The notes under the pieces were generated by a model. The model searched no databases, was not told the DNA's origin, and was given only the letters and a program-made list of their open reading frames with translations. Below are positions 1-64,000 of a stretch of 64,000 bases of DNA, one piece after another. How positions within the stretch are numbered: the stretch's first letter is position 1; each line of letters starts with the position of its first letter. The DNA lies in the IMG/VR virus record IMGVR_UViG_3300035180_002250, positions 1-64,000 of that record. One strand, written 5' to 3'. The stretch is from a virus. The translations under genes and the position numbers were made by a program.

Positions 1-198
1 CTCGTCAGCAGCCTGCATAACCTCAGCAGTCTTATTCAGAATGTCGTCCATGTCATATTCATCGTCCAGATTATCAGAGACCAACTCACTAAGAGCATCG
101 AACTCTTCATCAGACGAAATTTTAATAAGACCCTCGTCCACAAGACCAGCCAGAACTCCATTTACCTCAGCCAACTTAACCATAGCAAGTTTATCCAT
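1..198 (-). CDS. Unknown protein, N-terminal 66 residues (3' end outside window)
   Basis: Reading the minus strand from the ATG at 198 gives an open frame through base 1. A good AGAGGAA ribosome site precedes it. The visible product is acidic, with DEEFD and DDEYDMDD clusters, and opens MDKLAMVKLAEVNG. That opening resembles the MITK(L/Y)AMVVLAG start of the six paralogous proteins just downstream, so it probably belongs to the same late operon. No family was recognised. The plus-strand ORF on the opposite strand is a shadow of it. Confidence 0.7.
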   Translation of the reverse strand, partial: MDKLAMVKLAEVNGVLAGLVDEGLIKISSDEEFDALSELVSDNLDDEYDMDDILNKTAEVMQAADE

Positions 199-320
199 TG
201 TTATTCCTCTTCCTTCTATTGATTTGATGTATTCATTAACTACTTTACAGATTCTTCCTGCTTCTCGGCAAAATACTGAAATCCACAAAAAATATACATT
301 ATTATCCTACGTATACTATT

Positions 321-391
321 ATTCTAAATTAGTCAAATAAATATACTGGCATATTATATATTGTAAGTATAATTAGTTTAAGTTAATAAAA
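321..391. repeat. Duplicated intergenic segment (copy 1; copy 2 at 1068-1139)
   Basis: The spacer upstream (minus-strand sense) of the unknown gene at 1-198 recurs between the first two paralogues at 1068-1139, with only scattered differences. Both carry ATATACTGG followed by a TATATTGTAA-type AT-rich core. The spacer was evidently duplicated together with the genes and could carry a late promoter. A second such pair lies at 2469-2524 and 3187-3241, sharing AAATTACGTAACTATCAT. Confidence 0.75.
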
Positions 392-1039
392 CTATTGAAT
401 TGGACTTTCAGTCTCATTCAGCAACATCGGTTGATTCTTTTTAGCATTAATCTTATTTTTTAACATATTAAATCCCTTCTTTCCATATCGATATATATGT
501 TTAGCCAAGAGATATTTGACGTATAACGGGAATGCTTTTGACATGCCGTAACCCAGTGCATTTAATTTTGGATTTTTCATGATAGAATACATATCTGATG
601 TATTCATTACGTGGTCCGTAACAGCACCCATAAGATTAGTAATATTACCTGGATTTGGATTCGACTTAATCTTCTGGAGTAAATCTAAACTACTCTGTGC
701 CCTTTTAGTAGGTCTTTTTAATAACTGTTTTGCAATAAAATAATTAATCTTGCCCATTCGTGTATCATCGTTTTTCAGCTGATTAAGCTTGTTATCAAGA
801 GTTTTATGTGCTTCCTCAATTGGCTCAGCATTTAATGTCTTTTTATCAGCTATATTAGTAGGATACAGTTCTTTAACTGCATCAAAAAGTTTATTACCTC
901 GTATTTTATTACCAGCAACAGTTGTTACAGCTGCACCAATACCAGGGGCCACCCTCCTTAAGAGAGAAGGTTTCTTTTCTTTTTCCTTAGATTCATCTGA
1001 ATCTCCTGCAAGTACAACCATAGCGTATTTAGTTATCAT
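392..1039 (-). CDS. Tandem paralogue 1 of 6, MITK-leader family (putative virion protein)
   Basis: The 215-residue product is one of six tandem paralogues on the minus strand. Common features are an N-terminus MITK-x-AMVVLAG, then a Lys-rich linker (here around residues 17-25), a Gly/Ala-rich stretch, the central block MGKINYFIAKQLLKRP near residue 100 and the block YSIMKNPKLNALGYGMSKA near residue 155. A basic C-terminus follows. No enzymatic motif is visible. The position among late genes suggests a virion or internal protein, which is inference. A GGAG ribosome site precedes the ATG. Confidence 0.8.
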   Translation of the reverse strand: MITKYAMVVLAGDSDESKEKEKKPSLLRRVAPGIGAAVTTVAGNKIRGNKLFDAVKELYPTNIADKKTLNAEPIEEAHKTLDNKLNQLKNDDTRMGKINYFIAKQLLKRPTKRAQSSLDLLQKIKSNPNPGNITNLMGAVTDHVMNTSDMYSIMKNPKLNALGYGMSKAFPLYVKYLLAKHIYRYGKKGFNMLKNKINAKKNQPMLLNETESPIQ

Positions 1040-1139
1040 TTGGATTCTCCACTTAAAAGTACCCTTTATTCAAAATTAGTAAAAAATATACTGGAACATT
1101 ATATATTGTAAATATAATTAGTTTAAATTAATAAACCTA

Positions 1140-1787
1140 TTAAGTTGGACTTTCAGTCTCATTCATCAACATTGGTTGACCCTTTTTATCCGTGATCTTC
1201 TTTTTTAAAAAACCAAATCCCTTCTTCCCATATCGATATAGATATTTAGCTAATAGATATTTGGTGTACAACGGGAATGCTTTTGACATGCCGTAACCCA
1301 ATGCGTTTAATTTTGGATTTTTCATGATAGAATACATATCTGATGTATTCAGTACGTATTTCTGAGCAGTACCCATAAAATGAGGGGCCAAATCTGGATT
1401 CGACTTAATCTTCTGTAATAAATCTAAATTACTTTGTGCACTTCCAGTAGGTCTTTTTAATAAATGTTTTGCAATTAAATAATTAATCTTGCCCATTCGT
1501 GTATCATCGTTTCTCAGTTGATTAAACGTGTCATGAAGAGTTTTATGTGCTTTCCTAATTGTATCAAACTTTACTGTCTGTTCCCCTGTATTTTTATCAG
1601 CTACACTAGGGTACAGTTCGTTATATGCATTAAAAAGTTTCGTATCTTTTATCATATTACCTGCAAGACCTGTTGAATATGCACCAATACCAGGGGCCAT
1701 CCTCCTTAAAAGAGAAGGTTTCTTTTTTTTCCCTTTATATTCATCTGAATACCCTGCAAGTACAACCATAGCTAATTTAGTTATCAT
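1140..1787 (-). CDS. Tandem paralogue 2 of 6, MITK-leader family
   Basis: The 215-residue product is the closest relative of paralogue 1. It shares the MITKLAMVVLAGYSDEY start, the MGKINYLIAKHLLKRP block, the YSIMKNPKLNALGYGMSKA block and a similar ATGESPT-like acidic tail region ending MNETESPT. The spacer to paralogue 1 is the duplicated segment at 1068-1139, so this pair is probably a recent duplication. Function is unknown; the conserved blocks look like amphipathic helices. Confidence 0.8.
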   Translation of the reverse strand: MITKLAMVVLAGYSDEYKGKKKKPSLLRRMAPGIGAYSTGLAGNMIKDTKLFNAYNELYPSVADKNTGEQTVKFDTIRKAHKTLHDTFNQLRNDDTRMGKINYLIAKHLLKRPTGSAQSNLDLLQKIKSNPDLAPHFMGTAQKYVLNTSDMYSIMKNPKLNALGYGMSKAFPLYTKYLLAKYLYRYGKKGFGFLKKKITDKKGQPMLMNETESPT

Positions 1788-1823
1788 CTTGATTCTCCAT
1801 TTAAACTAATCAAATATTAATTT

Positions 1824-2465
1824 CTACTTGACATATCCGCCTTGTAACACAGATTTATTCTTTTTCCTAGGAATCTCATTTTTATTAGAACTAAGTAGGC
1901 CCTTCCCAAAATCAAATAACATTTTAGCTAAGGTATAATTACGATACAACGGCAATACTTTAGACATACCTAAACTTAGTGCATTTAATTTTGGATTTTT
2001 CATAATGGAATACATCTCTGATGTATCCTTAAAGTGACTATTAGCAATAAGTCTAAAAAATCGAGACTTATCATTATATCTCTTCAGATTATGTAGTGCA
2101 TCTAAATTACGTTGTGCACTTCTAGCAGGATTTTTTAGTAATTGCTTCGCGATAAAATAATTAAGTTTTCCCATTCTGGTGTTATCATTTTTAAGTTTAT
2201 TATACTTATCATTAATAGTTCCAAATGCATTTCTAATTGTATCAAACTCTACTCTACGCGTACCCGTATCTTTATTAGTTATTCCCGGGTACAATTCGTT
2301 ATATGCGTCATTCATTTTCTTTGATCTTATTGTATCCCCAGTATAACTTGTTGCAACTGCACCAATAACCGGGTAAAATGCTCTAAGTATAGAAGGTTCC
2401 TTTTTTTTTCTTTTATATTCATCTGAATATCCTGCAAGTACAACCATAGCGTATTTAGTTATCAT
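1824..2465 (-). CDS. Tandem paralogue 3 of 6, MITK-leader family
   Basis: The 213-residue product has the same architecture: MITKYAMVVLAGYSDEYKRKKK at the start (first 20 residues diagnostic), MGKLNYFIAKQLLKNP in the middle and YSIMKNPKLNALSLGMSK near the C-terminal third. Here the LGYGMSK of its relatives is LSLGMSK, so it has diverged from copies 1 and 2. It ends in a basic KKNK tail. Function is unknown. Confidence 0.8.
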   Translation of the reverse strand: MITKYAMVVLAGYSDEYKRKKKEPSILRAFYPVIGAVATSYTGDTIRSKKMNDAYNELYPGITNKDTGTRRVEFDTIRNAFGTINDKYNKLKNDNTRMGKLNYFIAKQLLKNPARSAQRNLDALHNLKRYNDKSRFFRLIANSHFKDTSEMYSIMKNPKLNALSLGMSKVLPLYRNYTLAKMLFDFGKGLLSSNKNEIPRKKNKSVLQGGYVK

Positions 2466-2524
2466 ATTTGTGCACCATCCTCATGAAATTACGTAACTAT
2501 CATATCTACTCTGTGTGATAGCAT

Positions 2525-3184
2525 CTAAGCAGTTAACTCAGCACCTGCGCCAGCAAATTGATCCTCTTTATTGAAAATCTTTTTTTTGTTAGAACCCAGG
2601 GCACCTTTACCCAAACCGTATAGGATTTTCGCTATTTTATATGTCATATACCATGGCAATGCTTTTGACATGCCGTAACCCAATGCATTTAATTTTGGAT
2701 TTTTCATAACAGAGTACATTTCTGCTATATCATTAAAGTGTGCCTTACTAACATTAATAGAGTGATCCTTCGACTTTAACATATCATTTTTTATTGTATC
2801 CATAGTAGGTTGTACCCTTGCAGCAGGTTTTCTTAACAATTGCTTTGCAATAAAATAGTTTAGTTTTCCCATTCTGCTATTATCATTTTTAAGCTCATTA
2901 TACGTATTCGTAATAGCGCTATATGGTTTAATAACATCATCATACGTCATTGAAGGTGATTCTGGAGTTGTATTAACTAGTTTAGGGTATAGTTTATCAA
3001 ATGCGTCATCACGGTACTTTCTTCGTATTAAATGACCTGTACCCATTGTTGTAAACGCCCCAAGACCAGGTGCTATACGTCTAAATAGAGAAGGTTTATT
3101 TTCTTTTTTATCTGTATTCATGCTAGTACCAGTATCCATATCTGGGTACCCTGCAAGTACAACCATAGCGTATTTAGTTATCAT
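2525..3184 (-). CDS. Tandem paralogue 4 of 6, MITK-leader family
   Basis: The 219-residue product starts MITKYAMVVLAGYPDMDTG and has a longer linker than its siblings. It carries MGKLNYFIAKQLLRKP and YSVMKNPKLNALGYGMSKA. The last 45 residues (TYKIAKILYGLGKGALGSNK and onward) are nearly identical to paralogue 5, indicating recent duplication or gene conversion between the two. A GAGG-type ribosome site lies upstream of the ATG. Function is unknown. Confidence 0.8.
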   Translation of the reverse strand: MITKYAMVVLAGYPDMDTGTSMNTDKKENKPSLFRRIAPGLGAFTTMGTGHLIRRKYRDDAFDKLYPKLVNTTPESPSMTYDDVIKPYSAITNTYNELKNDNSRMGKLNYFIAKQLLRKPAARVQPTMDTIKNDMLKSKDHSINVSKAHFNDIAEMYSVMKNPKLNALGYGMSKALPWYMTYKIAKILYGLGKGALGSNKKKIFNKEDQFAGAGAELTA

Positions 3185-3241
3185 TTATTCACCATCCTCA
3201 CGAAATTACGTAACTATCATCTCTACTCTGTGTAATAGCAT

Positions 3242-3874
3242 CTAATCAGTTAACGTAGCCCCTGCGCCAGCAAATTGATTATTTTTATTGAAAATCTTTT
3301 TTTTGTTAGAACCTAGTGCACCTTTACCCAAACCATATAGGATTTTCGCTATTTTATATGTCATATACAATGGCAATGCTTGGTACATGCCGTGACCAAG
3401 TGCGTTTAATTTTGGATTTTTCAAGATAGAATATACTTCTGCTAGATCCTTTAAGTGTGAATCATTAACTTCTTGAAGAGTTTCAGAATTTTTAAAATGA
3501 TCATTCATTGAATCAACGTCCCTGTGTATCCTTGCATAAGGTTTGTTTGATAATTTATTTGCAATAAAATAGTTAAGTTTTCCCATTCGTGTGTTATCAT
3601 TTTTTAATTTATCATAACTATCATTAAGCGTTTTATATGCGTCAGTTAGTGTACCCCATGTTATTGAACGTTCACCTGGAGCTTGGTTAAATATGCCAGG
3701 GTATAGTTCTTTATATGCATCAAAATGTTTCTTTGATTTTATTAAATCACCTGCAACAGTTGTTGCAACTGCACCAGTACCCTGTGCAATCTCTTTAAGA
3801 GTAGAAAATTTCTTTTCTTTTTTGGGCTCGTCTTGGTACCCTGCAAGTACAACCATGGCTGATTTAGTTATCAT
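3242..3874 (-). CDS. Tandem paralogue 5 of 6, MITK-leader family
   Basis: The 210-residue product starts MITKSAMVVLAGYQDEPKKE, which resembles paralogue 6, while its C-terminal 45 residues match paralogue 4. This mosaic pattern is what recombination within a tandem array would produce. The central block MGKLNYFIANKLSNKP and YSILKNPKLNALGHGM are present in diverged form. Function is unknown. Confidence 0.8.
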   Translation of the reverse strand: MITKSAMVVLAGYQDEPKKEKKFSTLKEIAQGTGAVATTVAGDLIKSKKHFDAYKELYPGIFNQAPGERSITWGTLTDAYKTLNDSYDKLKNDNTRMGKLNYFIANKLSNKPYARIHRDVDSMNDHFKNSETLQEVNDSHLKDLAEVYSILKNPKLNALGHGMYQALPLYMTYKIAKILYGLGKGALGSNKKKIFNKNNQFAGAGATLTD

Positions 3875-3972
3875 TATAGACTCCGTTAAATTATGCAGTT
3901 TAACTTTTTTTTTAAAAAATTAATTTTACTTTATGGACATCAAACTTCAATATTTAGCACACAAGTATTCCA

Positions 3973-4572
3973 TTAGTTTGATCTTATTTTGTTATCAAAA
4001 CCAAATTTCTTCTTTCCCAAGCCATACAATATTTTAGCGATCTTGTATGTCATGTACCACGGTAATGCTTTCGTCATCCCATATCCCAATGCATTTAATT
4101 TTGGATTTTTTATAATAGAATATATCTCAGAGGAATCCTTTAGATACGACGGAGCCATAGATTTAAAATATTCAGACTTACCCGAATCCGACTTAATATT
4201 ATTATATGTATCTAAACTACTTTTTGCCCTTTTAATTGGATTTTTTAGTAATTGGTTTGCAATAAAATAATTAAGCTTCCCAATTCTTGTGTTGTCATTT
4301 TTAAGTTGCTTAAACTTATTAAAAATATTTCCATGCGATTTCATAATTGTATCAAAATTTATTGAACGTGCACCTGTATCTTTATCAACTACCCCAGGGT
4401 ACAGTTCGTTATATGCATCACGAAGTTTTTTTGATCTTATTGAAATCCCAGCAGCAGTTGTTGCAGCTGCACCAAGACCAGGTGCAATCTCTCTAAGAGT
4501 AGAAAATTTCTTTTCTTTTTTGGGCTCGTCTGGGTACCCTGCTAGTACAACCATGGCTAATTTAGTTATCAT
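3973..4572 (-). CDS. Tandem paralogue 6 of 6, MITK-leader family
   Basis: The chosen start is the ATG at 4572, giving MITKLAMVVLAGYPDEPKKE, because a TTGGAG ribosome site sits just upstream. An in-frame TTG at 4584 would add four residues (MESR) that no sibling has. The product is about 199 residues with IGKLNYFIANQLLKNP and YSIIKNPKLNALGYGMTKA. It is the first gene of the array in transcription order. Function is unknown. Confidence 0.8.
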   Translation of the reverse strand: MITKLAMVVLAGYPDEPKKEKKFSTLREIAPGLGAAATTAAGISIRSKKLRDAYNELYPGVVDKDTGARSINFDTIMKSHGNIFNKFKQLKNDNTRIGKLNYFIANQLLKNPIKRAKSSLDTYNNIKSDSGKSEYFKSMAPSYLKDSSEIYSIIKNPKLNALGYGMTKALPWYMTYKIAKILYGLGKKKFGFDNKIRSN

Positions 4573-4608
4573 TCTGGACTCCAACCTAAATTATTTAATT
4601 TAAATTTC

Positions 4609-5040
4609 TTAGGGTAGTAATTTTATTTTATTAAAATAAAACTTTCTAATAGCATCAGCCGTGTCCTTTGCTCCTTCCCAGGATTTTCGAAAAGTACTTG
4701 TATCTCCACCAATATCCGTAAAAGTACTTTTGAGACCACGGTATCCTGGTTGGGTCCGTTTTAATGTACGATCCAGGTCGTTCAACCAGCCATTCATCTT
4801 ATACCCACCATAACCAAGCCCACCAAGTGCAGCAGCACCAAGACCCCATTTTACTGGTCTGCTCCAACCATTACGTTTTTGATCCTGGTACTGATTATCT
4901 GCAACCGGGTAATTCGATGTATATTGTGGGCCAACCGGGTAATTCGATGTATATTGTGGTCCAACCGGGTAATTCGATGTATATTGTGGTCCAGCGTAGT
5001 CCAAAGCAAGTTTTAACATTTGAAACTTATTATTAAGCAT
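4609..5040 (-). CDS. Small protein with three tandem GPQYTSNYPV repeats
   Basis: The start is taken at ATG 5040, which overlaps the stop of the upstream gene (8-base overlap) and follows GGTGG. A longer reading starting at 5091 would run through the upstream gene. The product is about 143 residues: MLNNKFQMLKLALDYAG, three perfect 10-residue repeats GPQYTSNYPV encoded by 30-base direct repeats (about 4899-4990), a Gly-rich possible membrane segment (GLGAAALGGLGYGGY), then a helical tail. KLALDYAG resembles the KLAMVVLAG of the array proteins. Function is unknown; a virion-associated role is a guess. Confidence 0.65.
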   Translation of the reverse strand: MLNNKFQMLKLALDYAGPQYTSNYPVGPQYTSNYPVGPQYTSNYPVADNQYQDQKRNGWSRPVKWGLGAAALGGLGYGGYKMNGWLNDLDRTLKRTQPGYRGLKSTFTDIGGDTSTFRKSWEGAKDTADAIRKFYFNKIKLLP

Positions 5041-5608
5041 AATAGCCACCATTTGAATTAGGGGTAAAATTATCATTATTAGCATCAACACTGTTATCCT
5101 CTATTTCAGGGGATGTTGGTATGGGCCTTCGATGCAACGGGAAGAAAGTATCAGCTGCACGAACTACCTGCTTATTTAAAATATTATTTATTTTAGGTCG
5201 TACAAATAAATCCATTGGCAGGCTATATACCAAACCAGGGTTCTCACCTGTTAACTTGGAGTATAACTTATCTGTGATATTTAACTTATTATTCAAAGCA
5301 TAATCTGTTAGACCACCAGCAACGGCACCTCCCAACGACATACCACCAGTTGCATACTGCAACCCATACAGAGCCGGGTTAATAAACTTACTGGCAATAC
5401 CTAACCCCTTCAACGTCGTTTTAACTGGCTGGGTATTTGCCAACGTAGACCCAACACCTCTAACCAAGTTGTAGGAATCTTTAATCTTATTTATCTGGGG
5501 AGCATACGTTGTAAAAAGATTCTTGGCAATGTTCAACGCTGTATCATACCAACCGGCTTCTTTTACTAAGTCACCGCTAACAAATGCTGTTCCACTTCGT
5601 GTAATCAT
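5033..5608 (-). CDS. Unknown MITR-leader protein, putative virion component
   Basis: The 191-residue product starts MITRSGTAFVSGDLVKEAGW, an MIT(K/R) opening like several unrelated neighbours. A hydrophobic Gly/Ala-rich stretch (YATGGMSLGGAVAGGLTDY) lies near residues 95-115, and the tail from residue 165 is Asn- and Asp-rich. No catalytic motif was recognised. It is translationally coupled to the repeat protein downstream. Candidate roles are an internal virion or membrane-interacting protein. Confidence 0.65.
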   Translation of the reverse strand: MITRSGTAFVSGDLVKEAGWYDTALNIAKNLFTTYAPQINKIKDSYNLVRGVGSTLANTQPVKTTLKGLGIASKFINPALYGLQYATGGMSLGGAVAGGLTDYALNNKLNITDKLYSKLTGENPGLVYSLPMDLFVRPKINNILNKQVVRAADTFFPLHRRPIPTSPEIEDNSVDANNDNFTPNSNGGYYA

Positions 5609-5645
5609 AGTTTAGACCGCCTATTTTACCAATCTAATTAAAAAA

Positions 5646-7562
5646 TTAGTAAGAACCATCAGGTCCATGCTTAACTTCGTTTCCAACTGAATACGCTGTA
5701 TACGGATTGTGACTATGGATGTCCGTCTTGGCACCCTCAGATGCCCCTTCAACAAGAGTTTGTTTAAGATACCTATAGTTAAGCTTTGGTAGCCATTCTT
5801 TAGATAAGTTTACAACCCGTTGGAGAGGAACAACAACTGCAGAGATTTCCAAAGCGTTTGTACATTTTACAGAATCGACACCTAACTTTTTCAGATGGCT
5901 TACCACGTCAGGTGTGATAAAGGTACCTGCTGTAACATCATATAACTGCTCCAGCATTGTTTTACCGAGTGACTCATCGATAGGCAATGTTTGACCAGGA
6001 ACACGCTCTATAGCCTTTAGAAACTCCGGGTACGATATTGTTTCACCACGATGATACATAAAACCTGGAGGGGCCTTCTCAATCTTTACGTAGTTATGCC
6101 CTGCCCTTGCCAAAAGTTCGAAGTGTCTCCGGTCAAGATCGACTCCTGTACTCTTGTAAATGTTTCTCATTCCTTCAGCCGCAGCAGATCGCGTAAGACC
6201 TATACCCTTCAGTCTTGCGATGTCCTGAAGATTGTCCACTCCGTCAGTCAAGGGCATACCAGGGTAAACTTCAGCACCAGGCTTAATATTTTGTAATGTC
6301 TTCCTTACAGGGGGTATGTAATAATTGATATAATTTTTACCAAGCTTCTCATTTACAAAACCGTGTTCAATAAACCGACTTGGTACTGCAGTATGCCCAG
6401 ATGTCTGTATAACCAAGTTATACCCACCCTGTGGAAGTGGTTCAGTACGATACACTTTACCAAACACCTCACAATATATTTTACGATTCGGGTATTCCTT
6501 TGGCATATTTACAAACTGTCTGAACCCTGAATCACCACGTAAAGAGGTGTCCAACTTAGCCATCGATGTGGAATGCTTGGAACTGAGAATCATCTGCGTC
6601 AAAGGTTCTGCTAAATTACCTGCAGAGATGAAACCAGCATGTTCCCCAATGTTAAAAGGCTTCAACGAGGAGATACCAAGTCCCATACACTTGGCACAAA
6701 CAGTATTCCCTTTGGCCTGGCACGTCTGAGGAGATCGGACTACAATTGTTGAGACATGGTCATGTACCAACTTCTTCCGCATGTCTTCAGTGATAGGTGT
6801 ATCAGGTCCTATCCCCTGCTGCATAAAAGGTACATAGCGACCAATAATATCGTCAGAAACAGATAAGGGTACTCCATGCTTAGTTCCACAATCTTCAACG
6901 CTTACAACAGATTCAGCTACAACATTATGTATTATTTTAGATAACTCTCCAGGCGATGCTGTCTGAGTTTTACCGAGTACCACATTGTTCCTGGATTCTA
7001 CTGTCTGTAACCAATGGTGAAACGGATCCTGCCCTTCTGCATAAGAAGTTGGGAATATTTCCGGCACAATATTTCCATCCTTACCTGATACCACTACCGG
7101 AGTTGTACGAAGTTTAACCAACTGATTCTTTTTTTTACCAATGGCTCCTGACTGGTACACCATCATCGAAGCACTGTCATCCTTCTTGTTCTCAGATTCA
7201 GATTTGTCCATATCGACAATCTTGGTTTGAAGCTCACCGAGAACCTTTACCTTTCCTTCATAATCATGTACCTTGTCCAACTTTTTCGTATACTCGGATA
7301 CTAATTTATCCCGCATAGGTTTATTGGGAACTTCTATTTCCTTAATACCGAATGTAACACCCTCAAACGTTGAGAAACGATCTCCCAATGACTTTAACGC
7401 AGTTACAACATCGTCATACTTATCCGGGTAGTTTCTATAAACTTTAGTCAACACGTCTTTTAATACATTAGACGTAACCGGCGATGTAACCTCGATACCC
7501 GGGGGTAAAGCTTTGTTCACCAGGTACTGGCCGAATGTTTGTACCTTATTACTTGTGGGCAT
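5646..7562 (-). CDS. DNA-directed RNA polymerase beta-prime subunit, C-terminal part
   Basis: The 638-residue product corresponds to the C-terminal half of bacterial beta-prime (RpoC). It begins in the region after the catalytic NADFDGD block (YLVNKALPPGIE). It then has the segment equivalent to the bridge/trigger region (YAEGQDPFHHWLQTVESRN, about residue 180) and a CxnC-x2-C pair with NIGEHAGFISAGNLAEPLTQ (residues about 280-315), matching the CYG...[20 protein letters not shown] block of cellular beta-prime. SSKHSTS follows. The N-terminal part of beta-prime is on the fused gene at 56430-62453. Whether this enzyme is packaged in the virion or made after infection cannot be told here. Confidence 0.9.
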   Translation of the reverse strand: MPTSNKVQTFGQYLVNKALPPGIEVTSPVTSNVLKDVLTKVYRNYPDKYDDVVTALKSLGDRFSTFEGVTFGIKEIEVPNKPMRDKLVSEYTKKLDKVHDYEGKVKVLGELQTKIVDMDKSESENKKDDSASMMVYQSGAIGKKKNQLVKLRTTPVVVSGKDGNIVPEIFPTSYAEGQDPFHHWLQTVESRNNVVLGKTQTASPGELSKIIHNVVAESVVSVEDCGTKHGVPLSVSDDIIGRYVPFMQQGIGPDTPITEDMRKKLVHDHVSTIVVRSPQTCQAKGNTVCAKCMGLGISSLKPFNIGEHAGFISAGNLAEPLTQMILSSKHSTSMAKLDTSLRGDSGFRQFVNMPKEYPNRKIYCEVFGKVYRTEPLPQGGYNLVIQTSGHTAVPSRFIEHGFVNEKLGKNYINYYIPPVRKTLQNIKPGAEVYPGMPLTDGVDNLQDIARLKGIGLTRSAAAEGMRNIYKSTGVDLDRRHFELLARAGHNYVKIEKAPPGFMYHRGETISYPEFLKAIERVPGQTLPIDESLGKTMLEQLYDVTAGTFITPDVVSHLKKLGVDSVKCTNALEISAVVVPLQRVVNLSKEWLPKLNYRYLKQTLVEGASEGAKTDIHSHNPYTAYSVGNEVKHGPDGSY

Positions 7563-7565
7563 CGA

Positions 7566-7781
7566 TCAATCGTCCTCACCGATTTCAGGATAACGTGCAT
7601 GGACCTTCCTGCGAACAGTAGCCTGTTCTTGTGGTGTACCATGTTTGGCAACCATGGATAATGCTGCTCGGGCGTGATTGATATCCTGGATTGGATAACG
7701 TCTGCCAGGTAGAGCAAAATCATCATCAGATAAACTATTACGTTCCTTCGCAGATAATTTTTTACCAAGTTTTGTTATCAT
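7566..7781 (-). CDS. Small phage protein with LPGRRYPI-HARAAL domain (DUF6582-like)
   Basis: The 71-residue product starts MITKLGKKLSAKERNSLSDD. The rest fits a small domain recurrent in phage proteins: FALPGRRYPI, then HARAALSMVAKHGTP, then VRRKVHARYPEIG. In other phages this domain appears alone or attached to structural and maturation proteins; its function is not established to my knowledge. It overlaps the preceding gene by four bases (ATGA). The MITK opening is shared with the array proteins. Confidence 0.75.
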   Translation of the reverse strand: MITKLGKKLSAKERNSLSDDDFALPGRRYPIQDINHARAALSMVAKHGTPQEQATVRRKVHARYPEIGEDD

Positions 7782-8002
7782 TTTCCAGTACCCTCCACAG
7801 GTGGTTGGACCTCGTCTGCGGTATTATTATCCACTACCTTCAATGCATCATAGTATCCTTCGATTGCAAATTGTTTATCCTCAATTCCAAAACTTGCTGC
7901 CAACGTCTCTATAATAAGATCATGCTTTACTCTCAATTCATTAATAGTCTTAGATAACTCAACTAACTTTTGTTTTACTGATTCTGGAATTTTGTGTATC
8001 AT
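7778..8002 (-). CDS. Small coiled-coil-like protein
   Basis: The 74-residue product opens MIHKIPESVKQKLVELSKT. It is mostly predicted helix in the first 60 residues with hydrophobic spacing suggestive of a coiled coil, followed by an acidic Pro-containing tail. Its stop overlaps the start of the next gene, so the two are probably translated together. No family was recognised. Confidence 0.65.
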   Translation of the reverse strand: MIHKIPESVKQKLVELSKTINELRVKHDLIIETLAASFGIEDKQFAIEGYYDALKVVDNNTADEVQPPVEGTGK

Positions 8003-8017
8003 TGTTACCTACCCATT

Positions 8018-9256
8018 TTAAGAAGTTATTGTATACAAAGTCGTTACTTGTGGAGTTGATCTAAGTATCTTATTACCTGTTCCTAAGGTACCCCCCCAAT
8101 AAACATCAATTCCAAAAAATGCTCCAATGCTAGTATAAGTACTTCCAGATGGGCATATCTCTCCATAATAATATGGATTATCAGAGTATAAATAATAATT
8201 TATACCATCATCTGTTGCTACTAAATACCCATATCCTAACCCTGGATAATTAGAGTATGACATCCAATGAACATAACTAGATTCTCCATATTTATTTCCA
8301 CCAAAATACATAGGTGATTGCCCACCGAAGTATGCATCATTAGTTTGTGGATTATAATAGAAATCAACAGATCCTGTTATATCTGTCCAATTAACTAAAT
8401 CTGTTGATCTCTTTATATGCGCAATACTGAATGAATGTACAGGACTAGTTATATAAATATACATATTATTGCTACTCAGTTTATAAATCCTAGGGCTATA
8501 AAACTCAGGATCACTAAGACTCCCCACATTACCACCAACCCCATCCCACCCTGATTTATCCAATCTTCGACGAACTATGTCCCCCGTAGTACTATATACC
8601 GCATTTACATGTCCATCAAAGATAGTAAGACCAACATTACATGATGAATACCCCATAGAATATGTACATGCACTAAATGTATAGCCGTCACTGGATGTGA
8701 ATATTCCATTAGAAACTGCCACAAGATATTCCCCATTAAAATATATAGCTTCTTTAATAGGATCAGTAGCATCAATAGGAAGCCCTGTAAGTGAGTACTG
8801 TGTGAAACTAGCACCACCATCAGTACTTTTATAACATTTATTCAAATAATAACAAATTATCTCATTTTCATCTTTTTTAACTAATGTTGAAAGAGATACT
8901 GCGTGCCCCACATAGTCCACATAGGTACTAGAAGAAGCAATGGATGTTTGAGCCCCATTAGATTTAGTTATTCTATAAAAATTGAAAGTATAGTTAGTAC
9001 CCGACAACTGAGAACTTATTATAAAATAATAATTATTATTTTCTACTATATTAGCATTAACCTCTCCCCCAGCTGCACCGTTGTCATAAGAAGGAATAGT
9101 AAAGTTCACTGGTGAATAACTAAATTGTAATCCTCCAGCTACTTTCCAAGTACTGCTACCATTTACATAAGGAACTGCGGATTTCCAAGTACCATTAACA
9201 TTAACATATGGGTTACATTGTTTCCAAACACCATTAACATTTATATATGTGGGCAT
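8018..9256 (-). CDS. Tail fibre / adsorption protein with N-terminal VNGxWK repeats
   Basis: The 412-residue product starts MPTYINVNGVWKQCNPYVNV. It has three short repeats (INVNGVWK, VNVNGTWK, VNGSSTWK) within the first 45 residues, a pattern common at the start of phage tail-fibre and receptor-binding proteins. The remaining 360 residues are rich in Tyr, Ser, Gly and Asn. They contain recurring KSTDGGASF- and SSDGYTFSA-like beta-propeller (sialidase-like) repeats, compatible with sugar binding. It neighbours a probable assembly protein at 9293-9760. Enzymatic activity cannot be claimed. Confidence 0.75.
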   Translation of the reverse strand: MPTYINVNGVWKQCNPYVNVNGTWKSAVPYVNGSSTWKVAGGLQFSYSPVNFTIPSYDNGAAGGEVNANIVENNNYYFIISSQLSGTNYTFNFYRITKSNGAQTSIASSSTYVDYVGHAVSLSTLVKKDENEIICYYLNKCYKSTDGGASFTQYSLTGLPIDATDPIKEAIYFNGEYLVAVSNGIFTSSDGYTFSACTYSMGYSSCNVGLTIFDGHVNAVYSTTGDIVRRRLDKSGWDGVGGNVGSLSDPEFYSPRIYKLSSNNMYIYITSPVHSFSIAHIKRSTDLVNWTDITGSVDFYYNPQTNDAYFGGQSPMYFGGNKYGESSYVHWMSYSNYPGLGYGYLVATDDGINYYLYSDNPYYYGEICPSGSTYTSIGAFFGIDVYWGGTLGTGNKILRSTPQVTTLYTITS

Positions 9257-9292
9257 AAAGTTACCTTCTTTACCTTTAAAACCATCCTATAA

Positions 9293-9760
9293 TTATTGTG
9301 AAACTACTTCATCCGGATAAGGTGTTGGTTCAGAGAAAGGAATTACTTCGATGTGTAATATTTCATCTTTTTGGGTAGAAGTAATTAACCCCTTTTGTAC
9401 TAAATAATCAATTCCTGAAATAGTATCTGGGTCTTCTAAACTAATAAACTCAGCTAAAGCCATATTTGTATTTAAAACACGTAAAGTTGGATCAGTTGGA
9501 AGTGCATTCTCAATAGCGACTAGTGTATTTAAACCTAATCGTTTTCTAAATTCTAACTTTGATAAGGTAGCAACTCTTCTTGGTTCTGGTTCCCAATAAG
9601 GAATTACAATCCAATCGAATCCTGTCCAATTTGAATGCGGCTCTCCAATAACTTTAGTAAGTGTTGTATTAGTAGGGGCAGTTGGTGTAGATCTATTTAA
9701 TTTTTGTTCCGTTTCCCCATCATAAAATCCACGCCAATCATACTTGTAGTAAATAGTCAT
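9293..9760 (-). CDS. Tail-fibre-adjacent protein, assembly/tail type
   Basis: The 155-residue product starts MTIYYKYDWRGFYDGETEQ. Its C-terminal half has the pattern LRVLNTNMALAEFISLEDPD followed by a GLIT...DEIL helix. This resembles the small proteins next to tail fibres in many phages, with a fibre-assembly or baseplate role. It is the first gene of the leftward block. A GGAG site precedes the start at 9760. The assignment rests on pattern and position. Confidence 0.55.
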   Translation of the reverse strand: MTIYYKYDWRGFYDGETEQKLNRSTPTAPTNTTLTKVIGEPHSNWTGFDWIVIPYWEPEPRRVATLSKLEFRKRLGLNTLVAIENALPTDPTLRVLNTNMALAEFISLEDPDTISGIDYLVQKGLITSTQKDEILHIEVIPFSEPTPYPDEVVSQ

Positions 9761-10251
9761 TTTGATTCTCCTCTAAACTGTGGTTATTTCATACATAATA
9801 TTTCGTTAGCCTAGAAAATAGCATCAAATACCGCATGCAATGTACTATAATTAATTAATTTTATATTAAATATATGCACAATAATAGATTTAAAGTTTAT
9901 TACTATTGGTATAGTATTAAATAATTTTTACCCTGTGGCTACATGTGCATATTTTTTTTAAACTGGGTCCCATAGCACACAAAGTATGTGTCAAAAAATA
10001 CAATCCACATAGAAAAATATCTTATATGTTTGTTATAAGTTATTGCTAATAAGTAATTTTATAACTTATTAAATTTATTACTTTAATTTTATGTATGCTG
10101 TTTAAACGAATTTTGAGGCGATTTGGGAGGGGGTAGGTGGGAGTTAGCTGGATGACACGTTTTATGGTTAAAATTTTTATCTATTGACCTCTCGGGGGGC
10201 CTACGTTGGATTTTTATAGGAGAATTTTACCCAATCCAGGACCAACTGCCC

Positions 10252-10275
10252 ATGCACATGCACATGCACATGCAC
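10252..10275. repeat. Hexanucleotide repeat (ATGCAC)x4
   Basis: Four perfect tandem copies of ATGCAC lie immediately before the GAGTACTT repeat cluster. The unit also reads as GTGCAT on the other strand and contains the palindrome TGCA. It is non-coding. Confidence 0.9.
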
Positions 10276-10276
10276 A

Positions 10277-10345
10277 GGAGTACTTGTTAGAACGCGAGTA
10301 CTTATTATAACGCGAGTATTTTATACTCGCGGGAGTACTTGTTAT
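10277..10345. repeat. Cluster of 18-base GAGTACTTGTTA-type repeats with palindrome
   Basis: Units of roughly 18 bases begin GAGTACTT or GAGTATTT and end in ACGC or CGC. The copies start near 10278, 10297, 10315 and 10333. The third unit is part of the palindrome GCGAGTATTTTATACTCGC. The cluster sits about 100 bases before the gene at 10443 and could be a protein-binding (operator or iteron) array. Confidence 0.7.
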
Positions 10346-10442
10346 ATATATTATAATATAGCGTATCTGTAACTATTTAATTTTATTCATATTATCTTAA
10401 CGATAGTTCCCCTGGATTTCAGGGTAAACCTGGGAGGAAACC

Positions 10443-11195
10443 ATGTTGAAAGTTCAAAAAAAAATTGTAGAATTCTTGCAGATAGTTAAAGAAATCAAGA
10501 GCACTACTGATAACAGATCATTAGAAAATCTATATATAACACTACCATTATTCAGCATGTTGGCTGCAGTTATAGCATCAGAGCAGATTGATGAAATTGA
10601 ATTTTGTAAAAAGATTATAAACTTCACAAAAGACATGTTTAAATCCGAGCATAAAATCTATTCTACTGCAGTAAAACCACGGAGTATAATACTTCTTCGT
10701 AAAGTTCTACCACTGGCCTTAAACATAAACTCCTATAGCACAAAGGTTAACATAGACCCAACCGAGTTTAACCCAGACTACATCATAAAAGATTTGTTAT
10801 TTGGGTTTCCCTATGAACCAATATACCCAAACCGTTGGGACTACCTCCTGACGATGTGGAACGATGTGGAACAGTGTTTAACACCGTTTGCACCATTTAT
10901 AACCTTGCCTTTATGTGACTTTAGTACCATCGTAACCCGCATTGTGTATAAAAGAAATAATCAAATAAATAAAGAGATTATTAAAAACATCAATAAAAAG
11001 ATACATATGAACAAATCAATAATTTTAGAAAACGGATTGTACCATGAATTATCTTGGTTTTTTGAATATTTAACAACCATAATAACAAAGACTATCGCGA
11101 ATTCTAAAAAAACATCCTTGGCAAAATTTTATGACGTTCACCTGAGGATGCTATCTGATACTATGAAAAGTATTATTACACCTAAATCAACATAG
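10443..11195 (+). CDS. Unknown 250-residue protein, isolated between non-coding regions
   Basis: A GGGAGG ribosome site lies seven bases before the ATG, and a short CCCTG-GATTT-CAGGG hairpin precedes that site. The product is probably mostly helical with no signal peptide. The most distinctive segment is PNRWDYLLTMWNDVEQCLTP around residue 140. No family was recognised. It is flanked by repeat-rich non-coding DNA on both sides, so a role tied to that region (replication or regulation) is possible but not shown. Confidence 0.7.
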   Translation: MLKVQKKIVEFLQIVKEIKSTTDNRSLENLYITLPLFSMLAAVIASEQIDEIEFCKKIINFTKDMFKSEHKIYSTAVKPRSIILLRKVLPLALNINSYSTKVNIDPTEFNPDYIIKDLLFGFPYEPIYPNRWDYLLTMWNDVEQCLTPFAPFITLPLCDFSTIVTRIVYKRNNQINKEIIKNINKKIHMNKSIILENGLYHELSWFFEYLTTIITKTIANSKKTSLAKFYDVHLRMLSDTMKSIITPKST

Positions 11196-11504
11196 AATTG
11201 TTATTTTTATATGTCGCTAAATAACGAAATCAACACGCTATTTTAGGGGGTTAAAAAGTGTATAAAAAGTTAACACATGACACCCCCTAAAATCTAATCA
11301 ATAAATTAACTAAGCTAACAAATACATGGGAATTTTTGTTACCAATCTACTAAATGGAGGGTATTTTCTGTTTTTTTCACTGAGGTAAAAAAAGATGGTA
11401 CTAAAAAGGGAAAGAACATTGAAAATCTGTGGGAATTCCAATTTTTTAACTTTGTAACATATTGGGATAATTTACTATTTGAAAATACAATTTTTTCTTC
11501 TCAA

Positions 11505-11597
11505 TTTCATTTCATAGAAATTTAAATTTTCAATTTCTATGAAATGAAAGGCATTTTCCCATTTCATAGATTTAGATCAGGCCAAATTCTATGAAAT
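11505..11597. repeat. Two stacked palindromes built on TTTCATAGAA / TTCTATGAAA
   Basis: An 18-base stem (11505-11522 with 11532-11549, nine-base loop) is perfectly complementary. A second related stem (11561-11573 with 11584-11597) follows directly. All four arms share the core TTTCATAGA or its complement, so this is a fourfold repeated half-site in alternating orientation, a typical layout for a regulator or initiator binding region. Confidence 0.8.
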
Positions 11598-11873
11598 GAA
11601 ATTCTTTATTAGTTTGTGTCTTATTTATATTTTAAATTATTTCAACCTGTTAGAAAATACAACAAATTGTAGGTTTTAACTATATTCCCTTTTTATTATT
11701 CTTTTTTTACCATGTGGTTGGAAAAACTATTTTTTTATATTTAATTTCAATTAGATACCATATAATACATAGTTTTCCTGACAAAATATGGCATTTTTCC
11801 AGTATTTACTAGCTTAAATATGTGTACAAGATTGTATAATACCTATAATTACAGTAAGTTACATTGAATACCC

Positions 11874-12321
11874 AAAACCTGTAATTTGAAATCTGACTTC
11901 AAAAAGTACCCCCCCCCCATAGCGATTTTTTTTTTTCATTTTTCCCACCAAAAACCAAGAATAATGGGGTTTTTGTGAAGCCCCGAAAACACTACATTTG
12001 CGACCTAAGTATCTGAAATTATTAGATATATATATATAAATATATACCTTTAAAATTCGTAAATAATATAATAATAATACCCCCCAAAAATCTAAAAAAC
12101 CCCAGTAAACACTCAAACTGAATTCCACCTCATTTCTGTTACTCTCAGTCGGACCCCATTTACCCATTCCACTGTTTTGCCCATCTACCGGGCCTTCATA
12201 CCCGTTTCCCCCCATTATATATATAATTTGATCTCAGGCACCCCTCCACCCCATTTTGCATTTAATTTTTCCTATAGGGGGGGGGGTATTTTTTGAGGTC
12301 GTTTTTTGGATTACAGGTTTT
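11874..12321. repeat. Imperfect ~50-bp inverted repeat with C10/G10 tracts enclosing ~350 bp
   Basis: The left arm 11874-11922 (AAAACCTGTAATTTG, then TTCAAAAAGTAC10ATAG) is the reverse complement, with few mismatches, of the right arm 12272-12321 (CTATAG10TATTTTTTGAGG, then TTACAGGTTTT). The enclosed DNA is AT-rich with no gene. It could be a cruciform, a miniature transposable element or an RNA hairpin. No target-site duplication was confirmed by eye. Confidence 0.75.
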
Positions 12322-12781
12322 TTATATGATTTTATAATCTACTAATTTAACTAGCTATTCTTTACATTTTAAAAAGTTAACTATCTAATTTTATTCAAGT
12401 ATCTCTACATTTTCCATAAAATAGATGTCATTTTTAATTATCAATAAATTTGATATGTTACATAGTTAACCCTCTCCACCTAAAATAATCGTAATATTTT
12501 ACATAAGGTTCCAAGTTTAACAATAAAATGTACTTTATTTTTCCTGGTATTTTATTAGTGTTTTCAAGAATTACACAAATTATACAAAAAATGAATATCC
12601 ACCAAATTCAAAAAATAAAAAGTCATGAAATGACGCTCACCATTTCATTTCCACCAAATTAAAAATCTCAAAATCTATTTTTCGTCATAACCAGCCCCTG
12701 AAGTACAATTTTTATTATTATTATTATCCATAATTGCTGTCATTAACTCGCTATCCTACTAATTTTATTATTAATTTTTTA

Positions 12782-12803
12782 AAAATGAATGATCATTCAT
12801 TTT
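12782..12803. repeat. Perfect 22-bp palindrome AAAATGAATGA/TCATTCATTTT
   Basis: The sequence is an uninterrupted perfect dyad with centre between 12792 and 12793. Spacer-free dyads of this length are typical of dimeric repressor or initiator sites. No gene is adjacent. Confidence 0.85.
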
Positions 12804-12911
12804 ATGTATTTACTGGCTTCTATAATTTTTACTACTCTATAACAGTGGTGTCTAAAATCTTATTTACGTAATATTGTGTTTTTTCGTAGTAATTGATAAC
12901 AATCTACTGGT

Positions 12912-13023
12912 GCAAAAATGCGACTCACCGGTATATACTGCCAAAAAAATAAGTGAGTACTGAAACTACTATATGTATTTTGTCGCAAAAATGCGACTCA
13001 ATAGTATATACTACCAAAAAAAT
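12912..13023. repeat. 39-bp direct repeat, two copies 73 bp apart
   Basis: Copies at 12912-12950 and 12985-13023 share GCAAAAATGCGACTCA, then GTATATACT-x-CCAAAAAAAT, with four mismatches. Both are non-coding. They could be protein-binding sites or promoter duplicates; nothing downstream is an obvious target. Confidence 0.85.
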
Positions 13024-13390
13024 TAAAATAGTACTACCAATTCCAAAATTGTACCACGTGTTATTTTTAACAATGAGACACTTTTAACAAAAATGATACA
13101 CTACTACGTGATACCTTTGTCAGAAATTTTTATGTTTTTCATGTTACAAACACCAATGGAACTGCACTTAATCCCACCCAAGAGTTCACAATGAACCCCC
13201 TTCATTAATCCTACACTAATTCACTTAATATCACTCCTTCACTTTTTTGAACTAATGATAAATTCATACTATGAATAACATACACAACTTGAACTAAATT
13301 CAACTATAATAATTCTATTCATTTAATTTAAACACTATGACCTAAAAATATATCAAATAACTCAAAAATACCTTAATTACTACCTCCCCA

Positions 13391-13460
13391 CGTAGTCCCA
13401 CATTGTAAAACATAGTCCTATCTTATAAAACATAGCCTCACCTTCTAAAACATACTCCCA
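13391..13460. repeat. Degenerate ~20-bp tandem repeat (AAAACATAGTCC-type)
   Basis: Three to four degenerate units ending in TAAAACATA(G/C) followed by a C-rich part (TCCCAC, TCCTAT, CCTCAC, CTCCCACA) lie in tandem. It is part of the repeat-rich non-coding block. Confidence 0.6.
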
Positions 13461-13554
13461 CACCTAAAATTAAGTAAATATCAACACCCCAACCAAAGGA
13501 TTACTTAAAAAAGCCCAAACTCCCCCTCAAATTTTCTGACAATCCTGGTATCCA

Positions 13555-13617
13555 CCGGTAGAACGTAGTTAGAACCCGGTAGAACGTAGTTAGAATCCGG
13601 TAGAACCAAGTTCAACG
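13555..13617. repeat. 21-bp tandem repeat CCGGTAGAACGTAGTTAGAA, three units
   Basis: Two near-identical units (13555-13575, 13576-13596) and a third diverged unit (13597-13617) lie in tandem. They contain GTAGAACGTAGTTAGAAC. Non-coding. Confidence 0.85.
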
Positions 13618-13713
13618 TAGCTTTTATTTGTACCCCATGTACCCCAACATCTAAATTTTTTATTAACTTCTCCCTAAAAGGTGCACACTATCAAATATAC
13701 TTCTATTTGCTTG

Positions 13714-13840
13714 GGTTCAAACATAGTACTACTTTGTACTGCACCTGGTTCAAACATAGTACTACTTTGTACTGTACTTGGTTCAAACATATCACTACTT
13801 TGTATCACACTCTGTTCAAACATATCACTACTATATTTCA
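13714..13840. repeat. 33-bp tandem repeat GGTTCAAACATAGTACTACTT, four units
   Basis: Units start at 13714, 13747, 13780 and 13813 with an exact 33-base period. The first two are nearly identical and the last two share CATATCACTACT. The 33-base spacing is close to three helical turns, so bound proteins would align on one DNA face. This array is the closest repeat to the Ubl gene at 14107. Confidence 0.85.
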
Positions 13841-14106
13841 AAAAATAAAGGTTTTTGTGTTATAACCTATTAGAATGTTGTGAGTTTAGGTTATTACCCA
13901 TCACAACATTTTCACATATAGCACCGTACCAGGTGCACCCTCTCATTAACTTGGCCAACTATTATCTACCTGGTGGGGTACACGATACGGCTGGCCAATT
14001 TATTTTAATAAAAAAGGGTAAAAGCAAATTAAAAAGAAGTGTATTGGTGTAAACAGTATTTTTATTAGTAGGGTAAACCAACAAACCAAAAATAGGAGAA
14101 CGGATC

Positions 14107-14322
14107 ATGGCACTTTGCAAAGTAACGGTAACAAGTATTGATGGTAAAACGTCGCATATGGCACTGGGCGGCGGGGCTACATTGGGTGATCTTATGGATG
14201 ATTTGGGAATTTCTCCGTCTACCACGCAAGCCCTGGTAGATGGTGAGGTAACGGATGCTGATACAGAACTTTGGGATGGGGCTAATGTTTCATTTAAGAC
14301 TCTCAAGTCAACGAATGGATAA
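14107..14322 (+). CDS. Ubiquitin-like beta-grasp protein (ThiS/MoaD/PRTRC-C type)
   Basis: The 71-residue product fits the ThiS/MoaD/ubiquitin-like fold by pattern: VTVTSIDGK (strand-turn), GGGATLGDLMDDLGIS (strand into helix), then ALVDGEVTDADTELWDGANV and SFKTLKSTNG. It ends in a bare Gly (Gly71), where E1 enzymes act on this superfamily. The ending is NG rather than GG; as far as I recall, PRTRC protein C also ends in a single Gly. AGGAG precedes the start. A strong terminator follows it, and E2-like, JAB and E1 genes lie downstream. It is the likely modifier of the cassette. Confidence 0.75.
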   Translation: MALCKVTVTSIDGKTSHMALGGGATLGDLMDDLGISPSTTQALVDGEVTDADTELWDGANVSFKTLKSTNG

Positions 14323-14363
14323 CTTGAGAGTAAAATAAAAATCGGCTATGTGAACGCACAATA

Positions 14364-14406
14364 GGGTAGGACTAAGCCACCACTTAGTTCTACCCTTATT
14401 TTTTTA
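14364..14406 (+). terminator. Rho-independent terminator after the Ubl gene
   Basis: GGGTAGGACTAAG (14364-14376) pairs with CTTAGTTCTACCC (14383-14395), giving a 13-bp stem with one G-U pair and a six-base loop, followed by TTATTTTTTT. It sits between the Ubl gene and the rest of the cassette. Most transcripts would then stop after the small modifier gene, giving it higher expression than the enzymes. Confidence 0.9.
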
Positions 14407-14485
14407 GCAATCTATTAGTATCCAATAGTAAACTGTGCATGCATCACATAAAATGTAAATAAAATATAAAATAAGGAAAACGCTA

Positions 14486-16492
14486 ATGAGTAAAGAAGAA
14501 TATTTGTCTATACAAGAGGTTCTTACACAGATGTCTGGTGTTGAACACCCAATTATCCAGACACAGCAAACACTCCCTAAAGAGGATATTACCTATGTAG
14601 CAAAATTATTATCCAGTGGGGATACAGATAGCATTATGAATTTAATTGATTTTATACATGCTCATCCAAAATATAATGAGAGTGTTGTGGCTGCTGGGAA
14701 CGTAGCATATAACTATTATGATTCAATATATTCTAATAAAGCGACTGAAATTAAGAATGCAAGTTCACTTAAAGACAAAAAATATGTATGGTATATCACC
14801 AATGGTTCTAAGAATTTGATTAATGCATACCAGCCATTTGCAATGGCTTTTATCCCGACAACACTTTATCTAAACAAGTATTTTACCGAGGTTAATACTC
14901 ATGAATATATAATTAAACTTTATCTGCAATCATTTATAAAGATTTTACTTACATCGAAAGTAGTAACACGCACTAATAATGGGTATGAGTTAGCATCCAA
15001 CGGACAAGAGTTTAAAACAGTAATGGATATTCTTATGAGTAATCCATTATCAGCATATTATATTTTTGGTAGGATAACTTATAATAAGAATGAATATATA
15101 CCCTATGGGACAGACTCTATATTCAATCCAATACTGAAAATTATAAATTATGAAGTAACAGGTAGTTCCTCTAGTGCCTCTAGTGATTCTAGTGCCTCAA
15201 CAGAGTTTACGATAGACAAACATATTCACCAAATAAACAAGTATCTATTAACTAAGTATAATACAGTGTTAGATATATTATTTAACACAAATAGTAGTAA
15301 GACTATTAACTTTAGTGAGTTTATAGCAGTGTGGATGCTGTCAAAACCGAATGTAAATTATATAGAACTTTCAAATACAACACTTTTACTAAATTATTTG
15401 TATAAAATGTTGCATGTATTCAGCTCTTATAATTTTACAAATAAGGACCTTACTAATAATTTTGATAGTAATACTAATAATAATACAAGGTTTTTATCTG
15501 ACTATTTACTTAAAATAGAAAAGCTGATTACCCCACTAGAAGCAGATATGTGTATTACAGGACTGTTTTGCCCTGTACCTATACGAAGTGAGGTGTCAAG
15601 CAACTCGACAGTGAGTGTAGGTGTACCTAATGGACAAATTTTCACAGGTGAAATTAAAACCAAGTCAAATAAGTGCTTTGCTGGGATTATACCATTATAC
15701 ACATATTACTTAGTATCTACAGGGATTTATTGTAACAGTCTGTTAGCTAATTGGGTATCGCTGACTAGAAAGAAAACAGAAGAGGAGGTTAATAAACAAG
15801 TTAAAGAGCAGTTTGGTAATTTGTTTATTACAAATATATTTTGTGTTCAAAGTACCAATATAAACCCTATATATAAGGATCAATCAAATGTAAGTGCATT
15901 CGATTCTGGGAAATATGCATTTACATATATTTTTGAGAGATTCAAAGGTCTTCCTGTTCTAATATTAACTTTCATGAACTCGTATAAACCAAGTCTCCCG
16001 ATGTTTCTGGTGCAGACGGAAGATAAACGTATAGCCTTTTGGGTTCCACAGCATAAACAAGTTATTAACTTCATTTTAAACTACTGCAACCACAAGATAA
16101 ATAATTATTCCATATTAAACACTGTTGATGACAATATAGTTAATTTTGTAACTAATCCATCAAAAATTAATTTTGAGATAATGCTTGGGGTAATAACAGA
16201 TACTACAAATATAATTACTGATAATACAGAAATAGCTATAGATAAGATAAATCCAAGTTTGTTAATAAGCATCAACTCAGGAAATTATGTATTACCCTTG
16301 GGTTTCTCCCAGTTGATCGAGGAGAACATCGATGGCAGGAAGTTGTTGGGAATGGAAGTTGAGAAAGAAGTATCCCCAACTGATCTTGGGTGCTTGTTAA
16401 CCTTGAGATTAAACATGGATATGGAAGTTTACTCAAAAAATGGTAAAGTAATTCAAAGTATTATACCAAGTAGATTGGAGACACAACAATGA
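14486..16492 (+). CDS. Unknown 668-residue protein of the Ubl cassette
   Basis: The gene sits between the Ubl and E2-like genes and overlaps the next one by four bases (ATGA), so it is co-translated with the cassette. The product is large, Asn/Tyr-rich and without signal peptide. A Ser-rich linker (about residues 230-243) separates an N-terminal helical half from a C-terminal half containing GVPNGQIFTGEIKTK and VPIRSEV. No catalytic motif was recognised. In PRTRC cassettes a protein of unknown function (protein F) usually occupies this relative position, so it may be its counterpart. That is positional inference only. Confidence 0.7.
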   Translation: MSKEEYLSIQEVLTQMSGVEHPIIQTQQTLPKEDITYVAKLLSSGDTDSIMNLIDFIHAHPKYNESVVAAGNVAYNYYDSIYSNKATEIKNASSLKDKKYVWYITNGSKNLINAYQPFAMAFIPTTLYLNKYFTEVNTHEYIIKLYLQSFIKILLTSKVVTRTNNGYELASNGQEFKTVMDILMSNPLSAYYIFGRITYNKNEYIPYGTDSIFNPILKIINYEVTGSSSSASSDSSASTEFTIDKHIHQINKYLLTKYNTVLDILFNTNSSKTINFSEFIAVWMLSKPNVNYIELSNTTLLLNYLYKMLHVFSSYNFTNKDLTNNFDSNTNNNTRFLSDYLLKIEKLITPLEADMCITGLFCPVPIRSEVSSNSTVSVGVPNGQIFTGEIKTKSNKCFAGIIPLYTYYLVSTGIYCNSLLANWVSLTRKKTEEEVNKQVKEQFGNLFITNIFCVQSTNINPIYKDQSNVSAFDSGKYAFTYIFERFKGLPVLILTFMNSYKPSLPMFLVQTEDKRIAFWVPQHKQVINFILNYCNHKINNYSILNTVDDNIVNFVTNPSKINFEIMLGVITDTTNIITDNTEIAIDKINPSLLISINSGNYVLPLGFSQLIEENIDGRKLLGMEVEKEVSPTDLGCLLTLRLNMDMEVYSKNGKVIQSIIPSRLETQQ

Positions 16493-18261
16493 GTACAATT
16501 AAAATTAATACAATAAATAATACATTCGAGGTTTTAAATAATATTTTCTATCCAGGAATTTCAGAAAATAATATTAAAGATTCCTTACAGGAGGCGTATA
16601 ATAAATATCTGCAATTACTTACAGAGTACCAGAATTCTATGGTGAACAAGAATACATGCTTTTCAAAAGTTTTAGTGTCAAATATGTTAAGCAACTTTGG
16701 ATATCCTGCAACATTTTCAAATTCTAATGGAGCTTTGCATATTCTGTTAGACAAATATCCAATCAGATTAAACTCAGTAAAGAATATGCCAAACATCTCG
16801 GAAAAAAATAAAAACAACAACAAACTTCAATATTATTGGATCACACCAAAGGCATTTACTATGGAGTTGTTGATGGATAGCACACAGATTATTCTAAATA
16901 ATCGTACTGGTGCTAATGAAGGCACAACAACCACTGTAGCATCTACACTGGGTACACTGCTTAACGATGGTGTACCTTGTAATATACTGTTGTTCAAAAA
17001 CCCTTTGTTACACAACCATGTGTCAACAGAGCAAAACAGTATAAAGTATAATATATCGAAGATCAACAACACAGCAAATATATGTGTTGGTACACATAAG
17101 TTTCTTAATGGGTATGGTTCAATTTTTACTACTGCGACTAATGCTACTAATGATACTAAATGGATCGTATCCAAGAGTACACCAAATGAAATCGTAACTA
17201 ATTTTTTCTATGATTTCTTTGATTGGATACAAACAGTTACCTTCGATGATTGTTATAGGTACAATTATTTTAATCAAATTACCTTATATAATCGAGAAAC
17301 AACAAATAATCTTATAAGTGAAATGGTACCAACTATATACGATGGAAACCCTTTAATATATGAAGGACGCTGTTTCCACGGACGAGGTTACACTGAAAGA
17401 TATTTTACTTTGTGTAATGATCTTATCACTACAATAACAGGGCTCCACCGAGTATTAAAAGAGTCCTACAGAGAAGTAAACGATGTAGTAAATGGGTATA
17501 TCAAACAAACAGATACAAACACATACACAGACACAAACACAGCCACAGATACAGACACATCTATTAACGATGAAGATAAAGAAACATTTTTAATTAAAAG
17601 TAGTAGTAGTGGCGAGGCAACAGGTGAATCTGTAGAAAGTGGACGTAAAAAAATTTATGAGATAGTAGATTCTGTAATAAAAAGAATCTATAAAACTCAA
17701 GCACAATTTGAAGACCAATATGCAAAGGATATCATATATAATGTAACCGAAATAACTGAAAAAATTAATACGCTGTTTTACCATCAGCAATGCTTATTTG
17801 AAGATAAATATAAGTTTGCTCATGCAGGTTGTGTAGCTGCATCAGAAAACATGAAGGAAGTGTCACGAGTTTTATCTGATATAGGGATAATTAATAAGTA
17901 TAATACCAGTTTTAGCCATATGGAGAGGGAATGTAAGCTGTTTAGTACTTGGGATATTTTACATCAATTAGCCTCTTGGTTATGCTTGGTATACCTGAAT
18001 TTGATGGCGGAACTTCTGTATTTTAATGCGTATCGGTGGAGTTTTGATATTATTGGTGTACGGTATGATACGGAAGAAGTCGTATATAAATCGGGAAGTA
18101 ATTTTGCAGTACCAACTGGTAACCCATTGTTCACATTTATTAATTATACTAGGCACCACACAGAATCGTATAATGGTAGTTATTTAAATCCATATACGTT
18201 AAATGATATTAAATATATTCTGGATATACATGAGTTTTTCTCAAAGTATTTTGTAATTTAA
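16489..18261 (+). CDS. Candidate E2-like conjugating protein of the Ubl cassette
   Basis: The 590-residue product starts inside the stop of the preceding gene (ATGA). Residues about 175-215 (FKNPLLHNHV, then NNTANICVGTHKF) resemble the core of prokaryotic E2 family D / PRTRC protein B. There an Asn-containing strand is followed by IC-x-G with the catalytic Cys, here Cys199. A second Cys, Cys295 in NPLIYEGRCFHG, also resembles an E2 active-site context. A Thr/Asp repeat linker (TDTNTYTDTNTATDTDTS) follows at about residue 345. The C-terminal 200 residues are unassigned. The E2 call is based on motif and order, not on overall similarity. Confidence 0.5.
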   Translation: MSTIKINTINNTFEVLNNIFYPGISENNIKDSLQEAYNKYLQLLTEYQNSMVNKNTCFSKVLVSNMLSNFGYPATFSNSNGALHILLDKYPIRLNSVKNMPNISEKNKNNNKLQYYWITPKAFTMELLMDSTQIILNNRTGANEGTTTTVASTLGTLLNDGVPCNILLFKNPLLHNHVSTEQNSIKYNISKINNTANICVGTHKFLNGYGSIFTTATNATNDTKWIVSKSTPNEIVTNFFYDFFDWIQTVTFDDCYRYNYFNQITLYNRETTNNLISEMVPTIYDGNPLIYEGRCFHGRGYTERYFTLCNDLITTITGLHRVLKESYREVNDVVNGYIKQTDTNTYTDTNTATDTDTSINDEDKETFLIKSSSSGEATGESVESGRKKIYEIVDSVIKRIYKTQAQFEDQYAKDIIYNVTEITEKINTLFYHQQCLFEDKYKFAHAGCVAASENMKEVSRVLSDIGIINKYNTSFSHMERECKLFSTWDILHQLASWLCLVYLNLMAELLYFNAYRWSFDIIGVRYDTEEVVYKSGSNFAVPTGNPLFTFINYTRHHTESYNGSYLNPYTLNDIKYILDIHEFFSKYFVI

Positions 18262-18299
18262 TATAACTTATTCAGAACATGAATAAAAGGAGCAACCCA

Positions 18300-19979
18300 A
18301 TGCGAAAAGAAAAAGGAAAAGAAAGAGGAAAAGAAGTTACTAAGTGTGGTTCATTGGATAATGTTTTTATACCTACTCTACTAAAACCAAAAGAGCAAGT
18401 TAAAGAGGCTGAGGGGGCAGAAGTGAAAGAGAAAGAGGAAGAAAAAAAGACCTATAAATTTTTCGAACCATTTATGAGAATGCCGAAGTGGGAGGTAGAT
18501 AAAGCGTTGTTAGATAATGGGTATGTGCTGTTCCACACGAAAAAGCAAGAAGAAGTAGCAGCAACAGCAACAGGCGTACCTCTGAATTATATTATTCCGA
18601 GTGTCTATATTGATATCCGTATTTATAATCAGGTTAAATATTTTTTCGATATTTTAGCAAAGGACAACAAGGAAGGGTATGTGTTTCTCCTTAGTAAAAA
18701 GTTGAATAGCCTGGACCCAAATTATTTGGTATATGGCTGGTTCTCCTGCGCTCAAAGGGTGTCCAGCAGCGATGTAGAAGCTGATATGGAGGACGCAAGG
18801 AGGTACTTCAAGTATCTTAAAGAGTATGAGGTAGATGGTAAGAAGTATCACGATTTCCAGGAAGGTTTCCATAAGCGAATCGTGCCGACACATTCTCACC
18901 ACACCATGAAACTAAATAACTGGAGTGGTGTAGATATTAAACAGCAGACATCTAGGTCTGACATGGGATTCATGGATGATTACAAACTATTTGGGTTATA
19001 CACAACGACATATGGGTTCAAGTTTTCTTTGATAAATTATTTTCCTGTGTATTTCCGTGTGGAAGATTGTAATGTTGGGTATTACTTCAGCAGGGATGCA
19101 TTGGATTGGGAAATAACTAAGGATGACAAAAAGAAAATTGAAAGTATGATCAAAGAGTTAGTAGAGGTACCAAAGTATACGTATAATGTAAATAATAAAG
19201 ATTTGATAGCATCGTTTGGTACGCTGTTTAACAATAATACCAACACTACCACCACTACCCACATTAATAACAACAAAGACACTACAAACAATAATAGGTG
19301 GAACTATGACAGTATATTGGATTACGATGAACATGATTATGAGCATAGCCATTTATGGTATGATACTACAACGACCAATCAAACAAAGGCAAGAAATGAT
19401 GAGGTGGCACTAATCAGTCCTGAGGATGCACCAATAGCATTGGAGAGGTTCACAAAACTTTTATTTGATTATATGGAAATCCCCCCTAAGTATAGCCAGG
19501 AGCATGGGAAAATCAAAAATAGTTTAATAAAGAGTATTAAAGTGAACCCTAAGTATTTTGATAAGTTGTTAAGCGTAGTATTTTGGTTCATGTCAGATTA
19601 CGAAGAACATCTTATTGACGCAGTGAGTATGTATCCATCTAAGAATACAGGTGAATTATATTATGAGATAAATAACAAGGTACTGGAAGATACATTCAGT
19701 ACTGGGGTAAAAACGTTCTGCCAGGTTCTACAATTTAAGGGGGCGATGAACCCGTTAGAAAGTGGTTTGGAAGATGATGATATTGAGGATTTTATAGCGT
19801 GTAAACCGATTCTCCCTTTCCTAATCGCAGTGTTGTTCAAGAAGGATTACGTAGAAAGTTATTTTGGGGATGTATTCAAAAAGTTCAGCAATTATTTGAA
19901 ATCCAAAAAAGAGTCAGAGCAAAAATACACAGTAAAGGATTTTACACTGTTTCTTGAGGCGGTTTCTGACTATATGTGA
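18300..19979 (+). CDS. JAB/JAMM-family isopeptidase of the Ubl cassette (PRTRC-A-like)
   Basis: The start is ATG 18300, seven bases after AAAGGAG; an in-frame ATG at 18279 lacks such a site. The product is about 559 residues. After a Lys/Glu-rich N-terminus, a JAB/MPN domain is visible: Glu125 in EGYVFLL, FSCAQRVSSSDVEAD, then His198-Ser-His200-His-Thr-Met and Ser209-x2-Asp212. These are the zinc and catalytic residues of the JAMM motif. The HxH-to-Asp spacing is one residue longer than the usual ten. The C-terminal 280 residues are unassigned and include a His/Asn/Thr-rich low-complexity stretch. The expected role is processing of the Ubl precursor or removal of Ubl from targets. Confidence 0.7.
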   Translation: MRKEKGKERGKEVTKCGSLDNVFIPTLLKPKEQVKEAEGAEVKEKEEEKKTYKFFEPFMRMPKWEVDKALLDNGYVLFHTKKQEEVAATATGVPLNYIIPSVYIDIRIYNQVKYFFDILAKDNKEGYVFLLSKKLNSLDPNYLVYGWFSCAQRVSSSDVEADMEDARRYFKYLKEYEVDGKKYHDFQEGFHKRIVPTHSHHTMKLNNWSGVDIKQQTSRSDMGFMDDYKLFGLYTTTYGFKFSLINYFPVYFRVEDCNVGYYFSRDALDWEITKDDKKKIESMIKELVEVPKYTYNVNNKDLIASFGTLFNNNTNTTTTTHINNNKDTTNNNRWNYDSILDYDEHDYEHSHLWYDTTTTNQTKARNDEVALISPEDAPIALERFTKLLFDYMEIPPKYSQEHGKIKNSLIKSIKVNPKYFDKLLSVVFWFMSDYEEHLIDAVSMYPSKNTGELYYEINNKVLEDTFSTGVKTFCQVLQFKGAMNPLESGLEDDDIEDFIACKPILPFLIAVLFKKDYVESYFGDVFKKFSNYLKSKKESEQKYTVKDFTLFLEAVSDYM

Positions 19980-19989
19980 CCATGCAGGA

Positions 19990-20156
19990 AACATCACAAG
20001 TAACATCACAAGTAACACCGCAGTAAACATCGCATACAACATCGCAGAAAACGGCGCTTAACTCAGTCCCAACCAAGTTCCAACTCAGTCCCAACTCAGT
20101 TCCAACTCAGTCCCAACTCAGTCCCAACTAAGTCTTACCCAAATTAAGCGCCGTTT
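19990..20156 (+). repeat. Tandem repeats inside a 13-bp inverted repeat between JAB and E1 genes
   Basis: Five 12-base units of AACATCACAAGT type (19990-20049) are followed by seven 11-base units of AACTCAGTCCC type (about 20060-20136). The second array is the loop of a perfect 13-bp stem, AAACGGCGCTTAA (20049-20061) with TTAAGCGCCGTTT (20144-20156). No T-run follows, so it is not a classical terminator. It could be an RNA structure controlling E1 expression or a protein-binding array. Confidence 0.85.
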
Positions 20157-20192
20157 CACAAAAAAATTAAAAAAGTAAAGGAGCAAAACACT

Positions 20193-22490
20193 ATGTTTGA
20201 CGAAGAATTAAGTACTATAGATACTAAAGAAGAACCAACGATTAACCAACAACAAAAATATAATGAAGTCAAAGAACTGCTGGACACTGAATCTAATATT
20301 AGGTTCAGAGACCTGATGCCACGAAATCTGAAGAAGGCAAAGATCGCTGTAATCGGATGTGGCGCTATAGGTTCTTGGACTGTACAGCAGTTGGTGAAAA
20401 TTGGGTGTAGTAATATCTCAATATTTGATGATGATACCGTTGATATCCAAAATATTGGACCACAGGGTTACGGTTGGGTACACCTTGGTAAACCGAAAGT
20501 AGAGGCCCTGAAAGAGATGGCTTTCGAGGATAAGGGTATCCATCTGACAGCGTTCAACGAGCGTATAACGAATTATATGCATATGATTACACTGTTGAAC
20601 GAAGTACCGGATATTATAATTTCAGCGGTAGATAACATGGAATTTCGGAATGAGTTTATTGGGAAGAATCTACTGGCAAATTTTATTAATGAGAATTCCA
20701 ATGTAACTAACCCCGTGCTGGAGTTGTATAATGGTAGAGATAATTATAATAAGTATATGTTAGACCCATGTGAAATAAGTCACACGGAAGATATGGTTAA
20801 TTTCCTGAAGATGTTTCCAAAGCTGGTATTCGATGCACGGATGACATTGGGGACGTGGAATTTATTTATACTACCTATTAAACATATACTATCGGTTCCA
20901 ACATATAGTATTAATATACGATTAGTTGAGGCACTTGAAAAAACCGTAGTAAATTATCTGAATGATAATTTTTTCAAGACAGAAGATGCACTACAGGAAC
21001 CATGTACTGCCAGAGCAATCAATTTTACTGGGGCTGCGCTAGCCTCCAAGATTTTATCAGCAATCTTTTATTTCTATACAAATAATGAGTTATTTACTTC
21101 TGATTTACTATATCAGAAAAATACAACTGGGAATAGCAGTTCTCAACCTTTGGGTAATGTTCACCTGAATAAAAAGATGTACGACAAGTATATAGGATTT
21201 TATGAGAATGATAGAAATATTATCCCTCACACGTTCACTCACGTATTTAATACTCTGGAGTTCAATGATTTGAATCTCAGAGCAACTGTATTCAACAAGG
21301 TCCATAAGTTGGTTGAGGATAAAGAATGCATATTACATAATTTCAAACAATTATTGGCATTTCTATTATTAAACCCAACACTGTTATCCAGCTACAGTAA
21401 AAAATATTATCAGGGCGATGCTCAGTTAAAGATGTTGGCGCATATAATATTAAATACAACGGAGTTTGATGAATTAATATTAGCAAAGGATTATCTTAAA
21501 TTTCATGGAACAATCTCCGATTCAAACTTTATGAATGCACTAAATATACTTGATGGACTATTAACTGAGAATACCTTTATGAATAAAAGTTTAATGATGG
21601 GTACATCAGGCTATTTGGATAAACGATTACATACGATGAGAAAATTAAACGATCTGAACAGATCATTATTTAATAATCACCGTAGTATACTCCAAGCAAC
21701 ATATATAAATACTAATTATGAAACATACGAGGACATGGCCCCAAGAGTATACACTGTTGAAAATGCAACACCGCTAGCACCAGCGGAAATGTTTAAACAC
21801 GAATGGTACAGCACCAAGAATATGTCGTCTACCTATATTATACAGTTATTACGAAGTATGATTGAACCTTTGGATAGTACAAAGATACACAAGGTATTCA
21901 CACCACTAACTGATTACGCAATGCTGGCGCCGAAATATGTAATAACATGTATTAATAATGAATTTATAAATAACAATTCTACTTATAGAATGGATTGTGA
22001 GCTAATGGGAGCTGCATTCAATAAATTAATGAATATAATGTTAGCTCCATACTCTGAAGAAATTAGAGAGTTTATTTATGATAGAAATGAAGTTGATTTT
22101 TATTCGGAAGATTATCAAACATTAACAAAGTATATTGATAATTACGAAGACGCTATATTAAATATAAAACAACATGTAGTACCAAAGATACCTGTATTTA
22201 TGGAGCAGGATCATATGTACTCATCAATTGGCTATGTTATGGGAATATACTTTTCTTCGTATATGTACAAAGGTGCTGATGAGATTAATTACATTGTGCA
22301 TGAAGCGTCCGTGAGTGTGGTACCTGAGAGTTATATTTTGAGAGCTGGTGTTCTAGATCAAACCAAAGAAGATGGTTGGCTAACATCAGAAGGGTATTGG
22401 GGTAAAATTAATGATTCTACTAGGAGTTACCAACTATTCAATGTATTGAATGTGAATTTACCCTATTTTGAAGAATGGATGCAGCAATGA
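20193..22490 (+). CDS. E1-like / ThiF-family adenylating enzyme with long C-terminal extension
   Basis: The N-terminal 300 residues are a ThiF/MoeB/E1 adenylation domain. Visible are the Rossmann nucleotide loop GCGAIG (residues 55-60), DDDTVDIQNIGPQGYGWVHL with HLGKPKVEAL, ISAVDNMEFR, and Cys271 in EPCTARAINFTGAA, the expected thioester Cys region. Activation of the Ubl C-terminus with ATP is the expected reaction. Residues about 310-765 have no recognised domain, so the protein is roughly three times the usual ThiF length. AAAGGAG precedes the ATG. It ends the cassette, with RNase H coupled behind it. Confidence 0.85.
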   Translation: MFDEELSTIDTKEEPTINQQQKYNEVKELLDTESNIRFRDLMPRNLKKAKIAVIGCGAIGSWTVQQLVKIGCSNISIFDDDTVDIQNIGPQGYGWVHLGKPKVEALKEMAFEDKGIHLTAFNERITNYMHMITLLNEVPDIIISAVDNMEFRNEFIGKNLLANFINENSNVTNPVLELYNGRDNYNKYMLDPCEISHTEDMVNFLKMFPKLVFDARMTLGTWNLFILPIKHILSVPTYSINIRLVEALEKTVVNYLNDNFFKTEDALQEPCTARAINFTGAALASKILSAIFYFYTNNELFTSDLLYQKNTTGNSSSQPLGNVHLNKKMYDKYIGFYENDRNIIPHTFTHVFNTLEFNDLNLRATVFNKVHKLVEDKECILHNFKQLLAFLLLNPTLLSSYSKKYYQGDAQLKMLAHIILNTTEFDELILAKDYLKFHGTISDSNFMNALNILDGLLTENTFMNKSLMMGTSGYLDKRLHTMRKLNDLNRSLFNNHRSILQATYINTNYETYEDMAPRVYTVENATPLAPAEMFKHEWYSTKNMSSTYIIQLLRSMIEPLDSTKIHKVFTPLTDYAMLAPKYVITCINNEFINNNSTYRMDCELMGAAFNKLMNIMLAPYSEEIREFIYDRNEVDFYSEDYQTLTKYIDNYEDAILNIKQHVVPKIPVFMEQDHMYSSIGYVMGIYFSSYMYKGADEINYIVHEASVSVVPESYILRAGVLDQTKEDGWLTSEGYWGKINDSTRSYQLFNVLNVNLPYFEEWMQQ

Positions 22491-23038
22491 CAATGCATAT
22501 AGCACTCTGTGATGGATTTTGTAAAAACAACGGGAGCCCTATGGCTTCGACTGGGGGATCTTATATAATTTATGGGATCACCGATGAAGAAGCCAGGGAA
22601 TTTGATATAAATAAACCAGAAACTTTACTTAACATACTAAACAAAGACACACATCTTATAAAAGATAGCAATTTGTTGTTCACGTTTTTACCAAGTAAGG
22701 CTGTAACGAACAATGAGGCTGAGGCGTGGTCGCTATTTATGTTATTAACTGCGATCAGGAAACTGATTGAAACAGGGGAAATTAAGTTAAACCAGGTAAA
22801 CCAGGTAGATACTAAAGATACTGATAGGATTGTGATCCTAATGGATTCACTCCTTATAGTTAACCAGGTAAAACATCTGTACAAAGTGAATAACCAGAGA
22901 CTTAAGGAGGCCCATCGGGATATTGAAAAACTGTTGAAGCAAATAGGAAGATTGGTGCATCCAAAAAAGATTAATGAAGTACTGGGACTAATGCACATAC
23001 CCGGAGATATTATGAAGAAAACAGCTATTAACCATTGA
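22487..23038 (+). CDS. Ribonuclease H (RNase HI-like)
   Basis: The start is taken at ATG 22487, overlapping the E1 stop (ATGA); an earlier in-frame ATG at 22475 lies inside the E1 gene. The 183-residue product carries the RNase HI acidic residues: Asp in LCDGFCKNNG near the start, Glu in TNNEAEAW near residue 80, Asp in LMDSLLIVNQV near residue 122, and a last Asp in HIPGDIMKK. It would degrade RNA in RNA-DNA hybrids during phage replication. The coupling to the E1 gene may only reflect operon order. Confidence 0.75.
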   Translation: MTMHIALCDGFCKNNGSPMASTGGSYIIYGITDEEAREFDINKPETLLNILNKDTHLIKDSNLLFTFLPSKAVTNNEAEAWSLFMLLTAIRKLIETGEIKLNQVNQVDTKDTDRIVILMDSLLIVNQVKHLYKVNNQRLKEAHRDIEKLLKQIGRLVHPKKINEVLGLMHIPGDIMKKTAINH

Positions 23039-23083
23039 CCCTATTATACGCATGGACTAAATGGAAGGGGAGGGGATAAAGAT

Positions 23084-23872
23084 ATGTTTAAAGAAAAGAA
23101 AATCGATATACTGGAAGACCCAGAACACAACGATGAAGACGATGCGGATGATGCAGATGAATGTGAAAACAATGTAGAAGAGTATTCAGACGATGTAGGC
23201 AACTATATAGTCGAATATGATGATGAGGAAGATAATTCCGGATGTTGGCTTGATAACGTTTATGTGATCGTTGTAAATGGAGTTCCAGAGAGTGGTAAAG
23301 ACACATTCACCAAGGAAGTATTAGAGTCTATTCAGGGAAACTCGATACCACCTGTTAAAACGATGTTTGTGTCAACAATTGACCTAGTAAGATCGTTAGT
23401 TGAAGAGTATATTTACCAATATGCCCCTAACACGTTGTTCAAGAAAGATGCAAAAGGTAGGAAGCTGTTATGCGACGTAAAACGGGCCTTCGTGGAGTAC
23501 GATAATGCCCCGTTTAAAGTTACGGTTGAAAGTATTCTACGGTCTTACTACGATTGTGAATTTATAAAGAAGGATAAACTTTTTGTGGTTGTGCACTCAC
23601 GCGAACCTGATGAGATACAGAAGTTTGTAGACTATTTTCCAAATTGTTACACAGTGTTAATTGAGAAAAAATTTGATATACCCAAAGTATCGGATACAGC
23701 GAATACAGAAGAATGCTGCAGCTCTGACAGTCTAGACTCTATAAGGGATTTTCCATACGAATATATACTAATCAATAAGGACAAAGAAGAATTTTTAAGT
23801 TCCGCGAATTTTTTCGGTATACACCTATTGGAAACGGAAGGACTTTGCAAGAATGGTAGAGAGCTTAATTAA
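23084..23872 (+). CDS. P-loop kinase, deoxynucleoside-monophosphate-kinase-like
   Basis: The 262-residue product has an extremely acidic 55-residue N-terminal extension. A Walker A motif follows, VNGVPESGKDTF (about residues 64-75), whose GVPESGKDT form resembles phage dNMP kinases. No clear Walker B is visible. The gene precedes dUTPase and lies in the nucleotide-metabolism block, which supports phosphorylation of dNMPs. A GGAGGGG site precedes the start, and the 3' end overlaps the dUTPase gene by about 20 bases. Confidence 0.6.
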   Translation: MFKEKKIDILEDPEHNDEDDADDADECENNVEEYSDDVGNYIVEYDDEEDNSGCWLDNVYVIVVNGVPESGKDTFTKEVLESIQGNSIPPVKTMFVSTIDLVRSLVEEYIYQYAPNTLFKKDAKGRKLLCDVKRAFVEYDNAPFKVTVESILRSYYDCEFIKKDKLFVVVHSREPDEIQKFVDYFPNCYTVLIEKKFDIPKVSDTANTEECCSSDSLDSIRDFPYEYILINKDKEEFLSSANFFGIHLLETEGLCKNGRELN

Positions 23873-24371
23873 AAAAGTAAAGTGCTCATTAACCAATGTA
23901 GCACATAGATTGAACGGAAAAAAAGAAAAAGTAGACCGACGAGTTCACGTCGGTATTAATTATAAACACGAAGCTTTCAAGTTATTGAGGGCAACGGAAT
24001 ACTCAGTAGGCTATGATATTTTATCTCCCTACACGGTTTATATCCTTCCGAATTCGGTTACTAAGATAAACACAGGGGTATTCCTCGATATACCAATGGA
24101 TTCCTTTATCGAGTGTCAAGTGCGGTCTAGGAGTGGTTTAGCGTCGAAAGGGATTTTTGTGGTGAATGCACCAGGCACCATTGATCCTGATTATAAAGGT
24201 GAAGTTGGTGTACTCCTTGGCAATCTTACCAATACGGCATACAAGGTTACACGTGGTGATGCCATCGCCCAACTAGTGTTCAACCGGGTTTCAAATGTTA
24301 AATTCGGTAAGGACTTAGTGATCCTTAGGAATAAAATTAGAGGAGATGGTGGATTCGGTTCAACCGGTTGA
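23853..24371 (+). CDS. dut: dUTP diphosphatase (dUTPase)
   Basis: The 172-residue product has the five trimeric dUTPase motifs in order: YSVGYDI, RSRSGLASKG, NAPGTIDPDYKGEVGV (uracil-binding hairpin and catalytic Asp), GDAIAQLVF, and the C-terminal P-loop-like RGDGGFGSTG. It hydrolyses dUTP to dUMP and pyrophosphate, keeping uracil out of phage DNA and feeding the thymidylate-synthase-family protein at 31827. The first 40 residues are a basic extension beyond the usual family start. Confidence 0.95.
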   Translation: MVESLIKKVKCSLTNVAHRLNGKKEKVDRRVHVGINYKHEAFKLLRATEYSVGYDILSPYTVYILPNSVTKINTGVFLDIPMDSFIECQVRSRSGLASKGIFVVNAPGTIDPDYKGEVGVLLGNLTNTAYKVTRGDAIAQLVFNRVSNVKFGKDLVILRNKIRGDGGFGSTG

Positions 24372-24399
24372 AATTAAAAATAAAAAAGTAAAACCTAAT

Positions 24400-24418
24400 T
24401 TTGTTATAAGTACATAGA
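24400..24418 (+). promoter_or_regulatory. TTTGTTATAAGTA element, copy 1 (candidate phage promoter)
   Basis: TTTGTTATAAGTACATAGA recurs as TTTTTGTTATAAGTAGATAG at 25692 and TTTTTGTTATAAGGTAATAG at 34761. Each copy is followed within about 40 bases by a strong hairpin and then by a small accessory gene. The shared TATAAG core suggests a phage-specific promoter. This copy also lies between dut and its terminator, so it may be read as part of the dut transcript. Confidence 0.5.
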
Positions 24419-24435
24419 GACAGAAGAAGTATTTG

Positions 24436-24471
24436 AGCCCGTACCAGGATTGGCCTGGTATGGGCTTTTTT
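24436..24471 (+). terminator. Rho-independent terminator after dut
   Basis: AGCCCGTACCAGG (24436-24448) pairs with CCTGGTATGGGCT (24454-24466) through one G-U pair, leaving a five-base loop and TTTTTT behind. It closes the rightward operon ending in dut. It also lies just downstream of the TTTGTTATAAG element and could attenuate transcription from it. Confidence 0.85.
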
Positions 24472-24501
24472 GTTATGTATTAAATAAAGAAGGAGGACAC
24501 A

Positions 24502-24696
24502 ATGGTTGTCAATCTGTTTGACCTGCCGTCTTCGACGGCAGAATTCATTTTTGACCTTCTCACCAGCGGTCAACCCGCTGGTGAGATTGATGGAATTCGT
24601 TTCGTTCCGTCATATATTGACGGGACAAAAAACATTGCCCGCGTACGGTTGTACGGTGGGCAATACAGCGGTACTATCCTAGACGTGATGTTCTAG
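24502..24696 (+). CDS. Unknown 64-residue protein
   Basis: AAGGAGGACACA precedes the ATG. The product starts MVVNLFDLPSSTAEFIFDLL and is richer in GC than the surrounding genes. Its stop codon lies in the right arm of a perfect 13-bp stem (24671-24683 with 24692-24704). A terminator follows at 24725, so this is a stand-alone transcription unit with its own leader. No family was recognised; the layout resembles the small accessory units near 25828 and 34874. Confidence 0.65.
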   Translation: MVVNLFDLPSSTAEFIFDLLTSGQPAGEIDGIRFVPSYIDGTKNIARVRLYGGQYSGTILDVMF

Positions 24697-24704
24697 GATA
24701 GTAC
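24671..24704 (+). promoter_or_regulatory. Perfect 13-bp hairpin across a stop codon
   Basis: GTACTATCCTAGA pairs with TCTAGGATAGTAC around an eight-base loop. The TAG stop of the 64-residue gene is inside the right arm. With no T-run it is more likely an mRNA 3'-protecting or processing structure than a terminator. Confidence 0.8.
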
Positions 24705-24724
24705 GTACAACTATAAAAGCAGGG

Positions 24725-24771
24725 GAGAGTAAGGCGAATGTTAAGGAAGTAATTAAAATCGCCTTGCTCTC
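24725..24771 (+). terminator. Terminator-like hairpin before the RadC-like gene
   Basis: GAGAGTAAGGCGA (24725-24737) pairs with TCGCCTTGCTCTC (24759-24771), giving a 13-bp stem with one G-U pair and a 21-base loop. TCTCTTGC and later CTATTTTTTA follow. It probably ends the 24502 unit. Confidence 0.65.
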
Positions 24772-24917
24772 TCTCTCTTGCTATCTATTTTTTATAGCAT
24801 TAAAATATTTTTTAACTATTGACAAAATATTTTTTTAAAGATAGTGCTAAACATCAATTATGGTTTTAACGATATTGTTTATTATCATTGACACTTCAAA
24901 GAACAGGAATATCCTAT

Positions 24918-25577
24918 ATGTATGCACGACTAATCATTGCACATAAAAAAGAAGAAGAAGGAGAAGAGAATAAAATCCCCAAATTGCCTGAAGGTGTTTC
25001 TCCGGAAGATATTGTGAAAGAAGCCAATATAGACCACACAATGTTGAAGGCATTATTGTACTCTGGGTATATCTCCAGCTTAATTTACGAAGGGTTAAAT
25101 ATAGGTGACACTTATAGAGGTGCTGAACAACTAGTTCAACTGCTGTACCCGCTTATTTTTAACTCAGAAACAAAGCAGTTGAACCAGTATGAATCTGCTT
25201 TTTTAGCGATACTTGATAAGGAAAAAAAGATTCTCAAAATTGAAAAAGTTTCAACAGGGTCAAGAAACACTTGTTTAATCGATAATGGTGAAATTATTGC
25301 CTCTGTTATTGCTAATGGGGGGTCTGGTTTTGTGATAGCACATAATCATCCTGGGGGTGAAGAGGTGTATGCTGACGCCTTCCCAGATCAAGATACACAT
25401 GCATATTCTATTTTATGCATTGCTGCACAATTGGCCGGTATAACGATGCATGACGGAATAATATTTGGCAAATCAACAGTGGTATCCCTAATAGAACACA
25501 GACCTGATTTTTTCAACAATGTTCAAAAGCTTATTAACCAAATTAAAAGTGGCCTGATCGAATTAGGAAAAATGTAA
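24918..25577 (+). CDS. RadC-like JAB-domain protein
   Basis: The start is ATG 24918 after AGGAAT; a TTG at 24888 is possible but less likely. The product is about 219 residues. The C-terminal half is a RadC/JAB domain: GFVIAHNHPGG (His142, His144), then PDQDTHAYS (Asp159) and GITMHDGIIFG. The HxH-to-Asp spacing is about four residues longer than in RadC. RadC proteins are common in phages and mobile elements; their activity is not settled. As a second JAB protein 5 kb from the Ubl cassette it could be a desumoylase-like accessory, but it resembles RadC more. Confidence 0.75.
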   Translation: MYARLIIAHKKEEEGEENKIPKLPEGVSPEDIVKEANIDHTMLKALLYSGYISSLIYEGLNIGDTYRGAEQLVQLLYPLIFNSETKQLNQYESAFLAILDKEKKILKIEKVSTGSRNTCLIDNGEIIASVIANGGSGFVIAHNHPGGEEVYADAFPDQDTHAYSILCIAAQLAGITMHDGIIFGKSTVVSLIEHRPDFFNNVQKLINQIKSGLIELGKM

Positions 25578-25691
25578 AGAGAAGTTTAAAGAAACTCCAT
25601 GGCAGGTAAAACTATATTATGTAATACTGTTTGTAATAGTATTAAAGGTGTTTTGTGCTTGTATTCTAAGATTTTAAAAAACCGAATAGTG

Positions 25692-25752
25692 TTTTTGTTA
25701 TAAGTAGATAGAATAAAGGAATCATAGCACAGGGGGTGCTATTTGATTCCTT
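25692..25752 (+). promoter_or_regulatory. TTTTTGTTATAAG element, copy 2, plus leader hairpin
   Basis: The conserved element (25692-25712) is followed by a stem of AAGGAATCATAGCAC (25716-25730) with GTGCTA and TGATTCCTT (25736-25752), giving 15 bp with a two-base bulge. No T-run follows. The same element-plus-hairpin layout precedes the genes at 24502 and 34874. It is probably a promoter with a protective 5' hairpin. Confidence 0.55.
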
Positions 25753-25795
25753 CAATATTATTGTTCTGGTCGGCGAGAGCTGACTGGGACATTAT

Positions 25796-25812
25796 TCCCG
25801 GCAAAGCCGGGA
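25796..25812 (+). promoter_or_regulatory. Hairpin immediately before the ribosome site of the 25828 gene
   Basis: TCCCGGC pairs with GCCGGGA around an AAA loop, directly followed by GAGAAAGGG and the ATG at 25828. Similar stem-A-rich loop-ribosome site modules precede the genes at 35443, 35844, 36353 and 36961. Confidence 0.75.
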
Positions 25813-25827
25813 GAAAGGGCGTGAATC

Positions 25828-26007
25828 ATGGAATGGAAAAAAGATGTAGTTGAAAAAGTTTTGGAAACTAGGGGAAACAGAATTGAATCCGCCTTAAAGA
25901 AAGTTGTGAAAGAGGAAGGGGAAAGGATTGTTAGGTTTGAGGTTGAAACGGCACTCCGCTGGATGCGGAAGGTGAATGCGGCAACCGCCGCTTTCGAGAA
26001 GGCTTAA
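25828..26007 (+). CDS. Unknown 59-residue charged helical protein
   Basis: The ATG at 25828 opens a 59-codon frame ending TAA at 26007, framed by its own leader hairpins and a strong terminator. The product starts MEWKKDVVEKVLETRGNRIE. It is rich in Lys, Glu and Arg and probably one or two long helices. No family was recognised. The self-contained structured unit argues that it is a real, independently regulated gene, perhaps an early host-directed protein. Confidence 0.65.
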   Translation: MEWKKDVVEKVLETRGNRIESALKKVVKEEGERIVRFEVETALRWMRKVNAATAAFEKA

Positions 26008-26013
26008 AGTAAA

Positions 26014-26053
26014 GCGGGCACTGTTGAACTAACGGTGCCCGCGTAGTTTTTTT
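26014..26053 (+). terminator. Rho-independent terminator after the 59-residue gene
   Basis: GCGGGCACTGTT (26014-26025) pairs with AACGGTGCCCGC (26031-26042), a 12-bp stem with one T-G pair and a GAACT loop, followed by TAGTTTTTTTA. A further T-rich repetitive tract (units like TTTTTAGTTTTTTTATTG) continues to about 26107. Confidence 0.9.
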
Positions 26054-26188
26054 ATCGTTTTTTGGTTTTTTATTGTTTTTAGTTTTTTTATTGTTTTTAG
26101 TTTTTATGATTTTCCGGGGCAGGGTGTAGCTCCAAATATTGATTACCAGATATTACTCACACACCCATTGACACTTAACACGGCTAAA

Positions 26189-26247
26189 GACAGGGGATTC
26201 TCAGGCAACACTAACTATTATCGGTGTTAGCGCCTGAACCCCCTGTC
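26189..26247 (+). promoter_or_regulatory. Long bipartite hairpin upstream of a small membrane-protein gene
   Basis: GACAGGGG (26189-26196) pairs with CCCCTGTC (26240-26247), TCAGGC (26201-26206) with GCCTGA (26232-26237), and AACAC with GTGTT inside. It lies 45 bases before the ATG at 26292. A TTGACA occurs about 20 bases upstream but has no good -10 partner. It is probably a structured leader. Confidence 0.7.
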
Positions 26248-26291
26248 CGATGGCTTTAATAAAAAAAACAACTAGTAGGAGGATAAAACAA

Positions 26292-26417
26292 ATGAAAAAT
26301 ACAAATAAACCAAAAAAAGAACGCACAAAAATAGATGAAGGCACCGTTGCACTATGTGCAGCCTATGTTCTTTTTATACTTTGGTGGATTATTGTGCTAC
26401 ACAGAATATTCAAGTGA
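26292..26417 (+). CDS. Small single-pass membrane protein, 41 residues
   Basis: AGGAGGATAAAACAA precedes the ATG. The product has a basic N-terminus (MKNTNKPKKERTKIDEG) and a single hydrophobic segment VALCAAYVLFILWWIIVL followed by HRIFK, typical of a small inner-membrane protein. Its 3' end almost touches the convergent gene at 26423. Roles such as superinfection exclusion or membrane remodelling are possible but not shown. Confidence 0.65.
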   Translation: MKNTNKPKKERTKIDEGTVALCAAYVLFILWWIIVLHRIFK

Positions 26418-26422
26418 CCAAG

Positions 26423-27529
26423 TTAATTAGCTTTTCCAAGTTGCAAAATTTTCAATTTTCGTAGTGCAGTACCAACTCCTAAACTACCATGCTCAATATC
26501 TGAGGATAGTGGGTTAAGTAGATATTTTTTTAGAAATTCACGCAGCTTGGTATATTTGTATGTCCCAACACCAGACAGCCCAGCGTTAAATGCTTTTGCA
26601 GTTGGATCGGTTACCAAATACTTGTTTACGTAGTCTATGGTATTATTTAGTTTATTGCCTACATATGGAATTTTAGCGATAGTTTCAGAGGGTACATAAC
26701 CGATAGCATGCTTGAACGAGTTCATCACACCTGTGGATGGCTCAATGGCAGTGGTCAACCCCAGACCAGCCAGTGTTCCAACATTGCGAAGGCTATGGGA
26801 TTTTGCAGGTGGATTGAGGTAAGTATTTAATTTATTGTATGAAATTGGAGAATACGCATTGAGATTTTTAGCGGTTATTTGTTTACCAACCCCATGAAGA
26901 GTCTTATAAAATAGTGGGGAAGATTGGTAAGCTTCTTCTAAAACTTTTATTGCTTCCGGGTGCTGTTTCAATAATCTACCATACTGAGAAAGATTGCGTA
27001 GTTCCGATGCAATATTAGGGGGTAAGTCTGGTATTATTCTCGGTAATAGAGTAGTGAGGTGGTCCAACTCTTCAACCGGTAATTGACGCAAAAATTTAAA
27101 ATCTCCCTTTAACAGCTTGCGAAGATACACAGCTCCTTTTTTAGGATTTATTGGTATATTACTAATATGTTGTGGGCTGAGCGGAATATTAGATATATTT
27201 TTAACCGCGGAAGAGCCAATATTCTTTCCAGCAGCATGAAGATGTTTGGCCAAAATATTATTTTCAGGGGTTAGTGTGCCCCCAAACAAACCATCTTTTA
27301 ACGAGTTAGCAGCAGAGATTGTCTCTTGTTGGTTTAATCCATCCAGGAAAGACCTCAGCAACATTTTATGGGTATCTTGGTTTCTATACATGCGCCAAGT
27401 ATTAACTAAATTTTGAATTACATGCGCTACAGAAGGTCCACTAATAAGGGATAATGGATCAAGCACTGCAGTTTTTTCGAATTTATTACTTCTACGATTA
27501 TTAAATAGTTTACCCTGTTTGGTTATCAT
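26423..27529 (-). CDS. MITK-leader putative virion protein, 368 residues
   Basis: This is the only leftward gene among rightward early genes. The product opens MITKQGKLFNNRRSNKFEKT, the MITK start seen in the array at 392-4572 and at 5033 and 7566. The body is helical with repeated Asn/Pro-Ile segments (NISNIPLSPQHISNIPINP) and a possible amphipathic region GTLAGLGLTTAIEPS. No enzyme motif. The shared start and the late orientation suggest a virion-associated protein; the location apart from the late block is odd. Confidence 0.65.
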   Translation of the reverse strand: MITKQGKLFNNRRSNKFEKTAVLDPLSLISGPSVAHVIQNLVNTWRMYRNQDTHKMLLRSFLDGLNQQETISAANSLKDGLFGGTLTPENNILAKHLHAAGKNIGSSAVKNISNIPLSPQHISNIPINPKKGAVYLRKLLKGDFKFLRQLPVEELDHLTTLLPRIIPDLPPNIASELRNLSQYGRLLKQHPEAIKVLEEAYQSSPLFYKTLHGVGKQITAKNLNAYSPISYNKLNTYLNPPAKSHSLRNVGTLAGLGLTTAIEPSTGVMNSFKHAIGYVPSETIAKIPYVGNKLNNTIDYVNKYLVTDPTAKAFNAGLSGVGTYKYTKLREFLKKYLLNPLSSDIEHGSLGVGTALRKLKILQLGKAN

Positions 27530-27691
27530 GTGAATCCTCAGTTATTCGTAATTATAAGTAAGTTATATTAGCACCTGCACCATCTTCCAGAAGGGGTTTT
27601 TCAATAAGCAATATTTCATAATAAATATTGCGCATACCTACTATTTTTGTAAAGTTATATAAACTGGAATAGGAACGGAGACGAATGAATT

Positions 27692-28171
27692 ATGAAGTAC
27701 ACAGATGAAGAATTACGGAATAGTGATTATTTTAATAGATTGATTAAGGTTAATAAACAGAGTGCTACTGTATTGAATAAAATAGTTAGGTGGCTGGACA
27801 ACAACAAAAAGGAATATATAACAATTGAAAATCCTCCATATATGAAACTGTCCATTGAGTTTATTTACCCGATGATCCCAGTGAAAAACGAATCGACTGA
27901 TGGTACACGATGTATTTCAGTATGTCACTATGGTGAACTAAATGGAGATTTAATGAGGGATCCGGAGATCGTCTATTTTATAAAGGACAAGCAGTTTTAC
28001 CCAGTGTATTTTCGTAATGACTATGTGGGAGTTGAGCAGTTTGTATACAGGCATACTGAGGATGGAACAATTGAAGACCTATATATAAACCAAGAATTAG
28101 TAGGCTTTACGGCACTGTGGATTAAAAATATGGTAGAACAAGGTTTCCTGGAAAAATTGGGTATTACATAG
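27692..28171 (+). CDS. DUF6908-like protein
   Basis: The 159-residue product contains ISVCHYGELNGDLMRDPEIV, then FYPVYFRNDYVGVEQFVY and ALWIKNMVEQGF. This series fits the DUF6908 pattern (vaHyyEqNGDlm-DPE, WyP, W-x-N-x2-QGF) as I remember it. Function of the family is unknown; it is frequent on plasmids and phages. GGAGACGAATGAATT precedes the ATG and a strong terminator follows. Confidence 0.65.
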   Translation: MKYTDEELRNSDYFNRLIKVNKQSATVLNKIVRWLDNNKKEYITIENPPYMKLSIEFIYPMIPVKNESTDGTRCISVCHYGELNGDLMRDPEIVYFIKDKQFYPVYFRNDYVGVEQFVYRHTEDGTIEDLYINQELVGFTALWIKNMVEQGFLEKLGIT

Positions 28172-28209
28172 TTCAAAAGATTCAAAAGATGAAAATAGAT
28201 TTAAAAAAA

Positions 28210-28251
28210 GGGGCGACACCTTCCATAATTTAGGTGTTCGCCCCCTTTTTT
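28210..28251 (+). terminator. Rho-independent terminator
   Basis: GGGGCGACACCT (28210-28221) pairs with AGGTGTTCGCCCC (28232-28244) with one bulged T, followed by CTTTTTT. It separates the DUF6908-like gene from the Tad2-like gene. Confidence 0.9.
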
Positions 28252-28307
28252 GTTGTTACCTCCAACATCTCCAACCAAAATACTCCATATACAGAAAGGG
28301 CTATCAA

Positions 28308-28580
28308 ATGTGCACTTTAGAAAGTTTTGAAACAGCCATACACTGTTTAAAGAAAGGTAACGTGAAGATTCGACGGAAAACCTGGGAGTCAAGTGAGTAT
28401 GTATTTTTACTAACGCAAGATAATATTTCTTGCAGTTGTAAAGACTTAAAAGTTCCGAGTCATCGGATATTCAAGTTGAACCCACTATTGTTAAAAAAAA
28501 CAAATACAGACTTTGAGTTTATCCAATGGTCCCCTGGAGTTGATGATATTTTGTCGGAAGATTGGGTTATTTTTAATTAA
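28308..28580 (+). CDS. DUF2829 protein, Tad2-like (Thoeris anti-defence) candidate
   Basis: The 90-residue product fits the DUF2829 pattern from end to end: FETAIHCLKKGNVKIRRKTW (FeeAL-x2-LK-x-Gk-x-v-R-x2-W), then YVFLL, then FIQWSPGVDDILSEDWVIF, which matches the W-x-p-s-x-x-DilAeDW ending. Tad2, a DUF2829 protein, binds the gcADPR signal of the Thoeris defence system and blocks it. Not all DUF2829 proteins have been shown to do this. It is followed by an AT-rich spacer and nrdJ. AAAGG precedes the ATG. Confidence 0.75.
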   Translation: MCTLESFETAIHCLKKGNVKIRRKTWESSEYVFLLTQDNISCSCKDLKVPSHRIFKLNPLLLKKTNTDFEFIQWSPGVDDILSEDWVIFN

Positions 28581-28632
28581 TTAATTAATTAACTAACTAT
28601 TTAACTAATTAATTAACTATTTTATTAATTAA
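28574..28632. repeat. TTAATTAA/ACTAA low-complexity spacer
   Basis: The spacer before nrdJ is made of repeated TTAATTAAC and TATTTAACTAA units. It contains several PacI-type TTAATTAA palindromes. No riboswitch-like structure is visible. Confidence 0.7.
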
Positions 28633-28653
28633 GTAAAGAAAGGCATATACATT

Positions 28654-31191
28654 ATGGAAGTATTGAAAAAAAATACATGTAGTAGTGAAAACATAAGTGA
28701 AACCGTATATCAAGAACTGTTGAACAGTGTAGTAACAAAAAAATATACAGCAAACGAAAATGAAAAAACGTATGACGATGTAATAGCAAGAATCACAAGA
28801 TACTTTTCAGATGGAACAATTAAAAAGAATTATACTCCACTAGTATCTGTGGAGAATAATTTGATTAAGTATTTACAAGATAAAACAATCATACCAGCTG
28901 GATCTATTCTACGTGGATTTAATGATCCAAATTATACAGGTAGTTTTTCCAACTGTTATTACATTCCAATTGAGGAAGACTCAATTGAAGGTATTTTTGA
29001 AACGACAAAACGTCTTGCTAGGATTTTCTCTAAAAGAGGTGGAGTTGGGATCGACCTAACTATCCTAAGACCAAAGAATACCAAGGTTAATAACAGCGCC
29101 AAGTATAGTACTGGTGCAGTTTCTTTTATGCCGCTGTTCTCAGAAGTGACAGATACCATTGGCCAGCAGGGACGGCGTGGAGCACTGTTGATGTCAATGG
29201 ATATAAGGCATCCTGATATTGAGGACTTTATAATTTCTAAGACATCGAAAGCACCAACTGTATTCGCAAAGGATGAAATAACCGGGAGAATTAAAGACAT
29301 CTCGCATGCAAATATATCGGTGAAGATCACGGATGATTTTATGAGGGCTGTATATAATAATGAAGATTGGAACTTAATATTTCCTGATATTGAATCTGTA
29401 GGAACCGAAGTTTATACGAAAGAGTGGAACGGAGCATATAAGGATTGGGAGGAAAAGGGGTACCCAGTAAAAATATATAAAACAGTAAAAGCCCGAGAGT
29501 TATATGATCTTATATGTAGGGCTGTATGGGAATGTGGTGACCCAGGATTGTTATTTGTTGATGCAGCTCAGAAATGGACACCAGTTGCAGATATTCCCCA
29601 GTTAATACCTAAGGGAACTAACCCATGCGGTGAGCAGTGGATGCCTGATTGGGGAAATTGTCTTTTAGTAGCAATCAATTTACCGAATTTTGTAATAAAT
29701 CCGTATAAAAATAAGGAACCCTCCGATAAAGAAAGTGTATTTGATTTTTCAAGAATTAAAGATGTAATAGAAGCGGCTGTGTATTTTGCTAATGTTGTTT
29801 CACAAGAAAACAGTAATAGACATCCGTACCAGCAGCAACGTGATATGGATGAATATAGTAGGAGAATCGGTATTGAAGTAACCGGGCTCGCAGATGTATT
29901 TGCCATGCTTGGTATTGCGTACGGAACGGAAGCATCTATAAAATTCACGGAAGAGCTATTCCAATTTAAAGCTTTATGTGAAATATATGCTTCTTGGAAG
30001 TTTACTAAACAATTCGGTGTATGCAAAGTTTTTAAGGATTTGGAGAATCGTAAGAAATTTGTTGATAGCAATTATATTGACACTATTACGCATACAGCAG
30101 ATGCGGTAGAGTATAAGTATATTGTTAATATACCTGAATTTATAATACATAAACATTCTTCCGATATAAAGAAAAAGATAATGAAAGATGGGTTATGTAA
30201 CTCAGCGTTTAACACAATTGGACCTTGCGGGAGTATCTCAATTGTGGCGGATAATTGCACTTCTGGTATCGAGCCACTATTTGCGTACAAATATAAGCGG
30301 AAAGTTACGCTTGGTGGTAAAGTAAAAGAATATAGTGATGAGCATTACCTGGCGAAGAAACATGGAGGGTCAGAAGAGAATTACAGATATTCAGAAGCGC
30401 ATATGATTCATTATGAACATAGATTAAGAGTGCAGGCGGCAGCACAGTTTTTTACCGATGCAAGTATTTCAAGCACGATCAATCTACGCAACAGTGCTAC
30501 TGTTGAAGATATTAATAATCTTTATAGGAAAGCACATATATGCGGGTTAAAAGGTATAACCGTATTTCGAGATGGGTGCAAGGTTGGTATCTTGGAAAAA
30601 GTTACACCTGTTGATGAACACCAACAAGATACTAATGAACACCCACAAGATACTAATGAACATACCATATTATACAAACGTTCTTTATTGGACGTTGAAG
30701 ATGCAGAGAGACATAAAGTTATATGGAAGAAAGGCAAAGTTTATGTAATAGTGTCACTAGATGATACAAGTAACCCGATTGAAATATTTGCAAAACTGCC
30801 GAGACAAGCAGGCTTTACTAAAGATGGAGTATTTGAGCAGGATAAATATAATGAAAATACTGCCAACTGGGATTGTATAAACAGGCTTATTTCCATTATG
30901 CTGAGGTATAATATCCCGTTATCCGATATTATCGATCAACTTGATAAATCAAGTTGCAGTCTTGTTGATGCCCCTGGAGTTATTAAAAGGGTTCTATTAA
31001 ATTATCTTGACGATGGAACTATCATCAATCAAAATGATGCAAATGGTGGTGGATCAGTAGGTACCGATGAGCTTCAACTAACAAATGGGTTTCACAGAAC
31101 ACCATGTCCAAACTGTGGTAACCAGGACTTGTATACTAGAGAAGGAGGTTGCTATTCGTGTAAAGGGTGTGGGTATTCTAAGTGTGACTGA
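28654..31191 (+). CDS. nrdJ: Adenosylcobalamin-dependent (class II) ribonucleotide reductase
   Basis: The 845-residue product has class II reductase features: GSFSNCYYI with Cys101, SKRGGVGIDLTILRP, GRRGALLMSMDIRHPDI, NPCGEQ near residue 323 (active-site Cys and Glu), and GPCGSISIVADNCTSGIEP near residue 525. A C-terminal zinc-type module CPNCGNQDLY-x-CYSCKGCGYSKC follows. It reduces ribonucleotides to deoxyribonucleotides using vitamin B12 and needs no separate small subunit. A low-complexity segment DEHQQDTNEHPQDTNEH near residue 652 separates the catalytic body from the C-terminal part. Confidence 0.9.
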   Translation: MEVLKKNTCSSENISETVYQELLNSVVTKKYTANENEKTYDDVIARITRYFSDGTIKKNYTPLVSVENNLIKYLQDKTIIPAGSILRGFNDPNYTGSFSNCYYIPIEEDSIEGIFETTKRLARIFSKRGGVGIDLTILRPKNTKVNNSAKYSTGAVSFMPLFSEVTDTIGQQGRRGALLMSMDIRHPDIEDFIISKTSKAPTVFAKDEITGRIKDISHANISVKITDDFMRAVYNNEDWNLIFPDIESVGTEVYTKEWNGAYKDWEEKGYPVKIYKTVKARELYDLICRAVWECGDPGLLFVDAAQKWTPVADIPQLIPKGTNPCGEQWMPDWGNCLLVAINLPNFVINPYKNKEPSDKESVFDFSRIKDVIEAAVYFANVVSQENSNRHPYQQQRDMDEYSRRIGIEVTGLADVFAMLGIAYGTEASIKFTEELFQFKALCEIYASWKFTKQFGVCKVFKDLENRKKFVDSNYIDTITHTADAVEYKYIVNIPEFIIHKHSSDIKKKIMKDGLCNSAFNTIGPCGSISIVADNCTSGIEPLFAYKYKRKVTLGGKVKEYSDEHYLAKKHGGSEENYRYSEAHMIHYEHRLRVQAAAQFFTDASISSTINLRNSATVEDINNLYRKAHICGLKGITVFRDGCKVGILEKVTPVDEHQQDTNEHPQDTNEHTILYKRSLLDVEDAERHKVIWKKGKVYVIVSLDDTSNPIEIFAKLPRQAGFTKDGVFEQDKYNENTANWDCINRLISIMLRYNIPLSDIIDQLDKSSCSLVDAPGVIKRVLLNYLDDGTIINQNDANGGGSVGTDELQLTNGFHRTPCPNCGNQDLYTREGGCYSCKGCGYSKCD

Positions 31192-31225
31192 AAATCAAAG
31201 TAACACCTAAAAGGATAACACCGGT

Positions 31226-31672
31226 ATGGAGATACTATGGTGCTCGTATAAAGAGCAAAAAGTTTTTATTCAGACATGTAGTACGTGTAATAAATTTCCT
31301 TGCAAAAATATTCCAAAAGAATGTATAGAGCAAGGAATAGCCTTGCAACGTGAATTATTAAAAGAGCAAGGTTATGTGGAAAAAATATCATTTAGGCCGT
31401 TAACAAAAGATAAGAGGAGGGACAATGTTATGTTGGTAAAATGGAAAAGTGGTAAGATTGAAGATGTAGCAACACTGTCATCAGATTTAGAAACACTGAG
31501 TAAAATAGAATGTGTGTACCAAATCAAGTCAGTGTTGTTCCCGACGTTAACCTTGAAACCAAAAGAGACTACCACAGAGGAAGGTCTAGAATCTACAGGT
31601 ATTGATGATCTTCTACCAAAAAAACGGGGTAGACGGTCACGGAAAAAAGCTACCGCAGATGAGCAGGGGTAG
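31226..31672 (+). CDS. Unknown protein with N-terminal Cys cluster and basic tail
   Basis: The 148-residue product has Cys residues in CSTCNKFPCKNIPKEC (residues 18-33), a possible metal site, and a strongly basic tail KKRGRRSRKKA typical of nucleic-acid contact. It lies directly after nrdJ with a 34-base gap and before a terminator. No family was recognised. Confidence 0.65.
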   Translation: MEILWCSYKEQKVFIQTCSTCNKFPCKNIPKECIEQGIALQRELLKEQGYVEKISFRPLTKDKRRDNVMLVKWKSGKIEDVATLSSDLETLSKIECVYQIKSVLFPTLTLKPKETTTEEGLESTGIDDLLPKKRGRRSRKKATADEQG

Positions 31673-31723
31673 TAGAAGACTCAGGTACACCCATGTGAGT
31701 AGTATAGAAATTATTGATTAACC

Positions 31724-31793
31724 AACCGCCGTAAACAGTACACTATACAGTATGCTTTGATGTATGTGTGACTACTGGATACGGCGGTTTTTT
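31724..31793 (+). terminator. Terminator hairpin with long loop
   Basis: AACCGCCGT (31724-31732) pairs with ACGGCGGTT (31781-31789) and is followed by TTTTTATTTTT. The 48-base loop contains the smaller complementary segments CAGTACACTA and TACAGTATG. It separates the nrdJ operon from the thymidylate-synthase-like gene. Confidence 0.75.
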
Positions 31794-31826
31794 ATTTTTA
31801 TAAAAATTTAATCTGGAGATGTAACT

Positions 31827-32543
31827 ATGGGCTGTAAATACAAGGTTTCCGATAGTATAAACGATATGGAGTATGAAAAATTATATATATCTACGCTATA
31901 CACCAGGGATATACCTGATGCCTGGTTTTTGGCATTGGTAGAGCTTATGAAACATGGTAGAAAATATAAAATCGATAGAGGCTCCTTTGAAGGACAGTAT
32001 CGTTACCAACTGGATTATTTAACGTTGCATATTCAGTATCCAGGGGTTAGACCACTTACACCATATATACCCACGTCCTTCGGTATCCCGAATCCCGTAA
32101 GTGACGAGTATGTTAATGATTATCTTCCATACTTAATGTGCGACGTTAAAAACGAAACAGAACAGTACACGTACGGCCAGTATTTGGAAGAGCAGATAGC
32201 TAAGGTGATTAATATGTACAAAAAAGACGGATACAATACTAACCAGGCGTACATGACAGTCGGGGATCCGAAAACACTTGATATGGTAGATCCACCGTGT
32301 CTGAGAGGTATTGATACCCGTATTATCGATAGTGTACTCCACTTTTTTGTATATTTTAGATCGTGGGATTTGTGGAGTGGTCTACCAGCTAATCTGGCAG
32401 GAATCCAGATACTTAAAGAGTACATGGCATCTGAGATCGGTGTAAAGGATGGTGCGATTGTGGCAGCAACAAAAGGAGGGCATATCTATCATTATGCGTT
32501 GGAATATACGCAGAAGTACACTGGTAAAAATTTCAGAGACTAA
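31827..32543 (+). CDS. Thymidylate synthase family protein
   Basis: The 238-residue product matches the ThyA family in its second half: PPCLRGID with Cys158 as the expected nucleophile, then FRSWDLWSGLPANLAGIQLL-like text (here GIQILKEYMA) and HIYHYALEYTQ. The family uses methylenetetrahydrofolate to methylate dUMP; phage relatives can be dUMP or dCMP hydroxymethylases, which cannot be excluded. dUTPase and NrdJ in the same block would supply its substrate. It is shorter than E. coli ThyA (264 residues). Confidence 0.85.
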   Translation: MGCKYKVSDSINDMEYEKLYISTLYTRDIPDAWFLALVELMKHGRKYKIDRGSFEGQYRYQLDYLTLHIQYPGVRPLTPYIPTSFGIPNPVSDEYVNDYLPYLMCDVKNETEQYTYGQYLEEQIAKVINMYKKDGYNTNQAYMTVGDPKTLDMVDPPCLRGIDTRIIDSVLHFFVYFRSWDLWSGLPANLAGIQILKEYMASEIGVKDGAIVAATKGGHIYHYALEYTQKYTGKNFRD

Positions 32544-32608
32544 ACTTGACACTATTTTTCCGGTAAAAAGATGTCAAGATTTTAAATCATCATAAACGAA
32601 AAAAATCA

Positions 32609-32806
32609 ATGAAAAACAAAGCATTCATGCTAAAAAAATTATCTGCGAAGTATAATATACCCATTAGTATAGTATATGAGACATATAATTGTTTAATAGA
32701 GTACGAGGAGTTACCTGAAGTAATCAACGAAATTAAAATGCTAGCACGTACTGTAAATGGAAGGGGGCATGAATGGCAACAACAAACAAAAGAAATAAAG
32801 ATATGA
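32609..32806 (+). CDS. Unknown 65-residue protein overlapping gyrB start
   Basis: The product is a short, Lys-rich helical protein starting MKNKAFMLKKLSAKYNIPIS. Its last 34 bases overlap the start of gyrB in another frame, and its ribosome site is poor. It may be a real coupled gene or a chance frame. Confidence 0.45.
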   Translation: MKNKAFMLKKLSAKYNIPISIVYETYNCLIEYEELPEVINEIKMLARTVNGRGHEWQQQTKEIKI

Positions 32807-34746
32807 ATACTCCCACATACACATCAGATAATATACAGGTACTTGAGGGCCTTGAAGCTGTTAGACAAAGGCCATCCATGTATATTGGTAACGTAGGTGA
32901 GGGAGGGTTGCACCATCTGGTGTATGAAGTTGTAGATAACAGCATGGATGAAGCACTTGCAGGGTACTGTGATAAAGTAGTTATTACAATATATAAAGAT
33001 AATTCTATTTCTGTATTGGATAATGGTAGAGGTATTCCTACAGAGATACACAAGGAAACCGGGTTATCCGCAATAGAAGTCGTTTTGACTAAACTACATG
33101 CAGGCGGAAAGTTTAATAACGACAGCTATAAAACGAGCGGTGGGTTACATGGTGTGGGTATCAGTGTAGTTAATGCTCTTTCTAAATACACTAAAGTATG
33201 TGTATTTAAAGGTAAGGAGCAATATTCCCAGGAATATGAAAAAGGATTACCAATCAGTAGGGTTGTTAAAGCCCTACGTAATAAAAAAGAATTCAATGAG
33301 ATAAAGACAGGTACTTATGTTTACTTCAAACCGGATGACACGATTTTTGATACGACTGTATATAATGTGGAAACTCTTGCAGACAGGTTTAAAGAGCTAT
33401 CATTATTAAATCCTAAAGTACACATTACTTTGAGAGATGAAAGAACAGGGGTAGAAAAGGAGTTTTACTCTGATAACGGCTTGATCGATTTCTTTACGGA
33501 TTATAATAAATCCTTAAAGAGTGATGAAAAGCCTATTATAGATGTGATCAGAGCTACAACTGAGCTAGATGAAGTATATATTGATTTTACCATGCAATAT
33601 AATACTACCTATAAAAAAGAAGGACATTCATTTGTAAATAATATCAGGACTATCGAAGGTGGTACACATGTAACTGGATTCAGAAGTGCATTACTGCGGG
33701 TTTTTAAATATTTTGTAGGTGAACTAAAAATGCATCTTAATTTTAACTCAGACGATATACAAGAGGGTTTGGTTTACATTATATCTCTCAGAATGAAAGA
33801 CCCACAGTTTGAAGGACAAACAAAAACCAAACTTGGGAATTCTTACATAAAACCACTGGTAGATAAGGTAGTTTACGATAATCTGCTTGAGTACTTTGAA
33901 TTCCACCCAGAGCAACTAAAGCTGGTGTTCAACAAGATAAAAGTATCAGCAAAGTCCAGAGAAGCAGCATCTAAGGCTAGAGACCTTGCCAGAGCGAAGT
34001 TAAAAGTTATAGAAGTGGATTCTGTTGGTGTGTTACCTGGTAAATTGGCCGATTGCCAGTCAAATGATCCTTCTGAGTGTGAAATATATTTTGTGGAAGG
34101 GGAAAGCGCCGGTGGATCAGCCAAACAAGCAAGGGATAGACGCTTTCAGGCTATTTTACCACTAAGAGGAAAGGTTCTTAATGTTGAGGGCATGAACCTC
34201 CGTCGTGTGCTACAGAATGAGGAAATCAAAAATATAATTACAGCACTGGGTACAGGGATCGGGGAGAACTTTAATCAGAATAAGTTGCGGTATCACAAGA
34301 TAGTTATTATGACGGATGCAGATGTAGATGGAGCCCATATACGGTCATTACTTCTAACATTAATATTCAGGCAGATGCCGGAGTTGATTATGGATGGGTT
34401 TGTTTATATTGCTCAACCACCTTTATACAAGGTAGAGTCTGGAAAATCGCATTGGTATGTAAAAGATGCTCAGGAGCTGCCAGACCTCCTCAGAACGTTA
34501 AAAAAAGATAAAGACCAGGTACGTATTCAACGGTACAAAGGTTTGGGTGAGATGGCCCCTCAGCAGCTTTGGGAGACGACTATGGACCCGGTTAACAGGA
34601 CGATGTTGAAAGTTAAAATTGAAGATGCTATAGGTACAGACCACCTATTTTCAGTTTTAATGGGTGATGATGTGGAACCACGTAGAAACTTTATTTACCA
34701 ACATGCTTTATCTGATGAAGTTAAGTTCGAGGCTTTGGATATTTGA
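32773..34746 (+). CDS. gyrB: DNA gyrase / topoisomerase IV subunit B
   Basis: The 657-residue product is a complete GyrB/ParE-type subunit. The N-terminal GHKL ATPase shows QVLEGLEAVRQRPSMYIG, EVVDNSMDEALAG, VLDNGRGIP and GGLHGVGISVVNALS. The TOPRIM domain shows FVEGESAGGSAKQ, PLRGKVLNVE and MTDADVDGAHI, and the C-terminal block includes QRYKGLGEM. It lacks the insert that lengthens E. coli GyrB. With a GyrA partner (not in this window) it would relax or supercoil DNA during phage replication. AAGGGGG lies before the start. Confidence 0.93.
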   Translation: MATTNKRNKDMNTPTYTSDNIQVLEGLEAVRQRPSMYIGNVGEGGLHHLVYEVVDNSMDEALAGYCDKVVITIYKDNSISVLDNGRGIPTEIHKETGLSAIEVVLTKLHAGGKFNNDSYKTSGGLHGVGISVVNALSKYTKVCVFKGKEQYSQEYEKGLPISRVVKALRNKKEFNEIKTGTYVYFKPDDTIFDTTVYNVETLADRFKELSLLNPKVHITLRDERTGVEKEFYSDNGLIDFFTDYNKSLKSDEKPIIDVIRATTELDEVYIDFTMQYNTTYKKEGHSFVNNIRTIEGGTHVTGFRSALLRVFKYFVGELKMHLNFNSDDIQEGLVYIISLRMKDPQFEGQTKTKLGNSYIKPLVDKVVYDNLLEYFEFHPEQLKLVFNKIKVSAKSREAASKARDLARAKLKVIEVDSVGVLPGKLADCQSNDPSECEIYFVEGESAGGSAKQARDRRFQAILPLRGKVLNVEGMNLRRVLQNEEIKNIITALGTGIGENFNQNKLRYHKIVIMTDADVDGAHIRSLLLTLIFRQMPELIMDGFVYIAQPPLYKVESGKSHWYVKDAQELPDLLRTLKKDKDQVRIQRYKGLGEMAPQQLWETTMDPVNRTMLKVKIEDAIGTDHLFSVLMGDDVEPRRNFIYQHALSDEVKFEALDI

Positions 34747-34760
34747 AAAACAACTATACC

Positions 34761-34780
34761 TTTTTGTTATAAGGTAATAG
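34761..34780 (+). promoter_or_regulatory. TTTTTGTTATAAG element, copy 3
   Basis: TTTTTGTTATAAGGTAATAG lies 15 bases after the gyrB stop and about 100 bases before the DUF1874-like gene. It starts the GC-rich island of accessory genes. See copies at 24400 and 25692. Confidence 0.5.
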
Positions 34781-34797
34781 TATGGGAAGTTTAATTT

Positions 34798-34844
34798 GCT
34801 CAGGGGTAGCCTCCCTGAGCTTTCAGTATATGGGTTGGCTACCC
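34798..34844 (+). promoter_or_regulatory. Leader with two mutually exclusive hairpins before the DUF1874-like gene
   Basis: Stem A pairs GCTCAGGG (34798-34805) with CCCTGAGC (34813-34820). Stem B pairs GGGTAGCC (34804-34811) with GGCTACCC (34837-34844). The two share bases, so only one can form at a time. The ribosome site AGGAGAGGAG follows within about 15 bases of stem B. This is a plausible RNA switch or attenuator, inferred from pairing only. Confidence 0.6.
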
Positions 34845-34873
34845 AAAGAATAGGAGAGGAGAGTTTAATCCAA

Positions 34874-35182
34874 ATGGATTATTCTCATGTTATTCTTTCC
34901 ACCCCTCTTTTACTGGTGGACGGCGTGTATAGACGCCGTACCATCAGCCTCGAAGAGGCGGTGGAGTGGGTGACATCTCGATCTCCGAAGAATTTTTGCG
35001 GTCACCAGACCGTGAAGATTCTCGGGATTGAGCCCTCCACGTCTCGGGAAGCCTGCCAAGGTTTCTCAGAGGCCCTTTGTTTGAAACCAAAGGGCCGTCT
35101 TGAGTTCGGCAAGGAATATAGCCTTGCTGAAATCGAGGCCGTGGGGGTGGAGTTCGTCCTGTTGACCTACTTGGGTGAATAA
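34874..35182 (+). CDS. DUF1874-like protein, candidate viral ring nuclease (AcrIII-1 family)
   Basis: The start is ATG 34874, after AGGAGAGGAG; the longer frame from 34796 runs through the structured leader. The 102-residue product follows the DUF1874 pattern: ILSTPLLLVDGVYRRRTISL, EEAVEW, then FCGHQTVKILGI with His44 in the place of the catalytic His of the GH-x-ST motif. Next come EALCLKPKGRLEFGKEYSL and AEIEA-x-EFVLLTYL. AcrIII-1 is a DUF1874 enzyme that cleaves the cyclic tetra-adenylate signal of type III CRISPR. Here the motif is GHQT, so activity needs testing. A hairpin covers its stop codon. Confidence 0.72.
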   Translation: MDYSHVILSTPLLLVDGVYRRRTISLEEAVEWVTSRSPKNFCGHQTVKILGIEPSTSREACQGFSEALCLKPKGRLEFGKEYSLAEIEAVGVEFVLLTYLGE

Positions 35183-35431
35183 CCCATAGGTCAACATGGC
35201 GGCTCCAGTCGCCCGGGTCTCCCCGACCTTAAAGTGGGCGCCATCGTCCGGCGCACCGAAGGGCAGCAGGGTTCAGGATAGACCCGCTGCCGAAGAATAG
35301 GACGAGAAAAATCCAATTGGGGAGGTATGATGAGCCATACTACTTCCCCACCAATAATGACCCCGCTCTCGCCAAGCGGGGTTTATCATAAGCCGGGGGG
35401 CACCCGGCACGTATTGCCCCAAATGGGGCAA
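35161..35431 (+). ncRNA. Run of consecutive GC-rich hairpins (structured leader or ncRNA)
   Basis: Stems in order: GTTGACCTA/TAGGTCAAC with inner TGGGT/ACCCA (35161-35195); GGCG/CGCC (35198-35213); GCGCC/GGCGC (35238-35254); GGCAGC+GGGT/ACCC+GCTGCC (35262-35291); GGGGA+GTATG/CATAC+TCCCC (35319-35349); ACCCCGC/GCGGGGT (35360-35382); GCCGGG/CCCGGC (35392-35408); TTGCCCC/GGGGCAA (35414-35431). The last abuts the ribosome site of the 35443 gene. There is no open frame of note. This density of perfect stems points to a structured RNA. Confidence 0.6.
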
Positions 35432-35442
35432 AGGAGGTAAGT

Positions 35443-35724
35443 ATGGATTATTATGAATGTAAAGACGGGCAGGTGGTGTACTGCCCGGAAGAAGATGGGC
35501 GGGAAGATACCGCCCATGCAAATAGTGTCCACAAGATTTACCAGCTCATCCGAGCTGGAGAATTCCACAGTTATATCATGCTGGTCCAACTGGACCAGCA
35601 GGGTCTGGAAGACTTCGGGTTGCTGAGTGCAGCAACCCGAGCCTTCCCTGGATTAGTTACAGAAGCCCAGCGGCAGTTAGCCAGCTGGGAACAGGAGGAG
35701 GCAACAGCCTCCTCCGGAATGTAA
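35443..35724 (+). CDS. Unknown 93-residue protein of the GC-rich island
   Basis: AAGGAGG lies six bases before the ATG and directly after the hairpin TTGCCCC-AAAT-GGGGCAA. The product starts MDYYECKDGQVVYCPEEDGR and has a helical C-terminal half (EAQRQLASWEQEEA). It is acidic with no membrane segment. It has its own terminator at 35733. Neighbours include the DUF1874-like gene, so an anti-host or anti-defence role is a reasonable guess only. Confidence 0.65.
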   Translation: MDYYECKDGQVVYCPEEDGREDTAHANSVHKIYQLIRAGEFHSYIMLVQLDQQGLEDFGLLSAATRAFPGLVTEAQRQLASWEQEEATASSGM

Positions 35725-35732
35725 AAAAAGAG

Positions 35733-35777
35733 GGCCGCATTACTCAATAGAGTAGTGCGGCCATTATTATTTTTTTT
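35733..35777 (+). terminator. Rho-independent terminator
   Basis: GGCCGCATTACTC (35733-35745) pairs with GAGTAGTGCGGCC (35750-35762), 13 bp with an AATA loop, followed by ATTATTATTTTTTTT. Confidence 0.9.
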
Positions 35778-35811
35778 ACAAAAGCACCCAAGATGAATGG
35801 GTACCACAATA

Positions 35812-35829
35812 GCTGGCAAAAATGCCAGC
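35812..35829 (+). promoter_or_regulatory. Pre-ribosome-site hairpin GCTGGC-AAAAAT-GCCAGC (copy 1)
   Basis: A six-bp stem with loop AAAAAT is followed immediately by AAAGGAGG and the ATG at 35844. An identical hairpin occurs before the gene at 36353. Confidence 0.85.
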
Positions 35830-35843
35830 AAAGGAGGAAAAAT

Positions 35844-36314
35844 ATGGTTAACGCATTGACAGAACTTGAGGGTAAGATCGGCGGCTCTGTCGTTGAAAAG
35901 GTTTTCTGTGCGTCTATTTTTTACTATAACGACAGGGAACCATTGCGTGAAGTAGTGATGAAGACCGGTCAAGCTCCGGAATCTTTAATTGAAATATTAG
36001 CAGGGATCGAGTATGACCCTGTTTATGGCCGTCAACATATTGATGGTAGGGTCTGGACCAAAGACCTGACCACCTTAATACGGATGGAGTATAATGGGGA
36101 GTGGTGGGAGGAATACCCACTATTCCCCATTCCGAAACGGCTGGTAGCTAAACCGTGGGCAATGGTAAGGTATGGTGAGGAGGATTTCCTGGTCAATGCA
36201 AATGAGGATATAATTGTTCCTATGCGGGTTCACAATATACTTCCTATCTGTAACCACGGTGAGATAATGGCGCTATATGAACAATCGGCAGTCAATATCG
36301 CTGCACAGGGGTAA
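35844..36314 (+). CDS. Unknown protein, YDxxYGRQ family member 1
   Basis: The start is ATG 35844, spaced seven bases from AAAGGAGG. The 156-residue product starts MVNALTELEGKIGGSVVEKV. Its core IEYDPVYGRQHIDGRVWTKD, followed by MEYNGEWWEEYPLFPIPKRL, is shared in diverged form with the products at 36353, 36961 and 43394. No known family was recognised and no catalytic residues are obvious. The repeated pattern of Trp, Tyr and Gly suggests a beta-rich domain. Confidence 0.7.
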   Translation: MVNALTELEGKIGGSVVEKVFCASIFYYNDREPLREVVMKTGQAPESLIEILAGIEYDPVYGRQHIDGRVWTKDLTTLIRMEYNGEWWEEYPLFPIPKRLVAKPWAMVRYGEEDFLVNANEDIIVPMRVHNILPICNHGEIMALYEQSAVNIAAQG

Positions 36315-36322
36315 ACCAAATA

Positions 36323-36340
36323 GCTGGCAAAAATGCCAGC
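36323..36340 (+). promoter_or_regulatory. Pre-ribosome-site hairpin GCTGGC-AAAAAT-GCCAGC (copy 2)
   Basis: The same six-bp stem and AAAAAT loop as at 35812 are followed by AAAAGGAGG and the ATG at 36353. The flanking sequence (ATAGCTGG before, CAAA after) is also the same. Confidence 0.85.
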
Positions 36341-36352
36341 AAAAGGAGGAAT

Positions 36353-36841
36353 ATGGTGAATGCAAGACAGGAATTAGATAGGAAGCTCGACCAGTACGGG
36401 GTTTCAGTACTGTTCGGGGAAGTTTCATACGTCCCCGAACCTGGAGTCTCTGACGACTTTGTCGTGAGAGATGATAACCATGCTGATTTTTTCAAGTGGA
36501 TAAATGGTATCAACTATGACCAGGGATACGGTCGGCAGTTCTTGCTCGGTCGTATCTGGGTGGAAAAACAGTCGGGTGAGATAGCCACTCTCACCCGCTG
36601 TGCGCATGATGGGGCGGAGTGGTGGGGATTAGGGGATTTCACCACGGTCCCACAGAGACTGTTTAGGCTGATTGGACCAACCTGGAAAGGGATCACATTG
36701 GGGGACGGACGGGAATTCTTAGTCCGTTCTCGGGAACAAGGAAGGGCTATTTACCCGAACGGATGTTATTCAATTGGAGACCTTCTATCATATAGGAACG
36801 AAATCGAGCATATACTATCGGGTAACCATGGCTTGAAGTAA
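36353..36841 (+). CDS. Unknown protein, YDxxYGRQ family member 2
   Basis: The 162-residue product starts MVNARQELDRKLDQYGVSVL, sharing MVNA with member 1. The core INYDQGYGRQFLLGRIWVEK and the later GAEWWGLGDFTTVPQRLFRL align with member 1. The duplicated leader hairpin and the shared start show that gene and leader were copied together. Function is unknown. Confidence 0.7.
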   Translation: MVNARQELDRKLDQYGVSVLFGEVSYVPEPGVSDDFVVRDDNHADFFKWINGINYDQGYGRQFLLGRIWVEKQSGEIATLTRCAHDGAEWWGLGDFTTVPQRLFRLIGPTWKGITLGDGREFLVRSREQGRAIYPNGCYSIGDLLSYRNEIEHILSGNHGLK

Positions 36842-36910
36842 GTGATGGGGACCTAGCAAGACCCGGCATCTTTCATAGATGTATGGGCAGGAATAGAATA
36901 TGATCCATAC

Positions 36911-36945
36911 AGTGTTAAAAACACTAACGCGGGTAAAATGTCCGC
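36911..36945 (+). promoter_or_regulatory. Two small hairpins before the 36961 gene
   Basis: AGTGTT/AACACT (36911-36926) is followed by GCGGG-TAAAATG-TCCGC (36929-36945, one G-T pair), then AAGAAAGGAG and the ATG at 36961. The second fits the stem/A-rich loop/ribosome-site pattern of the island. Confidence 0.7.
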
Positions 36946-36960
36946 AAGAAAGGAGTAGGT

Positions 36961-37689
36961 ATGAAAAAAAATGTAGCAACTGAATTGGTCTCCACCCTGA
37001 ACGTGGACGAAGTATGGGGGGAGGTGACCGTCATTTGTATGGTGTCCGCCGCCAAAGTGACCCACCATTGCAGTGGTGGGTCGAAAACCATTTCCCTCCG
37101 GCGTGGGGGGGATAAGGTAAAATTCTTCAAAGAGTTGTCTGAACTGGAGTTCGACAGCTCCAACTTGGATGAGTATGTAACAGGTACTGTTTGGTTGACG
37201 GACGGGACCTGGTTGGAGATGGGTGAAAACGAAGTGACCGGGGAGGGTATATGGATTCACATGACACCTCCCCGTTTACCTAATGATCTTAGTGCTAATG
37301 TTGAACCTCAAATTGAAATGGTGCAGAAAAAACTCGTCCACCATACCAGGGTGGCCGAGGTTGCGTTCAGAGCGTACGCCCACGGCTACACCCGTGGGTG
37401 CGCACGGAACAAGATTATCGATCCCAATACACCGGTTGATCGGATGGCAGCAATGCTGTCCGAGAAACTGGGTAATTTGAGCCAAATTCTGGTCCACCCT
37501 GACTGGTACGGGGTGGGTTGTATGGAGAAAGTGCACACAGAGTTGATAACTCTGTGGGCAGCTCTCCCGACACGGTCGGCGTGGGAAACAGAGACTGGTA
37601 GGAAATTAACCAATAGTCGGTTGCCACAATCGCTGGCAACCATAACCTGGGATCTGCGGACTCTAATCAACCTGATGAAGGTTGCTTAG
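36961..37689 (+). CDS. Unknown 242-residue protein, diverged YDxxYGRQ-type domain plus C-terminal domain
   Basis: Residues about 55-95 (KFFKELSELEFDSSNLDEYV, TGTVWLTDGTWLEMGENEV) align with the core of the 35844 and 36353 proteins but lack the YGRQ residues. The C-terminal 130 residues are extra: AEVAFRAYAHGYTRGCARNK and a helical remainder ending DLRTLINLMKVA. AAGGAG precedes the ATG. It is the last gene of the GC-rich island; a hairpin follows. Function is unknown. Confidence 0.68.
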   Translation: MKKNVATELVSTLNVDEVWGEVTVICMVSAAKVTHHCSGGSKTISLRRGGDKVKFFKELSELEFDSSNLDEYVTGTVWLTDGTWLEMGENEVTGEGIWIHMTPPRLPNDLSANVEPQIEMVQKKLVHHTRVAEVAFRAYAHGYTRGCARNKIIDPNTPVDRMAAMLSEKLGNLSQILVHPDWYGVGCMEKVHTELITLWAALPTRSAWETETGRKLTNSRLPQSLATITWDLRTLINLMKVA

Positions 37690-37705
37690 TAGAGTCCCAA
37701 AAAAA

Positions 37706-37742
37706 TTTCTCCAACGGGGTACCTCATACCTCGTTGGAGAAA
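37706..37742 (+). promoter_or_regulatory. Hairpin after the GC-rich island
   Basis: TTTCTCCAACG (37706-37716) pairs with CGTTGGAGAAA (37732-37742), with GGTA/TACC inside. There is no T-run directly after it. It may be a weak terminator or mRNA end structure. Confidence 0.7.
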
Positions 37743-37772
37743 CGCATTCTGAAGTGTCTGAACGAAAAGTAA

Positions 37773-37977
37773 ATGAGGTATACTATTGAAGCTTGGGTGG
37801 AAACAATTATTGTCTGGAATCAACTCAAGTCTATTTTTAGCATTTTAACTGATTATTGCAAAAAAGAAAAATCAACTTAATGACCTAATAGGTCGATTGG
37901 GGGGCATTCTTTATTTATTAGGTGGATATATTGATTTGTTTGAAAAAACAATCCATAAAATTTTAAAAAAAAGATAA
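37773..37977 (+). pseudogene. Frameshifted, N-truncated copy of the 40391 gene family
   Basis: Reading from ATG 37773 gives WVETIIVWNQLKSIFSILTD, matching GTIIAYNQIKSIYEILTD of the 40391 protein. After CKKEK the match continues only in the next frame: QLNDL, then GGILYLLGGYIDLFEKTIHK, against SILYILGGYVDLLEKTIHE. One extra base in the A-rich tract near 37860-37876 explains this. The homology runs on to about 38020, where a relic of the 40728 gene start is visible. The first half of the family sequence is missing. Confidence 0.8.
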
Positions 37978-38053
37978 ACAAAATGAACATGAACAAGAAC
38001 AAGATTCAATTATTGTCGGATGATTTAAATCATTATTAAACAAGGAGAATAAA

Positions 38054-38617
38054 ATGTTTCATCAAATCAACCCATATCTGAATGAATTTTTTAGCCTCGA
38101 CTGCGCACCAGATATCGTGGGTTTAAAGCTGTTCCCAAATTTAAAAGAAGTTACTGAGAGTATGGGGGCATTTTATGCAGTCCAAAAATATATTTTGGAC
38201 AATAACTATCAACTGTTCAAAAATCCCAAAATAGTGGTTATCTCAGTAGGTGATGGATCAACTCCAAGGACAGCAGCATTATTTGCTTTTAGAACCAATT
38301 GGGATTGCTATAGCATCGATCCAATGCTGCATACTGAAAGAGAAGAATTTAAAATGATCCAGCGTCTTACCATGATTAAGGATAAAGTTGAAAACGTTAA
38401 ACTTGACCTCTCTAATTATGAGAATGTGATAATCCTGATGGTGCATTCCCATGCAGGGCTAAAAAGAACCTTAAATGCTTTGCAACATAAAAATAGATCG
38501 CTTGTAACTATTCCGTGTTGTGTACCGCATGAAATAGCAGACCAACCCTATATTGGATATGTTGATACATCCATTGCTACAGCTAAAAACACAGTTAAAA
38601 TTTGGAGGAATATATGA
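38054..38617 (+). CDS. Rossmann-like protein, possible methyltransferase fold
   Basis: The 187-residue product has IVVISVGDGSTPRTAALFAF followed by WDCYSIDP near residues 60-95. This looks like a nucleotide- or SAM-binding loop with an acidic residue ending the second strand. VIILMVHSHAGLK near residue 128 could be the next strand. No target-recognition or catalytic motif is clear, so substrate is unknown. ACAAGGAGAATAAA precedes the ATG. The next gene overlaps by four bases. Confidence 0.55.
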   Translation: MFHQINPYLNEFFSLDCAPDIVGLKLFPNLKEVTESMGAFYAVQKYILDNNYQLFKNPKIVVISVGDGSTPRTAALFAFRTNWDCYSIDPMLHTEREEFKMIQRLTMIKDKVENVKLDLSNYENVIILMVHSHAGLKRTLNALQHKNRSLVTIPCCVPHEIADQPYIGYVDTSIATAKNTVKIWRNI

Positions 38618-39111
38618 TGAAATGCAAAGAGTTACAAGCAACTTTAATTAACAACGAATGGGAAATTATCTCAACCGATATACCTGGGGAAAGAGTTATG
38701 CCCAAGAAGGGGTACCAAGGACCACACATTATAACTCCTACTAAACTTACCATGTATTATAACTATGACCCAAATGGTGATGGATCGGAGCACAAAAAAT
38801 ATAAGACAATGTTGATGAAATACATATTAACAATGTCTTATAAAAAACTGGCGGCGCTTGAGGATGAAAGAAATACAATTGTTAACGCACTGGATAACAT
38901 AGCAGAGATTCCACTATATGCAGTAAGGAAATGCAAAAGCAAAAAATGTGATAAGTGTGTTGGGTACACTCATGCATCACAAGATGGTTATTCTATTTTT
39001 TGTTCATCACAGAAAATAGATTCAAACTGGGACATTACGCATAACGCACAGGACGGCATTATCACCTGTCCAAAGTGTCTTGAAATCATGGTTTTAAATA
39101 AAATTGGATAA
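38614..39111 (+). CDS. Unknown Cys-rich protein
   Basis: The start is ATG 38614, overlapping the previous stop and following GGAGG; an upstream TTG at 38602 is less likely. The product is about 165 residues. Its C-terminal half contains RKCKSKKCDKCVGYTH and ITCPKCLEIM with another Cys between, suggesting one or two zinc sites. No family was recognised. It lies in a run of short coupled accessory genes. Confidence 0.6.
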   Translation: MMKCKELQATLINNEWEIISTDIPGERVMPKKGYQGPHIITPTKLTMYYNYDPNGDGSEHKKYKTMLMKYILTMSYKKLAALEDERNTIVNALDNIAEIPLYAVRKCKSKKCDKCVGYTHASQDGYSIFCSSQKIDSNWDITHNAQDGIITCPKCLEIMVLNKIG

Positions 39112-39116
39112 ACACA

Positions 39117-39305
39117 ATGATAGATATGACATATTGCATGAATGAATCATGCCCAAGGATCGAAACATGTAAAAGATTTATTGGGAATATTGAAGGTGTC
39201 TATACAAATAATTATTTATCACAAGCCTATTTTGAACATAAACATGGGCGTTGTGAGTATTTTATTGAACTGTTGAAACCCTTTGAAAAGGAGACTAAAC
39301 CATGA
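39117..39305 (+). CDS. Small Cys-motif phage protein
   Basis: The 62-residue product starts MIDMTYCMNESCPRIETCKR, with C-x4-C-x5-C and a later Cys in GRCEYF, a pattern seen in small phage proteins of unknown function. It overlaps the next start (ATGA). A metal-binding role is plausible. Confidence 0.6.
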   Translation: MIDMTYCMNESCPRIETCKRFIGNIEGVYTNNYLSQAYFEHKHGRCEYFIELLKPFEKETKP

Positions 39306-39577
39306 GTGGAGGGCACTTTGATTATGTACAACACAGACTGGATCGTGTTGTTGATCAGATTCAAGAATTGATTGACAACAACAATGTGGAAGATGAATTG
39401 GGTTATGCAAGTGATTACTCCAAAGAAACATTAGATAAATTTCGAGAAGCCGTAGAGATTATTACCAAGGCGAGCAATATGATCCATCGGATCGATTATC
39501 TAGTATCGGGTGATGATGGTGAGGATACGTTTAATAAGAAATGGAGCGGAGAAAAAGGATCGCACAATGAAACTTGA
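39302..39577 (+). CDS. MSGGHFDY-family phage protein
   Basis: The 91-residue product starts MSGGHFDYVQHRLDRVVDQI, an opening that I recall from small proteins in many phages, function unknown. The body is helical and acidic. A shorter paralogue lies at 42597. The start overlaps the previous stop and follows AAAAGGAG. The stop overlaps a possible downstream start. Confidence 0.7.
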   Translation: MSGGHFDYVQHRLDRVVDQIQELIDNNNVEDELGYASDYSKETLDKFREAVEIITKASNMIHRIDYLVSGDDGEDTFNKKWSGEKGSHNET

Positions 39578-39669
39578 ACTTTGAACTCAAAATATCAATT
39601 GTCAAACGAACAATTGCACTCAATACTGGAAATTCTGGAAGCATAATGCACATGAAAGGAAATGAGACA

Positions 39670-40155
39670 ATGTATATCCGAAATAATTACAATAACTCTA
39701 AAGCCATTTGGTTTATGGTTATATGTATTAACATGACGACAATTTCGGTTATTCTTCTTGGTTGTTACTTCAAGTTGGCCAGTATTGACAAATCTCTGAT
39801 TAAACAGACTCAGATGATGAAAGATGAGATGGAAGAAATCAACGTGCCGGAGGAAGACATAGCCCCTGAAGTTGGAACAACAAGGCTTGTCATTACGGCC
39901 TACACTGCCGATAAGCCAGGCAAGCTAACAGCTATAGCCATCAAGCCTACCCCAGGTTGGACATGTGCTGTCAGTCGGGACATGGCCCACTGGCTCGGTG
40001 GGAAGGTGTGGATCGAAGGTATTGGAGTGCGACATGTGCCCGATTTTACACACGAGCACATTCGCAATCGTGTAAATGCCCTGGTCGGAAAGCGTCAGGA
40101 AGTAGTGTACATCGGAGACACTGAGAGGAAAGTGGTCTTTCTTGGGAAAGGATGA
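39670..40155 (+). CDS. Membrane-anchored 3D/RlpA-like domain protein
   Basis: The start is set at ATG 39670 after AAAGGAAA; the frame is open back to 39574. Of about 161 residues, 12-35 (AIWFMVICINMTTISVILLG) form an N-terminal membrane anchor and residues 36-65 a helical stalk. The C-terminal domain has LVITAYTADKPG, GWTCAVSRDMAHWLGGKVWI and IGVRHVPDFT, a 3D/double-psi-barrel pattern found in cell-wall-acting proteins. A role at the peptidoglycan, during entry or lysis, is likely but not proven. Confidence 0.6.
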   Translation: MYIRNNYNNSKAIWFMVICINMTTISVILLGCYFKLASIDKSLIKQTQMMKDEMEEINVPEEDIAPEVGTTRLVITAYTADKPGKLTAIAIKPTPGWTCAVSRDMAHWLGGKVWIEGIGVRHVPDFTHEHIRNRVNALVGKRQEVVYIGDTERKVVFLGKG

Positions 40156-40161
40156 ATCAAA

Positions 40162-40398
40162 ATGGCAAATTTTGCTAACATCAAATTTTATGACATCGAT
40201 CTGGGAATTAAATATGATTTTCGAATGGTGTACAGAGGCGGAAAAAAGGTCGGACCGGAATTGGTTATTGATGATATCCTTGTAGGTGGTAAATCAATAA
40301 TTTCCATAGTTGACCCAGACTTAATCATTGATATTGAAGACATAATTCTCAAACAAATAGAAGATAATCAAATAACAAAGGAGGTATCCAATGGATAG
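40162..40398 (+). CDS. Unknown 78-residue protein
   Basis: The product starts MANFANIKFYDIDLGIKYDF. It is acidic, with alternating hydrophobic residues suggestive of beta strands. AAAGGATG precedes the start, and the stop overlaps the next ATG region. No family was recognised. Confidence 0.55.
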   Translation: MANFANIKFYDIDLGIKYDFRMVYRGGKKVGPELVIDDILVGGKSIISIVDPDLIIDIEDIILKQIEDNQITKEVSNG

Positions 40399-40762
40399 AG
40401 CAATGATTGATTGGTTGTTGCATGATATTGATAATTTTCAGATTGAATTGGGCAGAACTGTTTTAGGCGAGCATGATTCAATCTATTATGAAACAAAACG
40501 AGTACTCTACAGACTTTCTGAAAGTTTAGCCCATGAAGATTGGTTGGGAACAATTATCGCTTATAATCAGATTAAATCGATTTACGAGATTTTAACTGAT
40601 TTATGTACAAAAGATAATCAACTTAGTGAAATCAGATACAGATTAAACTCTATCCTATATATATTAGGAGGATATGTTGATTTGTTAGAGAAAACAATCC
40701 ATGAAATTTTGAAAAAAGAAAAAGAAAATGGACAAGAACACGATTCAATCATTATTGAATGA
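40391..40762 (+). CDS. Unknown helical protein, family also at 40728 and pseudogene 37773
   Basis: The 123-residue product starts MDRAMIDWLLHDIDNFQIEL. It contains HEDWLGTIIAYNQIKSIYEI and a helical C-terminal half ILYILGGYVDLLEKTIHEIL. The next gene and the frameshifted copy at 37773 are homologous, so this family has duplicated repeatedly. AAAGGAGG precedes the start. Function is unknown. Confidence 0.65.
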   Translation: MDRAMIDWLLHDIDNFQIELGRTVLGEHDSIYYETKRVLYRLSESLAHEDWLGTIIAYNQIKSIYEILTDLCTKDNQLSEIRYRLNSILYILGGYVDLLEKTIHEILKKEKENGQEHDSIIIE

Positions 40763-41039
40763 TATTGAAAAGATCAAATATAAATTGATGACTGTTCCTG
40801 CGGATCAACACACTCCAGTATATTGGGGAGCTGTGAGGTCGGTAATACGAATATCCAGCTCTTTAGAACAAGGGGATTGGCTTGGAATTGTTGTTGGTTG
40901 GTATGAATTGAAGGCAGTGCTCTCCATCCAACTTCTGTATTTAATCGAAGATGATCGGTCTTCTGATGTTTGGATGGAGATTGAAAACATTATTGGTGAC
41001 TATTACCCACGGCTAAAGCCAGGGGCTTCTATGGCATAG
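40728..41039 (+). CDS. Paralogue of the 40391 protein, 3' end replaced by an IS605 end remnant
   Basis: The 103-residue product starts MDKNTIQSLLNDIEKIKYKL and shares QGDWLGIVVGWYELKAVLSI with the preceding protein. The homologous C-terminal helix is cut off at residue about 90. The last residues RLKPGASMA are encoded by the IS605-type right-end sequence at 40996-41053. The gene is therefore probably truncated. It overlaps the preceding gene by 35 bases. Confidence 0.55.
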   Translation: MDKNTIQSLLNDIEKIKYKLMTVPADQHTPVYWGAVRSVIRISSSLEQGDWLGIVVGWYELKAVLSIQLLYLIEDDRSSDVWMEIENIIGDYYPRLKPGASMA

Positions 41040-41053
41040 CCAATGGACTGTAA
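40996..41053 (-). mobile_element. Solo remnant of IS605-type right end
   Basis: The sequence runs GTGACTA, then GGCTAAAGCCAGGGGCTTCT, ATGGCATA and CCAATGGACTGTA. It matches the tnpB-end sequence at 43993-44050 almost base for base, including the CCCCTGGC/GCC hairpin on the minus strand. No tnpB is attached. It marks a lost or excised element or a displaced copy of the tnpB guide-RNA scaffold. Confidence 0.75.
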
Positions 41054-41112
41054 TACAGATAGAATTATCTGGAATATGTATTACCCAGAACGTTTTCGGA
41101 AAGGAGACTAAA

Positions 41113-41316
41113 ATGAGTAGCGATATATTCACAATATCACAGGATTATGGCAAAAGTATAATGACGACCTTGAAGGATACAATGGCTGAAGCCTGGAAAG
41201 TGAAGGCCAGCAAGTGTCCCTGTAAAGGAGGTCTTCCTCCAAAATTTGTGTGCATGATGACCTACCAGGATTGTGAAATGAATGGCTGTCCATTCGTGTT
41301 ATGGGGGTGCCTATGA
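41113..41316 (+). CDS. Small Cys-rich protein, KASKCP family
   Basis: The 67-residue product contains AWKVKASKCPCKGGLPPKFV followed by Cys residues in CMMTYQDCEMNGCPF. The protein at 45355 has the same layout (WKAKASKCPACLKD, then C-x-ISNEPCQVNKCFYL). Such a Cys set suggests a small zinc-binding fold. GGAGACTAAA precedes the start. Confidence 0.6.
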   Translation: MSSDIFTISQDYGKSIMTTLKDTMAEAWKVKASKCPCKGGLPPKFVCMMTYQDCEMNGCPFVLWGCL

Positions 41317-41561
41317 AATACAATGTAATTACAATCAACGCACGGAATAACAAATGGTTTGCTAGTTTCAACAAGGTAGCATTTAATAGAGTTAAAAGGA
41401 AAACAAAACCAAACCCTTTTGGTTTCTATTATTTTCCTGATGAAATACCTGTTGAGCAAGCATTTCAAGAACTAAAGGATGTGATGATTAGAGCTCACAA
41501 AGAAAGGATAGACGAATTAACTAAAAGTCTTGATGAATTAAAGAAATTGACATTAACTTGA
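41313..41561 (+). CDS. Unknown 82-residue protein
   Basis: The start is ATG 41313, overlapping the previous stop by four bases (ATGA). The product starts MKYNVITINARNNKWFASFN, has a basic middle and a C-terminal coiled-coil-like helix (HKERIDELTKSLDELKKLTL). No family was recognised. Confidence 0.55.
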   Translation: MKYNVITINARNNKWFASFNKVAFNRVKRKTKPNPFGFYYFPDEIPVEQAFQELKDVMIRAHKERIDELTKSLDELKKLTLT

Positions 41562-41578
41562 TAATAAGGATAAAATTC

Positions 41579-41770
41579 ATGCCAAAATACATACATACTA
41601 TCCAATCTGATAATAAGAATAGCGGAGTAGATATAAAATATAATGATAAAGATAAAACCATTACTATTTCTGGCTGGTATGATGGGATGGTAGGGATTGA
41701 ACCGATTGTGATGCCTGTTGAGGACTTTCTTGAAAAGCTACACATCAACAAGAAACGTAAAAATCTATAA
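41579..41770 (+). CDS. Unknown 63-residue protein
   Basis: The start is ATG 41579 after ATAAGGAT; the TTG at 41558 overlaps the previous stop. The product starts MPKYIHTIQSDNKNSGVDIK, likely beta-rich, with a basic tail KKRKNL. No family was recognised. Confidence 0.5.
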   Translation: MPKYIHTIQSDNKNSGVDIKYNDKDKTITISGWYDGMVGIEPIVMPVEDFLEKLHINKKRKNL

Positions 41771-41793
41771 TTTTGTTAAAAGGGGGCTTAAAA

Positions 41794-42042
41794 ATGAAAA
41801 TTTATCGTGTCGAGATGCTTAGATTTAATGATCTACTTCTGTATCATTATTGCATAGGTGTTTTTTCAACACTGGAACAAGCTCGAAAAATTGGACGATC
41901 AGAAGAAAAATTACGAGGTGGGAAATATACAGCCCGTATTTATGAAATGGAAGTCGGTAAAGAGTACTACAAAGTACATGATGAAGTGCCAAAGGAATAT
42001 ACAACAAGCGTAGAGGATTGTGATGAGAAAAGAAACAATTGA
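41794..42042 (+). CDS. Unknown 82-residue protein
   Basis: The start is ATG 41794 after AAGGGGGC. The product starts MKIYRVEMLRFNDLLLYHYC, with an alternating strand/helix pattern (FSTLEQARKIGRSEEKLRGG, then KYTARIYEMEVG). It overlaps the next gene by 20 bases. No family was recognised. Confidence 0.55.
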   Translation: MKIYRVEMLRFNDLLLYHYCIGVFSTLEQARKIGRSEEKLRGGKYTARIYEMEVGKEYYKVHDEVPKEYTTSVEDCDEKRNN

Positions 42043-42205
42043 GGTTGATGAAAAGTATTACTGCCCTATTGCAGATACTGATGATTTGGAATATTTAGCG
42101 GCGTTGGGATGGAATATACAGACTATCAAAATGCCAGATGGTACTAACAAAGTAGCTATCGAATTAGAAGGAGACAGGACAGCTAAAAAAATAAATAACA
42201 ATTAA
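42023..42205 (+). CDS. Unknown 60-residue protein
   Basis: The start is ATG 42023 preceded by GAGG; a GTG at 42020 is adjacent. The product starts MRKETIEVDEKYYCPIADTD and contains DDLEYLAALGWNIQTI. No family was recognised. Confidence 0.5.
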   Translation: MRKETIEVDEKYYCPIADTDDLEYLAALGWNIQTIKMPDGTNKVAIELEGDRTAKKINNN

Positions 42206-42229
42206 TGAAGTATTGGAGGTACATACGAA

Positions 42230-42394
42230 ATGCTGAAAAAGATTAAAAAATTCTTCTACAACGTAGAAACCAAACTTTATAATAGTAAATTTTGGTTTTG
42301 GGTATATTATTCACATACTAAAAAACATAAACAAGAGTGCGAGAATGTGTTAAATGGTGTTTTAGAAATTAGAAAAAGAGTGATCGGAAGATGA
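42230..42394 (+). CDS. Unknown 54-residue basic protein
   Basis: TGGAGGTACATACGAA precedes the ATG and the TGA at 42394 overlaps the next start (ATGA), both supporting a real gene. The product starts MLKKIKKFFYNVETKLYNSK, is Lys-rich and has an aromatic patch FWFWVYYSH that might touch a membrane. Confidence 0.55.
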   Translation: MLKKIKKFFYNVETKLYNSKFWFWVYYSHTKKHKQECENVLNGVLEIRKRVIGR

Positions 42395-42600
42395 TAAGAG
42401 AGATGACTAACTTCATTTACACATCTAAAAATGAGTTGATCCCAGTATTTGGTATCAATGGATGCGTAGATCACATCCGGGGTAACCTATGGTTAGTTAA
42501 CAGAGTCAAACTTGTGAAAGGTGTTGGATTTGTGGCAACTCCTGACCGTATTGTTGAAGGTGAATTATGGGAAACTTTTGAAAAGGAGGATAAACAATGA
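42391..42600 (+). CDS. Unknown 69-residue protein
   Basis: The product starts MIREMTNFIYTSKNELIPVF and overlaps neighbours at both ends by four bases (ATGA), so three genes are coupled here. Likely beta-rich (GNLWLVNRVKLVKGVGFVAT). No family was recognised. Confidence 0.55.
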   Translation: MIREMTNFIYTSKNELIPVFGINGCVDHIRGNLWLVNRVKLVKGVGFVATPDRIVEGELWETFEKEDKQ

Positions 42601-42746
42601 GTGGTGGGTACTTTAATTACGTCCAGTACAGGCTTTCGGATGTTGTTGATCAGATTCAAGAATTGATCAACAACAACAATGTGAAACTTGTATCGGGTGA
42701 TGATGGTGGGGAAACGTTTAATAAGAAATGGAGTGTGAATAATTGA
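42597..42746 (+). CDS. Shortened MSGG-family paralogue, 49 residues
   Basis: Start ATG 42597 follows AAAAGGAGG and overlaps the previous stop. The product begins MSGGYFNYVQYRLSDVVDQI and ends SGDDGGETFNKKWSVNN. It matches the first 30 and last 25 residues of the 91-residue protein at 39302, with the middle (about 40 residues) deleted in frame. It may be a decaying duplicate. Confidence 0.6.
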   Translation: MSGGYFNYVQYRLSDVVDQIQELINNNNVKLVSGDDGGETFNKKWSVNN

Positions 42747-42753
42747 GGCACAC

Positions 42754-43341
42754 ATGAGAACAAAAAAATACCAATTGGTTGGAATTCCTTTTAAGCATCG
42801 ATATGTTCCACCACCGAAAGCTAAAAAATTGGTGTTAAATAAAGATTTAATAATGAATGTATATACTGATAATTATTTTAGCAATGGGTATTATTCAGTA
42901 GAGTTTAAAAGCGCTGGACTTGAAAGAAAGATATTTAATACCACTTCGGAAAAGTATGCCGAATACAATAAAATTTTATTAACAACAACGTTTGAGGAAT
43001 ATAACATCCCAGAAAGTGACTATACCAGAGTTGAGATATCTGGTTATATAATAGACTCTGAAAATGCTATTATTCCAAAGATTAAACAAGGTAAAGATAA
43101 ACAGGATGAAATATTATTTATTAGTTTAAAGGGTAGGAATAAAAATATATTTTATAACAAGGAGTATATTGACTCAGTTTTAAAATTGCATCCAAGTTCT
43201 GAAATGTATTTGCGAACTAAAGATATCCATAGTAAAGGGTATAGTAAATCAATATTAGTTTTTAAGAATAAAAACGAAATTGTTGGATTAGTAGCTCCGA
43301 TATTAACAGATAACACTAAGTTAAAATTTGTTAGAAGTTAG
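42754..43341 (+). CDS. Unknown 195-residue protein
   Basis: The product starts MRTKKYQLVGIPFKHRYVPP. It is basic and Tyr/Lys/Asn-rich without recognised domains. Segments such as RVEISGYIIDSENAIIPKIK and YSKSILVFKNKNEIVGLVAP look beta-rich. GAGG lies shortly before the start. Confidence 0.55.
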   Translation: MRTKKYQLVGIPFKHRYVPPPKAKKLVLNKDLIMNVYTDNYFSNGYYSVEFKSAGLERKIFNTTSEKYAEYNKILLTTTFEEYNIPESDYTRVEISGYIIDSENAIIPKIKQGKDKQDEILFISLKGRNKNIFYNKEYIDSVLKLHPSSEMYLRTKDIHSKGYSKSILVFKNKNEIVGLVAPILTDNTKLKFVRS

Positions 43342-43393
43342 AAATAGTTATTTATTATATTATTATAAAATAAAAAGGAGAGGAGAAATTACC

Positions 43394-43729
43394 ATGAATT
43401 GCAAAGAAGAATTTTTAAATACAATAAAAACAAAGCCAAAGGTTATTTGGTCAGTTATTTACGCTGGAATCAGTTATAACAAGAGGCTTATAAATATTCT
43501 GACTCCTGGGTATACTGACGACGATTTCAAGATATTTTTGGATAAACTTAATTTTGAATATGATAATGGATATGGTCTTCAGATGATTTATGGATATATC
43601 ATATACGAAGATAACTCTTGGTCTGAACGGTACTCTTACGACGGAGAAGAGTGCTGGTCTTACAAAAAGACTCCAAAGTTTTCTGAGGATATAGATGTTT
43701 TCTTTGATCCATGTCACGACTGTGGATGA
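43394..43729 (+). CDS. Unknown protein, YDxxYGRQ family member (AT-rich copy)
   Basis: The start is ATG 43394 after AGGAGAGGAG. The 111-residue product starts MNCKEEFLNTIKTKPKVIWS. The core LNFEYDNGYGLQMIYGYIIY and RYSYDGEECWSYKKTP align with the proteins at 35844 and 36353 (EYD-x2-YG-x-Q, YDG-E-x-W). Unlike those, it has the AT-rich composition of its neighbours. Function is unknown. Confidence 0.6.
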   Translation: MNCKEEFLNTIKTKPKVIWSVIYAGISYNKRLINILTPGYTDDDFKIFLDKLNFEYDNGYGLQMIYGYIIYEDNSWSERYSYDGEECWSYKKTPKFSEDIDVFFDPCHDCG

Positions 43730-43753
43730 AGTCTAATCAGAGGGAGGAGACTA

Positions 43754-43996
43754 ATGAATCTAGAAGAGTATTCCAAAAAATTAGGGCTTAAAAGAACCAT
43801 GACGGTAGAGGAACTGATTGAATCCCACATGCGTTTAGTGGAGGAACTCAATCAATCATCTAGAAAGGAATTCAAAGAAAATTTACATAAAGCTTACCAA
43901 CAAGCGTATCAAGATGGGCTGAGCGCAAAATTCATTGCAATCGATAAGTTACTGACTATGACTATTTCGGAGTTTATAAAAGAATTTAAGGAGTGA
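43754..43996 (+). CDS. Unknown 80-residue helical protein
   Basis: The product starts MNLEEYSKKLGLKRTMTVEE. Almost all residues fit helices with regular hydrophobic spacing. Its stop lies at the junction with the tnpB element. GGGAGGAGA precedes the start. No family was recognised. Confidence 0.55.
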   Translation: MNLEEYSKKLGLKRTMTVEELIESHMRLVEELNQSSRKEFKENLHKAYQQAYQDGLSAKFIAIDKLLTMTISEFIKEFKE

Positions 43997-45133
43997 CTAC
44001 TCCCCCCGGCTAAAGCCAGGGGCTTCTATGGCATACCCAATGGACTGTAGCCCCAGTCCCAAGATGTTGATAGCGGCATTGACATCGCGGCTTAATTCGA
44101 GGTCACAGACAGGACAATGGAAGATACGATCAGACAAAGTGAGCTTATGCCTGGTTCCACATTTACTGCATGTCTGCGAGGTGTAGGCGGGGTTCACCTT
44201 AATTACTCTTTTGCCAGCTTCTTCCGCTTTGCAATCGAGCAGATCAAGGAACATCCGCCATGCCGCATCGCCAATGCTTTTGTTGAGACCATGAAACTTG
44301 TTTTGCTTCATCTTGTTGATAGACAGGTCTTCAACGACTATCGTATTAAATTGATTGACCAGTTTCCGGGATTCTTGATGAACGAAATTTTCACGTTTCC
44401 ATTTGATTCTTTCGTGAATGCGCGAAACAACTTTTCGGGCTTTATGCCTTGCTGCGCTACCTTTCTCTTTGGAGGAAAGTTTCCGTTGAGCTTGCGTAAG
44501 GGCATCTTCCTCTTCTCGAAAGAATCGAGGATTTTTGATTGGTTCAGTGTCATCCGAACGAGTTGCAAATGTTTCAAGACCCATATCAATACCGATAGCT
44601 GGTTCAATGGGCTGTTCAATAGGATGATATTCAATATCACAGGCAAAGGTGACAAACCATTTACCTGTGGGGGTTCTTCTGATGGTGCATGTCTTGATTT
44701 TGCCTTCAATATCCCGGTGTTTGAGGATTTTGAGTTTACCAATCTTCGAGATATGCAGAAAGTCATCAAGCCGAAACCCTGCCTGCGGGAAGGTGAAGCT
44801 GTCGTACCTGTTTGTTCCACGGAATCGAGGATAACCAGGGGTCTCTCCATTTTTAACTCTTCTGAAAAACGACCTGAACGCAAGATCAATACGCACAGCG
44901 ACATTTTGAAGAACCTGGCTATGTATATCCTTCAGAAAAGGATGCTCTTCTTTCAAAAGTGGAAGTGTTACTGTTTGTTCATAGCGAGAAAGGCTTTTCT
45001 TTTCAGTTTCCCAAGATGTTTTACGTTCATCAAGGAAATGATTATACAACCATCGGCAACCATCAAGAGTCTTTTCAAGAAGAGTCTTTTGGCTTTTGGT
45101 TGGGTAAATTCTGTATTTAAAAGTCTTTCTCAT
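43997..45133 (-). CDS. tnpB: TnpB, IS605-family RNA-guided nuclease
   Basis: The 378-residue product is full length. Visible are the N-terminal YRIYPTKSQ and WLYN blocks, RuvC residues Asp183 (GIDMGLETFA), Glu268 (VVEDLS) and Asp350 (RDVNAA), and a zinc ribbon with Cys322, Cys325, Cys340 and Cys343. TnpB cuts DNA guided by an RNA made from the element right end overlapping its own 3' end. All catalytic residues are intact, so it may be active. The long plus-strand frame across it is a shadow. Confidence 0.93.
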   Translation of the reverse strand: MRKTFKYRIYPTKSQKTLLEKTLDGCRWLYNHFLDERKTSWETEKKSLSRYEQTVTLPLLKEEHPFLKDIHSQVLQNVAVRIDLAFRSFFRRVKNGETPGYPRFRGTNRYDSFTFPQAGFRLDDFLHISKIGKLKILKHRDIEGKIKTCTIRRTPTGKWFVTFACDIEYHPIEQPIEPAIGIDMGLETFATRSDDTEPIKNPRFFREEEDALTQAQRKLSSKEKGSAARHKARKVVSRIHERIKWKRENFVHQESRKLVNQFNTIVVEDLSINKMKQNKFHGLNKSIGDAAWRMFLDLLDCKAEEAGKRVIKVNPAYTSQTCSKCGTRHKLTLSDRIFHCPVCDLELSRDVNAAINILGLGLQSIGYAIEAPGFSRGE

Positions 45134-45140
45134 AGTGGTT

Positions 45141-45211
45141 GTGACTATTCCCCACGGTTAAATCCAGGGGTTTCTATGGTGTAGCCAATGGACTGTAGTC
45201 CCAGTCCCAAG
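45141..45211 (-). repeat. Second right-end-like copy upstream of tnpB
   Basis: GTGACTATTCCCCACGGTTA (45141-45160) and the following 50 bases (ATGG-x-GTAGCCAATGGACTGTAG, CCCAGTCCCAAG) repeat the right end at 43993-44063 with about ten changes. It is in the same orientation but lies before the tnpB start. This position is unexpected for a right end. Confidence 0.8.
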
Positions 45212-45249
45212 TGGTTATACACTAATCATGTTCATGTATAATGTCAAGT

Positions 45250-45300
45250 TTTTTTCGCCTTATATCAACATGTCTAAAGTCAGGGGGTTTACGGAGTTTC
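45250..45300 (-). mobile_element. IS605-type left end
   Basis: TTCGCCTTATATCAACATGT, then CTAAAGTCAGGGGGTTTACGG resembles the left-end sequence of tnpB elements. A similar copy with a better hairpin occurs at 54904-54945. A TTGACA occurs on the minus strand near 45243 and might serve tnpB. Confidence 0.6.
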
Positions 45301-45354
45301 TTCGGATAATAAAAATCTTTGTACACACACAACTAAACCAAAGGAGGAATAATA

Positions 45355-45594
45355 ATGTCGGATAATAAGATTTCTTTTGATATTAATGCATGGGCATCAA
45401 CAAAATGCCCTACGGTTATGTTTAGACTCAAAAAACCATCCAGGAGCCGTGAAGATGATTTTCAGGAATGGTGGAAAGCAAAGGCTTCTAAGTGTCCAGC
45501 GTGTTTAAAGGATAATACTTGCAATATTTCCAATGAACCCTGCCAAGTGAATAAATGTTTTTATTTATTTGTGAATGATATTGAACCGTTGTAA
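45355..45594 (+). CDS. Small Cys-rich protein, KASKCP family member 2
   Basis: The 79-residue product shares WKAKASKCPACLKD and a C-x4-C-x4-C ending (NISNEPCQVNKCFYL) with the protein at 41113. AAAGGAGGAATAATA precedes the ATG. It is the last rightward gene before the leftward lysis block. Likely a small zinc-binding protein. Confidence 0.65.
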   Translation: MSDNKISFDINAWASTKCPTVMFRLKKPSRSREDDFQEWWKAKASKCPACLKDNTCNISNEPCQVNKCFYLFVNDIEPL

Positions 45595-45613
45595 TTCTAC
45601 GTTTTGGTTTTGA

Positions 45614-45805
45614 TCAGTCAAGGTCTTGTTTATAGTCCTTGACGACATCTTCGTATTCTCTAATATGGTCCTTCTCAAGATCACTCTTTCGTCCCCTCCA
45701 GTCCCTGTACCACTTGATTATCTTATTCACAGGGACTGTGAGGGTCACTCCATCTTTCCTAGGATTTCCTGCTGGATCAGTGTCATACTCATTATTACTG
45801 CCCAT
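45614..45805 (-). CDS. Unknown 63-residue charged protein
   Basis: The product starts MGSNNEYDTDPAGNPRKDGV and ends in a highly charged helix (DLEKDHIREYEDVVKDYKQD). It overlaps the preceding gene by 11 bases. It is the last gene of the leftward lysis block. No family was recognised. Confidence 0.55.
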   Translation of the reverse strand: MGSNNEYDTDPAGNPRKDGVTLTVPVNKIIKWYRDWRGRKSDLEKDHIREYEDVVKDYKQDLD

Positions 45806-45998
45806 TACAATCTCCCAACTTATCCGGTACTTTCCCAGTTCTGAGAACTGACCATACCTGAGAGAGAAGCGTTACGATCTTGTCGTCCTTAACATTTGGA
45901 GTAATGATCGCCACCCCTTTGAGCAGCGTGAGAAACAAGTAGAGCGTCATCCAATTCCCACCAATAAACTCTAAGATATACTTGTCTAATGAAATCAT
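45795..45998 (-). CDS. Small membrane-associated protein of the lysis block
   Basis: The start is ATG 45998 after GAGGTG. The 67-residue product starts MISLDKYILEFIGGNWMTLY and has one hydrophobic segment (WMTLYLFLTLLKGVAIITP) followed by DDKIVTLLSQVW. The single segment and the neighbouring hydrolase make a holin or holin-associated role possible. Confidence 0.55.
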   Translation of the reverse strand: MISLDKYILEFIGGNWMTLYLFLTLLKGVAIITPNVKDDKIVTLLSQVWSVLRTGKVPDKLGDCNGQ

Positions 45999-46052
45999 TG
46001 CGAGCACCTCAGATTGTTATAATTTTTTTTTAACAAAATAGTATATTATTTA

Positions 46053-46490
46053 TCAAGTCTTCTTAACATCAATAGTTGGATCGTGATAGAAGACATGCTT
46101 ACCTATCTGAGCTAGTTTTATAAACCTCTTGGCCCATTTGGGGGAAATGTTTGCTGTATGGTAATGAGTCGGATGCCCAGATACATTCATAGTATGCCCA
46201 AGCAAGATGTCCGATGCTATTGCTCTGCAACTCTTCCAATCAGCAGTGTTCTGCTCCTTTTCCAGAACAATATCATCTTTGTTGTGATCTTGCCAGCACG
46301 TGAACTGACGATCAGCCAAACAAACCTCTCTAAAATTTCTTCCCCACCAACCAGGATTTTGCACCCTTGTTAAAACAGTGAGGCCCACCCATATTTTGCC
46401 CTCTGTTGGTTCTCCTCTGGCCTCCCCGACGATGGTTCCGGTAAGGATATCTAACTCGTTCCACGATTCGAATCCCTCGACAAGTTTCAT
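46053..46490 (-). CDS. Cell-wall hydrolase, SleB family (endolysin)
   Basis: The 145-residue product matches the Hydrolase_2/SleB fold: TGTIVGEARGEPTEGKIWVG (residues 17-36, Glu23 in the catalytic position), VLTRVQNPGWWGRNFREVCL, and QFTCWQDHN. The family cleaves peptidoglycan glycan strands, and in phages it serves for lysis. There is no signal peptide, so it needs a holin; candidate membrane proteins lie on both sides. Confidence 0.85.
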   Translation of the reverse strand: MKLVEGFESWNELDILTGTIVGEARGEPTEGKIWVGLTVLTRVQNPGWWGRNFREVCLADRQFTCWQDHNKDDIVLEKEQNTADWKSCRAIASDILLGHTMNVSGHPTHYHTANISPKWAKRFIKLAQIGKHVFYHDPTIDVKKT

Positions 46491-46499
46491 ATTAAACCC

Positions 46500-46850
46500 C
46501 TATTTGTCGGTTATCCTTCTTCTCATTCCAGTATTCTGTCTTCGCCTTTCATCCAATCTAAAGAACTTTTTTGTTACATGGGAACAGTAAGCGATTAATG
46601 GGATGATGATAAAATACTGTTTGATATGCATATACCAATTGTAAATATCGGTCAGGCTGTCACCATTAAAGTATCTATGATAGAGGTACCACGATCCAGC
46701 CGAACTAATGCACAAACCAAACATCAAGCCACAAGTAATTTTATAAATTGGAGTTGGGGAACCTTCAGACAACCACCACCAAAGAAAAATTACAAACAGG
46801 TATCCACTAAGTATTGCTGTTACAAGGTAAAGTAATTGGACATGCTCCAT
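46500..46850 (-). CDS. Membrane protein, holin candidate
   Basis: The 116-residue product has three hydrophobic segments (about residues 6-26, 36-56 and 80-98) and a basic tail RLDERRRQNTGMRRR. This size and topology fit a class I holin. It lies directly upstream (in transcription order) of the SleB-type hydrolase. It overlaps the previous gene by 43 bases. Confidence 0.6.
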   Translation of the reverse strand: MEHVQLLYLVTAILSGYLFVIFLWWWLSEGSPTPIYKITCGLMFGLCISSAGSWYLYHRYFNGDSLTDIYNWYMHIKQYFIIIPLIAYCSHVTKKFFRLDERRRQNTGMRRRITDK

Positions 46851-47040
46851 TCTCAGACCCTTTCTTTGGTGTATTTAATCTCTTCTGGCATTCTCTTTCG
46901 AACCATCCTACCTCGCCATCCAAGGCTACCTTGTAGTGATCCATCTTGTGACTAATTCTTTTCGCTTCACTGATTTGATTATCCAGCGCAGCAAATAACT
47001 CTTTTTTTTGCAACCTTCCGAAAAATTTCCATAGTTTCAT
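46807..47040 (-). CDS. Unknown 77-residue protein of the lysis block
   Basis: The product starts MKLWKFFGRLQKKELFAALD, with a charged helical body (NQISEAKRISHKMDHYKVAL). No membrane segment. It lies between two membrane-protein genes in the lysis block and overlaps the holin candidate. Confidence 0.55.
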   Translation of the reverse strand: MKLWKFFGRLQKKELFAALDNQISEAKRISHKMDHYKVALDGEVGWFERECQKRLNTPKKGSENGACPITLPCNSNT

Positions 47041-47042
47041 TT

Positions 47043-47261
47043 TTATCTATGGCCTCCCCCGATAATGTGCTGCATGATAGCGTCGATAGTTGAATCAGTT
47101 TTTATTAATACATTCGTCTGCGCTATAGTTGCATCCTTGAGTTTGTCCAGTAGCAAATAGCCTTGCACTTCCCTGAGGATGATCCAAAGGAACATCACCA
47201 GTTGGACAGGCTCAGTCAGTATGCAGAATATCTTGCTGACTATAGTGACTATGGCATCCAT
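47043..47261 (-). CDS. Small membrane protein of the lysis block
   Basis: The 72-residue product starts MDAIVTIVSKIFCILTEPVQ and has one membrane segment of about 25 residues (VQLVMFLWIILREVQGYLLL), followed by a soluble helix. It could be a holin, antiholin or inner-membrane spanin partner. It shares one base with the lipoprotein gene upstream. Confidence 0.55.
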   Translation of the reverse strand: MDAIVTIVSKIFCILTEPVQLVMFLWIILREVQGYLLLDKLKDATIAQTNVLIKTDSTIDAIMQHIIGGGHR

Positions 47262-47743
47262 TATTTGGTTCCTGTTGCTGCTGCAGTAGTATTAGCCACA
47301 GTAGAGGTACTGGTGTTGGTCGTAGTCGGGATATCCACAGAAGTCGAAGTATTTGTAGTTGTTGGGATACTGACATCACCCCCGGCCATATGCCCACCAG
47401 ACGTTGTGTTTGTGTTAATGTTAGGTTGTACAGATTTCATAGCACTGGACCACTCATGACTGACGGCCCAGTTCCCAAGTCCAAACATCCCAAGAGACAT
47501 AGCCATACTAATGGGAGAGGCCCATTCAGAATCTTTGATTTGGGCGACCTGAACAGGTTGATCCGGCATTAGAATGGACTGTTTCACCAGCCTCCCAGTC
47601 GAGTCGAATTCTTGAACAACACCTGGTTGCTGCCTGTTCTTGTTCGCATCCACAAGAGCTTGTGTGTAGCTCTTGTATGCTTCCTGGCTCGCACAGCCAC
47701 CAAGGATCATCGAGATAAGGATCATTAATAGTATTCTCTTCAT
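47261..47743 (-). CDS. Lipoprotein of the lysis block
   Basis: The signal peptide MKRILLMILISMILGGC ends in a lipobox (ILGGC), so Cys17 would be lipidated. The 160-residue product then has a short helical part and a long Thr/Ser/Asn-rich tail with repeated PTTTNTSTS units (encoded by imperfect 33-base repeats near 47300-47350). A lipoprotein beside a hydrolase and holin candidates suggests an outer-membrane spanin, although it is larger than most. Confidence 0.7.
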   Translation of the reverse strand: MKRILLMILISMILGGCASQEAYKSYTQALVDANKNRQQPGVVQEFDSTGRLVKQSILMPDQPVQVAQIKDSEWASPISMAMSLGMFGLGNWAVSHEWSSAMKSVQPNINTNTTSGGHMAGGDVSIPTTTNTSTSVDIPTTTNTSTSTVANTTAAATGTK

Positions 47744-47820
47744 TGTTCATTCTCCCTTGTTCGTTCACCTTTGCGACCTTTCTTCTTGGCTTCTTTTTTT
47801 AGGTCATTCTTGAAGACCAT
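47740..47820 (-). CDS. Possible 26-residue basic peptide
   Basis: The ATG at 47820 shares a base with the preceding stop, and its TGA overlaps the lipoprotein start (ATGA). This tight fit argues for a real coupled gene. The peptide MVFKNDLKKEAKKKGRKGER continues for six more charged residues. It could instead be only a spacer. Confidence 0.4.
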   Translation of the reverse strand: MVFKNDLKKEAKKKGRKGERTRENEQ

Positions 47821-48071
47821 CATTTCGGATCACTTCCCGTGCTTCCAAAGTGAAACAGTGCCAGCATATTAATAAGTTTGCTAAACAGACCTTGTACGCT
47901 CTTCCAAAGGTCATCATTGCCAACAGTTGCCTGGATTGCTTGAAGGACATAGTCCTTCTTTTCTTGCCCAGTTCCTTTATCAGGAATCGCTTTTTCAGCC
48001 AATACCATAAGTTCAACTACTGCCTGAATCAGACTCGGTAACGCCGCCAATACTTGCAGAAATGTTGTCAT
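47820..48071 (-). CDS. Unknown 83-residue helical protein
   Basis: The product starts MTTFLQVLAALPSLIQAVVE with a hydrophobic N-terminal helix, followed by a soluble helical part and a hydrophobic stretch LINMLALFHF. AGGAGGAATTTGAG precedes the start. It belongs to the lysis/tail block; function unknown. Confidence 0.6.
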   Translation of the reverse strand: MTTFLQVLAALPSLIQAVVELMVLAEKAIPDKGTGQEKKDYVLQAIQATVGNDDLWKSVQGLFSKLINMLALFHFGSTGSDPK

Positions 48072-48072
48072 C

Positions 48073-48309
48073 TCAAATTCCTCCTATGATTTTCCATCTT
48101 GTCCAATACCACACTCTCACCCCAACATACATGATTGCAGCATGAATTGGGTGTCCCTTAGCTCTGACACAATCTCTTAGCCCACGATCAGCCTTCAGGC
48201 GCAGCGTAGCATCTTTGAGATGCCACGCCTCCTCGCATTGCCAGTCGTGCCAGACGCAACAGCCTAACCAACTTCCGTTGAAGTAACAGGTGCATCGATT
48301 GTCTTGCAT
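48073..48309 (-). CDS. Small phage protein with ADRGLRDCV / GVR-W motif
   Basis: The 78-residue product has LKADRGLRDCVRAKGHPIHA followed by IMYVGVRVWYWTRWK. This pattern recalls small proteins located near lysis and tail genes of other phages, function unknown. GGAGG precedes the start. It overlaps the preceding gene by about 46 bases. Confidence 0.6.
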   Translation of the reverse strand: MQDNRCTCYFNGSWLGCCVWHDWQCEEAWHLKDATLRLKADRGLRDCVRAKGHPIHAAIMYVGVRVWYWTRWKIIGGI

Positions 48310-48470
48310 TCAGCCTCCGTTGGTGGAACAGGTACATATTCTTCCTTGCATACAGCATTCTCCACGGCTTGCTTAAATTCATATACTAAATCGATAACTT
48401 GCCCAGAAAAAGTTGTGCTCTGAATCATCTGCTTACAAAGTTCTTTGTGTTCCGGCTTGTTAAAAACCAT
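48264..48470 (-). CDS. Unknown 68-residue protein
   Basis: The start is ATG 48470 with AGGAGG about seven bases upstream; an ATG at 48476 overlaps that site and is less likely. The product starts MVFNKPEHKELCKQMIQSTT, with an acidic Pro-rich tail (VPVPPTEAECKTIDAPV). No family was recognised. Confidence 0.55.
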   Translation of the reverse strand: MVFNKPEHKELCKQMIQSTTFSGQVIDLVYEFKQAVENAVCKEEYVPVPPTEAECKTIDAPVTSTEVG

Positions 48471-48483
48471 AATCATCCTCCTT

Positions 48484-48560
48484 GTGTTGATTTGTTGTCT
48501 CGTTCTTATGTCGATCTGTTATCTCATACTTGTGTTGATTGCTTATCTCGTTCTTGCGCC
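48484..48560 (-). repeat. 24-base tandem repeat spanning the end of the 48524 gene
   Basis: Three imperfect 24-base units (TGTGTTGATTTGTTGTCTCG and related) run through the last codons of the 48524 gene (QERDKQST) and past its stop. Downstream units stay in the same frame but follow the stop, so repeat slippage could change the protein end. Confidence 0.8.
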
Positions 48561-48844
48561 AATTTCAAATAATAACTGAAGATCGCTGCATAGATTTGTG
48601 CTATAGTCATTGTTGCCCCAGTATCTGCTCCTGTCTCTGGATTAATTATCTGAATCGTTTCATCCACATTAGCCACTGTTTTCGAAAGCGTTCCCGCTGG
48701 TTGAGTTATCTTGGTATCACCAAGAGACACAAGAGTCTCCTCGATGAAATCTACTCTTGGAGTTTGTCCGTACTCGTTCCAGATTTGGATAACTTTAGCT
48801 CTTTGCCAAGATTGACCGCTTACTGTTGATTCTTTGTAGTTCAT
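48524..48844 (-). CDS. Tail-fibre-adjacent small protein
   Basis: The 106-residue product starts MNYKESTVSGQSWQRAKVIQ. IINPETGADTGATMTIAQIY occupies the middle, and AAIFSYYLKLAQERD lies near the end. This layout is common in small proteins beside phage tail fibres and minor tail proteins; function is not established. It lies just downstream of the giant fibre gene. Confidence 0.6.
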   Translation of the reverse strand: MNYKESTVSGQSWQRAKVIQIWNEYGQTPRVDFIEETLVSLGDTKITQPAGTLSKTVANVDETIQIINPETGADTGATMTIAQIYAAIFSYYLKLAQERDKQSTQV

Positions 48845-48856
48845 GTTGTTTACCCC

Positions 48857-51800
48857 TTAGTTTTGATTCGCTTGTAATATTTCCACCATCGATATGAGCT
48901 TCTGCACTGCTCCGTACATGACTGCGTATAATTGATCGACATTCAAATCAAGACAATCCTCGATTACTTGTTCAGTACTATCACTTAGTTTTACTGTAAA
49001 TGGTTTAACTGAAACGGATTTGCTGAACACCTTCTGCACATCTTGGGCTATCCATCCAAGTTTATGTCTATCTTTAACTTGATCTTCTGTATAGACACCT
49101 TCTTTCCAACAAAACCGTTTTAACGGAAGTCCTTTTACAATTTCATAACATCTATCGATATTTGCTAAACTGATGTCTGTTTTAAGCCGTTCATCTGAGG
49201 ATACTGTCCAAGTAGTTGTAGATGGCTTTGCTGCACTGTCTGAACTGAGAGTTAATTGATACCCAGGCGCTGTCGTTCCGATTCCGACATAACCTTTCAG
49301 AATAGTCTTTGTAATCGAATCATTCCCCAAAACTACACTATTACTACCAACGCCAGTAGCACTCGCTCCAATCACAATCTCATTCGTATCTCCGTCCGCC
49401 AGAGCCATTGTGTTGTAGCCAAGGTAGACTGAATTATTTGAAGTTTGATTAGGGGTGCTACCACCAGTTATATAACGACCAGCATTCATGCCTTGTGCTA
49501 TATTGTTATAGCCTGAGAAGATTGAATAAAGCGCATTCATGCCTTGTGCTGTATTGTTATAACCTATGCTGTTTAAATAAAGAGCATACACCCCTTCTGC
49601 TGTATTGTTATAGCCTGTGACGTTATACCCACCTACTCCAATACCTATAAATGTGTTATATAGTGCATTACTAGTAGAGCGGATTTCAAATGTGTTACCT
49701 CCAGCAGAGTTTGTAATAGCATATATCGGATTGTAAGACCCAGTAATTTGTTTGATAGATATTGTAATAGTTCCAGTTAAGTTTATAGTGGGGTCCATGG
49801 CCAGCGTTCCAGTTGTAGTAGCTTTCATTATCCAAGAGCCTGACGAGGCAATTCCATTGAGTACTTGCCCACCAAAATATAGATTAAATGACCCAGCAGT
49901 CCTATTTGTGACTGTGTATACAAGGTTATAGACATTTCCAACCACAGCAGCTAGAGTATTGGAGACAGCACCAGTATAGTTAGCCAGATGAGTAAAGCCA
50001 GAAGGCCAACCACCGAAAAAGGAACCGTATGTCCATCCAGAAGAAGTAAGTAGTTCTGAACTAAATGGAGCTGATTCAAGCGTAGTAGTTGACCTCTGAG
50101 TTAGTTGTGAAGAGGGAAGCGTCGTACCAATACCAACATTTCCTTCCACAGCTAATCCATTTGGTGGACCCGGTAATCCAGAATACGTTGATCCAATCGT
50201 AATTGCTCCTACAACCCCGAGGTTGCTTCCTGGAGAGGTTGTCCCGAGACCTACGTTGCCTTTCAGAATAGTCTTTGTAATCGAATCATTCCCCAAAACT
50301 ACACTATTACTACCAGCACCAACAGTACTCGCTCCAATCACAATCTCATTCGTATCTCCGTCCGCATAAGCCATTGTGTTGTAACCAAGGTAGACTGAAT
50401 TATTTGAAGTTTGATTGGGGGTGCTTCCGCCAAATATATAATTACCAGCATTCACGCCTTGTGCTATATTGTTATAGCCTGTGAAGTTTGAATAAAGAGC
50501 CTGCATCCCTTGTGCTGTATTGTTGTAGCCTAAGGTGTTTGTAGAAAGAGCATACACACCTTCTGCTGTATTGTTATATCCTAGGATATTATACCCACCT
50601 GCTCTAATCCCTATAAATGTATTATATAGTGCATCACCAGTAGAGCGGATTTCAAATGCGTTACCTCCAGCAGAGTTTGTAATAGCATACGTCGGATTGT
50701 AAGCCCCAGTAATTTGTTTGATAGACATTGCAATAGTTCCATCAAAGTCGGTAGTGGGTGTAATGGACAGCGTTCCAGTTGAAATAGCTTTATTCCCCCA
50801 ATAGCCTGTTGAGGTAACTGAAGATGTTGTTACTCCACCAAACGTTACACTGAATGACCCAGCAGTCCTACCTGTAACTGTGTATGTAATGTAATAGATA
50901 TTTCCAATCACAGCAGATAGAGTATTGGTGAGACTACCAGTATTATTAAGCATATGAGTAAAGCCGCTAGGCCAAGACCCTGCCCATCCTGTGTATGCCC
51001 ATCCAGAGAAAGTAAGTAGTTCAGAACTAAGTTGAACTGATTCAAGCGTAGTAGTTGACTTCTGAGTTAGTTGTGAAGAGGGACTCGTCGTCCCAATACC
51101 AACATTCCCTTCCACAGCTAATCCATTTGTTGGGCCATTTAACCCAGCATACGTTGATCCAATCGTAATTGCTCCTACAACCCCGAGGTTGCTTCCTGGA
51201 GAGGTTGTCCCGAGACCTACGTTGCCTTTCAGAATAGTCTTTGTAATCGAATCATTCCCCAAAACTACACTATTATTACCAACGCCAGTAGCCCCAGTTC
51301 CAATCACAATCTCATTCGTATCTCCGTTCGCCAGAGCCATTGTGTTGTAGCCAAGGTAGACTGAATTATTTGAAGTTTGATTAGGGGTGCTACCACCAGT
51401 TATATAACGACCAGCATTTGCGCCTTGTGCTAAATTGTTGTATCCTGTTGTGTTCGAATAAAGAGCGTACACCCCTTGTGCTGAATTGTTGTATCCTGTT
51501 GTGTTCGAAGAAAGAGCATACACTCCTTTTGCTGTATTATTATAACCTGTTGTATTATACCCACCTACTCCAATACCTATAAATGTGTTATATAGTGCAT
51601 TACTAGTAGAGCGGATTTCAAATGTGTTACCTCCAGCAGAGTTTGTAATAGCATATATCGGATTGTAAGACCCAGCAATTTGTTTGATAGATATTGTAAT
51701 AGTTCCATCAAAGTCGGTAGTGGGTGTAATGGACAGCGTTCCAGTTGAAATAGCTTTTGGCCCCCAAGAGCCTGACGAGGTAATTGAAGAGAATGTTACT

Positions 51801-53035
51801 CCACCAAACGTTATGGTTAATGACCCAGCAGTCCTACCTGCAACCGTATATGTAATTTGATATACAGATCCAATCACCCCAGATAAAGTATTGGTGAGAT
51901 TAATAGTATTACCAGTCACATGAGTAAAGCCACTAACCCAATAACCTGTCCATCCTGTGGATACCCATCCAGAGGAAGAAAGTAGTTCGGTACCAAGTTG
52001 AGCTGATTCCAGCGTAGTAGTTGACATCTGAGTTAGTTGTGAAGAGGGACTCGTAGTACCAATACCAACATTCCCTTCCACAGCTAATCCATTCGTCTGG
52101 CCCTCTAACATAGCGTAAGTTGATCCAATCGTAACTGCTCCGGCTACACCGAGTTTACTTCCTGGGTAGGCTGTACCGAGACCGACATTACCTGTGTTAT
52201 AGTAAATGTTGGAACCAGAGGTTACCCATTGGCTACTGCTTCCACTGGCAGCTGTTGTCTGAGTTGTTCCGTCAGGAAATTTGAAACCCCCAGTCATAGA
52301 CTCAATAGTACCCACTACAGATAATTTTTGCCCAGGACTAATCGTTCCAATACCAACATTATTACTGAAAAACACATTTCCGTTTGCAAGAACATTACCA
52401 ACTGCTGAACCAGAAGAATTAACAAAAGACGTGATAGGCCATTGGATACTTGTAATCATTACAGAAGGCCATGTAACCGCCGAGTCCACTACACATGTGG
52501 TGCTATCCGTCCAGCTTTGAATGTAACGAGTCTGTCCGACAGCAGTCAACATCACTCCAAACACAGGAGAAGTTGAATCATACCCAGCCAACACAGCATC
52601 AGCAGCACTTGAAAAGGTCACAGTAGTAGAACCAGATGCCGAGACAGTACCTGCGAATCCAGAATTAATAACTGTTGAGCCTTTTGTTATTAATGAAGCT
52701 CTATCAATATATGTTTTTACTGCTTTTTGTGATGGAATCCTTAAGTCGGAATTTCCAGACAATTTTGTGTCTGTGTCAATCTTAGCTGTAAGTGTCGCAG
52801 GTGTGATGACAAGGCTGGAGTCTGCACCAATAATAGTTTCATCCCCTGTAGCCAGTTCTACTACTCCTGCACACGTAGTAGTAGCTGCTGATGTATTACT
52901 AATTGGGTATTCAGTCCCAGCATCATTCTTAACATAAATATGTCCATCAGTTTTGGGATAAAGACAGATTGTTCCGGAGGGAACTGTAATTGGAGCATCT
53001 CCTTTACCTATAATAATTTTACCGGCATCCGCCAT
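48857..53035 (-). CDS. Giant tail fibre with C-terminal S74 intramolecular chaperone
   Basis: The 1392-residue product starts MADAGKIIIGKGDAPITVPS. Three large repeats of about 320 residues follow. Each has a NVGIGTTSPSSQL-type block, a beta-rich block (TYTVTGRTAGSF), ITNSAGG-x-FEIRST, and YadA-like units GYNNTAQG-x-x-ALYSN-x-x-GYNN. The end (SSDERLKTDISLANIDRCYE, then HKLGWIAQDVQKVF) is a peptidase S74 chaperone that trimerises the fibre and cuts itself off. It probably determines host range. Recombination among the internal repeats could change fibre length. Confidence 0.9.
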   Translation of the reverse strand: MADAGKIIIGKGDAPITVPSGTICLYPKTDGHIYVKNDAGTEYPISNTSAATTTCAGVVELATGDETIIGADSSLVITPATLTAKIDTDTKLSGNSDLRIPSQKAVKTYIDRASLITKGSTVINSGFAGTVSASGSTTVTFSSAADAVLAGYDSTSPVFGVMLTAVGQTRYIQSWTDSTTCVVDSAVTWPSVMITSIQWPITSFVNSSGSAVGNVLANGNVFFSNNVGIGTISPGQKLSVVGTIESMTGGFKFPDGTTQTTAASGSSSQWVTSGSNIYYNTGNVGLGTAYPGSKLGVAGAVTIGSTYAMLEGQTNGLAVEGNVGIGTTSPSSQLTQMSTTTLESAQLGTELLSSSGWVSTGWTGYWVSGFTHVTGNTINLTNTLSGVIGSVYQITYTVAGRTAGSLTITFGGVTFSSITSSGSWGPKAISTGTLSITPTTDFDGTITISIKQIAGSYNPIYAITNSAGGNTFEIRSTSNALYNTFIGIGVGGYNTTGYNNTAKGVYALSSNTTGYNNSAQGVYALYSNTTGYNNLAQGANAGRYITGGSTPNQTSNNSVYLGYNTMALANGDTNEIVIGTGATGVGNNSVVLGNDSITKTILKGNVGLGTTSPGSNLGVVGAITIGSTYAGLNGPTNGLAVEGNVGIGTTSPSSQLTQKSTTTLESVQLSSELLTFSGWAYTGWAGSWPSGFTHMLNNTGSLTNTLSAVIGNIYYITYTVTGRTAGSFSVTFGGVTTSSVTSTGYWGNKAISTGTLSITPTTDFDGTIAMSIKQITGAYNPTYAITNSAGGNAFEIRSTGDALYNTFIGIRAGGYNILGYNNTAEGVYALSTNTLGYNNTAQGMQALYSNFTGYNNIAQGVNAGNYIFGGSTPNQTSNNSVYLGYNTMAYADGDTNEIVIGASTVGAGSNSVVLGNDSITKTILKGNVGLGTTSPGSNLGVVGAITIGSTYSGLPGPPNGLAVEGNVGIGTTLPSSQLTQRSTTTLESAPFSSELLTSSGWTYGSFFGGWPSGFTHLANYTGAVSNTLAAVVGNVYNLVYTVTNRTAGSFNLYFGGQVLNGIASSGSWIMKATTTGTLAMDPTINLTGTITISIKQITGSYNPIYAITNSAGGNTFEIRSTSNALYNTFIGIGVGGYNVTGYNNTAEGVYALYLNSIGYNNTAQGMNALYSIFSGYNNIAQGMNAGRYITGGSTPNQTSNNSVYLGYNTMALADGDTNEIVIGASATGVGSNSVVLGNDSITKTILKGYVGIGTTAPGYQLTLSSDSAAKPSTTTWTVSSDERLKTDISLANIDRCYEIVKGLPLKRFCWKEGVYTEDQVKDRHKLGWIAQDVQKVFSKSVSVKPFTVKLSDSTEQVIEDCLDLNVDQLYAVMYGAVQKLISMVEILQANQN

Positions 53036-53038
53036 ATC

Positions 53039-53266
53039 TTACCTCACACAGAGAATAGATTCACTACCAAGAACAATCGTCCCAAAATTAAATAGCATTC
53101 CTGAAGCTATAGCGTATTCTTGCCTATCCCCAACAGTAACTGTTTCTCCAAGTTCAATTTTCCACTTAGGATAAGAACTTGCGGATGATTGCATGGGCAA
53201 AGAATCTGCACCTAACAATTCTTTTATTATGCCATCATAATTACATAGTGGACGCTTCTCAGCCAT
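53039..53266 (-). CDS. Small tail-block protein, 75 residues
   Basis: The product starts MAEKRPLCNYDGIIKELLGA and appears beta-rich in its second half (GETVTVGDRQEYAIASGMLF). It lies between two fibre-type genes with almost no spacing, so a tail or baseplate role is likely. No family was recognised. Confidence 0.6.
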   Translation of the reverse strand: MAEKRPLCNYDGIIKELLGADSLPMQSSASSYPKWKIELGETVTVGDRQEYAIASGMLFNFGTIVLGSESILCVR

Positions 53267-53277
53267 ATTAATTATCC

Positions 53278-53877
53278 TTATGCCAAAACAATAGGAATTT
53301 CAGACTGAAAGTTCATAGCTGTAGTGCTAATAGCAAAGCCAACTCTTTGAACGACATTACCTGACCCGGTAGGAGCCGTAGAAGTAATACCTCCAGGAAT
53401 AGAGGCTGACAGATACAAAACACCAGGAGTCAGCCCAGTGCACTGAGCATTTGTTCCTTCAAAATAAACTGTAGCACTATTCCCGGCTGTCGCAGCGGCT
53501 AGAATAAACCCATGAGCTTCTTTTCCAGGAGTAGAAGCATCGGCTTTTCTGCATTTAGCAGTACCTGTAGAATTATAAATATTCACCAAGTCACCAGCTG
53601 CTAAATTCTCTGATGCTTCAACTAAAGCCGTATCGGCGCCAACTCCAGTTGGCATCATGGTACTGCTTATTTTCCCTGTTGCATCCAGAGACACAACTTT
53701 TCCAGCATCACTTGATCCACCTGATGAATCAGTAGAATTAACAATTGTAGTATCTAATACTCCATTAGTATTTAATGCTGGAATTTTCCCTGCGTCTACA
53801 TCACCAGCACTGCTTTGTACTGACTGTTCTTCCCTAATATACCCGCCAGATTGTTTCAAATATTTTTCTGATGCCAT
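53278..53877 (-). CDS. Tail/decoration-type beta-rich protein
   Basis: The 199-residue product starts MASEKYLKQSGGYIREEQSV and continues GKIPALNTNGVLDTTIVN, a pattern seen at the start of many phage fibre proteins. The C-terminal 110 residues look like a beta domain (ENLAAGDLVNIYNSTGTAKC, GFILAAATAGNSATVYFEG), as in decoration or fibre-tip modules. It sits in the fibre operon. Confidence 0.6.
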   Translation of the reverse strand: MASEKYLKQSGGYIREEQSVQSSAGDVDAGKIPALNTNGVLDTTIVNSTDSSGGSSDAGKVVSLDATGKISSTMMPTGVGADTALVEASENLAAGDLVNIYNSTGTAKCRKADASTPGKEAHGFILAAATAGNSATVYFEGTNAQCTGLTPGVLYLSASIPGGITSTAPTGSGNVVQRVGFAISTTAMNFQSEIPIVLA

Positions 53878-53885
53878 GTTTCCCC

Positions 53886-54374
53886 CTAATTTCCTAGTAT
53901 AATTGGTTCCCCTATATCAACGATCATTGTATTTGAATTAATTGGAAATCCTAGAACAACGATTGACCCATTTTGTGGTAACACTTGAGTCAATGTCCCG
54001 TTCTCCCCTAGATAAATCAACCTAGTTATATCCCATACCCAGGATGGTTCTTCGATTTCACCATCTTTGATCACTTTGATCTGACCACCCTCCACAGCCG
54101 CCGTAACAGATATCCCAATAATTCTTTTTAAGCATTGCAAATTCATTCTGTCTGCATAAACGGCTTCCCCATTTTCATCAATTGATATTACTCTATGCCC
54201 ACTTATTGGTCTAGAAACAGGTACCCAGAATCCCACACCACCAGGAGACCCCGGTGGCCCAATATCTTTAGATACTACGATTTGCACTGGCTGTTGCGTA
54301 GTATCTAAAAAAGTATCAATCTGTGGAGTTACTGAAATTATATGGTCTATTTTAGTATAAATTATATCAGTCAC
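53886..54374 (-). CDS. Tail-block protein with short collagen-like segment
   Basis: The start is GTG 54374, overlapping the preceding stop (GTGA). The 162-residue product has GPPGSPGGVGFW near residue 39, a short collagen-like stretch typical of fibre proteins, then SGHRVISIDENGEAVYAD. The rest is beta-rich. Likely a minor tail or fibre component. Confidence 0.6.
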   Translation of the reverse strand: MTDIIYTKIDHIISVTPQIDTFLDTTQQPVQIVVSKDIGPPGSPGGVGFWVPVSRPISGHRVISIDENGEAVYADRMNLQCLKRIIGISVTAAVEGGQIKVIKDGEIEEPSWVWDITRLIYLGENGTLTQVLPQNGSIVVLGFPINSNTMIVDIGEPIILGN

Positions 54375-54778
54375 TGTATTACTCGTGTAACGGCGGCTAT
54401 AATATTTGCTGTTCCATACTGTTTAAGTACTGTTTCACCAAAAGAATTCATTAAGAATAAATCATATACTCCTATAATGTCTTTAAAACCTACACATAGC
54501 CCCAATGTGTCATTATCTCTTATATATACTCTATAAAAACCATTACTAGGGTTTGTTATATAAATTCCTGTTGCTAAATCTGGTGTAAAAGTTCCTGGTA
54601 TATATAAAATATTTAATAAAGATCCTGTATCTGTAATTTTCTTTTTTACAGACATCCTTGCTGAGTACCCTGTCAAATCGACAGCGACAGCTGGATCTCC
54701 TGTTTTCCATTGGTATGTTTGGTCAAACGTACCACCTTCATAGATCGTAATATCAATATTGGCAGCTACACATCCCAC
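54371..54778 (-). CDS. Minor tail-type protein
   Basis: The start is GTG 54778 after GAGGTGG; no in-frame ATG is near. The 135-residue product has the pattern YEGGTFDQTYQWKTGDPAVA followed by DLTGYSARMSVKKK, which recurs in phage minor tail and upper-baseplate proteins. It is the first gene of the leftward fibre operon. Confidence 0.6.
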   Translation of the reverse strand: MGCVAANIDITIYEGGTFDQTYQWKTGDPAVAVDLTGYSARMSVKKKITDTGSLLNILYIPGTFTPDLATGIYITNPSNGFYRVYIRDNDTLGLCVGFKDIIGVYDLFLMNSFGETVLKQYGTANIIAAVTRVIQ

Positions 54779-54903
54779 ATACCACCTCTACAATTTATGC
54801 AATTTATTTAAGGTTAATAAGGTATTTTTTACAATAAATTTAATACAATCAATTATATACCACTTTAGCCAATACCAAGACCTAACTTATATATATATAT
54901 ATA

Positions 54904-54945
54904 AAATTCGCCTTATACCCACATGTCTAAAAGTATGGGTTTACG
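54904..54945. mobile_element. Solo IS605-type left end
   Basis: TTCGCCTTATACCCACATGT, then CTAAAAGTATGGGTTTACGGCG matches the left end at 45250-45300. It folds as CGCC...TACCCA with TGGGT...GGCG. No tnpA or tnpB is nearby; it is a relic or a very short non-autonomous copy. The rest of the 54779-55050 spacer is AT-rich with no gene seen. Confidence 0.65.
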
Positions 54946-55050
54946 GCGTTTTTGGTAATGTTAATAATGTTATCACTAATTGAATATGCTATTAATATAT
55001 ATATTAAATAATGAGTAATTTACTTAACATTTTTAATGTAGATTAAACTG

Positions 55051-56298
55051 CTATATGTAGTACTTTTTAATGCGTGTAACCATCTCAAACACAAATCCAC
55101 TACATGTAACATAGTTAATCCAAGTGCTCCAAAATTTACTGGTTGTAAAAACAGAATCATTGCTTAAACATGGTATAATTTTGTTACAGGTAGCCAACGT
55201 AAGCACTTTGTTCTCTTTTTTGCAGTTATCAACAATAGTGATTAGTGTCTCAATTTTTTTTATATCACTATCCTTGGTACAATTTTTTAAAGCGTAGGTT
55301 AGATGCTCAATAAGCTCTTCAAAACGGTCTACACTCAATTCTGGTGAGTAGTATCTATTTTCAGTTATAATTTTTCCAATTCTTATGTTATTCAACTCTG
55401 TTTGTTTTTCACGATGCTCTAATATTATATTATTCTGTAACTCTTTTACCCCTGATTTAGAAAAGAACAAAAAGTATTTTAAATTACCAGTGTTTGTTTT
55501 CTTTACAAATTTAATATTGCAGTCAATACCACAATTTATACAAAGTAATTTAAACGCAGCTAAAAAATTATAGTTTATGGAATATAGCTTACACACTGGA
55601 AATTTGTTATTATTGGTATTAGAATAGATAATGCCATCAATATCTAAAATTCCAGAAATATAACCATATAAAAACTCTAATGGTGGTGTAGAGGTAGAAT
55701 CATTAGTTACACACAAGTCTAAAATATTTGATGTATTATCAATATGTTTAGTAGAAATAAAACTTCGCACTTTTGGTGCATTATGCACAGACAATATTTT
55801 GTTATCAATATACTCGAATGTGACTGAATTTCCATCGATATTTTTGATATATTGTTTTATTTTTTCAAGTAAAATTTCGTTTTTAGTTGTTATGTTAAAA
55901 GAAACACGGTCCCCATCGTTGATAAATTTTTTAGGTACCCAAAATGTAGTTGCACATACTCCAGACAACCATCCTAATTCCCTATTAAGGGTATATTCAA
56001 AATTGACATCGATTAGTTTACCATCTTTTTCAGGGGTAGTTGTTGATATAGCGTAATTATTTTCTTTTAATGTGTTATTATTATTTTTATATAATCCATA
56101 GTAACCGATAAACTTTGGTACAACCATTTTATAGGTTGGTTTAACTCGTACTTCTTCCAAATCTTCATTCAATGTGTTAATAAGAAATTGATCATCCTGG
56201 GTATAGTAGTACGCGGTTCCGGTATTGGTTTCAACTTCGGTAAGATACTTTTTTGATTTGTCTCTGTTACAACTATGATTTTGTAAATAAACGTACAT
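55051..56298 (-). CDS. Free-standing LAGLIDADG protein derived from the RNA polymerase intein
   Basis: The start is ATG 56298 after AAAGGGG; the frame is open from 56334. The 415-residue product aligns with the intein in the gene upstream. TNTGTAYYYTQDDQFLIN matches TNTKRTVLCSMDHSLVTV, VVPK is shared, ELGWLSGVCATTFW matches DFGWLTGAFCGDGW, and YISGILDIDG matches MLAGLIDSNG. KFWSTWINYV matches KFWEKWAYMV near the end. Both splice junctions are missing. The first LAGLIDADG helix lost its acidic residue (Thr), while the second keeps it (Asp). Confidence 0.8.
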   Translation of the reverse strand: MYVYLQNHSCNRDKSKKYLTEVETNTGTAYYYTQDDQFLINTLNEDLEEVRVKPTYKMVVPKFIGYYGLYKNNNNTLKENNYAISTTTPEKDGKLIDVNFEYTLNRELGWLSGVCATTFWVPKKFINDGDRVSFNITTKNEILLEKIKQYIKNIDGNSVTFEYIDNKILSVHNAPKVRSFISTKHIDNTSNILDLCVTNDSTSTPPLEFLYGYISGILDIDGIIYSNTNNNKFPVCKLYSINYNFLAAFKLLCINCGIDCNIKFVKKTNTGNLKYFLFFSKSGVKELQNNIILEHREKQTELNNIRIGKIITENRYYSPELSVDRFEELIEHLTYALKNCTKDSDIKKIETLITIVDNCKKENKVLTLATCNKIIPCLSNDSVFTTSKFWSTWINYVTCSGFVFEMVTRIKKYYI

Positions 56299-56429
56299 TT
56301 TTATTTCCCCTTTCGATGATTTCATATTGTTCAACTGAGTAATAAGGGTTGCAACGGTACTTAACTAAGGTTAAGGTATAGTACCTAAATTAATTAACAT
56401 ATTTAATTATGCCCAGTATAATTAAAAGG

Positions 56430-59400
56430 TTAACTACCTATTTGCACAAAGTCGGTTAATTTTAATTTACCTGCGTAGTAATCTTTCCAAGCATCTATAT
56501 CGTTGGTGTAGTGTTTGACATCTTTATTTGTACCAGCAGTACTTCCCACATTCTTTGTACCCATATATAGCCCAACTACCGCCTCGCCTTTCGGGAACTG
56601 CAATATACTTCCTATTTTTTTATCGGAAAAAACTTGCTTTGAAGGAACAATATTCTTGGCGTCTTCAACAGCACCTTTTGTTACAGGCACATGTACGGTT
56701 TCGGTGTCCCATACAACAAGGCCAGACTCAGTTACCATCGTATATGCAGGTGGAATAGTAAGATCATATGCAGTTGTTATCTCAGGAATAGGGCGGATAT
56801 TGGTAATAACATCCCATTCGATGCTAGCATCCATCACCATGTAAGCCCATTTCTCCCAAAACTTGATATCACTTTGAAAGACCCCAGCTTTAATCAGAGT
56901 TACAATATTTTTTGCAGTTTCCAGTGGGAGTACACCGTCAGTTTTCATTGTTTTTGCAACAACTACCTGAATCGACTTCAATTGCTTCTGCGTGTCACCT
57001 GTAATTTCAATGCCACACATCGTCAAATGCTTTATAGTCAGATTATCAGTGATCTCCTGCATCCGTGTTTTACTCAGTTTAGGAACATACCTATCCTGTT
57101 TCAGGTTATTATCATCAATCACTGCCCTGGAGAGCTTTTCAACCTTTTGCGAGTGGTACAGAACGATCTCCGATTGAATTTTGGCAACCGTTTCCGTACT
57201 AAATACAACAGACCAGGAGGTACCCCCTTCATCAGTTACCTTAGAAAACTTTGCTGTAGCCGACATCCCCAAACTGTTACAAAGTGAAACGATTTCAAAA
57301 GCCAACCTCTTTGATATGGTAAAATATTGGACACAACATTGCGTCTTATTTTTACTTTTGGCTTTAACATCAGACATAGATACAGTACCGTTGGAATCAA
57401 TCAACCCAGCCAACATTCCCTTACGATACTCTACAGGTGATTCTAACCAAAACTCAGGAAGATGCTTGTTACCTGCATCCTGGCCGATACTTTTCTTAAA
57501 AAAATCATTATTACCCTCAAATAGTGAATTCATAATCCTTATTATATTATTTCTAAATTGAACGTCACGTTCCGTAATACATAATTGCAAAGTGGAAGTA
57601 TCATTATCATTATTAGCACCAGTGGACCAACCATCACCACAGAAAGCCCCTGTAAGCCACCCAAAGTCATAACTCAGTGGTATTTCCGTGATTGATTGGT
57701 ACTTGTCGTAATCAGTATTAGTAAATTTTATTGAGTTGATTCTACCCCCAGGTACCTCCAGTTTTACTTTAGGTACAACTAGACCTACTGCAGGTACAGC
57801 TTTTACATAGTTCAAATCATCATCGACCGTAACCAAGCTGTGATCCATCGAGCATAATACGGTTCTTTTTGTATTAGTTAAGCATTCCACCATCTTCAAG
57901 TTTTTATGAATGGAAAATTCTTTAACTGGTAACCACTTGATTTCACCATTGTTAACAGTTAAAACTTCCACACCTTCCGGAACAGCATATTTTTCTTTGT
58001 TACCCGATATTTCCCTGCTCTCCTCGATTCTCGGAAAGTCCTCCAAATTAATTAATCCATGCATGTACTGAATTTTACTGTTTTCATTATTGAAGTTAAG
58101 TAAGAAATTATTAATATTATTATTATTTATTTTTTTCCGATAGTAGACTGAATTAATTAGAGAATCTCCATCATAATCCGCATTGCTACTAGTCTCCCAC
58201 AGTGTATTTACCTTTAACGTCTTTCCATCACGTAAAACAGGGTATGCAGCAAATATACTATGCCGCCACAGCGTAGGCGCTCTATTAACTAATACAGGAC
58301 GTTCCTTGAGTTCTTGGTCAAGTATTTTCTTGGCCATTGGACTTCGCGCCTCAACCTCTTTCTTAGCCTCTAAAATAGTTTTACCCATACTAGTAAGTTG
58401 TTTCAGAATAAACGGTGTATACAAAGTCCAAGCCATGTCCAACGGCATTCCAATTTGGTCCAAACCTAGGGTGTTGTCTGGAGCAATCGTAGCTCGGCCA
58501 GTAAGATTCATTTTAGAGTAAATAATCTTATGCTGGAAAAAACCTTCCTTCGGAATATTCCCGGAAATATAGGATAACGCCCCTTTTACCCCACGGTTAC
58601 GTAGCATTGGATTTTCAGGGTCCATTGTACCAGCAAGTTCAGAAACCCGTTTGTACAAGTTGTGCCGCATTTGGTCCAAACCATAGTCCAGTCCTTCTTG
58701 CTTGTACTTCTTCAAAACATCGTTCTGATTTATTAAATCTCGGTATAACAGATTGGAGTCACTAACGATCTTTTCACCTGTATCTGAAATAATAAAAGGT
58801 CTGAGTGCCGGTGGGGTTACTGAAATGTACTGTTTCATGTATGCATCACCAGCCTTCAATCCATTTTCTTTCAAAGCAGACAGGTATTTTAATTTTTTAA
58901 CCTGAGTGTCTAACGCTGTTCCACTGAGTTTTACATTGTTTATCTGACTTTTCGTTGCTTCAATCTCTTTATCAATGTCAATGGAATTCAACTTATTTTT
59001 TAACGCCTCACCACCTTCTTTTACGTAAGTATCAACAACGTTTTGCTTGGTTCCACCGAGTAAAACTCGGATGGCATTTTCAAATACTGGGTTGATAACT
59101 GGTTCAGCCAGTTGAATATGCCCCCACTTGGTACCCTTTACTCCACCAAGAATACGTTTATCATAAAGCCCACCATTTTCAGGTTCGTACTTGGGGCCAA
59201 TCTGCTTGCCGTTCACAATCTCACCAGAGCTTAAATGCAGTGTGTCATTATCTGTCAGTGGACCCAGTTTCAATACGTTACTATCTTTAGTTACGTTGAT
59301 TCCTGCTTGTTTCAGGATATCCACAAACTTCGTGAATACCTTCTTTTCCTTCGGTATCTCAGGGTTCATTCCGTTTTGAAAAGCTCTCCAGTACTCTATA

Positions 59401-62400
59401 TTCTTGCTGCTCTTCACTAAATTGTTTTCCAGCATTGTGTTGCGCATGTTATGCCCAATCAGGGCATTCACCTCCATACCCCCCATACCTTTGGGTCCGG
59501 TTTCCCCACTACCTGCAGGGGCCTCATCAGTGTCATAGGCACCGTCAATGTTCCTAGCTGCATAATTAGAATCAGTTGTTTTAGCTAGTTTATGAATATG
59601 CTGTACACCGGTGAAAATGCCCTTGACTTCCTTCCCTGTTATTGGGTCCACGATTGTCTCGTAGGGGCTTACACCATGCTTAGCCATCTCCTGTTTTACG
59701 AAGTCCACACCGGAAGATACGCTGAAATTTTTTAATTCATATGTTTTACCAGTCTTCTTAGCAACCTTACCCAATGCACTATCCAGAATCTGCGCAGGAT
59801 TAATTCTACCAATTACCCCGACTGGGGTGAACAAAGCATCAATCTTTTCACCTTCCTTGGTATGCACCATATCCTCGTCTGGAATAATCTTGGTGATAAC
59901 CCCTTTATTCCCCCAGCTACCAGCAAGTTTATCACCGATAGTTGCTGGTCGTTCAGACTGAAATAAAATGGTTATCACATTACCATGGTGTAACACTTCA
60001 ATAACTGTTGCCGGATGGTCGTCATGGTATGTTTCACTGACATCCGTATATTTATGGACCAGACTTTTATGTATTGAACTAAGCACCTTATTTTTTATAC
60101 TGGATTCATTATTTTTTAATAAAAGTACATACGGATCACCGTGAGTAACAACAGAACCAACTTTAATAACCCCTGTATCCGATAATTTATTCAATTGTTC
60201 CTTGGAATATGCAGTTGGAAATTCTGAAATAAATTTATGCTTGTCCAGTAATAATGTTTTATCAAGCGTTACGGATTTTTTAACAACGTATTCTGATGTA
60301 AGCTTGTTCGCTGCAGATTGAGATAATACGACACCATCTTCGTGGTTTTGACCATGGTAGGGCATGTAAGCGATATGCAAATTTTTACCTAATGCAAGTT
60401 CTCCTTTATCGTCGGTAAAATTTGATGTAGCGACAATATCACCTTCATTAACATGATCCCCTTGTTTAACTTTGATGTAATTGTGTAACATTGTTTTGGT
60501 GGCAAGAGGGTAGTTTTTGATATATTCTACTTTTTGAATATCTTTTTTATTTTTATCACTGGTAATATAAATAAAGTTTTCATCAATTTTGCTGATAGTA
60601 CCTGAAACTGGTGCATGCACAGTAACCATTGATCCAATAATTTTAGACAAAGTAGTAACTCCAGAGGAATCACTATTCTTATTAGAAGCTAATGGTAGTG
60701 CAGCTTTAACATATCTGGTGTCAGGATTAACCAGTGGCAAAGCTTGTTGAAAATGCTTGTCCCCCATTAACAATCTATTACCCTGACTGTTGCTTAAAAA
60801 AGGAATATTATTGGTTGTTAACGTATGTAAATGTTCTGGAGATGGAACTATATAATCCAAATCTTTCAATTTGATTTTAATCAGTTTGCCTTCTTTTATT
60901 GCTGGTACTATAGTCTCACCGAACTTTTGATCACTACCTGATAAATATTTCTCAATATCCGTATAATAACTTTGTGGAAATCCTACTGTGTTATGGTATG
61001 TATCAATGACTGACTTAACTTCGTCCTTATTCGTTTTCATATTATGCAAAATACGGGAAGGTTCATTGGTACTATCTTTAAACGCAAATAGGGCGAATCT
61101 ATTATCAATGCCTGTTTTATTACTTTCTGGCGTAGCTATTGGGTCGATTACTCCCATGTATGAATTATGTATCGACCGAGAATCCATCGGAATCGCACGT
61201 TCATTGGTAATAGCCCCCTCCCCCAACCTCGTAACGATCATCGCTTGATCCAGCATCTCCATAGGATTGATCTGAGTTGGAAGCCTGCTAATATCACTTG
61301 TCGTAATAAAATTCTTAATCGGCTTTGTAAAATACCCTGGATTAAAAATATTTTTTAATTCAGCAGTAGCACCATTCGGATTTTTAGAAGCTTCTTCAGG
61401 ATTGAATGAATCCAGTTTATATTTAATTTTGGTAATCTCAGAATTATTTTTATCCAGAACTTCTTTCATGATATCTTCAACAGTGTAAATTTTCTGGAAT
61501 TCCAGATTGTCTCGTTCATCAGGAGCAGTTTTCTGGTTGTATACACCGATAATTTTCTTGGTGGCATCTAAAAGGATATTATAATCGATATGTGAGTATG
61601 CATTTCCAAGTGTTATACTTGTTGTTTTTGGATCGATTGCTGTATGGTTTGCAAAATAATCCTGTATTTTTTTAATCTTCTCTTCTTTGCTTAGTGTTTT
61701 GGATATGATTGTATCAGGTGATTCCACACTGGAACTGTCTGAATCTACATCTACATTTACATCTATAGAGTCTTTACGCTCATTCTTATACTCAACCAAC
61801 TTTGAATATAAAATATCAATTGTTTTATTCATCATGTTTGCAGAAACATTCTTGTTCACCATGAACAAGTCTTTACCCATTTTCGCTTCTATAACAGAGT
61901 CAGGAGCACCTAACACATGCAGCAATGCGTATAAAGGCAGTGTTGAATGAAGTATGTCTACGCTAAAAATACCTTTGGCCGGGTCCAATAAAATTTTGAA
62001 ATTTGCACCTACGGATAAATTGAAAGAACTCTCAATTGTGTTGTTCCCACGAATTCGTGTGTAGCATCCAGGCTTGGTTCTTAATTGACTAACAATGAAA
62101 TATTCGTTACCATCGATGATAAAAGTATACCTATTGGTAAATAAAGGTATACCGGCAATTCTATGGTGCTTCAATTGCCCGACAATCTGTTTTGTTTTGT
62201 TATCAATAATATCTATATCTGCATATACTTTGTCATAAACTGTGCCTTTAGACAGAATAACCCGCTTTTGGTCATTCTGAGTAAGTTCGGTTTTCTTAAT
62301 AGAAATATCTTTTAAAACAGCAGTATATTTATTACTTACAATAGGAAACTTGCCAGATATTCCTTCTATAATTTTAGTGTAAATACTATTCTTTAACGAT

Positions 62401-62453
62401 ATTGGATCAGTTAAAATAGGTCTTGCATTAGTTGTATTATTATCAGTAGGCAT
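56430..62453 (-). CDS. Fused RNA polymerase beta / beta-prime N-terminal subunit with intein
   Basis: The 2007-residue product starts as beta. Visible are LHIAYMPYHGQNHEDGVVLS (about residue 700), GDKLAGSWGNKGVITKIIPD (about 838) and GMGGMEVNALIGHNMRNTML (about 990, beta C-terminus). It runs on into beta-prime with GGLYDKRILGGVKGTKWGHI (about 1093), RPVLVNRAPTLWRHS (about 1395) and NADYDGD (1424-1430), the Mg-binding motif. A 486-residue intein follows, then TETVHVPVTKGAVEDAKN and about 75 more residues. After splicing the protein is about 1521 residues. The rest of beta-prime is at 5646-7562. Confidence 0.92.
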   Translation of the reverse strand: MPTDNNTTNARPILTDPISLKNSIYTKIIEGISGKFPIVSNKYTAVLKDISIKKTELTQNDQKRVILSKGTVYDKVYADIDIIDNKTKQIVGQLKHHRIAGIPLFTNRYTFIIDGNEYFIVSQLRTKPGCYTRIRGNNTIESSFNLSVGANFKILLDPAKGIFSVDILHSTLPLYALLHVLGAPDSVIEAKMGKDLFMVNKNVSANMMNKTIDILYSKLVEYKNERKDSIDVNVDVDSDSSSVESPDTIISKTLSKEEKIKKIQDYFANHTAIDPKTTSITLGNAYSHIDYNILLDATKKIIGVYNQKTAPDERDNLEFQKIYTVEDIMKEVLDKNNSEITKIKYKLDSFNPEEASKNPNGATAELKNIFNPGYFTKPIKNFITTSDISRLPTQINPMEMLDQAMIVTRLGEGAITNERAIPMDSRSIHNSYMGVIDPIATPESNKTGIDNRFALFAFKDSTNEPSRILHNMKTNKDEVKSVIDTYHNTVGFPQSYYTDIEKYLSGSDQKFGETIVPAIKEGKLIKIKLKDLDYIVPSPEHLHTLTTNNIPFLSNSQGNRLLMGDKHFQQALPLVNPDTRYVKAALPLASNKNSDSSGVTTLSKIIGSMVTVHAPVSGTISKIDENFIYITSDKNKKDIQKVEYIKNYPLATKTMLHNYIKVKQGDHVNEGDIVATSNFTDDKGELALGKNLHIAYMPYHGQNHEDGVVLSQSAANKLTSEYVVKKSVTLDKTLLLDKHKFISEFPTAYSKEQLNKLSDTGVIKVGSVVTHGDPYVLLLKNNESSIKNKVLSSIHKSLVHKYTDVSETYHDDHPATVIEVLHHGNVITILFQSERPATIGDKLAGSWGNKGVITKIIPDEDMVHTKEGEKIDALFTPVGVIGRINPAQILDSALGKVAKKTGKTYELKNFSVSSGVDFVKQEMAKHGVSPYETIVDPITGKEVKGIFTGVQHIHKLAKTTDSNYAARNIDGAYDTDEAPAGSGETGPKGMGGMEVNALIGHNMRNTMLENNLVKSSKNIEYWRAFQNGMNPEIPKEKKVFTKFVDILKQAGINVTKDSNVLKLGPLTDNDTLHLSSGEIVNGKQIGPKYEPENGGLYDKRILGGVKGTKWGHIQLAEPVINPVFENAIRVLLGGTKQNVVDTYVKEGGEALKNKLNSIDIDKEIEATKSQINNVKLSGTALDTQVKKLKYLSALKENGLKAGDAYMKQYISVTPPALRPFIISDTGEKIVSDSNLLYRDLINQNDVLKKYKQEGLDYGLDQMRHNLYKRVSELAGTMDPENPMLRNRGVKGALSYISGNIPKEGFFQHKIIYSKMNLTGRATIAPDNTLGLDQIGMPLDMAWTLYTPFILKQLTSMGKTILEAKKEVEARSPMAKKILDQELKERPVLVNRAPTLWRHSIFAAYPVLRDGKTLKVNTLWETSSNADYDGDSLINSVYYRKKINNNNINNFLLNFNNENSKIQYMHGLINLEDFPRIEESREISGNKEKYAVPEGVEVLTVNNGEIKWLPVKEFSIHKNLKMVECLTNTKRTVLCSMDHSLVTVDDDLNYVKAVPAVGLVVPKVKLEVPGGRINSIKFTNTDYDKYQSITEIPLSYDFGWLTGAFCGDGWSTGANNDNDTSTLQLCITERDVQFRNNIIRIMNSLFEGNNDFFKKSIGQDAGNKHLPEFWLESPVEYRKGMLAGLIDSNGTVSMSDVKAKSKNKTQCCVQYFTISKRLAFEIVSLCNSLGMSATAKFSKVTDEGGTSWSVVFSTETVAKIQSEIVLYHSQKVEKLSRAVIDDNNLKQDRYVPKLSKTRMQEITDNLTIKHLTMCGIEITGDTQKQLKSIQVVVAKTMKTDGVLPLETAKNIVTLIKAGVFQSDIKFWEKWAYMVMDASIEWDVITNIRPIPEITTAYDLTIPPAYTMVTESGLVVWDTETVHVPVTKGAVEDAKNIVPSKQVFSDKKIGSILQFPKGEAVVGLYMGTKNVGSTAGTNKDVKHYTNDIDAWKDYYAGKLKLTDFVQIGS
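56706..58163 (-). other. Intein with LAGLIDADG endonuclease in the NADFDGD motif
   Basis: The insert (residues 1431-1916) separates NADYDGD from TETVHVPVT, which are contiguous in cellular beta-prime. It starts with Ser and has the block EGVEVLTVNNGEIKWLPVKE and SMDHSL, as in archaeal DNA polymerase inteins. Two LAGLIDADG helices follow, WLTGAFCGDGW (Asp kept) and MLAGLIDSNGT (Asn in place of the acidic residue). It ends YDLTIPPAYTMVTESGLVVW-Asp before Thr+1. The usual His-Asn end is Trp-Asp here. Confidence 0.9.
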
Positions 62454-62470
62454 ATGTTTTCCTGAATAAA

Positions 62471-63253
62471 TTAGATATAATTCACCATTTTCATCATCTG
62501 GACTTGGGTATAAACTACAGAATAGAAATCGTATAAATGTTCAGCTATGTTTTCAATCTTTTCACTAAGTGACACATTGTTTGTATCTTTTGTAGTACCT
62601 TCAAAATTACTCAAATTATTAGTAATAAAATAGTGTACAAAGTGATAATTCATTATAGCTGTCGTTATGTCAGACCACTTAGATAAGTCCCATACCTTTT
62701 CGTATTTAATATAAATTAACTTGCACAAGTGCTGTATTTGATCATCATCAAATGCGTTGATTAATTTATTATAATACTGAATAAACTCAACAGGATGCTC
62801 TTGTTCTTGTGTAGGTTTCAAAGAAGTTTGAGTAATTGCATTACTACTACTTAATATATCTTTTGTGTTGTCTTTCCACAATACTCCATAAATAGGGATT
62901 GAGTTATTACCAAACTCTAAGGTGCTCACTTTATTTAAATAATTCTTACCAGGAACATTGTTTGTATACCTAAAAAGGCATTTAGCATCTTTTTGTATAT
63001 TACTATTGAATCCATTCATATTATTAAAATAGTTAGCTATATCCGTACTCCCATAAATAATGTCAGTAGAGTACGAAGCGGCTATATTAATTACTTGTGA
63101 ATTATCAAATAGATAATTTTCACAACTATTCAACATATTTGAATAGATGAAACTATGTAAAATACCCTTTGGCACTTCCAAATCCTGGGATGGTTCATCA
63201 GGGGGCATTCTATCTGTATCAAATTCCATTTCTATGTAGGGTACAGGAGTCAT
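62471..63253 (-). CDS. Unknown 260-residue protein
   Basis: The product starts MTPVPYIEMEFDTDRMPPDE; acidic, Asn/Tyr-rich, likely helical in the second half (QIQHLCKLIYIKYEKVWDLS). The start overlaps the previous gene by four bases and the stop lies 18 bases before the polymerase gene, so the three are one operon. No family was recognised; association with the polymerase is possible from position. Confidence 0.6.
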   Translation of the reverse strand: MTPVPYIEMEFDTDRMPPDEPSQDLEVPKGILHSFIYSNMLNSCENYLFDNSQVINIAASYSTDIIYGSTDIANYFNNMNGFNSNIQKDAKCLFRYTNNVPGKNYLNKVSTLEFGNNSIPIYGVLWKDNTKDILSSSNAITQTSLKPTQEQEHPVEFIQYYNKLINAFDDDQIQHLCKLIYIKYEKVWDLSKWSDITTAIMNYHFVHYFITNNLSNFEGTTKDTNNVSLSEKIENIAEHLYDFYSVVYTQVQMMKMVNYI

Positions 63254-63645
63254 TTTGCGTGGACCTCACCGTATTTAATTGCGACCAAGTAACTACCATC
63301 TTTGGTAAATGTTGTCTCTTCTTTAAAAATGGATACATCACCAAGCTTGGATAACTCATTCATAGATGTCAAACTTCGTGACATTACATCTTCAATAAAC
63401 AGTCTTTGCTCAGGGTCATCTATATTACCAACATAATAATGAATTCTTATTTCAAGAATTACTTTGTTACCTGTATCTGTACTACTTGAATCTGCAGTAC
63501 TTAATATATTACTTGTTTCCGGAGCACTCTGTGTAATAAGTTGGTTGCTTGTAACCCGATCCAACTCAGAAAACTTACCCAAAGATACCGATAAATCTTT
63601 ATTAGAGAGGGTGTTTACTGTATCAACAAATTCTTTATAGCTCAT
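63250..63645 (-). CDS. Unknown 131-residue protein
   Basis: The product starts MSYKEFVDTVNTLSNKDLSV. Its central and C-terminal parts look like alternating strands and a helix (VILEIRIHYYVGNIDDPEQR, TKDGSYLVAIKYGEVHAK). It overlaps the next gene by four bases. No family was recognised. Confidence 0.6.
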   Translation of the reverse strand: MSYKEFVDTVNTLSNKDLSVSLGKFSELDRVTSNQLITQSAPETSNILSTADSSSTDTGNKVILEIRIHYYVGNIDDPEQRLFIEDVMSRSLTSMNELSKLGDVSIFKEETTFTKDGSYLVAIKYGEVHAK

Positions 63646-63683
63646 AAAATCAACCCTTTTTGTTTAGTTCTTTGTTTAAACTA

Positions 63684-64000
<317 letters not shown>

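Follow-up and report, generated by a model that had tools for sequence, protein, structure and literature searches.

A phage gene cassette that probably encodes a reversible ubiquitin-like conjugation pathway

Ubiquitin-like (Ubl) protein conjugation in bacteria is an anti-phage weapon, as in CBASS and Bil. The locus described here raises the question of whether a phage itself carries such a pathway. If it does, the roles turn round, and phages themselves would tag proteins. The locus lies in the window, that is, the whole stretch of 64,000 nt that was analyzed, which is part of a virus contig of 131,684 bases. A sequence-only reading of the window had described five consecutive rightward genes for a beta-grasp Ubl, a large protein, a candidate E2, a JAMM peptidase and an E1. 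A check of the open reading frames (ORFs) bears out the genes and their order: all five ORFs are on the + strand and run Ubl, 668-aa protein, 590-aa protein, JAB, E1. That the set is not a chance pattern is confirmed by the profile matches of the Ubl and E1, the rarity of the JAMM pattern, and the recurrence of the order in a related phage. The phage setting is equally sound, as the record carries terminase, tail and baseplate-type genes, a DNA polymerase and a fused RNA polymerase. The nearest named relative found by terminase search is Salmonella phage Arash, at 31% identity. It is a large bacteriophage of gut type.

The Ubl gene (14107..14322, + strand) is preceded by the ribosome-binding site AGGAGA and encodes 71 residues ending in ...KSTNG, with Gly71 last. 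The protein matches Pfam SAMP2 at 4.6e-6 (27.4 bits, just above the cut-off of 27) and ThiS at 3.8e-4, just below the cut-off. An orthologue with 33% identity (E=4e-4 to 0.003) is found in L024, the locus of the closest relative, which is taken up below. A profile match above cut-off together with a C-terminal Gly is the signature of the beta-grasp Ubl superfamily, and the assignment of the 14107 product as a ubiquitin-like modifier is well supported at the level of sequence. Since the protein already ends in Gly71, no maturation would be needed if Gly71 is the conjugated residue. Its JAB would then serve to take conjugates apart and not to process the Ubl.

The E1 gene (20193..22490, + strand) encodes 765 residues, of which 44–153 match Pfam ThiF (PF00899) at 5.6e-22, with 78.5 bits against a cut-off of 28.1. 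The GxGxxG motif is GCGAIG at residues 55–60 (G55, G57, G60), and D79, D81, N87, Q91, K102, D147, R216 and Cys271 are present. D147, K102, R216 and others are identical in all 55 of the other aligned E1s, and the Cys271 column is Cys in 55/55. The E1 of L024 aligns at 33% identity over 303 residues (1e-41). Behind the adenylation domain is a C-terminal extension of about 450 residues, without a fold assignment. Thus, the prediction of a ThiF-type E1 enzyme, made earlier from GCGAIG and Cys271, is well supported.

Do a Ubl and an E1 of these families have to conjugate proteins? A sulfur carrier pathway would use the same parts, as follows. The E1 would make a thiocarboxylate on a ThiS/MoaD/SAMP2-like Ubl, the JAB would release the product as in CysO-Mec, and the sulfur would go into nucleotide, tRNA or phage DNA modification. 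The SAMP2 and ThiS matches of the Ubl are in keeping with this, as are ThiF as the best NCBIfam match of the E1 and the adjoining nucleotide genes, which include a dUTPase and a ribonucleotide reductase. However, when the E1-family profile was run against the PDB, the closest solved structure was UBA5, the E1 of UFM1, followed by other E1s, MoeB, Cap2 and BubCD; that is, the profile falls nearest to the E1s that conjugate proteins. In addition, no rhodanese or cysteine desulfurase is found beside the annotated crAss-type cassettes, and in dozens of phages the set comes with a fourth gene, which has a conserved H-x-H...C-x-G signature. We therefore consider sulfur transfer quite unlikely.

The JAB gene extends from 18279 to 19979 on the + strand and encodes 566 residues. 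The ORF and motif reported earlier are real, but the start given then, 18300, is an internal ATG. Because the gene opens at 18279, the earlier His198, His200 and Asp212 are numbered 7 too low and correspond to H205, H207 and D219. With E132 and S216, these residues form the JAB/JAMM signature, a Glu plus HxH...SxxD, the distance from HxH to S being longer by one residue. All five align in 63/63 JABs, where the H/H/S/D columns were the criterion for selecting the sequences and the Glu column was not. Among all ORFs of 100 aa or more in the 131,684-bp phage, a single one has the JAMM pattern, which arises in 0.065% of shuffles of the JAB protein. The window protein has no direct Pfam match, no significant match in the profile libraries, and no match when scored directly with the phage JAB HMM. 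Its family membership is reached through the L024 orthologue: the two JABs match by blastp at E=2e-12, and the L024 JAB matches the phage JAB HMM at 6e-18 and Prok-JAB at 9.6e-4. Through this chain the 18279 product is well supported as a predicted JAB/JAMM metalloenzyme, presumably a metallo-isopeptidase, as the JAMM reading had it.

Whether the set includes an E2 is the harder question. The candidate, of 590 residues, is encoded at 16489..18261 (+ strand), its start overlapping the end of the 668-aa ORF in an ATGA. It is identified by slot and by the motif H175-N-H177-V...I-C199-V-G201 (HNHV...NICVG), which lines up with HPHV...ICTG in the L024 protein. A first MAFFT placement had put the E2 Cys at C295; it was rejected because C199 fits both HxHV...CxG and the L024 motif. 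HxH[VILT]...CxG arises in 0.2% of shuffles of the 590-aa protein and is also found once elsewhere in the phage. The protein has no significant match in the profile libraries, and no significant link to the phage E2-like family by BLAST, HMM or hhalign. Nor is it the top candidate of its own proteome in HMM ranking, and for that reason no homology is claimed. An AlphaFold model of the window E2 fragment was uninformative (pLDDT 41), and a fold search with it was discarded as the underlying model was too poor. Of the earlier E2 claim, then, Cys199, the slot and the H-x-H...C-x-G motif stand, whereas the E2 fold is unproven, either by sequence statistics or by the model with its pLDDT of 41.

The phage E2-like family to which the candidate is compared is itself likely to be E2, judging from the following. 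When a profile built from eight compact E2-like phage proteins was searched against the PDB sequences as a whole, the top 36 matches were ubiquitin-conjugating enzymes, whose HPN lines up with the phage HPH and whose catalytic Cys lines up with the phage C, although each match is weak, the best E being only 0.07. In one compact counterpart, from locus L110, the motif reads HPHVRDGRPCLG. The AlphaFold model of the L110 protein is confident (pLDDT 80); against PDB folds it gave no significant match, the E2 UFC1 coming eighth at E=1.6. The E2-like protein of L024 is linked to the family by hhalign (P ~1e-5, probability 75–82%). These results bear on a simpler scheme in which the Ubl, JAB and E1 work alone, by a two-step, E2-free, SAMP-like conjugation, the 16489 and 14486 products being unrelated, fast-evolving genes. 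The window 590-aa protein, having no statistical E2 support, would fit that scheme. Against it, the same slot and motif are found in L024, whose protein does link to the phage E2-likes. We judge the E2-free scheme unlikely, and an E2 role for the window protein plausible.

The remaining member of the set, the 668-aa protein (14486..16492, + strand), is placed by position only. It has no HMM match in any profile library searched, and its counterpart by slot in L024 is not significantly similar to it. The slot is that of the helical protein, here called F, in the type 6d operons of Iyer et al. and in PRTRC operons.

L024 is the same sequence as a contig of 64,287 bases in the isolate assembly of Desulfovibrio sp. 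An276 (NZ_NFJC01000017; IMG/VR 2791354756_000002). The An276 phage shares with the window the cassette, its order (Ubl, F, E2-like, JAB, E1 and an RNase H-like neighbour), the terminator discussed below, and related core genes, namely terminase (50% identity), the fused RNA polymerase (45%) and DNA polymerase (38%). It differs in that its Ubl ends in ...SGNSGC and in that the cassette proteins are only 25–33% identical, with 33% for the E1 and Ubl and 25% for the JAB. The E2-like and F proteins of the two phages show no detectable similarity. Thus, the cassette diverges faster than the phage core genes, and this argues for host-facing targets, in takeover or counter-defence, over virion proteins. 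As L024 lies in a Desulfovibrio assembly, we infer that the window phage has a Desulfovibrio-type host.

Is such a set confined to these two phages? The sequence-only reading had implied that a complete set in a phage is rare. This is refuted, as comparable Ubl-E2-JAB-E1 sets are common in phages. A tblastn search with the window E1 led to crAss-like phages in which ThiF sits inside a cassette of Ubl-like, E2-like, JAB and ThiF genes, between primase and uracil-DNA glycosylase. The annotations of these genes read hypothetical protein, metalloprotease domain or thiamine biosynthesis protein, and Pfam Prok-JAB matches the JABs weakly. Relatives of the E2-like gene are found in 74 phage records, including the cultured Bacteroides phages crAss001, DAC15 and DAC17 and Flavobacterium phages. 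The crAss-like cassettes (crAss001 Gp79-Gp76; cr85_1; DAC15) have the window's order of these four genes, and their E1s have E1 residues in common with the window E1, including the catalytic Cys. In contrast to the window, they belong to a different phage group, have no F gene, carry Ubls with a long C-terminal extension after KSG, and have E1s without the 450-aa extension.

A scan of IMG/VR with an E1 alignment yielded 80 loci. Among 70 non-redundant E1 loci, a JAMM-motif ORF lies just upstream of the E1 in 63, and an HxH...CxG ORF precedes the JAMM ORF in 48; in the loci inspected, a Ubl-like ORF comes before the E2-like gene. In most Ubls of these loci, KSG or GG is followed by further residues (median length of the extension 135 aa), and only 5/48 end within 5 residues. 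The JAB may thus mature the Ubls that carry the extension. Single-protein scans of IMG/VR with the window E1 and JAB found nothing, and it took alignments of whole families to reach the loci. In 50,697 phage records, tblastn gave no match to the F, B (E2-like) or JAB protein of the window. A scan for the clade-specific DNA pattern for EPCTARAI gave further short phage E1s and no closer cassette, and another clade scan, this time with the JAB pair, gave the An276 contig again and nothing else. A literature search that covered neither bioRxiv nor most subscription journals, and that is accordingly weak evidence, gave no report of complete phage-borne Ubl cassettes.

Many of the cassettes share a further feature. 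In the window, a hairpin at 14363..14396 (+ strand), with a 14-bp stem and a U tract, has a predicted energy of −21.4 kcal/mol (z −6.6) and forms an apparent intrinsic terminator in the gap between the Ubl and enzyme genes. L024 has a hairpin at the same Ubl/F position, the start of F there being taken as 4725. A hairpin is found in the Ubl-E2 gap of 39/52 phage cassettes, against a mean of 0.2/52 in dinucleotide shuffles and 20/328 in other co-directional gaps of the same loci. The Fisher p for the enrichment, 3e-27, is overstated because some of the loci are related. The stems differ in sequence between groups. The E2, JAB and E1 genes are packed so tightly that they overlap or almost do (median gaps of −65 and −12 nt). 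The hairpin is also present in four of nine annotated crAss-type loci, and no terminator follows the Ubl gene in the two PRTRC plasmids checked. The simplest reading is that the Ubl is made in excess over the enzymes. The intrinsic terminator separating the Ubl from the enzymes is a new observation; a Ubl-specific terminator goes unmentioned where the operon survey PMC1779556 treats these operons.

The closest known arrangement is operon type 6d, described in that survey (Iyer, Burroughs, Aravind 2006, PMC1779556) as a Ubl ending in Gly, a mainly helical protein, an E2-like protein, a JAB and an E1. The window cassette has the same five slots, of which the Ubl, JAB and E1 are matched by the proteins and the E2-like and helical slots by position only. 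Type 6d has features beyond the slots, namely a JAB-N Arg/Trp domain and a downstream His in the E2, and the likeness here is one of slots. The operons described there are bacterial, whereas the window cassette is phage-borne.

The PRTRC plasmids of proteobacteria have the order ParB-E-C-...-B-A-ThiF, in which the cassette reads C(Ubl)-F-B(E2)-A(JAB)-ThiF, and a 68-aa Ubl that ends in Gly like that of the window. The window has the same C-F-B-A-ThiF order, with F and B placed by position, and proteins 2–3 times larger than the plasmid ones. It has neither ParB nor protein E. The PRTRC ThiF model TIGR03736 gives the window E1 37.3 bits against a cut-off of 144.75, the PRTRC A, B and C models match no window protein, and no ParB or ParB-N domain is found across the 131,684-bp record. 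The window cassette is thus outside the PRTRC system; the PRTRC-like order, much larger proteins and absent ParB had all been noted correctly. Profile searches of the five proteins, the check suggested at that time, matched the Ubl (SAMP2) and the E1 (ThiF) and reached no PRTRC cut-off, while the 566-, 590- and 668-aa proteins went unmatched. For PRTRC plasmids, modification of a replication or partition protein is presumed. A like role in maintaining the phage genome would agree with the gene order and with the many phages in which the cassette adjoins primase and replication genes. Given models far below cut-off and a record lacking ParB, we give it a slim chance only.

The other known systems are host defences. 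BilABCD is a host-borne anti-phage Ubl-E2-DUB-E1 system with the four activities on separate proteins, as here (PMC11354881). It differs in the two Ubl domains of BilA, the CEHH motif of BilB and the paired inactive and active adenylation domains of BilD, none of which is seen in the window. Type II CBASS shares the E1 adenylation and JAB chemistry through Cap2 and Cap3, and PADLOC E1-E2 models match the window E1 domain. However, Cap2 is a fused E2-E1, whereas the window has separate E1 and E2-like proteins and its own Ubl; no CD-NTase is found among the five window proteins with the profile libraries. It has to be asked whether the phage carries the cassette as a defence that tags the proteins of competing phages and excludes superinfection. 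The kit is the same as in these systems, and the distribution is sporadic. Yet PADLOC, a library that may lack Bil models, gives matches to generic E1 and JAB families only, the E2 and E1 are unfused, and the cassettes sit in replication and nucleotide-metabolism blocks rather than in cargo regions. We regard the defence role as very unlikely.

From the computed genes, the Ubl, E1 and JAB families, the conserved catalytic residues, the conserved cassette and the terminator-like hairpins, we infer that a reversible, phage-encoded ubiquitin-like conjugation pathway is the probable function. The E1 would adenylate the C-terminal Gly71 of the Ubl and take the Ubl onto Cys271. Acting as an E2-like transferase, the 16489 product would receive the Ubl on Cys199 and hand it on to target proteins, at lysines or other nucleophiles, and the JAB would remove the tag again. 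The 668-aa protein would probably be an accessory or target-recruiting factor. With a terminator behind its gene, the Ubl transcript would mostly end there, and the enzymes, expressed by read-through, would be outnumbered by the tag.

More broadly, we give an even chance to the proposal that many tailed phages, cultured crAss-like ones included, run Ubl conjugation as a routine and conserved programme, with a terminator-based dosage logic of abundant tag and scarce enzymes. The window phage would then carry the set in an enlarged form of five genes, and the speed at which this form evolves would suggest targets in the host. The weight of the finding lies in a set that is widespread in phages and has a conserved dosage signal, the Ubl-specific terminator being a simple, checkable design principle. 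As the four-gene form is present in cultured phages (crAss001, DAC15 and Flavobacterium Fpv phages) and the five-gene form in a Desulfovibrio isolate contig, the question is directly testable.

Two features downstream complete the layout. An ORF for a 187-aa protein (22475..23038, + strand), RNase H-like by eye and without a Pfam match, overlaps the end of the E1 gene; its orthologue in the An276 phage (26%, 4.8e-10) occupies the corresponding position. Finally, a hairpin-predicted intrinsic terminator after the dUTPase gene (24435..24467, + strand) is the likely end of the cassette-bearing transcript.

Short tandem repeats, with units of 20, 21 and 33 bp, lie upstream of the Ubl gene (window 13393-13832), and repeats of 11-12 bp are found at window 19984-20134, within the 213-nt JAB-E1 gap, the sole sizeable gap among the cassette enzyme genes. 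A second JAB-type metalloprotein is encoded near the cassette by a RadC-like JAB-domain gene (window 24888-25577, + strand; 1.1e-16). In the crAss-like phage cr106_1 (locus L022, 4696-5899), the Ubl gene is interrupted by an HNH endonuclease ORF. The break falls directly after ...KKIKSGKF, at the point from which other Ubls run on into their extension.

The window also encodes a fused RNA polymerase, in which Rpb2 (beta) and Rpb1 (beta-prime) domains are joined in a single 2007-aa chain (window 56430-62453, - strand; RNA_pol_Rpb2_6, 1.6e-49). Residues ~1499-1902 carry intein/LAGLIDADG homing-endonuclease signatures. The fused polymerase of the related An276 phage is shorter, at 1469 aa.

Three IS605 OrfB/TnpB-type ORFs, all on the - strand, occur within this single phage genome: one at window 43997-45133 (Pfam OrfB_IS605, 1.5e-23) and two, assigned by eye, in further DNA of the phage (L004:9302-10423 and L005:16647-17768).

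Six paralogues of ~210 aa each, with the N-terminus MITK.AMVVLAG, are arranged in tandem at window 392-4584 (- strand); the single member tested had no Pfam match. A phage-encoded DNA gyrase B gene (window 32773-34746, + strand; 8e-48) is located near a ribonucleotide reductase gene (window 28654-31191).
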